Positions 1 to 28,514 of a stretch of DNA of 28,514 nt are shown piece by piece; position 1 is the first letter of the stretch; the number at the start of each line of letters is the position of its first letter. Source of the DNA: Baffinella frigidus (taxonomy: Eukaryota; Cryptophyceae; Cryptomonadales; Baffinellaceae); assembly GCA_026770585.1 (NCBI GenBank), contig MU646334.1:230347-258860 (forward strand), in the 5' to 3' direction. The notes below the pieces were generated by a model that was not told the DNA's origin, made no database searches, and saw nothing but the letters and a program-made list of their open reading frames with translations. The translations under genes were made by a program, and so were the position numbers.

Positions 1-2
1 GT

Positions 3-41
<39 letters not shown>

Positions 42-180
42 GGCTGAGGGCTTAGGGCTTAGGGTTGAGGGTTGAGGGTTGAGGGTTGAGGGTTTGGGGC
101 TTAGGGATTAGGGCTTAGGGCTTGGGGTTCAGGGTTGAGGGTTGAGGGTTGAGGGTTTAGGGCTTAGGGTTGAGGGTTTA
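1..180. repeat. Telomere-like repeat, G-rich on plus strand
   Basis: Runs of GGTTGAG, GGCTTAG and GGTTTAG in 7-bp register. This is the TTTAGGG plant-type telomere unit, mostly as the TTGAGGG variant. It is cut by the window edge, so its full length is unknown. Mixed variants argue for an interstitial tract rather than a chromosome end. Confidence 0.85.
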
Positions 181-249
181 CTGGCGGCGTTTGGGCTCGT
201 GGTCTTGTCGGGAGTGCCAGTCTCGCGGCCATGAAAGTGACATCACGCG

Positions 250-372
250 AGTTGACCGACTATCCTCAAGATGACAAAACTGATTCGCGGAGCAAATCCG
301 TCGACTTTCGAGCGGGAAAGAGCCCGGGCGCACCAAAATGGCAAACCACAACAGACTGAGACAGAGAGCACA
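250..372 (+). repeat. Dispersed repeat (GTTGACATG family), copy 1
   Basis: About 115 bp, beginning near GACTATCCTCAAG, with a core like GGAGCAAATCCGTC, then GAGCGGGAAAGAGCCCGGG, CACCAAAATGG and ending GACTGAGACAGAG. Related copies are at 1371-1482, 3986-4104, about 9515-9600 and 11217-11352, the last two inverted. It has no coding signal and sits between exon copies, so it is probably a short mobile element. Confidence 0.7.
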
Positions 373-492
373 AGAAGAGGAGGACCAGCTGCGCTTGAGC
401 GTGTTTAGGGTTTAGGGTTTAGGTCTTCAGGGCTGAGGGTGTAGGGCTGGTTTTTAGGGCTTAGAGTCTAGGGCTGGTTTAGGGCTGAGGGT

Positions 493-609
493 TTACTGGC
501 GGCGTTTGGGCGCGTGATCCTGTCGGGAGGGCCAGTCTCGCGGCCACGAGAGTGACATCACGCACCCTAGCCACGCCACGCACAGCGCGTCTGTGCCTAC
601 AAGACCAAC
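493..609 (-). CDS. Terminal exon of the membrane-protein gene (best copy)
   Basis: After an acceptor CAG, 38 codons followed by TAA read VGLVGTDALCVAWLG then CVMSLSWPRDWPSRQ and a basic end PKRRQ. The first half would be a membrane helix. The telomere-like repeat starts right after the stop. Four other copies lie at about 178-246, 700-768, 854-917 and 994-1051. The copy at 178-246 keeps the same last 24 or so codons and the stop, which supports the reading frame. Confidence 0.5.
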   Translation of the reverse strand, partial: VGLVGTDALCVAWLGCVMSLSWPRDWPSRQDHAPKRRQ

Positions 610-3600
610 CTGATGTGTTGTGGGGTTGATTTTGGGGATCAAGGATTAGGGTTTGGGGTTTGGGGGTCGTAGTTGATTTGGAGGGGGCAGTTCCGCGGGG
701 CATGAGAGTGACATCACGCACCCCAGCCAGGCTACCCAGAGCGCATCTGTGCCTACGAGAAAAAACCTGTTCGTGTGGGGAGTGGGGATTGGGGTGAAGG
801 GATGCGGGTTTGGGGTGTGGGGTGTGGGGTGTGGGGATTAGGGTTTTGGGGTCAGGAGAGTGACATCACGCACCCCAGCCATGCTACGCAGAGGGCGTAT
901 GTGCCTACCAGCTCGACCTGTTTTGGGGCTGGTGGGAGTTAGTGTTGGGGTTTTGGGGGGGGTAGGTTGGGGGAGGGGGGTTCCGACGGCCAGGACAGTT
1001 GCAGCACCCTAGCCAGGCCACCCAGAGGGCGTCTGTGCCTACCAGCTCGACCTGCTTTAGGGTCTGGGGTTTAGGGTTGAGGTTATAGGAGTTTGGATGG
1101 GGAGGTTAGGGGAGACGCTGGGATCAGTCACATGTTGTCAGCAACGCGCTCAAGCGCCAACGGTGGTGGGGCATACGAATCTCGACGCTTCGGGGTTTTG
1201 GCATTGGGGATTAGGGATTAGGTTGTAATAGGGTTTAGGACGAGCTCGGGGAGCACTCAAGTATGTCAACGGTGTTTGGGGGTGTTGCAACCATTTCGAC
1301 GCCGCTGTCGTTCTCCGAGTGCCGCCCCATCGCTATCAGCGCTACCCACTCCATCCACCCAATCCATCACTCTGGGCTATCCTCAAGTTGACATGCGGGG
1401 TTCCCGGTACAAATCCGTCAACTTTGGAGCGGGAAGAGCCCGGGCTCACCAAGCTTGTGAGCAGAAAAAGACTGAGACATAAATGGACGGTGGGGGGGGG
1501 AACTCCGACCATTTCGACGCCGCTGTCGTTCTCCGAGTGCCGCCCCATCGCTATCAGCGCTACCCACTCCATCCTGCCCACCCCAGACACATACGCGATT
1601 AACAGAGACAGGCTTTGCCGGCCCCTGAAGCCATCCGGGAGTGTCGGTGCACAATTCTTTATATAATCTATGCTGCTTATGATCTATACATACTCTTTCT
1701 TTGTATGCTCTGTGTGAATATATGTAGAAATAATTATGGGAAAAAGGCACACGTTCGCAAAGAATCGTGGAAAAGAGAAGCTCGTCCGGGGACGTGACTG
1801 CGGATCAAGGCAGTCGCGAAGTACCACGCGCGCATCGCGTCCAGGGTCTGCTCCCGGTGTACAACCCGTTTCTGGTACAAAATTAAAACACGTTTCCTTT
1901 AAACGGCTAGATAGACAAAGAATTACGGGAAAGGGACACCCGTTCAGGGACATGAGAAGAAAGGGACACTGGTTCGGGATTAAGGCAGTCGCGACCTGCG
2001 GATTAAGGCTGTCGCGAAGTACCACGCGCGCATCGCGTCCAGGGTCTGCTCTCTGTGCCCCCGCTCGATCCAGCTCGATTCCGACATCATGTCCTCCTCT
2101 TGAGCCTGTTCAGTGTGCATTAGCGTTTTACGCGTTTAGCAGCGTTTTATGACCGCGAAAACGCGCCTGTTCACGGACACGACACGCTATTACTATTTAA
2201 CAGCGCATCTCGTCCAGGGTCTGCTCCCGGTGCCATGTTTTTAAACAACGTTTCGACAGAGTTCTGGTCGGAATCTCCTTCGAGGCCTGCTGTATGGGAG
2301 CCCTGCGTGGCCCCGCTTGATGCAGCTCGATTCCGACATCATGTCCTCATCTCGCGCCTGTTCACGGACACGACACGCCGTATTATTTAATAGCGCAAAT
2401 TTCTACTAGTGGCGCGTCAGCAAGCCAGTCACGTGGACGGTTGGTCAGCGTAAAATGTACGTAGAAGATGCTTAGGGCAATCTCCGTACGAGGCAGTCGC
2501 GAAGGCGTGGCTGCGCCACGCCTCGACGTCCCGCCGCCGCGGCCCGTGCACGGACCCCCCCGTGAGGCCTGGTGGTAATAACATGTCTTCGTACCGAACA
2601 ATTATTACTTGGTGCCACGAGATTAAATGGACCGATCTGCGAGAAGCCCACTGCGTGGTCGGGTCAACTGACCTGAAAGCCGGACATGAGGCCACGCCAC
2701 GCCTCCACATCGCGTCTCCTCGGCCCGTGCACGGACCCCGCCTGACTCTCCTCGGAGAGCAGCGACTCCCGTTCGTCCGTCGTGCCCTACGGATCAGGAT
2801 CATTCGTGTTAGGATTAAGATTAGAATACACCCCTATTCTTAGGATGTGGATGCTCACAACATTCTTCATATGACGTTACAACATTCTTTATCTGACGTC
2901 ATGTGCACGTGGGCAAACCTAAACCCCAATCCCCAAGTTTCTGGGTTCAGGTTTGCTCGACCCCTACTGACTCTCCTCAGACGGCAGCAACTCGCGCTCG
3001 TCCGTGGTGCCCTAGGGTTGAGGGTCGATGGTTAAGGGTTTCGTTGACGATGCCCTGCACGCACGAGGGTCAACCCTCTTCATTTGAAGGTGTGGACGTG
3101 TGTACATTACATCCCGTCCCCGATCGGCTAGGCGTGTTGGGATCTAAAACACAGGAATAGACGCAGGGCTTGACACGAGAGTGGAAAAGAGAGTGGACAA
3201 GACACGCACCCGCTTGTGCACGGCGCGGCGCGCCATGACAACCGGGCGGGCGGGAGGGGGTGTCGGACGTCTCGCAAGACAGGCGCACGTGGACACGACA
3301 GTGGACAAGATAGGCGCACGTGGACACGACAGTGGACACGAGGGTGGACAAGACATGCGCAAGTGGGCACGAGGGTGGACAAGACAGGGGACACGACAGT
3401 CAATATAGTGGACACGACAGTGGTCACGACAGGCAAGAGAGCAGACAAGAGAGTTGCCAAGAGTGCACACCAGAGTGGAGAGCACAGGCAATAGAGTAGA
3501 CAAGGGAGTTGCCAAGACGGGCAAGATAGTGGACACGAGGCTGGACAAGACAGGCGCGAGACGCACCCGTTCGTGCACGGCGCGGCGGGCCATGGCGGCC

Positions 3601-6094
3601 TCGGTCGGGCGGGAGGGCGTGTCCGAAGTCTTGGGTTTCTTCTCGCACGGCACGTTCACCAGCACCCACACCTTGATTAGGGTTCAGGGTTTGAAGTGAA
3701 GGGTAAAGGGTGAAGGGTTGGGGTTTAGGGTTTGGGGTTTAGGGTGTAGTGTTTAGGGTTTAGGGTTTAGGGTTAAGGGTGTAGGGTGTAGGGTGTAGGG
3801 TTTAGGATTTAGGGTTTAGGGTTTGTTTAAGGATTAGGGTTCGTGGGGAGCGAACAAGCGCGTTTTCGCATCCTACCATCGTTTGATTGTGACTTCCGGG
3901 ATTTACAGGGACGAGAGAAAGCGCGGTCATGGTCATCAGCAGGAACTTCCCAGACAAATCCCGCTCAGGATCCCAGCAGTCCCGCGACTATTCTTAAGTT
4001 GACATGGTGGGTTCCCGGTACAAATCCGTCATCTTTGGGGCCAAAACAAATGGTGAGCCCGGTCTCACCAAAATGGTCGGCCCAAATAGACTGAGACAGA
4101 GCGAGGATTTACCGGGACGAGAGAAAGAGCGGCGATGGTCATGAGCGGGAACTTCCCGGAGAGGTCGCGCTCGGGGTCCCAGCAGCTGTTGCCCGCGCAG
4201 TACGCCAACCTGCAATGTCGTCCGGGAACATGTTCAATTTAAACGAAAATGGCCTTCAAATCGGATTCTGGCCCTAATTAAATTTACTTAGGGCCCTGAT
4301 TTACCTTCGTCCAACTCCTGTGGACACATAGGGGTTCATTTTCTTTCAAATTCAACATCTCCCCAGATTAAATGTGGGGTGTGGGGTTTAGGGTTTAGGG
4401 TTTTGGTTTAAGGGATTGTAGGATATGGAGAGCAGTTGAGCGGGTGGGCGTAGGGGTTGGGGGTTGGGGGTTGGGGTTTGGGGTGTAGGGATTAGGATGA
4501 GGGTGAAGGTTTGATGACTGAAACGTCGATGAGAATGACTGGATATCAATAACATCACTGTGTCCACTCGAGGCTAGAAAGGGGACCATTTTAAATGTGG
4601 GGTTGTCAAATTTAGTACCAGTCACAGGCAGGCGTGGTCACGTATCGGGCGGAATTCCGCCTGATACGTGACCGAACGCCCCCATTTGTGTAAAACAATC
4701 TACACACCTCTTTTTTTTCATCACTTGTAAACGAATCCCTGTTTTAAAATAGTAACACTTCTAGCCTCGAGTGGGTCCTCTGCAGAACAGCATCCAGCCT
4801 CGCGACTGATTTCCTCCCAGCCACACACGTCAGCAATACCGAGACACGTCAGCGAATATACCCGGTACAAAGACACGTTCATCACCGACGTTTCGACCTG
4901 ACTTCGTCGCCGGGAAAGATGGTGGGGAATCTGGAGGCGTAGAAAACGAAGCTCGTGATGTCCGTGATGGGGCCCAGAAGCACAGATCGGTCCATTTATT
5001 CGAGGTACGTGATAAGACATGCTCTGTGCAAAGCCACCTTATTAATCGAAATTTCGAAAAGACACGATTTCGTCGCTGGGGAAGGTGGTCGGGGATGTCG
5101 AAGCGTAACAAACGAATCCCATGATGTTCGTGACGATTCCAAGCAGCACAAAACGGTCCATTTTTTCGTAGCACTAGATAAGAATTGCTCGGTACAAAGA
5201 AATCTGGATGACTGAAATTTCTCCTTCGAAGCCCACTGGGTGTCCCGGAAAAGACCTGATTTCATCCCCGGGGAACGTGGTGGGCCATCGTGAGGAGTAG
5301 AATCCGAATCCCGTGATGTCCGTGATGAGGCCCAGGAGGACGAGGAGCGCCGACATCGACCACACTAAGGCCGTCGCGGAGGACTGCGGTTCAGGGTTGA
5401 GGATTTAGGGTTAAGGGGTTAGGGGTTAGAGTTCTGCGCGGACGTGACACCCCAGTGGTCACAGAGGGTAGGACGTGGTGGTGTCCACTGATGGCAGTCA
5501 TAAGTACATGAGCACCGTCTCCCAAGGTTGAGGAGCAGTTCCCCGGTGGGATGTTCAGCCCTGTTGGATAAGATGCGGTCCTGAACCAGGACGTGATGAG
5601 GACATGACCAGGACGTGCTCACCCACGACAGTGGACTAATCACAGATTTTTTCGGCACTAACCTGGTCCGGTTTAGGCACCTTCCCGGTGCAATTGCTGT
5701 CCGGGTTAGAAACAAAATAAACCAGTTGAGAAAATCAAAGTAATCGTCAAAGTTTGATTATTTCCCGCATCGCCACACAGATGTGAAAACCGCGGTACCT
5801 GAGGACGGAGGTACTCGGAGAGCGAGAGGAGGAGGATGGACCCGCCTGCCTCAGACACGGCCCACAGGATGTACCTGCCCAGGCCGCCCACACAGTCAAC
5901 CACATCCAGTCATTTCTACGGTTGCATAGTAACCTTGGCGATGACTGACTCCGGGCGGGTGTCTGTCTAGAGCATCCTCCCAAACCCACGCTTCAAATGT
6001 GAGAAACTGAAATGTACGGGGAGGGTCGCGAGCGGAAACCAGCCAAACCTCCAGACAACAACTGCCCGGCCGGGCAAACGCCTACACCTAAACC

Positions 6095-6167
<73 letters not shown>

Positions 6168-9100
6168 GACCCTCAACCCTCCAACTTCCACCCTCCACCC
6201 TCCACCCTCCACCCTCCGCCCTCAACCATCACCCCTACACAAGGTGCCCGCCAATACCGAGGCAAGTTGACGAGGGCCCCGTCAGCCGACTTGATGATTC
6301 CCATCTTGTCGATCCAGCCCATCTCTCCCGAGAGCGAGATCGCCAGGAGCAGCGCGTGCGCTACTAGGACCTGTGATTAAGGGAGTCGGTCAGCAACCCC
6401 TGTAGTTAAGGAAGTCGGCCAGCATACCCTGTAATTAAGGAAGTCGGTCAGCAATCCAAGTAATTGAGGAAGTCGGTCAGCAATCCAAGTAATTGAGGAA
6501 GTCGGTCAGCAATCCCTGTAATGAAGGAAGTCAGTCAGCAAGCCGACTTGATGATTCCCATCTTGCCGATCCAGCCCATCTCCTCGGAGAGCGAGATCGC
6601 GAGGGAAAGCGCGTGCGCCACTAGCACCTGGTAGGGTGCAGGAGGGGTGCGGGTGGGAACAGGAGGCACACAGTGGGCTTCGCAGATCGGTCTATTTGTT
6701 TTGATGATACTGATTGAGAATTTATCGGTCCAAAGACATCTGATAAACCTACATTTCGAACAGATTTATGTTGAAAATCTCCTTCGAAGCCCATTGTGTA
6801 GCAGGACTGGTCAGAGGTTCTCCCGGTGCTGACCCTGTCCGGTTTACACGCGTTCCTGGTTCAAACGCTGCACAGTGTAGTCAAGAGGCGTACGGGGGAA
6901 CTTCGGGCGTGGTTGCCCTCTCGTGCATCGGATCAGGGACGAGAAGCTGTTGAGAAGGTCAAAGATTCCTACGGACAAGATAACGGAAACTCGGGCTCTC
7001 AGCGCCCAAAACCCCCGTTGTAGCCCTCTGTGTGGATGACGTCGGACCATACACTTGAGGCGTCCAGAGAGGGCTCGAACTAGGGCGAAGGGTGAAGGGG
7101 TGAAGAGGCGGGGGAGGGGCCAGACCAGGGAGGGGTAGAGCGGCATCTGTTGGACGGTGATGTGCTCCGGAATTGGTCTGCGAATAGGGAGGGGGCGGGT
7201 AAGCCTCCAAAACCAGCGGTGGTAGGTAGTTGAGTTGATCACGTTTCAAAAGGCGCTGCGGGTAATAAAGGAGATGAAGGAGGAAGGGCGTGCACCCGCC
7301 CACGTCAGCGCGGCGTGTCACAGTGCATGGTGTTGAGGGTATAGCGTATAGAGTTGAGGGTTTGGGGTTGAGGGGTTAGGGGTTAGGGTGAAGGGTTCAA
7401 GGTTTACGGTTTAGGGTTGAGGGTTGAGAGTTGAGGGTCCAGGGTTCAGGGTTCAGGGTTCAGGGTTCAGGGTTCAGGGTTCAGGGTTCAGGGTTCAGGG
7501 TCCAGGGTTCAGGGTTCAGGGTTCAGGGTTCAGGGTTCAGGGTTCAGGGTTCAGGTTCCAGGGTTCAGGGTTCAAGGTTCGGGGGTTAGGGTTCAGGGTT
7601 TAGGGTCTAGCTCGCATGAGCAACAGCAGCGGCTCGTTGTTAACAGCGATGGCAGGGTTCCGGGTTTGGGATTCGGGGTGTAGGGTTTAGGGTATCGGTT
7701 TAGGGCGCATGGTTCAGCTCGCCTGAGCGACGGCAGCGGCTCGTTGTAAACAGCGATGGCAGGATTCCGGAACGCCTGCGCGTGAAACGACCACGCGGCA
7801 GGGGCGGAGTGCCCGTGTCCGGAGTAGTAGAGTACGATCGCTGTTGAGAGGGTCCCGAAGACTACGACCGCTACCTGCCGCGTATATTTCAGATTCAGAT
7901 GCACGTATATATCAGATTCAGGTGCGTGTCAGGTTGTAGAGATATCAGATTCGGATGAGATTCATATATCAGATTAAGATCAGATACCACATGGTGTATA
8001 TCAGGTTATTACAGCACACCGATAAGTATATATCAGATTACCGCAGCACGCCGACATAGCAGAGTACCGCATCGTATCAATGCGTCGCACGTCCGAGGAA
8101 AGCGAGTGCGTGTTTGGTAGGAGGATATTTCAACCAAGAAGGGTCGATTTGGTGAAATGAGACCGGGGGTTTGAGCGTGAGGGTTTGTTTGACTATGGGT
8201 TGGGCCGTGTTCTGGACAACGTTTCGAACAGCACTCACGCTGGGGAGATTGCACGCTAGATTGGGCCCAGACGCATCTGCACTGGAACGAAGCACTGAAA
8301 CGTATTCAACCCTGAGTACAGCAATAATTGCTCAAAACCTGTGTAAAAAATGGACTGCTTCAAAGTTTGAAGTTGAAGTTCAAACCACGGTTTGGGGGGA
8401 AGCGAATTTGGGGGAAGAAATTTTGGGAGGAGCAGTTTGAGGGGAAGCGATTTTGGGGAAAGCGATTTGAGGGGGAAGCGATTTTGAGGGAAGAGATTTT
8501 GGGGGGAGCGATTTTGGGGGGAGCGCACCACGGCGCTAGTAGCGATCATCATGAGGCTGTCCAACACTTCTCCCACCACCTGGCGACCACCCTCGTCAGC
8601 CACGCAACATGGTGTACGTGCTAACGGCCTGAAAATGGGGTAGTTAGGCATACGGCATTGCCTAGGGCCTCCTACCGTAGGCCGAGGGATCCTAGAGCCA
8701 AAAAGTCTCGGCCTACGGTAGGAGGTCCTAGGCAATGCCGTAGGCCTAACCACCCCATTTTCAGGCCGTTACCCTATTAACGTGCTAACACTGTGGCCAC
8801 CACCTCGCTAACCACCTGCTGATCACCCTCGTCTGCCGAACCAGATTCAACCCTGTGTAAAGTCATTGGACATGAGGCTGGCCAACACCTCGCCAACCAC
8901 CTGCGCGACCACCCTCGTCAGCTGCACACTTATGAGTCAACGTGGCGTGTAAGTCAACTGTGCGTGTATAATGTGAATAGAGTGTACTTGGTAACACCGT
9001 GCAACCCTCCTTGCAGTATGATGTCCTTGTCAAGAACGTGTACGATTACTTGCAAAGAGATTTTCGAGCTGAGCACTCAACAAGCATTCACGTTTCGACC

Positions 9101-9880
9101 ATTTGCAAAGAACCCTGGGGAAAGCATCCATCTGTCCGAAACCTCTCGAATGGGCACTGGGGGGCTACACGAGACGCGGTCCTAGGGCCTACCGTGGTCC
9201 GATACCGCATGCCAGCCATCCTGGATCTGAGAGCTAGTCCTCCGTAATGACCAATGTTACGGGGGGGGGGGGTTCGCGACGAGCACGTATGTTGGAGTTT
9301 AGGGTTTAGGGTTTAGGGTTTAGGGTTTAGGGTTTAGGGTTTAGGGTTTAGGGGTTGGGTTGCAGGGTGCAGAGTTCAGGGTTCAGGGTTCAGGATCCAG
9401 GGTTCAGGGTTCAGGGTTCAGGGTTGAAGGTTGAGGGTTCAGAGTTTAGGCTTCAGGGTGTAGGGTCTACCTCGTGCCTGCCACACCAGTGGAACATCCC
9501 ATTCCTCTGGGTTCTTTCCCGCGCCAAAGTTGACGGATTTATACCGCAAAATCCGCATGTCAACTTGAGAATAGTCGGTCAACGCGAGTGAGGTAGAGCT
9601 AGGACCTCGCGTCTCCCGCACCAGTGGAACGTCCCATTTCGAGAGGAGGAAGAGTCCCGATCCGGCACGCTCTCTGACCCATTCGACGCGGAATCTCCGA
9701 GGAATGCCTCCGCCTGAAGACGAGAGGGGTTTAGAGTTTAGGGTTTGGAAAAAGTGAACAAGTGAGGGGTTTGGGGTTTAGGGTTTCGCCACGGCGGCGC
9801 GTTCTCCGTCCCATTCGACGCGGAATCTCCGAGGAATGCCTCCGTCTGAACAGGCGAAGGGGTTAGGGTTCAGGGTTTAG
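493..9880 (-). CDS. Unrecognised multi-pass membrane protein gene, fragmentary exons
   Basis: A series of minus-strand open segments with acceptor and donor-like ends encodes hydrophobic, helix-like peptides. They run from about 9.8 kb to a stop at 493-495. In N-to-C order the clearer ones are at 8524-8579, 7723-7874, 6258-6370, 5799-5910, 5256-5383, 4113-4209, 3559-3671, 2673-2786, 1510-1573 and 493-609. Candidate segments near 9.60-9.74 kb and 7.05-7.25 kb are less certain. I do not recognise the family. The content (at least six hydrophobic segments, short charged loops, a basic KRRQ end) would suit a transporter or receptor. Whether these exons form one gene is inferred from shared strand and order; phases between exons were not all reconciled. 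Several exons have frame-preserving extra copies. Confidence 0.4.
1371..1482 (+). repeat. Dispersed repeat (GTTGACATG family), copy 2
   Basis: This has the fullest core: CTATCCTCAAGTTGACATG, GTTCCCGGTACAAATCCGTC, then GGAGCGGGAAGAGCCCGGGC, ending GACTGAGACA. It separates two copies of the exon at 1290-1354 and 1510-1573, so it lies in an intron of the minus-strand gene. Confidence 0.75.
1510..1573 (-). CDS. Membrane-gene exon MEWVALIAMGRHS, with second copy at 1290-1354
   Basis: An acceptor GGGCAG precedes 64 nt reading MEWVALIAMGRHSE then NDSGVEM, and a GT follows. The nearly identical copy at 1290-1354 keeps the same frame but lacks the same acceptor. The function is unknown. It is probably one helix of the membrane protein. 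Confidence 0.4.
2673..2786 (-). CDS. Membrane-gene exon GTTDERES, hydrophilic segment
   Basis: The exon has 38 codons between an acceptor TAG and a donor CAG|GTCAGT, reading GTTDERESLLSEES then QAGSVHGPRRRDVEAW. A partial copy at 2967-3011 keeps GTTDERELLPSEESQ behind its own TAG acceptor. Another at 2514-2557 keeps GSVHGPRRRDVEAW. Conservation of frame among the copies supports coding. The acidic/basic composition suggests a cytoplasmic or luminal loop. Confidence 0.45.
3175..3560. repeat. Minisatellite of GTGGACACGACAG-type units
   Basis: Irregular units of about 10-30 bp built from GTGGACACGACAGTGG, GTGGACAAGACAGG and CGCACGTGGACACGA fill most of this stretch. It is framed by two copies of an exon-like cassette (about 3206-3285 and 3559-3671), so it appears to have expanded within duplicated gene sequence. 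On both strands the repeats give long stop-free frames with no protein character. Confidence 0.75.
3559..3671 (-). CDS. Membrane-gene exon candidate VWVLVNVPCEKK
   Basis: Behind the acceptor AATCAAG the frame reads VWVLVNVPCEKKPKTS then DTPSRPTEAAMARRAV. A diverged copy at about 3206-3285 keeps ETSDTPSRP but is then frameshifted. The 3' limit is unclear because the minisatellite begins there. Confidence 0.35.
3665..3842. repeat. TTTAGGG-like tract, G-rich on plus strand
   Basis: GGTTTAGGG, GGTGTAGGG and GGTTCAGGG units in a nearly continuous run. It lies between minus-strand exons, so transcripts of that gene carry the CCCTAAA form. Confidence 0.85.
3986..4104 (+). repeat. Dispersed repeat (GTTGACATG family), copy 3
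   Basis: CTATTCTTAAGTTGACATGG, GGTTCCCGGTACAAATCCGT, then GGTGAGCCCGGTCTCACC, ending GACTGAGACAGAG. It sits exactly between the two copies of the exon at 4113-4209 and about 3894-3985. Confidence 0.75.
4113..4209 (-). CDS. Membrane-gene exon AYCAGNSCWDPERDL
   Basis: 97 nt between an acceptor TTGCAG and a donor CCG|GTAAAT reads LAYCAGNSCWDPERD then LSGKFPLMTIAALSLVP. The first part is a cysteine-bearing loop and the second a membrane helix. A second, more diverged copy lies at about 3894-3985 (ERDLSGKFLLMTMTALSLVP). Confidence 0.5.
4381..4510. repeat. Telomere-like repeat, G-rich on plus strand
   Basis: GGGTTTAGGGTTTAGGG at the left, then GGTTGGGGGTTGGGG-type variants. No gene is seen here. 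Confidence 0.7.
4636..4673. repeat. 38-bp near-perfect palindrome
   Basis: The arms GGTCACGTATC and GATACGTGACC flank GGCGGAATTCCGCC, with one mismatched base pair. It could be a cruciform or transcript hairpin, or the remains of a foldback element. No coding sequence overlaps it. Confidence 0.85.
4860..5383 (-). repeat. Three tandem copies of one membrane-gene exon
   Basis: Copies lie at 5256-5383, about 5063-5175 and about 4895-4995, spaced about 170-190 bp. All keep a stop-free frame: LLGLITDITGFGFYSS...PTTFPGDEI, LLGIVTNIMGFVCYAS...PTTFPSDEI and LLGPITDITSFVFYAS...PTIFPGDEV. Between copies lies a dispersed repeat (GGTCCATTT family). Confidence 0.65.
5256..5383 (-). CDS. Membrane-gene exon ALLVLLGLITDITGFGF (best copy)
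   Basis: Between an acceptor ACCGCAG and a donor ATCAG|GTCTTT the frame reads SSATALVWSM, then SALLVLLGLITDITGFGFY and SSRWPTTFPGDEI. The 20-residue hydrophobic run is a clear membrane helix. The other two copies lack the good acceptor, so this is the likeliest working exon. Confidence 0.55.
5390..5432. repeat. Short telomere-like tract
   Basis: GGTTCAGGGTTGAGG followed by GGTTAAGGGG-type units, abutting the acceptor of the exon at 5256-5383 on the minus strand. The repeat itself therefore forms the acceptor region. Confidence 0.6.
5799..5910 (-). CDS. Membrane-gene exon GRYILWAVSEAGGSI
   Basis: The frame reads VVDCVGGLGRYILWAVSEA then GGSILLLSLSEYLRPQ, ending at a donor CAG|GTACCG. It is strongly hydrophobic with a small-residue GG motif, as in transporter helices. 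The acceptor is not certain, so the high-coordinate end is approximate. Between this and 5383 another stop-free minus segment (about 5440-5600) may be coding, but no frame stands out. Confidence 0.45.
6085..6236. repeat. CCCTCAA/CCCTCCA telomere-variant tract, C-rich on plus strand
   Basis: Near-perfect CCCTCAA repeats, then CCACCCT units. This tract is an exception to the strand bias: it lies in the minus-strand gene but is C-rich on the plus strand. Confidence 0.85.
6258..6370 (-). CDS. Membrane-gene exon VLVAHALLLAISLSGEM
   Basis: The acceptor CACAG is followed by VLVAHALLLAISLSGEMG, then WIDKMGIIKSADGALVNLP, with a possible donor CG|GTATTG. A copy at 6542-6627 keeps VLVAHALSLAISLSEEMG and WIGKMGIIKSA behind its own acceptor ACCAG. 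Most changes keep the frame. Confidence 0.5.
6371..6541. repeat. About six 29-30-bp tandem repeats
   Basis: The unit is roughly GTAATTAAGGAAGTCGGTC then AGCAATCC. The array lies exactly between the two copies of the exon at 6258-6370 and 6542-6627. Its boundary shares sequence with the exon edge (AGTCGGCT/AGCCGACT), suggesting slippage during the same duplication. Confidence 0.8.
6680..6800 (+). repeat. Dispersed repeat (GGTCCATTT family)
   Basis: Contains CAGATCGGTCTATTTG, TCGGTCCAAAGACATCTG and CTCCTTCGAAGCCCATTG. Related stretches are at 2587-2660, 4985-5040, 5150-5240 and 18985-19110. It is non-coding and intronic where the context is known. Confidence 0.6.
7330..7610. repeat. GGTTCAG tract
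   Basis: Long, near-perfect GGTTCAG heptamers (7440-7580) after mixed GGTTTAG/GGTTGAG units. It is a homogenised variant of the telomere unit, G-rich on plus, in the minus-strand gene region. Confidence 0.9.
7723..7874 (-). CDS. Membrane-gene exon VAVVVFGTLSTAIVLYYSG
   Basis: The acceptor GCGGCAG is followed by VAVVVFGTLSTAIVLYYSG, then HGHSAPAAWSFHAQAFRN and PAIAVYNEPLPSLRRA. The only plausible donor at the end is GC (CTCAG|GCGAGC). One membrane helix is followed by a polar loop. A partial copy of the 3' end lies at about 7618-7663. Confidence 0.5.
7890..8075. repeat. Degenerate ATATCAGATT repeats
   Basis: Repeated pieces TATATCAGATTCAGGTG, GATATCAGATTCGGATG and TATATCAGATTACC at irregular spacing of 30-45 bp. 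No gene is seen. Confidence 0.6.
8380..8525. repeat. GGGGAAGCGATTTTGG repeats
   Basis: About eight degenerate units of 16-17 bp (GGGGAAGCGATTTTGGG and close relatives). They give stop-free frames on both strands with repetitive peptides, so I take this as a simple repeat, not coding. Confidence 0.75.
8524..8579 (-). CDS. Membrane-gene exon VVGEVLDSLMMIATSAVV
   Basis: The acceptor CGCCAG is followed by VVGEVLDSLMMIATSAVVRS. Related partial copies lie at about 8793-8840 and 8876-8927; the latter keeps CAG then VVGEVLASLM. The 3' end runs into the GGGGAAGCG repeat. Confidence 0.4.
8616..8789. mobile_element. Foldback (MITE-like) element with 10-bp target duplication
   Basis: Inverted arms of about 64 bp: left GGCCTGAAAATGGGG...CCTACCGTAGGCCGAG, right CTCGGCCTACGGTAGG...CCCCATTTTCAGGCC. 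The direct repeat ACGTGCTAAC stands at 8616-8625 and 8780-8789. It is inserted between two copies of the exon VVGEVL. A decayed relative, starting TTAATAGGGTATTAGCCTGA, lies at 18808-18880. Confidence 0.85.
9296..9470. repeat. TTTAGGG and GGTTCAG tracts
   Basis: Eight near-perfect GGTTTAG units (9299-9352) pass into GGTTCAG units. Both are G-rich on the plus strand. Confidence 0.9.
9515..9600 (-). repeat. Dispersed repeat (GTTGACATG family), inverted copy
   Basis: On the minus strand: CTATTCTCAAGTTGACATG, then GGTATAAATCCGTC and AACTTTGGCGCGGGAAAGA. It sits between copies of a WDVPLVxxxR-coding segment (9473-9515 and 9600-9740). Confidence 0.65.
9600..9870 (-). other. Duplicated minus-strand coding-like segment WDVPLVRETR
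   Basis: One frame at about 9600-9715 reads RRFRVEWVRERAGSGLF then LLSKWDVPLVRETR. Pieces are repeated at 9784-9850 (RRFRVEWxxER part) and 9473-9515 (WDVPLVWQAR). A second frame is also open, so the reading is uncertain. This may be an early exon of the membrane-protein gene. Confidence 0.3.
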
Positions 9881-10430
9881 GGTTTAGGGTTCAACAAGGG
9901 AAGGGGTTAGGGTTGAGGGGTTTAGGGTTTAGGGTTTGGGTTTAGGGTTTAGGGTTTAGGGAGGTTTTGGGTGCCTTCGACTGAAGAAGAGACAAGTGAG
10001 TCACGTCACCTAATGGATTATATCTCAGATTTGGCTTGGTGGTGGAGCCGTTAAGCAATTTTAGGGCTTATAATACCGGGAGGTGTACCGGGAATCCTTT
10101 AGATGGACGCCCTGCGAAATAGATTATGTTAAGTGGCGCGATGAGAGAGGCGGCGCGGTGAAGCTCCGCGTGTCGGAGAAGACGTCGAGTACCAAACGTG
10201 AGGGGATTCCGCTTTCAGATACCACATAGTACTTATATATGTGGGATTCTGCGGAATCCCCTGAGACCCACCCGTGGTTTCGCGGCTCGGGGTGGCGTGT
10301 GGAAACTTTCTAGCTCTGCATCAGTGAATCTGGGATCATCATCAAATGCAATTGGATCAGGGCTCCGTACAAACGCTCCTGTACAAAGTGCATCTAGACG
10401 TATTGAATGAGGAGCCCGTGTCAACTGAGG
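9870..10430. other. Intergenic stretch without a recognised gene
   Basis: After more TTTAGGG repeat (9880-9965), I see an 11-bp inverted repeat GGGGATTCCGC/GCGGAATCCCC at 10202-10212 and 10251-10261, forming a hairpin. A piece at 10075-10120 (TTTAGATGGACGCCCTGCG) recurs inverted at 18536-18555. The segment 10305-10410 starts TCTAGCTCTGC like the MITE at 19268. On the minus strand it reads PDPIAFDDDPRFTDAELE, which may be a relic of coding DNA. Confidence 0.5.
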
Positions 10431-10431
10431 T

Positions 10432-11107
10432 CTACACCCTACACCCTACACCCTACACCCTACACCCTACACCCTACACCCTACACCCTAAACCCTAAAA
10501 CCTAAACCCTAAACCCCAAACCCTAAACCCTAAACCCTAAACCCTAAACCCCAANNNNNNNNNNNNNNNNNNNNNNNNNNNNNNNNNNNNNNNNNNNNNN
10601 NNNNNNAAACCCTAAACCCTAAACCCTAAACCCTAAACCCTAAACCCTAACCCCTCAAACCCTAAAACCCTAAACCCAACACCCTTAACCCTAAACCCTA
10701 AAACACTCAACCCTAAAACCTAAACCCTAAACCCTAAAACCTAAACCCTAAACCCCAAACCCTAAACCCTAAACCCTAAACCCTAAACCCTAAACCCCAA
10801 AATCTAAACCCTAAACCCTCAACCCCACACCCCAAACCCTAACCCTAAACCCTAAACCCTAAACCCTAAACCCTAAACCCTAAACCCTAAACCCTAAACC
10901 CCAAACCCTAAACCCTAAACCCTAATCCCTAATCTCTAACCCCTCAAACCCTAAAACCCTAAACCCAACACCCTTAACCCTAAACCCTAAAACACTCAAC
11001 CCTAAAACCCTAAACCCCAAACCCTAATCCTTCAACATTGAACCCCAAACCCTAAACCTAAACCACAAACCACAAACCCAAAACCCAAAACCCAAAACCC
11101 AAAACCC
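10432..11107. repeat. CCCTAAA telomere-like tract with assembly gap
   Basis: CCCTACA units (10432-10490) turn into long CCCTAAA runs and variants (CCCCAAA, CCCTCAA, AAACCCAAAACCC). Unknown bases at 10555-10606 mark a gap, so the true length is uncertain. A block with AACACCCTTAACCCTAAACC and AACACTCAACCCTAAAA occurs twice (about 10676-10720 and 10962-11005), so there is higher-order duplication within the tract. The tract lies between the LamG gene and the membrane-protein gene. Confidence 0.95.
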
Positions 11108-11213
11108 AGGGGTCCGCACATACGCCGCAATCTCCTCCTCCTGCAGCGCAGCCTTGTAAAGCAACACTCGCGCCAACCTCCCGTTAAACCCCTCCCCGAC
11201 CATCAGCCTTCTG
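11108..11213 (-). pseudogene. Intron-less copy of LamG exons 3-4
   Basis: It reads LMVGEGFNGRLARVLLYK, then AALQEEEIAAYVRTP, without a break. It therefore contains the 3' end of exon 3 joined directly to exon 4, which confirms the splice junction predicted for the main gene. It lacks the exon 3 start and runs into telomere-like repeat. It could instead be an alternative 3' exon. Confidence 0.7.
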
Positions 11214-11216
11214 CCT

Positions 11217-11352
11217 CGGTCTTTGTGGGCTCACCATTTTGGTGAGCGCGGGCTCTTCCCCGCTCCAAAGTTGACGAATTCGTACCGCACACCCATCATG
11301 TCAACTTACGAATAGTCCGCGAGCTAACCCGACAGAGGCAGAGCTAGACATT
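11217..11352 (-). repeat. Dispersed repeat (GTTGACATG family), inverted copy in LamG 3' end
   Basis: On the minus strand it starts TCTAGCTCTGCCTCTG, then CTATTCGTAAGTTGACATG, GGTACGAATTCGTC, GAGCGGGGAAGAGCCCGCG, CTCACCAAAATGGTGAGC and ends CCGAGGCAG. It supplies the last codons and the stop of the LamG model and separates the main gene from its intron-less copy. Confidence 0.75.
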
Positions 11353-13171
11353 CTGGGGGCACGGGTCCGTACATGCGCCGCAATCTCCTCCTCCGACAGC
11401 GCAGCCTTGTAAAGCGACACTCTCGCCTGGTTTAAGGGTTGACGGTTGACGGTTGAGGGTTTAGAGTGTAGAGTGTAGGGTGTAGGGTTGAGGGTGTAGG
11501 GTGTAGGGTTTAGGGTGTAGGGTGTAGAGTGTAGGGTTTAGAGTGTAGGGTTTCGGGTGTAAGGGGTTCATTGTTTCATTGTTGGGTGTAGGGTTCTCGC
11601 CAGTCTCCCGTTGAACCCCTCCCCAATCATGAGCCCACGCCCAGCATAGCACGACGGCCCGCGCGACTCGCAGGTGCCCGCCAGCTGTGAATCCGCGGGG
11701 AGCGTGTGCCATGCGTCCAGCGTTCCTGCCAAAGGGGAGTCACGCACACATGAGACGGTATTGATAATACCGTGCATAATTTGTCCAATGTTAGTAGGAT
11801 ACGTCTTGAAACATGAGGTGGAAATGCGAAGCTGTGGCCAGCTGTGCCGACGCGGGGAGCGTGTGCCATCCACCAGCAACCCGTAGCAGCTTATACCGGG
11901 TACTCGCAAGAATTCGGGTATTTTATTGGAAAGACAATCTTTCCTATGACCCTACAGTAGGAAACCCTAGGGACCTCGAATTGCTGACGGGAGATACCGA
12001 AGAGATTTCTTCGGTTTAGCTGAAAATTACTACAGTACCCGATACGGATATAAGCTGCAACGGGTTGCTGGTGGATGCGGCCAGTGTTCCTGCCATCGCG
12101 GAGCCAAGGTGTTAGGTGCGACTAATCCACCTGACATTGTAAGACTTATCCTAGTGACGTCCCTGCCCCCTCGGAGTCACTCACACGTGATACCTTGCTG
12201 TATCTTTTTGTGCAATGGATAGGATGCGTGTTACGATGTTTTAGGTGGGGGTGAAAAGCTCTGGGGGGCGTAGAGGCGGCGAGGTTGGGAGGTGGGTTTT
12301 CGGAGAGGTTGGAGGGGTTGGGTTTCGGGGTTCGGGGTTCGGGGTTCAGGTTTAGGGTTTAGGGTTTTGAGGGTTTAGGGTTTAGGGTTCAGTCTGCACC
12401 ATTGATGTAGAGCATAATCGCGGAGCTGTTCAAGACCGCGGCCACGTGCGTCCACACGCCCGGCTCCCAGGCCTCCGCGGTGGAGTGCAGTTCGGAGACC
12501 GAGGAGAGGTACGAGGTGTTGTCGCGCGCGTCCTGTGGGGGTTTGTGTGTCACGGTAAAGATTCGGGGGGGGGTTCGGCTTCGAGCGAACGCGGAGTGAG
12601 TTGTGGAGTGAGCGGCGGGAGGTGATGTATGAAGGTGCACCATGTGGTACATGGTGCAGGGTTCGGGGTTCGGACGAGAGTTCCAGACCTGAAGTGCCCA
12701 CAGGGAAACAAGGCGCCCTCGCAGGAGGAGCAGACGTGGTGAGAAGACAGAAGACTCGTTCAGGAACCGCAACAAGCCCTGCGTCGCGCTCGCATTTGTC
12801 GTCTGGCACGCCGGTGAGAACAGCAGCTCCACCGTGAAGGTGCTGCTCATCGGGACGAAGACCGACGGCACCACCACGAACCCCCCGGGGTTGAAAGCAA
12901 GGGCGGTCTCTGCTCCGTACCCCTCGGAACGCCAGACACACGGGCGCGAGACGCACTCGTCGCCGTCGCCGATGAACCCGTCGAAGCGCCCGCATGAATC
13001 TGGCACCGTGTTGTTCACAGCGTCCTCTCCAGACAGCTTCCAGGACGCCCACGGGAGAGGCTTCGGATCCGCCTCTGCCGCAGCCCCGTCGGCGTCGCCG
13101 TTGCAGCACGCGACCAGCAGAAAAATAGCCGCCGCGGCCAACAGCACCGACGCGTGCGATCGCACCGCCAT
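11301..13171 (-). CDS. Secreted LamG-like (jelly-roll) domain protein, 4 exons
   Basis: Exons, read on the minus strand: 13171-12689, 12532-12400, 11725-11601, 11426-11301. The total is 867 nt (288 aa plus stop). The chosen ATG gives a typical secretory signal peptide (MAVRSHASVLLAAAAIFLL, then VACCNGDA). The rest has the order of a Laminin_G_3/concanavalin fold: STFTVELLFSP, then WTHVAAVLNSS, IMLYING, GLMIGEGFNGRLAR and LYKAALSEEEIAAHV. Such domains usually bind glycans or proteins outside the cell; the ligand here is unknown. Intron 1 is 156 bp, in frame and without stops, but its removal restores the domain. Intron 3 has GC-AG ends. The last 16 or so codons (from RMSSSASV) and the stop lie in a dispersed repeat, so the true C-terminus may differ; a GTAAGT just before the stop could be a donor to further exons. 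An upstream in-frame ATG at 13258 would spoil the signal peptide. Confidence 0.8.
11427..11600 (-). repeat. LamG intron 3: telomere-like intron bounded by 7-bp direct repeat
   Basis: This 174-bp GC-AG intron is almost wholly CCCTAAA/CCCTACA/CCCTCAA repeat on the sense strand. TCTCGCC (plus strand; GGCGAGA on the sense strand) stands at both ends (11421-11427 and 11595-11601). Splicing at GC...AG removes one copy and restores GRLARV. Confidence 0.75.
11830..12105 (-). pseudogene. Decayed copy of LamG exon 3 split by a large inverted repeat
   Basis: On the minus strand, TGGCAG|GAACACTGGCCGCAT near 12095 matches the exon 3 start, and GGATGGCACACGCTCCCCGCG near 11857-11876 matches its continuation. 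Between them lies an inverted repeat (11867-12077) with arms CATCCACCAGCAACCCGT and ACGGGTTGCTGGTGGATG, then CAGCTTATA/TATAAGCTG. The copy is frameshifted. Confidence 0.6.
12290..12388. repeat. Telomere-like repeat in LamG intron 2
   Basis: GGTTTCGGGGTTCGGGG then GGTTTAGGGTTTAGGG on the plus strand, i.e. CCCTAAA on the sense strand, directly after the exon 2 donor at 12399. The rest of intron 2 (11726-12289) holds the decayed exon 3 copy and no gene. Confidence 0.85.
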
Positions 13172-13435
13172 GCCTGCGAGGCTTGCGGGTGTCAAGGGGA
13201 GCCCCCCGTTGCCAACAGGCCCCACACAACCAGGTCTTCCCCTTGTCCGCAGATGCAAAAAGTCGTATACAGGCCCTCGTATATACGTCCTGACATCCAG
13301 GGTCTGGGCCCGTATATGGTCAATTTGGACGCTGGTATACTACGAAAACTGTCACGTGTAGTCAGGGGTCGAGAACGAGCAAGCGGGCGTTCTCACAGGG
13401 ACAAAGAGCGACTTTCCTGAGGCCATTTTGCCAAG
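13172..13435. promoter_or_regulatory. Shared intergenic region between divergent LamG and UTP12 genes
   Basis: These 264 bp separate the two start codons, which point away from each other, so the stretch must hold both 5' leaders and probably a bidirectional promoter. It contains TATA-like pieces (GTATATAC near 13279, CGTATATGG near 13310) and an E-box CACGTG at 13353-13358. GTATAC occurs twice (about 13264 and 13335). No transcription start can be fixed by eye. Unlike most spacers in the window it is free of telomere-like repeat. Confidence 0.55.
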
Positions 13436-16400
13436 ATGGTGAAGGCATATCAGCGGTACCAACTCGGCGAGAAAGGCACACTTGGTGCCATCGCCTCGAC
13501 CACATGCTGCGACGTCCAGTGGGGCGACGCCTCAGGTACCACAACACAACCGGGGTCCTGTGCTCCTGAATGGCTGCACCCAGCGGAGATCCACGTGCCT
13601 GCGGAGTGATCCCGATACCTGTATATCCGCCCATTGGTTGTGTGCACAGCCTGCGCTCAGATGGGTCACCGCACCTTCACATCAACTTTTGCCGATTCTT
13701 GAATCTCAAGCGCTCGGCTTTCCCAAAACAGGGCACCTCGCCTTCTCCGCATCCCTCGATGCTGTCGTCCTCTGGAACCTCCGCACGGTACTCCCCTCGC
13801 GCCAATTTCCCCCCCTTCGGCCCCTTGGCGTCTCACCGAACACCCTTCATCCCCGCAGCGCCAGGTCGCAAACACTGACATCCATGTTGTGAACACTGCT
13901 AGTAAAACACTGACATCCACCGTGAAACCTGCAGGGCGCGAAGGTGGCTGAGCTGCGTGACCCCGAAGGATCTGCGGAGGTGGCCTCCCTCACGGTCTCC
14001 TCGAGCAGCCGCTTGGTCGGTGTGGGGCACCAGGACGGGAAGGTGCCTCCCCCCAGCCTCACCCTCCCAGCCTCCCCACCCACCCACCCTCCCCCCACAA
14101 CAACCTCTCCACAGAACCGCCCCCCCGCCCTCCCCCAACCACCCACCGCGTTGCATCATTCACCTAACCTTAACCCGAAACCCTAAACCTGAATCTAAAT
14201 CTAAAACTAAACCTCAACCTAAAACTAAACCTGAACTTAAACTTAAACCTAAACCTAAACCTAAACCTTAACTTAAACCTCAACCTGAATATAAACCAAG
14301 ACCAACATCTGAACCAAAAAAACGAAACCGAAACCTCAACACAAACCAGGTGCGGCTCTGGGAGCGCGACTCCCTCGAGATGCGCGTGGCTCTCGACGGC
14401 CACCGCGCCGTCGCAGGTGCCTGAACCCTCAACCCTGGATAATAAACAATAAACCATGAACTCTTAGCACTAAACCATGAACCATGAACCATGAACCATG
14501 AACCATGAACCATGAACCCTGCACCCTAATCACTCAACCCGAAGCCCTAGACCCGAGACCCCAAACCCTAAACACCCAACACCAATAACAAACAACAAAT
14601 AAACAAACAAACAAACAAACAAAAACAAAAACAAAAACAAAAACAAAAACAAAAACAAAAACAAAATCCCCAAACACCAAACACCAAACACCAAACACCA
14701 AACCCAAACCCAAACCCAAACCCAAACCCAACCACCACACCCCAAATCCCAAATCCCAAACCTCTCACCCCTCACCCCTCACCCCTCACCCCCAAACCCC
14801 AAACCCCCAGGCGCCCTCGCCTTCAACGACGACGGAACGCTCCTCGCATCTGGGTCATTCGACACAGACGTGATCGTGTGGGACGTGGTCGCGGAATCCG
14901 GGCTGTACCGCCTCCGCGGGCATAAGGACGCGGTGACCGCCGTGTGTTTTATCGCGGGGGGCGGCGGGCCGGGGCGGCTTGTTTCGGCGAGTAAGGACTC
15001 GCTCATCAAGGTCTGAATCCCGAATCACGATCTTTGAACCTTAAACCCTGAACCCGAAACCCGAAACCCTAAAACGTAAACCCTGAACACTAAACACTAA
15101 ACACTAAACTCTAAACACTAAACCATAATCCGTAATCCCTGGTCTTTAAACCCTAAATCCTGAACCCTAAACCCTGAACCCTAAACCCTAACCCTAAACC
15201 CTAAACCCATAAACCCTAAACCCTAAATCTCAAATCCTAAATCCCAAAACACGACCCACTCAACGCAACTCCCTTCCCCAGGTATGGGAACTAGAGCAGC
15301 AGCACTGCATGCAAACCCTCACGGGGCACCGCTCCGAGGTCTGGGCGCTCACCGTCGACCCAGCCTCCCGGCGCATGATCTCTGGAGGTGCGGACCCGAA
15401 ACCCCAAACCCCAAACCCCAAACCTGAGACCCGAAATCCGAATCCCGAAACCCGAAACCCTAGACCCTGAACCCTGAACCCTGAGCCCGAAACCCGAAAC
15501 CCGAAACCCGAAACCCGAAAATCTAAAGCCGAAACCTTAGGATCGGACGCGGAGCTGCGTGTGTGGGCGATCAACCCGGATGCGAAGGCGCCCACCGCGC
15601 CGCCTGCCGGTGAGCATGCCCCTCTTGCCGCTGCCTCTTACCGCTGTTCCCTCTCTCTCGGATTCTCTCTCTTCCTCTCGCTCTCTCTCTCGCTCTCTCT
15701 CTATGTATATCTCTCGCTAGCGCTCTATCTCTATGAGGCTCGGACGTGTTTGCCTCCTTCTGATGTTCCCTCTCTTTCTCTGTCTCGCTCTCTCTCGTTG
15801 TCTTTTTCTTTTCTTTTCCTCTCTCGCGCTCTCTCTCTTTAGCTCACTCTCTTTCTCCCTGTCGCTCTGTCTCTCTCCCAGGCAGAGACGCTGAGCAACA
15901 GCCGCCAAAGGAAGATGCACGATCCTGAGGAGTCAATACCGTGCATTGACCGCCCCTGAAATCGAACGGCCCCCCGACTGACCCACAACCTCTGCGCACA
16001 GGTGGGGCCGTGGTGAGCACCTGGGGGGAGGAGGACAAGGAAGGCTCCCACGCGGTCACCTTCCTTGGAAGCGTGCCCAAGGGGAGCCGTGCGCGGGTGG
16101 GGCGGCTGGGGGTGTGCGGGGGAGGGGTTGTGATGTGCCAGACCATGGACAAGAATGTGCAAATGCTGCGCATTCGTTCAAAGGAAGAGGCGGTGAAGAA
16201 GATGCGGCGCCGCCTGAAACGCGCGCGCGAAAAGGGCACCGCCGAGAAGGGCGCCGCCGACACCGTCAGGTCAACCTTCCGCTCTGATTTGTGGACCACC
16301 ACAACATCAACATTCTGTTTTGGACTTTGCAGATCGGCACGGCAAACCCTAAACCCTCAAACCTAAACGGCAAACCCTACACCTGCAGCGACGCCGCGGG

Positions 16401-19400
16401 CGTGGCGCACGTCCCGACGGCTGGGGACGAGATCCAGCAGCTGTCCTTCTTCTCTGCGTCGCACAAGCTGCGCGCGGCGGCCGCGATGTGCATGCCGGAC
16501 GGGGCGGGGGGCGGGGGCGTGAAGGTGCTGTGTGCGCTGAGCAACAATGCGCTCGAGGTGTGGGAGGTCGGGGTGGAGAAGGGCGCTGAGGCGGTCCTCG
16601 GCGCGGCGCTCTACCAGCCGGGGCACCGCTCGGACGTGCGGGCCGTGGCGCTGAGCAACGATGACACCGCGGTGGCGGCGTGCGCGGGGGGGGAGTTGAA
16701 GGTGTGGAACCTGCAGAGTGGGCACTGCTTCCGATCGCTCGCTAGCGGGTACCTGCCCCCGCCCCCATTTCACGCGTGGGAGAGGCGTACCCCTGTTTCA
16801 CGCGTGTGTGTTGGATGGTCCATCCCCCTTGCGCATCGCTTCCCGTCGGTTGACCGAGGGGCATGGGTTGGGGGTTGGGGTTTTAGGATATAGAGTTTTT
16901 GGATTTTGGGTTTGGGTGTGTACCAGGAAAGGAACGGACAGGAATGGTATACTATACAACTACCTGTGCAGCCCTCTGATGGTATATACCTTGACCCTAG
17001 TTGAGCGACCACGACGATGGAATCCGGTTCGCAGTGTCCTAAACCCTAAACCCTAACCTTAAACCCCAAACCCTGAACCCTAAACCCCAATCCCCAAACC
17101 CCAAACCCCAAACCAAAACCACCCCTAAACCCCAACACCCCAAATCAGGTACGGAGTATGCTGCGCGTTCGTTCCTGGGGACAAGTACATCGTGGTCGGA
17201 ACAAAGCAGGCGCGTCCCCTCCCCCAACCAAAGTGGCCCAGAGTGACTTTCCCCAAACCGATTTGAATTGAGGTCGTCTCAATCCCGCCGTTGAAGCGTC
17301 CCCTTCCCCTCTGCGCCCACACGCCTCGCCGTTGAAGCTGGTAGGGTCCAGGATCTCGTTTCGTGTTTCCGTTTTTTGGCGTGTAGGTCCTGGTCGTGCA
17401 AGCCCGTCAAGGAAGGGAATACATGGTGGCCATGTTGGTGTCGACCCGTAATAAACTGTGGCGCGTGTTCATGCACCCTCCGCTGACGCACGATAGGGTA
17501 AAAGCCGTTTTAACCAACGATAAAGAAGCGAAACCGCAACGTTTGCTGACACGTGATGGGGTGTCGCGTCCGCAGGGGCAGCTCCAGCTGGTGGACGTGG
17601 CCGCAGCGGAGATGGTGGGCAACTTCGACGCCCACGAAGGGTCAGTGTGGGCGCTGGCCATGCGCCCGGATGGCAAGGGTTTTGTCACTGCCGGCGCTGA
17701 CAAGGAGGTGCGTCTTCTTGTCAGTCTATTTGGTCTCGCCAAGACTTGGTCCGGGGGCTTGTTGTGTCTACTTTCGTCAGTAGGGGGGCATCTCGTGAAG
17801 TGCGGCCCGCATCGGGTGTGGATGTGGTCCGTTCCTTAGTCCGGCGATGGCGCGGGTTTGGCAAAACATCGAATCCGATCTAACGAATTCATCATCCATT
17901 CTAATGAATTAGAAAGGATTTCCAATGACTTCATGGGCGTCTCTTGAAGTGTCTCTCGGTACCCTGCATTTCGCGATTGTACGGGCATCCGGAAAAAAAT
18001 ATTCCCCGGAGCAGGTGAAGTTCTGGGCGTACTATTCCTGGTACAAAACCGGGTACTTTAACCCCCTGAAAGTACGAAATGGCTCCAATGCGATGCCAAA
18101 TCTGAGATGGGATCTATTAGACGTGACGGGGGTAAATCGGCGCAGGTGAAGTTTTGGGAGTACGGGGCGGAGAAGACTGAGAGCTGACGCTGTCAGACTT
18201 TCCGTTGCCTTATCGTGACCCCCCTATCTCCCTACGGTATGGCCTACCGTAGGGTCCTCCGTAGGGTCCTATGGGTTATTCACGAAGTCCCTTTGTAGTC
18301 CGCTGTGTGGTTCACATCATTTCAGAAACCAAATCGGCGCAGGTGAAGTTTTGGGAGTACGGGGCGGAGAAGACCGAGAGCGGCGCGACTCTTGGGTGTC
18401 TTCTTGCGCCGAGTCTTGTGTAGTCTATCTGTAGGTAAGTGCTTTGGTGTCTTCGTGCGCCGTCTGACGCTCAGCGTTCTCATGAATCCCGAAATCAAAT
18501 CAAATTAAATCGCGTGACCTAACGATTATATTCCGCAGGGCGTCCATCTAAACGATTCCTGGTACAAACCCAGGTATTTTACACCCCTAAAAGTACGAAA
18601 TGGCTCCAATGCCAAGCCAGATCTGAGGCGGAATCTATTAGAGGTGACGGGGGTAAATTGGCGCAGGTGAAGTTTTGGGAGTACGGGGCGGAGAAGACCG
18701 AGAGCGGCGCGACGCAGCTCACGCTCAGCGTCGCGAAGGCGGTCACCATGGAGGATGACGTCCTCGCCGTCAGCTTCAGGTCAGCACGACTGTCAGCAGT
18801 CAGCACACGTTAATAGGGTATTAGCCTGAATTCGGGGTAGTTGAGCCTACGGTAGGCTATCCTGATTGCAGCTAGTCTCCGGCAGGTCCTATTCGTCTTC
18901 TTCTTCTTCTTCTTTATTACTGGAAATGAGTGATCCAAAAGTCTACGAGCCTTAAGACGGGCCCGCTTCGGTACAGCGGCGGTCCTTGAGGTGACCGCCA
19001 CACAGTGGGTTTTGCAGGGAATTTCGACCAGCAATCTGGTCGAAATGTCGATCAACAAGATGTCTTCGTACCGAGCAACTGTTTATTAGTGCCACGAACA
19101 TAAGTGGTCACCATGGAGGATGACGTCCTCGCCGTCAGCTTCAGGTCTGCACGACTGTCAGCAATCAGCACACGTGACCCGGTTTGCAGGATGCCCGCTC
19201 TCGCCTGGAATAGGTTGTGAGCCTCGTTTCATAACCTGCACGAGTGTCCGCACGCGGCATCTGATTTCTAGCTCTGCCTGAGTAAAACTGGGCTCGCCGA
19301 ACAACACATTTGGAGCAGAAAGTCCGGTACGAGAGGGCACGTCATGCTTTTATGGTGAGCCCAGTTTTATTCAGGCAGAGCTAGGATTTGTTGGATGCCC

Positions 19401-20906
19401 GTGCAAAGTGAGACGAGACACACAAGGCTGTTGACTGTTCCGAGAAGATTTCCACCAGGACGTCACCAAACCCGGGGAAACGATTTGCACCACAGCAGCC
19501 TGAACCTAGTCTCAGAGAGTACGCACGGAATCTTCCTGTTTGATTAGGAGATGCTGGAGTATTTAAGTTATTACCTGACGGGATGGCATCTGCAGGCTTT
19601 CCTCGAAACCAGCCCTTACGGGAAGTCTGCAACTAGTCAACAGTCGGGACTCTGGAAGAGACTCTTCCTCACGGAATCTGAAGCCTTTCCTCGCTGGATA
19701 AACCCTTGCCCATGAACCCTAAACTCTAAACCCTAAACCCTAAACCCTAAACCCTAAACCCAAAACAGCCCCGACGGGAAGTTCCTCGCACTCGCCCTCC
19801 TCGACACCACCGTCAAGGTGAGACTCAAACCCGCGAAACCTTCTTGGTGCACAATGAAAAACATGTGAGAGTGAAGCGCCGCGCCCGGACCTACGTTGTA
19901 AAGGGGACGGAGTTTTGGCGTCGTACTGTCATTTCAGCCCCTGAAAACTACCGTATTGGTACAAGTTTTTCGGAATGCCTTTTTTACGGGGTCTGTCGTG
20001 TCCTCCGGGTGTGCCCCCAACCTACATTTCCCGTAGTTTCACTTGAGCCATTCGCAACTAGCATCCTTCCGCCTCCAGGCGCGGAGTGAAACGTTTCTTG
20101 ATCACCGTTTCCTTTTCTTGATCACTTTTCTTGATCACCGCATCAGTCACCGCAATGGCCACCCCGTACCCCAACGTCTCTGGCTAGTGCACACCTTCTC
20201 AACAAACCTGAGCGCGGGCCTCCAGGCGAGGTCCTCTGAGCAGCCATAAGTACCCAGGGCTCATAACCTTCCCCATCCACCCCCCCCAGTCTTCCGCCCA
20301 TGGCACACCTGCCCAGGTCGTCCGCTCATGACACCCCCCTCTCTCCCGCAGGTGTTCCAAGCGGAGACGATGAAGTTCTTCCTCTCGCTCTACGGCCACC
20401 GACTCCCCGTCCTCTGCCTCGACATCTCCACAGGTACCCCTAATGTTACCACCGTCAGCATCCCAAGCCCCACACAAGCAAAATGTCTTCTCTTTGATCC
20501 CACGCCCCTACCTGCAGCGCCCACGCCTCCCCCAAGCTCGGGAGGTTCGTTCTTGAGGCTCATAGACATTGTATCACTCAACTCAAGGCTAAAGGGCCTA
20601 TCTAGGACCTGTATCGAGAGTAATAAAGAAGCAGAGAGAAGTTCCACGCAGGACACGGCCAGATCGAAGCTGACTAACTCAGCCCCCGCCTCTCAACCCT
20701 AACCCTAATCCCTCCACAGACTCGACGCTTCTCGTGACGGGGTCTGCGGACAAGAACGTCAAGGTCTGGGGGCTCGATTTCGGAGACTGCCATAAGAGCA
20801 TGTTCGCACACCAGGTCGGCCTTTTCCCTGATAGATACATACCGGTCGGCCTTTTTCTGGTTAATTGATTGATCAATTCATTGAAGGATAGATAGATAGG
20901 TAGATG

Positions 20907-20939
<33 letters not shown>

Positions 20940-21203
20940 GTAGATAGATAGATGGATAGATAGGCAGATCTGGGGACTCGATTTCGGAGACTGGCATAAG
21001 AGCATGTTCGCGCACCAGGCCGGCCTTTTCTCTGATAGATACATACCTATATACGTACATAGAAACATACGTAGATACATATTATAGATACATACATACA
21101 TACATACATACATACATACATACATACATAGATACATACATACATACATACATACATACATACATACATACATACATACATACATACATACATAGATATG
21201 CAT

Positions 21204-21258
<55 letters not shown>

Positions 21259-24200
21259 CAAAGAAAGATAGAAAGATAGAAAGATCGATACACACACCTA
21301 CATGCAGATAGATACACACCTAGATGCAGAGACATGGATGGATGGATGAATCCCAACCCTCCCAAGGATGGATGGATAAATGCCAACCCTCCCCTCGGAC
21401 GTGGATCGTACACGGGTCCCGTCCGTGTGCTATCCAGCCCTCTTCGAACTCCAGGGGGGGCGGCAGTGCACCAAACCATAAACTAACCCCTAAACCCTAA
21501 ACCCTAAACCCTAAACCCTAAACCCTAAACCCCAAACCCTAAACCCTGAACCCTGAACCCTAAACCCTAAACCCTAAACCCTAAAGCCTAAACCCTAAAC
21601 CCTAAACCCTAAACCCGCTGGCCTAACCCAGGACAACGTGATGGCGGTGAAGTTCGTGCCGCGCACTCACTACTTCTTCTCGGGCGGCAAGGACAAGATC
21701 ATCAAGATGTAACCCCAAACCATGAACCCGGAATCCGAACCCTGAACCCGAAACCCGAAACCCGAAACCCGAAACACCTGGACCCGAAACCCTAAACCCT
21801 AGACCCTAGACCCTAGACCCTAGAACCTAGAACCTAGAACCTAAACACCAATCACCAAACACCAAACACCAAACCCTAAAACCAAAACCCCAAACCCCAA
21901 TCCCCAATCCCCAATCCCCAAACCCCAAACCTGAATCCAGGTGGGACGCCGACAAGTTCGTGCAGATCACGACCATCCGCGCACACTACTCCGAGGTGTG
22001 CCCCCCCCACCCTGAACCTTAAACCCGAAACCCGAATCCCGAAACCCGAAACCCTTTACCTTAAAGCCTTAACCCGAAACCCGAAACCCGAAACCCGAAA
22101 CCCGAAACCCGAAACCCGAAACCCGAAACCCTTTCCACCTCTGTTGATGGTTTTGTTGGTCGCACCAGCACCACCGCAATTCCCTGGGCGGAGCGCGAGA
22201 TATGTGCGCTTCTGGCCCACCGTAATTAGCATACGGGCATGGGCTAGGGTCCCTCCCGTCGGGAGAAAGTCTGGATGGGTCGCGCGCATTTCACCTCCCG
22301 CACCATAAACCATAAACCATAAACCGTACACCATAAACCATAAACCATAAACCATAAACCATAAACCATAAACCATAAACCATAAACCATGAACCATAAA
22401 AGCCCTTCGCTCTAAACCCTAAACCCTAAACCCTGACCCCCCGAACAGGTGTGGTGCATGGCGATTTCCAAGTCGGGCGACCTGCTCGTGTCCGGCTCGC
22501 ACGACCGCTCGGTACCTCCCTTTCCTTCTTTATCACTCTCGAGCCTTGAGTTGAGTGATCCGCTCGGTACCGCCTCGCGCACTCCTGTCCGCACACCACG
22601 CCAGGTCATAGGTCGGAATTTCAGGACGCAACGGTTCGTTTCGTGGTACTAAATGGTACGTACTGACCTGGCGACACGCAACTCCTCGTCCTTTCCGCAT
22701 CCGATCCGAATACAAAATGATCCGCTCGGTACCGCCTCGCGCACCCGAGTCCGCACACCTGTCTTTTGGAGGGGTGCGCGCGTGGAAAAAGACGCCAAGC
22801 ACCGAACCCCAACCCCCAAACCGGCACCTCCCCCAGCGCGCGCGGCACTCACCCTCCAAGCACTCGACCCGAAGCCCTGACGCTCACCCGTCGCCCCAAA
22901 CACCAAACATCAAACAAAAACCAAAAACCAAACACCAAACACCAAACACCAAACACCACACCCCATATCCCCAACCCCAAGCCCTCACACCACACCACAC
23001 TCACCCCTCACCCCTCATCCCTCACCCATCACCCATCACCCCTCACCCCTCACCCCTCAACCCTCACCCCTCGCCCCTCACTCATCACCCCTCGCCCCTC
23101 AACCCTCAACCCTCACCCCTCACCACTCACCCCCACACCCCAACCCCAGGTGCGCGTCTGGAACCGGACAGAGGAGCACGTGTACATCGAAGAGGAGCGC
23201 CAGAAGGAGCTGGATCTCCTCCTCGAGGCTCCCGAGAACACCTCCGGCCCGGCGCTTGACGGTACCCCTTAATAAACCCTACACTTGAACCCCTGAAATC
23301 TGACCCAGAAGGAGCTCCTCTGTCCGGTTCTGCACGCGTACCTAGGTTGGGGCAATTGGGGGTTGGTCGAGGCGGACCTGGATAAGGGGTTTGGGGTTCG
23401 GGGTGTACATCGAAGAGGAGCGCCAGAAGGAGCTGGACCTCCTCCTTGAGGCCCCCGAGAACACCTCCGGGCCCGCGCTTGACGGTACCCCTAAACTCTA
23501 AATATTGCGCCCAAAACCTTAACCCCTCAACCCTAAACTTTGACCCGTAAACCCTGAGATGGACCTCCTCGAGGCCCCCGAAAACACCTCTTGGCCCGCG
23601 CTTGACGGTGCCACTTCACCCTAACCCCTAAACTTTCACCCATAGACACTAAACTGTAACCCCTAAACCCTGAGCTAGACGTCCTCCTTGAGACTCACGA
23701 GAACACCTCCGGCCCGGCGCTTGACGGTGCCCCTAATCTCTGAACACTCAACTTTACCCCCCCAAACCCGAAACCCTGAGCTAGACCTCCTCCTCGAGGC
23801 CTCCCAAAACACCTCCGGCCCGGCGTTTCACGGTACCCCTTCAAGCCTAAACTTTCGACCCGAACCCCGAAACCCGAAACCCGAACCCAAACCAAAAACC
23901 AAAAACCAAAAACCAAAAACCAAAAACTACAAACCCCAAACCCCAAACCCCAAACCCCGAACCCCGAACCCCAAGACCCAAACCCCAGAACCCCAGCCCC
24001 CAACCCTCAACCCCAAACCCTAATCCCTAATCCCTAACCCAGGGGGTGCGGTGGGCGGGGAGGAGTCAGCGCCGGTGGCGAAGGAGACCAAGGAGTCGCA
24101 GGATGCGTGCGATCGCATCATGGAGGCCCTCGACCGGTGAGCTCCTGGGTCTAGGGTCTAGGATCCAGGGTCTAGGGTCTAGGGTGTGTTGGCTTGGGTT

Positions 24201-26633
24201 CCACGAGATAAAATGCTAGGGGGTAGGTGTGACTAACCTGGCGCGTATGCTTCGTGGAGCGCACACGCCCCGCTTTCGTCACGCGTGGACGCCTTTGTTT
24301 GCGGCTTTTGTCGTGGACCGGTGCTGATGCGTTTGTGCGCGTCTTTGCTGGTGGGCGTGGTGACGTCTTTGTTCGCAGCTTTTCTGAATTGCTGACGCCT
24401 TTGTGCGCGGCTTTGTTCTGACGGCTTTGTTCGCGGCTTTGACAGGTGTGCGCAGCACCCCGACGAGGGCTCCTCAGCGCTCCAGAACGCGATCCTGCTC
24501 GACATGACCCCGGATGCTTTCTTCCGCCACACCCTCCGCAAGGTCCTTAATTTAGTGTTTAATCATGGAAAGCTGGATATTACGGCTAGGTTTTGAGGGA
24601 ATTGGTTGGGAAATAGTGGGGTTTCCGTGGGGGGTCTAGCGGTGATGTCCAGTGCCCGACGAGGGCTCGTCGGCGCTCCAGAACGCGATCCTCCTCGACA
24701 TGACCCCCGACGCCTTCTTCCGCCACACCCTCCGCAAGGTCCCGCACTGTTGACGTAGCCAAGGAGCTCCCATGAGCGCTCTCACACCCCTCCACCAATC
24801 AAATCGAATGCTCGAAAACTGGGCCGAATTACGGCTAGATCTTGTGGGAATTGGTTAGAAAATACTGGGTTTCCCGGGGGGGGTCTAGCCGTAATGTCCA
24901 GTCGCCGACAAGCCTTTGGCGCGACAGAACGCGATCCTGCTCGACATGACCCCGGATGCCTTCTTCCGCCACACCCTCTGCAAGGTCCCACAACTTCATC
25001 ATTTATGTACGTAGCTGGGAGGAGATGCCAGCTTCTTGAATATAATGCGCGAAAACTGGATATAATTGCGGGGGCATGCGGTCTGAAACGCTCTGTGCTC
25101 GACACTAATCCTTAAACGGTAAACCCCAAACCCTCAAAAGGTGAGGAGCTACCAGTTGGAGCCTGCGCTGATGCAGCTGCCCTTCAACTCCAGTCACCTA
25201 GTCCAGAATTTCGGGGGGGGCGTGCGATACACAACGCTCTGAAACTCTAATCCCGAAACACTCAACCCCAAGCCCCAAACGCTCAAAAGGTGCGGAGCAA
25301 CCAGCTGGAGCCGGCGCTGATGCAGCTGCCCTTCGACTACGTCACCGCCCTCCTCACCCGCCTTGAGTCCGCCGGTAAAGGTGAGCGAGTTTCCATAGTA
25401 ACAACGCCACCGTGTATCCCCCACCACTTCGCAGCCACCGGGGGCTTCACGGATCCAGTCCATCTAAACTATTTGTACTAGAATCTCATCCATTTCTGTG
25501 GAATTCCCGACGTTCCTCTCATATCCGTGGGGAACGGATCTGGGTTCCTGCTAAGTGGCAAGGCAAAGGTGCGAGATTATGCATCCCAACAAAGCTATTC
25601 CCCGCCTCGCCTCCGAGTCCGTCGGCAAAGGTGAGATCAGAGAGAGGCCGTTGCTCATCCCGACAAAGCCAGCAATACATCCCCACCACCAAGGAGGTTG
25701 CGGCTACGTTTCCCCACACTCGACGCGTCGATGCAACCCCTAACCCCTACCCTCCAACGCTCAGGCGGCGCGGACGCGGAGCTGATGGCGCGCGCGGCGC
25801 TGGTCGTGGTGCGGCTGCACCACTCGCGGCTCTCGACGACGGCCTCCGTTCCTAACCCCTAACCCCTAACCCCTACACTCGCAGGGGGGGCGGATGCAGA
25901 TCTGATAGCGCGCCCTTCGCTAGTCGCCGTGTGTTCGTGGTGCTCAAACTTGGTGTCAAACCCTCTGTTAGAGGGCGTGTCGGGAATTGGCCACGTTCCC
26001 CACGCGTGATCCCACACCTCCAACGCGCGGCTCAGGCGGCTAACCCCCTACACTCTCAGGGGGCGCCGACGCCGAGCTGATGGCGCGCGCGGCGCTCGTG
26101 GTGGTGCGGCTGCACCACTCGCGGCTCTCGACGACCGCCTCGGCGCTCCCGCTGCTCCGCTCGCTGCGCGCGTCGACCAAGCGCGCCCTCCAGGTTCGAT
26201 TTGCCAAAGCCCCTCGAGGTACGCACTAGAGATTGGAAGAGCGACGATCAGCCACCCTACGCTAGAGAGACGATCTTCCACAGAAAGTCACCAGGTGCGC
26301 ACTAGTAGAGATTGGAAGAGAGACGATCAACCACAGGAATACCAGACCCCAAACCCCAAATCCTCAACCCTAAACTGAAAACCCTAAACCCTAAACCCTA
26401 AACCCTAAACCCTAAACCCTAAACCCTAAACCCTAAACCCTAAACCCTAAACCCTAAACCCTAAACCCTAAACCACAAACCCCAAACCCTAAACCCCAAA
26501 CCCCAAACCCTAAACTCTAAACTCTGAACCCTCGCAGGAGCGGTGCGACCAGGCGGGGTACAACCTCGCGGCCCTCCGCGCCATCCGGCGACGCCTCAAC
26601 GACGACGAGCTCACCATCCCTTCTGTCCCTTGA
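13436..26633 (+). CDS. UTP12: UTP12/WDR3 (DIP2-like) WD40 protein of the small-subunit processome, 24 exons
   Basis: Exons: 13436-13535, 13732-13787, 13935-14042, 14350-14416, 14811-15010, 15282-15387, 15541-15609, 16002-16269, 16389-16748, 17149-17209, 17576-17707, 18667-18779, 19769-19817, 20352-20433, 20720-20814, 21632-21708, 21941-21995, 22449-22511, 23150-23261, 24043-24136, 24446-24542, 25290-25380, 26060-26193, 26538-26633. They total 2685 nt (894 aa plus TGA); human WDR3 is 943 aa. All junction phases agree. The start MVKAYQRY matches the plant start. Residues 1 to about 690 carry two runs of WD40 repeats, including [26 protein letters not shown] and VSGSHDRS. Residues about 296-313 are a basic stretch ([13 protein letters not shown]). 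Residues about 725-894 are the Utp12/Dip2 C-terminal domain. In the known family this protein acts in the nucleolus, in the UTP-B module with PWP2, UTP13, UTP18, UTP21 and UTP6, for 18S pre-rRNA processing. Intron 10 uses a GC donor. The usual lysine-rich C-terminal tail is missing. Confidence 0.95.
14160..14340. repeat. UTP12 intron 3: AAACCTAAACC-type hexamer repeat
   Basis: Units of six (AAACCT, AACCTA, AAACTT) rather than seven, so it is a diverged C-rich relative of the telomere unit. It is followed at once by the acceptor ACCAG of exon 4. Confidence 0.8.
14424..14810. repeat. UTP12 intron 4: mixed simple repeats
   Basis: In order: ACCATGA heptamers (14470-14520), AACA/AAAAAC units (14588-14668), AACACCA and CCCAAA units (14668-14730), CTCACCC (14763-14792), then CCCCAAACCCCAAACCCCCAG at the acceptor of exon 5. 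Each block is a 6-7-bp C-rich repeat, so the intron looks like successive independent expansions. Confidence 0.85.
15011..15281. repeat. UTP12 intron 5: CCCTAAA-like repeat
   Basis: AACCCTGAACCCGAAACCC, then AAACACTAAACACT and CCCTAAACCCTAAACCC. Repeat fills the intron from just after the donor to shortly before the acceptor. Confidence 0.9.
15388..15540. repeat. UTP12 intron 6: CCCGAAA/CCCTGAA repeat
   Basis: This 153-bp intron is almost entirely CCCCAAA and CCCGAAA heptamers, ending ACCTTAG at the exon 7 acceptor. Confidence 0.9.
15648..15885. repeat. UTP12 intron 7: CT-rich microsatellite
   Basis: Long CTCTCT and CTCG runs on the sense strand. Unlike its neighbours this intron is pyrimidine-rich rather than telomere-like. 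The remaining part (15886-16001) holds no recognisable feature. Confidence 0.85.
16749..17148. other. UTP12 intron 9, mixed content
   Basis: The first half is unique sequence plus a short G-rich telomere-like piece (16865-16920), against the usual orientation. The last 110 bp (17038-17130) are CCCTAAA/CCCCAAA. No gene is seen. Confidence 0.7.
18015..18420 (+). pseudogene. Three partial copies of UTP12 exon 12 in intron 11
   Basis: Copies with the acceptor CAG|GTGAAGTT start at 18015, 18146 and 18343. The second reads [13 protein letters not shown] then TGA. The third reads [16 protein letters not shown], then unrelated codons to a TAG at 18421. The first diverges after VKFW. Flanking intron sequence is duplicated too: GTACGAAATGGCTCCAATGC at 18073 and 18592. 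Only 18667-18779 is complete. Confidence 0.85.
19106..19144 (+). pseudogene. 3' copy of UTP12 exon 12 with donor, in intron 12
   Basis: GGTCACCATGGAGGATGACG through TTCAG repeats the last 39 nt of exon 12, and the following intron start (GCACGACTGTCAGCA) is copied too. It has no acceptor next to it. It is preceded by a GGTCCATTT-family dispersed repeat (18985-19105). Confidence 0.85.
19263..19389. mobile_element. 117-bp MITE with 31-bp inverted termini and GATTT target duplication
   Basis: The left terminus 19268-19298 starts CTAGCTCTGCCTGAGTAAAA; the right terminus 19354-19384 is its reverse complement with two mismatches. GATTT flanks both sides (19263-19267 and 19385-19389). There is no internal coding capacity, so movement would need a transposase from elsewhere. 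It lies in UTP12 intron 12. Pieces of its terminus (TAGCTCTGCCT) also occur at 10310 and 11345. Confidence 0.9.
19390..19768. other. UTP12 intron 12, distal part
   Basis: 19390-19712 is unique sequence without recognisable genes. 19713-19766 is CCCTAAA repeat leading into the acceptor AAAACAG of exon 13. Confidence 0.7.
19818..20351. other. UTP12 intron 13, no feature seen
   Basis: Mostly unique sequence with short TTTCTTGATCAC repeats near 20094-20130. It contains no telomere-like repeat, and no coding similarity is seen. Confidence 0.6.
20886..21262. repeat. UTP12 intron 15: GATA and CATA microsatellites
   Basis: (GATA)n at 20886-20962 and 21204-21258, (CATA)n at 21085-21195. They give long artefactual reading frames of the YLSI and YVCM type on the minus strand. 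CCCTAAA repeat follows at 21490-21615. Confidence 0.95.
20969..21018 (+). pseudogene. Partial copy of UTP12 exon 15
   Basis: It reads [16 protein letters not shown] in frame, with the invariant-looking cysteine of GDCHKS changed to tryptophan. The copied donor has become GC (CAG|GCCGGCC instead of CAG|GTCGGCC). The following intron text is copied as well. It is embedded between GATA microsatellites. Confidence 0.85.
21490..21615. repeat. CCCTAAA tract in UTP12 intron 15
   Basis: Near-perfect CCCTAAA heptamers, C-rich on the sense strand, ending 16 bp before the acceptor of exon 16. Confidence 0.95.
21710..22440. repeat. Telomere-like repeats of UTP12 introns 16 and 17
   Basis: Intron 16 (21709-21940) consists of CCCGAAA, CCCTAGA, CACCAAA and CCCCAAT units. 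Intron 17 (21996-22448) has CCCGAAA units (22021-22135), a unique stretch, then ACCATAA heptamers (22303-22395) and CCCTAAA next to the acceptor. Exon 17 (21941-21995) sits between them. Confidence 0.9.
22512..23149. repeat. UTP12 intron 18: copied donor region and CACCCCT repeats
   Basis: The exon 18 end CCGCTCGGTAC recurs at about 22560 and 22721, each time with CGCCTCGCGCAC following. The second half (22895-23145) is AAACACC, then CCCTCAC/CCATCAC heptamers up to the exon 19 acceptor. Confidence 0.8.
23403..23832 (+). pseudogene. Four extra tandem copies of the exon 19 3' end with its donor
   Basis: After the true donor at 23262, the sequence coding [16 protein letters not shown] is repeated with donors at 23485, 23608, 23727 and 23833. 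The spacings are 223, 123, 119 and 106 bp. CCCTAAA-like DNA lies between copies. The first echo keeps [19 protein letters not shown]; the later ones are shorter (ELD(L/V)LLE...). None has a clean acceptor in the right phase. Confidence 0.85.
23850..24040. repeat. CCCGAAA/CCAAAAA/CCCCAAA repeat in UTP12 intron 19
   Basis: Heptamer and hexamer C-rich repeats that lead directly into the exon 20 acceptor TAACCCAG. Confidence 0.9.
24655..24984 (+). pseudogene. Two partial copies of UTP12 exon 21 in intron 21
   Basis: 24655-24738 repeats most of exon 21 ([28 protein letters not shown]) with its GTCC donor. 24925-24984 repeats the latter half with one arginine codon changed to cysteine. Flanking intron text (GGGAATTGGTTGG..., GGGGTCTAGC) is also copied. 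The only nearby AG before the first copy gives the wrong phase. Confidence 0.85.
25141..25200 (+). pseudogene. 5' copy of UTP12 exon 22
   Basis: It reads [16 protein letters not shown] behind an identical CTCAAAAG acceptor, then loses similarity. It precedes the true exon at 25290. Confidence 0.85.
25603..25940 (+). pseudogene. Copies of exon 22 3' end and exon 23 in UTP12 intron 22
   Basis: 25603-25630 repeats [13 protein letters not shown] (exon 22 end plus donor). 25765-25848 repeats the first 84 nt of exon 23 ([27 protein letters not shown]) behind CTCAG but has no donor. 25885-25940 is a worse copy behind CGCAG. The true exon 23 follows at 26060. Confidence 0.85.
26340..26530. repeat. 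CCCTAAA tract in UTP12 intron 23
   Basis: Over 12 near-perfect CCCTAAA units (26380-26470), then CCCCAAA and CTCTAAA variants, up to the acceptor CTCGCAG of the last exon. Confidence 0.95.
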
Positions 26634-26780
26634 GGAATGGCAAGGGATGGAACTCCAAGGAATTCCAAGGGATGGAATTCCAAGGGATGACGAGCTCACT
26701 GTCCCTTGAGAATTGAACCTCAGGGGATGGAGGGGGCTGGTGATTTCGCAAGAGTCTGACGGGGTTTGACGACTAGAGCC
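26634..26780. repeat. UTP12 3' flank with AAGGGATGGAATTCC repeats
   Basis: Three to four units of about 20 bp (CAAGGGATGGAATTC). The stretch GACGAGCTCACCATCCCTTC from the exon end recurs as GACGAGCTCACTGTCCCTTG at 26688. No clear polyadenylation signal (such as TGTAA) is seen here. Confidence 0.7.
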
Positions 26781-26792
26781 AGTTTGATAGTC

Positions 26793-26914
26793 TACAGGGG
26801 TACCTCGCTCATAAGAAACCGCCCCCCCCTAGGACCCTACAGTAGGCCTATGCCTAGGGCCCTATGGTGGTCCTGGGGGGGGGGGCAGTTTCTTATCAGC
26901 GAGGTTCCCCTGTA
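26793..26914. mobile_element. MITE-like inverted-repeat element, copy 1
   Basis: About 27-bp termini TACAGGGGTACCTCGCTCAT... and the matching reverse complement with a few changes. The core is CCTAGGACCCTACAGTAGGC. It carries a fortuitous reading frame RGTSLIRN...PYSRPMPRALWW...FLISEVPLY. Its sister copy is at 27142-27262. Confidence 0.85.
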
Positions 26915-27141
26915 CTACATGTACTACGCATGTGGTTTTAGTAGATATTATGTGGAGCTGTCGCGGGAGTCTGGCGGGCGAGAGTGCCGAGCTTGGGGTG
27001 TTTGCTAGAATGAATCAAGATGGGTCGAAGGGGAAACACGCGTGTGTTCGGCGCTCGCATGCTGAGAGAGACCTTTATTACTACCCACACGCCCGCCATG
27101 TATGCACCCCCCCCTCCGAGGCTGTGTCTGAGCAATACATG
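26915..27141. other. Spacer between the two MITE copies, no gene seen
   Basis: Unique sequence with short open frames on both strands and no recognisable protein or RNA feature. Confidence 0.5.
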
Positions 27142-27262
27142 TAGGGGCACCTCGCTCATAAGAAACCGCCTCCTCCTAGGACCCTACAGTAGGCCAATGC
27201 CTAGGGTCCGATGGTGGCCCTAGTTGGGGGGGGCGCTTTCTCATGAGCGAGGTACCCCTTTA
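27142..27262. mobile_element. MITE-like inverted-repeat element, copy 2
   Basis: Same termini (TAGGGGCACCTCGCTCAT, ending GAGCGAGGTACCCCTTTA) and same core CCTAGGACCCTACAGTAGGC as copy 1 about 230 bp away in the same orientation. Neither copy encodes a transposase. Confidence 0.85.
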
Positions 27263-27733
27263 GAGACAGAACAGAGTTAGCATGCAACAGTCGGGACGCG
27301 GCGTCGCACAGGGTGCTGTGGGTCTAGAGTTCTGATCAAGCGTTCGCTGCAGTTGGGAACATGAAAGCTCCTGCCGAAAGGAAGCATGGCTTTTCTGCAG
27401 ATAAGTTCCAGTGTCCGCCTACATGAATGTTGGGAGCTCGAAGAACCTAAAGGACCTGAAGGACGAAAGCTCCTGGCCTGGTGTCCTCTCATTCCTGAGG
27501 TTTCTTCCTGGTGCCGGGCCTCCCGGTGCCAGCATCCGCTTATGCAGATCCACGGCAAACCGACCTTCGCTACCAGATGTGAACCCGCTTGGGAGGAGAG
27601 AGGCCGCGCCGGCCAAGGCCCACACACAAGCGAGAGAGAACTTACCTTCATTAGTCAACCACCGAGGCTCGTCACCTGTCCGACCGAGGCTCACACGGCA
27701 GCACCGACCCGACCAGGAGAAAGCTATTGTATG
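27263..27733. other. Unassigned region, no recognised gene
   Basis: Several overlapping open frames of 90-129 codons exist on both strands (for example plus 27386-27775, minus 27277-27651), but none shows a familiar domain or splice pattern. Open frames on all sides at moderate GC are expected by chance. It could be an exon-bearing part of a neighbouring gene. Confidence 0.4.
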
Positions 27734-27838
27734 ATACCCCTTAAGTGGCGAGTAGGCGCATACGCCCTACCGTAGGGCCCAAGGACCTGCCTAGGACCTC
27801 TTGGAGGTCAAATTTGACCTCCTCGCCACTTGAGGGAT
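27734..27838. mobile_element. Inverted-repeat element with CTACCGTAG core
   Basis: Ends are ATACCCCTTAAGTGGCGAG and CTCGCCACTTGAGGGAT. Inside are CCCTACCGTAGGGCC and the perfect 18-bp palindrome GAGGTCAAATTTGACCTC (27804-27821). The same CTACCGTAG/CTACGGTAG core occurs in the elements at 8616 and 18808 and at 18230-18265, so they may form one family. Confidence 0.7.
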
Positions 27839-28104
27839 AAACGTCTGACGCCTCCTGCGCCTACTTGAAAAGTGAGGCGAGAAGGAAGAGGGGTGCCGTC
27901 CTTGGTGGTGCCGGAAAAAGAGAAGACCGTCCATGCAATCGCTTGACGGATCACTAGGGGGGTCGTGTGCGCGGTGCCGTAGTTAATGCACAAAAATTCA
28001 AATGGATTTTGCCTTTCTTGAAAAGGGCTTGGAGCCATTTGAATTTGGGTGGACAACCTGGCATTTTTTAACGAAGACAGATTTCAAGTTGACAATTTGG
28101 GCTA

Positions 28105-28421
28105 GTGCTGCGAAACCCTTAACTCCAAACCTTCATCCCTGAAACCAAGATCCTAAAACCTAAACACTAAACCCTAAACTCTTAAATCTAAACAATCAAC
28201 CCTAAAACAAAAAACCTAAACCCTGAAAACCGAAAACTAAACACTAAACACTCACTCAAAACTAAGCCCTCAAACCTAAAACCAAAACCCTGAACCTTCA
28301 AGCCTGGACCCTACATCCTGAACCCTGAAAACTCAAACCTAAACCATAAACCCGAAACTATAAACCCTGAACCCTTAACCATGAACCATAACCGCTCAAC
28401 CCTAAACCTGAAAACTTACCC

Positions 28422-28509
<88 letters not shown>

Positions 28510-28514
28510 ACCCT
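28105..28514. repeat. Telomere-like repeat, C-rich on plus strand
   Basis: Degenerate CCTAAAC/CCCTGAAA units to about 28415, then thirteen near-perfect CCCTCAA heptamers to the window edge. No gene is seen. The stretch 27839-28104 holds only an imperfect hairpin (ATTCAAATGG/CCATTTGAAT, 27996-28044). Confidence 0.9.

Follow-up and report, generated by a model that had tools for sequence, protein, structure and literature searches.

Telomere-type DNA in an intron of a Laminin-G gene of Baffinella frigidus: a likely case of intron gain by insertion with target duplication

The Laminin-G gene and its neighbourhood

We analysed a 28,514-nucleotide stretch of DNA (the window) from Baffinella frigidus, an Arctic single-celled alga of the cryptophytes, which contains a gene with a predicted Laminin-G domain on the minus strand and a WD40/UTP12-type gene on the plus strand. 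The features considered below are as follows, with a slash marking splice points here and throughout.

12689..13171, minus strand: exon 1 of the Laminin-G gene
12533-12688, minus strand: intron 1, between exons 1 and 2; 10% telomere-type
12392..12532, minus strand: exon 2; 3' edge approximate
11601..11684, minus strand: exon 3; 5' edge approximate, with no firm donor assignable to intron 2
11427..11600, minus strand: predicted intron 3, 174 nt, G/GCGAGA ... AACCAG/GCGAGAG
11595..11601, minus strand: upstream copy of a 7-bp repeat, GGCGAGA, whose bases 2-7 (GCGAGA) would form a GC-type 5' splice site
11428..11594, minus strand: telomere-type array of 167 bp, with CCCTAAA/CCCTACA/CCCTCAA units and the C-rich strand in sense
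11421..11427, minus strand: downstream GGCGAGA copy, whose first G (11427) would be the second base of the acceptor AG, with exon sequence after it
11301..11426, minus strand: exon 4, to the next stop; terminal part inside a MITE-like element
11111..11206, minus strand: second copy of the junction between exons 3 and 4 without the intron (empty site); 84 of 96 nt match
13935..24137, plus strand: WD40/UTP12-type gene, shown as 18 exons with 17 homology-placed introns

In the sense of the Laminin-G gene, the site is laid out as ...AACGGGAGACT (GGCGAGA) ACCCTACACCC...CTTAAACCA (GGCGAGA) GTGTCGCTT..., with exon 3 ending in ...AACGGGAGACTG, intron 3 starting with GCGAGAACCCTACACCC and ending with CCCTTAAACCAG, and exon 4 starting with GCGAGAGTGTCGC. 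As a preliminary description of this DNA had claimed, GGCGAGA stands in exact copies at both edges of the insert, and the repeat is exactly seven bases long, because the bases adjoining both copies differ. The same description had placed a GC donor and an AG acceptor in the duplicated sequence, which holds, at 11601/11426. Both positions are out by one base: the GC-AG pair that preserves the reading frame gives a predicted intron from 11600 to 11427, joining ...GGGAGACTG to GCGAGAGTG. Its wording of a nearly pure CCCTAAA/CCCTACA intron is slightly strong for a sequence that has 82% of its length covered by heptamers at most one mismatch from CCCTAAA and that also contains a doubled CAATGAAA and CCGTCAA units. 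The array itself contains no AG, no GC, and two GT. A repeat search of positions 11400-11630 returned six inverted pairs, none of them joining the ends of intron 3.

The copy at 11111-11206, which had likewise been described as lacking the intron, indeed reads through the same point unbroken as GRLARVLLYKAAL, with GGCGCGA at the position of the repeat, and differs from the interrupted copy at 12 of 96 aligned nucleotides (12.5%). A MITE-like element with imperfect ends (CTAGCTCTGCCTC.../...GAGGCAGA) lies at about 11210-11347, between exon 4 and this copy, and elements resembling it by eye occur in three other loci, L044 (about 1570-1705), L048, and L050. The true C-terminus of the protein is uncertain, because the last part of exon 4 falls in this element.

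The spliced Laminin-G model matches the Laminin_G_3 profile over positions 7-151 of 151 (48.5 bits), whereas a reading that runs into intron 3 matches it only at positions 7-105 (32.2 bits). Removal of the predicted intron restores the last third of the domain with GC-AG splice sites and the frame kept, which supports the splicing model. Two relatives were matched in the protein collection, neither of them a homologue spanning intron 3: P0241, an unspliced reading of the window itself, and P0242, an environmental homologue that agrees with the removal of intron 1 and stops near the start of intron 2. The four genome matches all fell at this locus and thus included no other paralogue with or without intron 3.

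In the neighbouring gene, the 704-aa spliced model is identical to part of P0121, annotated as 'WD40-repeat-containing domain protein [Baffinella frigidus]', and all 17 predicted junctions agree with that public model. Seven of these 17 introns are telomere-type by the definition given below, and an eighth was flagged as uncertain. Partial exon copies of tens of bp, split by arrays or other sequence, are found at WD40 exon 10 (window 18012-18710, with starts at 18012, 18143, 18340, and 18664, the last being the exon itself) and exon 17 (window 23200-23840, five copies, the first being the exon itself), as well as in L027, L045, and L052. Long GATA and ATAC tetranucleotide arrays occupy positions 20887-21290 of the window within a WD40 intron, together with a duplicate of part of the exon before it. 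Sixteen more telomere-type arrays lie at positions 1-9970; in 15 the plus strand is the G-rich one, and therefore any genes there may be on the minus strand.

Telomere-type introns in the genome

A telomere motif TTTAGGG has been reported from cryptomonads (PMC7046594), and genome sizes of 534.5 Mb for Baffinella sp. CCMP2293 and 87.2 Mb for Guillardia theta were compared in a study whose main text contains neither 'intron' nor 'telomer' (0 occurrences each; PMC9756366). The assembly analysed here comprises 382 Mb in 1364 contigs. The 24-mer CCCTAAACCCTAAACCCTAAACCC was counted 22,831 + 21,408 times in it (overlaps counted), versus 10 + 9 times for a reversed control. Heptamers with at most one mismatch from CCCTAAA, on either strand, cover 24% of 116,952 sampled non-N bases, the Markov background being about 2.2% and 2.6% on the two strands, and CCCTAAA is the commonest exact tandem heptamer (1677 of 5038), followed by its one-base variants. 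Among 20 scaffold ends inspected for a terminal CCCTAAA repeat, 9 were all N and the remainder mixed (9 of 10 left ends N, right ends mixed). Long N stretches stand near the start of many large scaffolds; of twenty 10-kb stretches taken at the same place in contigs 1-20, 16 were entirely N and one mostly N.

An intron was called telomere-type when at least 30% of it was telomere-type sequence, a threshold set on the C-rich strand. The first set contained 60 introns placed by frame and homology in a flippase gene, the WD40 gene, the Laminin-G gene, and nine kinase loci; three uncertain flippase and WD40 junctions were dropped, leaving 57 introns, 30 telomere-type and 27 others, and the dropped WD40 junction was later borne out by the public protein. 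Laminin-G intron 2 was excluded from the counts, its donor being unfixed. The second, replication set, from the upstream part of the flippase gene and seven more kinase loci, added 20 introns, 9 telomere-type and 11 others. The choice of splice sites was made by eye, on the basis of reading frame and homology, once the search for repeats had begun; an independent check exists only for the 17 WD40 junctions. The four tubulin matches, three of which were long single stretches, were uninformative for intron presence or absence.

The Laminin-G intron is not a single oddity: 39 of the 77 homology-placed introns are telomere-type and 38 are not; these proportions are not genome estimates, because the loci were chosen by kinase matches and chance readable stretches. 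The orientation of the arrays is one-sided. Over all 77 introns, 8710 bp are CCCTAAA-like in sense versus 724 bp TTTAGGG-like, the latter near background, and at least 50 bp of C-rich sequence in sense is present in 52 of the 77, at least 50 bp of G-rich sequence in 2 of the 77. CCCTAAA contains no AG, GT, or GC, while a TTTAGGG array brings one AG per heptamer as well as GT-type donors. For this reason the C-rich strand would be tolerated in sense, and we infer that selection at the level of splicing can explain the bias. The introns listed showed simple repeats with differing units, and no shared end sequence was seen in the first-set list.

If a target sequence is duplicated on insertion, with its left copy supplying the donor and its right copy the start of the next exon, the beginning of the intron and that of the next exon should match in register. 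We compared intron nucleotides 3-6 with next-exon nucleotides 3-6, outside the GY dinucleotide, against permuted pairings, which retain the splice consensus. The 39 telomere-type introns gave 52 matches versus 35.8 expected (sd 4.8, p 0.001, 20,000 permutations), and the 38 others gave 46 versus 43.5 (p 0.34, 20,000 permutations). In the first set alone, the telomere-type introns gave 42 versus 27.3 (sd 4.27, p 0.0004, 5,000 permutations) and the others 35 versus 32.3 (p 0.31); leaving out the Laminin-G gene, the flippase, or the WD40 gene gave p values of 0.003, 0.004, and 0.011, respectively (20,000 permutations). The nine telomere-type introns of the replication set alone showed no excess (10 versus 9.3). 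Of the seven registers tried (-2 to +4), only register 0 was raised (z 3.45 in the first 30 telomere-type introns) and, weakly, register +2 (nominal p 0.025). On the upstream side, the exon end compared with the intron end at positions -6 to -3 showed no excess (31 versus 33.2, p 0.76); the repeats of L052 and L025 described below nonetheless sit on that side of the splice points. Adding two L052 introns gave 55 versus 37.5 (p 0.0003), both having been added after a repeat had been noticed.

Runs of at least five matches occur in 4 of the 39 telomere-type introns versus 0.38 expected and in 0 of the 38 others, and runs of at least six in the splice-site register in 2 of the 39, the Laminin-G intron included, versus 0.10 expected under permuted pairing. 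A looser test at array edges gave a mild excess, with repeats of at least 7 in 12 of 105 arrays versus 6.0 expected. Roughly one in ten telomere-type introns thus has a clear repeat and most have none; the latter may be older or may have been made otherwise. Simple ageing of the arrays would predict a repeat score that follows array purity, and no such relation was seen (Spearman -0.22, p 0.18, n=41).

Uninterrupted sites and the origin of the introns

An automatic search with 124 arrays for sites at which the two flanking sequences adjoin yielded 50 rows, most of which were, by inspection, array-to-array matches or repeats of the same locus. Three were real sites: the Laminin-G pair, recovered independently with a flank overlap of 7; the kinases L035 versus L040, with an overlap of 3; and L025, in which an insert at 8427-8684 bears CGCAG at each end, with an uninterrupted copy close by at L025:8843-8921. 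All comparisons for such sites are with paralogues or sister copies, not orthologues.

In the kinase L052 (G000:C63:357701-359200, minus strand), a 439-bp telomere-type insert lies between two copies of the 11-bp CAGCATGCAGG, and five relatives (L035, L040, L053, L054, and L055), none of which contains CAGCATGCAGG, are uninterrupted at that point. The L052 copy may be damaged, because exact splicing of this insert would need a GA-AG intron. At a second kinase position, SDK/V, telomere-type introns are present in L052 and L035 and absent from L040, L053, L054, and L055. L035, L040, and L052 group together (100/97) with an internal branching that the tree does not resolve, so that the SDK/V intron may have disappeared from L040 or arisen on two occasions. 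The HRD/IKP intron is found, in the kinase family compared, in L035 and L040 only. Within the SDK/V intron of L052, decayed copies of its own acceptor and exon start were seen (CCAGGTCACTCTCCTCGATCTTGAC versus CCAGGTCGTGATCGTCGACCTCGGG), as if the site had been repeatedly broken. In the flippase L027, the positions DK/TGTLT, Q/GLRT, and Q/KEY hold telomere-type introns and are uninterrupted in the paralogues L056 and L057, which are bounded by telomere-type DNA at positions other than these three. Between two kinase genes, at L041:2800-8090, about 5 kb of TTTAGGG-like array is followed by the C-rich strand, the array edges being inverted copies of a short sequence (ATGTCTGGTCTCAACATCGATC).

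For the Laminin-G site, intron gain by insertion with target duplication is likely and is the best-supported reading of the sequence, because an exact 7-bp repeat lies at the splice sites, a neighbouring copy is uninterrupted, and splicing would restore the domain. These observations partly support the interpretation that had been proposed from the sequence; the accompanying epithet 'recent' finds no support in the mixed units of the array and the 12.5% divergence of the copy. More generally, we put at about 0.6 the probability that telomere-type DNA was inserted at a staggered break, that the duplicated target supplied the splice sites, and that such events recurred in this genome. The steps would be as follows. 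A staggered double-strand break in the Laminin-G coding sequence would leave 7-nt overhangs (GGCGAGA) and would be repaired with a telomere-type piece, whether by telomerase addition to the downstream end, by copying of telomeric RNA, or by capture of a fragment. Fill-in of the overhangs would place GGCGAGA on both sides. With its C-rich strand in sense, the insert would bring no AG and hence no competing acceptor; the left copy would become the donor G/GCGAGA, and the right copy together with the last A of the insert would become the acceptor CCAG/G. The insert would then be spliced out exactly, leaving the protein unchanged, and the same type of event would have been repeated elsewhere in the genome. 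The insert with its exact repeat, the uninterrupted copy, the one-sided orientation, and the further repeat-bearing cases are observed; that a break occurred and was repaired, that the filler came from telomeres, and that the insert is spliced out are inferred, and the telomere-repair mechanism is plausible. That much of the Baffinella intron complement was made in this way, by telomere repeat patching staggered exon breaks through telomerase or telomeric RNA, with only C-rich-sense inserts at an AG/GY target surviving as introns, is a wider conjecture that we entertain with some doubt.

It is unlikely that no introns were gained and that old introns were instead invaded or expanded by telomere-type repeats, the splice-site repeats then reflecting chance or consensus. 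Such invasion would suit a genome in which arrays are this common and hold different unit variants, and in which most telomere-type introns have no clear direct repeat. It is at odds with the uninterrupted sites in paralogues or sister copies, with flippase and kinase intron positions that are not common to the paralogues, and with a register signal confined to the telomere-type introns.

We consider it improbable that the copy at 11111-11206 lost its intron, or derives from a spliced mRNA copied back, so that the pair would say nothing about gain and the 7-bp repeat would have allowed an exact deletion or be coincidental. The preliminary description had argued that loss would not explain the repeat, which mostly holds, with the qualification that from one pair a precise repeat-mediated loss or a cDNA-derived copy is possible. 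The copy is short and lies 3' of the gene, with its exons precisely joined; the same picture is seen at L025, and L040 may have lost its SDK/V intron. Other local partial copies, on the other hand, include parts of introns, which indicates that copying at the DNA level is common here; the comparison of L052, with its 11-bp repeat, against five relatives does not involve a short local copy; and a 6-base run in the splice register is rare by permutation.

The recurrent partial copies at WD40 exon 10 (four including the exon) and exon 17 (five including the exon) and in L027, L045, and L052 raise the further idea that tandem duplication of an exon stretch with an AGGY motif made the intron and that the filler repeat grew later. 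Pure duplication yields an intron of exon sequence, whereas the 167 bp at the Laminin-G site are array-like with no exon copy seen, and the arrays are one-sided in orientation, so that this origin has little probability. A true introner, that is, a non-autonomous DNA transposon with a telomere-type body spread by a transposase, is very improbable, since target duplications (3-9 bp in published introners, PMC9860276), splice sites inside them, and many copies are what it predicts, but the ends of intron 3 are joined by no inverted repeat, the first-set introns show no shared end sequence, and the duplication length is not fixed.

Insertion at staggered breaks remains our preferred reading. Duplications of about 4, 5, 7, and 11 bp and partial exon copies of tens of bp are unlike the product of one transposase, and staggered-break repair, which gives variable duplications, fits them and the missing inverted ends better than a classic introner does.

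Relation to known sources of introns

The origin of introns is a long-standing question, and organisms that allow a gain to be observed are few. Should telomere-type DNA turn into introns on a regular basis, gene structure would be linked directly to break repair and to telomere biology, and the repair of chromosome ends would supply introns continually, unnoticed so far because low-complexity introns are left out of surveys. The array would also serve as a recognisable label, by which young gains could be listed, aged by the decay of array and repeat, and compared between strains. What we describe would be a little-seen way to make introns that seems to recur in several genes of this alga. 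No report of introns made of telomere repeat was recognised in the literature searched, which was open-access, subscription papers lying mostly outside its scope.

Short interstitial telomeric sequences provide the closest precedent for the insert. They were described at double-strand breaks in primates, rodents, and horse as one-step insertions, and 3 of 66 horse loci show a direct duplication of the target that was ascribed to staggered breaks (PMC7215372). No human interstitial telomeric sequence was found in exons, which is unsurprising given the stop codons they bring, and their effect on splicing was posed as a question (PMC7215372). The Baffinella case is alike in that telomere-type repeat appears to have been inserted at a break with the target duplicated, and differs in that a coding sequence was hit and the insert seems to serve as an intron, repeatedly, whereas the portion of that study considered here reports no intron-making insert.

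The new introns of Daphnia pulex provide the precedent for the repeats. They carry direct repeats of 4-12 bp at opposite ends, ascribed to the repair of blunt or staggered breaks, and their internal repeats were ascribed to repeated breaks (PMC4202315). Of the features expected of such a break-repair intron, Laminin-G intron 3 has direct repeats from the adjacent exon at its opposite ends and an empty site in a relative, here a paralogue, but the filler in Baffinella is telomere-type repeat in one orientation, and 'telomer' has 0 occurrences in the main text on Daphnia.

Intron birth by tandem duplication of an exon piece bearing AGGT is a further route in which the duplicated target gives the splice sites, as in Baffinella, where however the intron body is a telomere-type array and not exon.

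Introners (PMC9860276; in Amoebophrya, PMC7789003) share with the Baffinella introns the presence of many similar introns, short direct repeats at splice sites, and non-standard donors. The introner survey removed low-complexity families by design, and therefore introns of the Baffinella type would not appear there (PMC9860276). Introner-like behaviour, as first suggested for the Laminin-G site, is upheld as regards target duplication at the splice sites and not as regards a classic introner, intron 3 having no inverted repeat at its ends and the repeat length ranging from about 4 to 11 bp. Laminin-G intron 3 is therefore best described as a probable break-repair intron with telomere-type filler, which would work like an introner and is without the inverted ends of one. 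Repair-made introns and telomeric insertions are each known; their combination, the orientation filter, and the scale look new.
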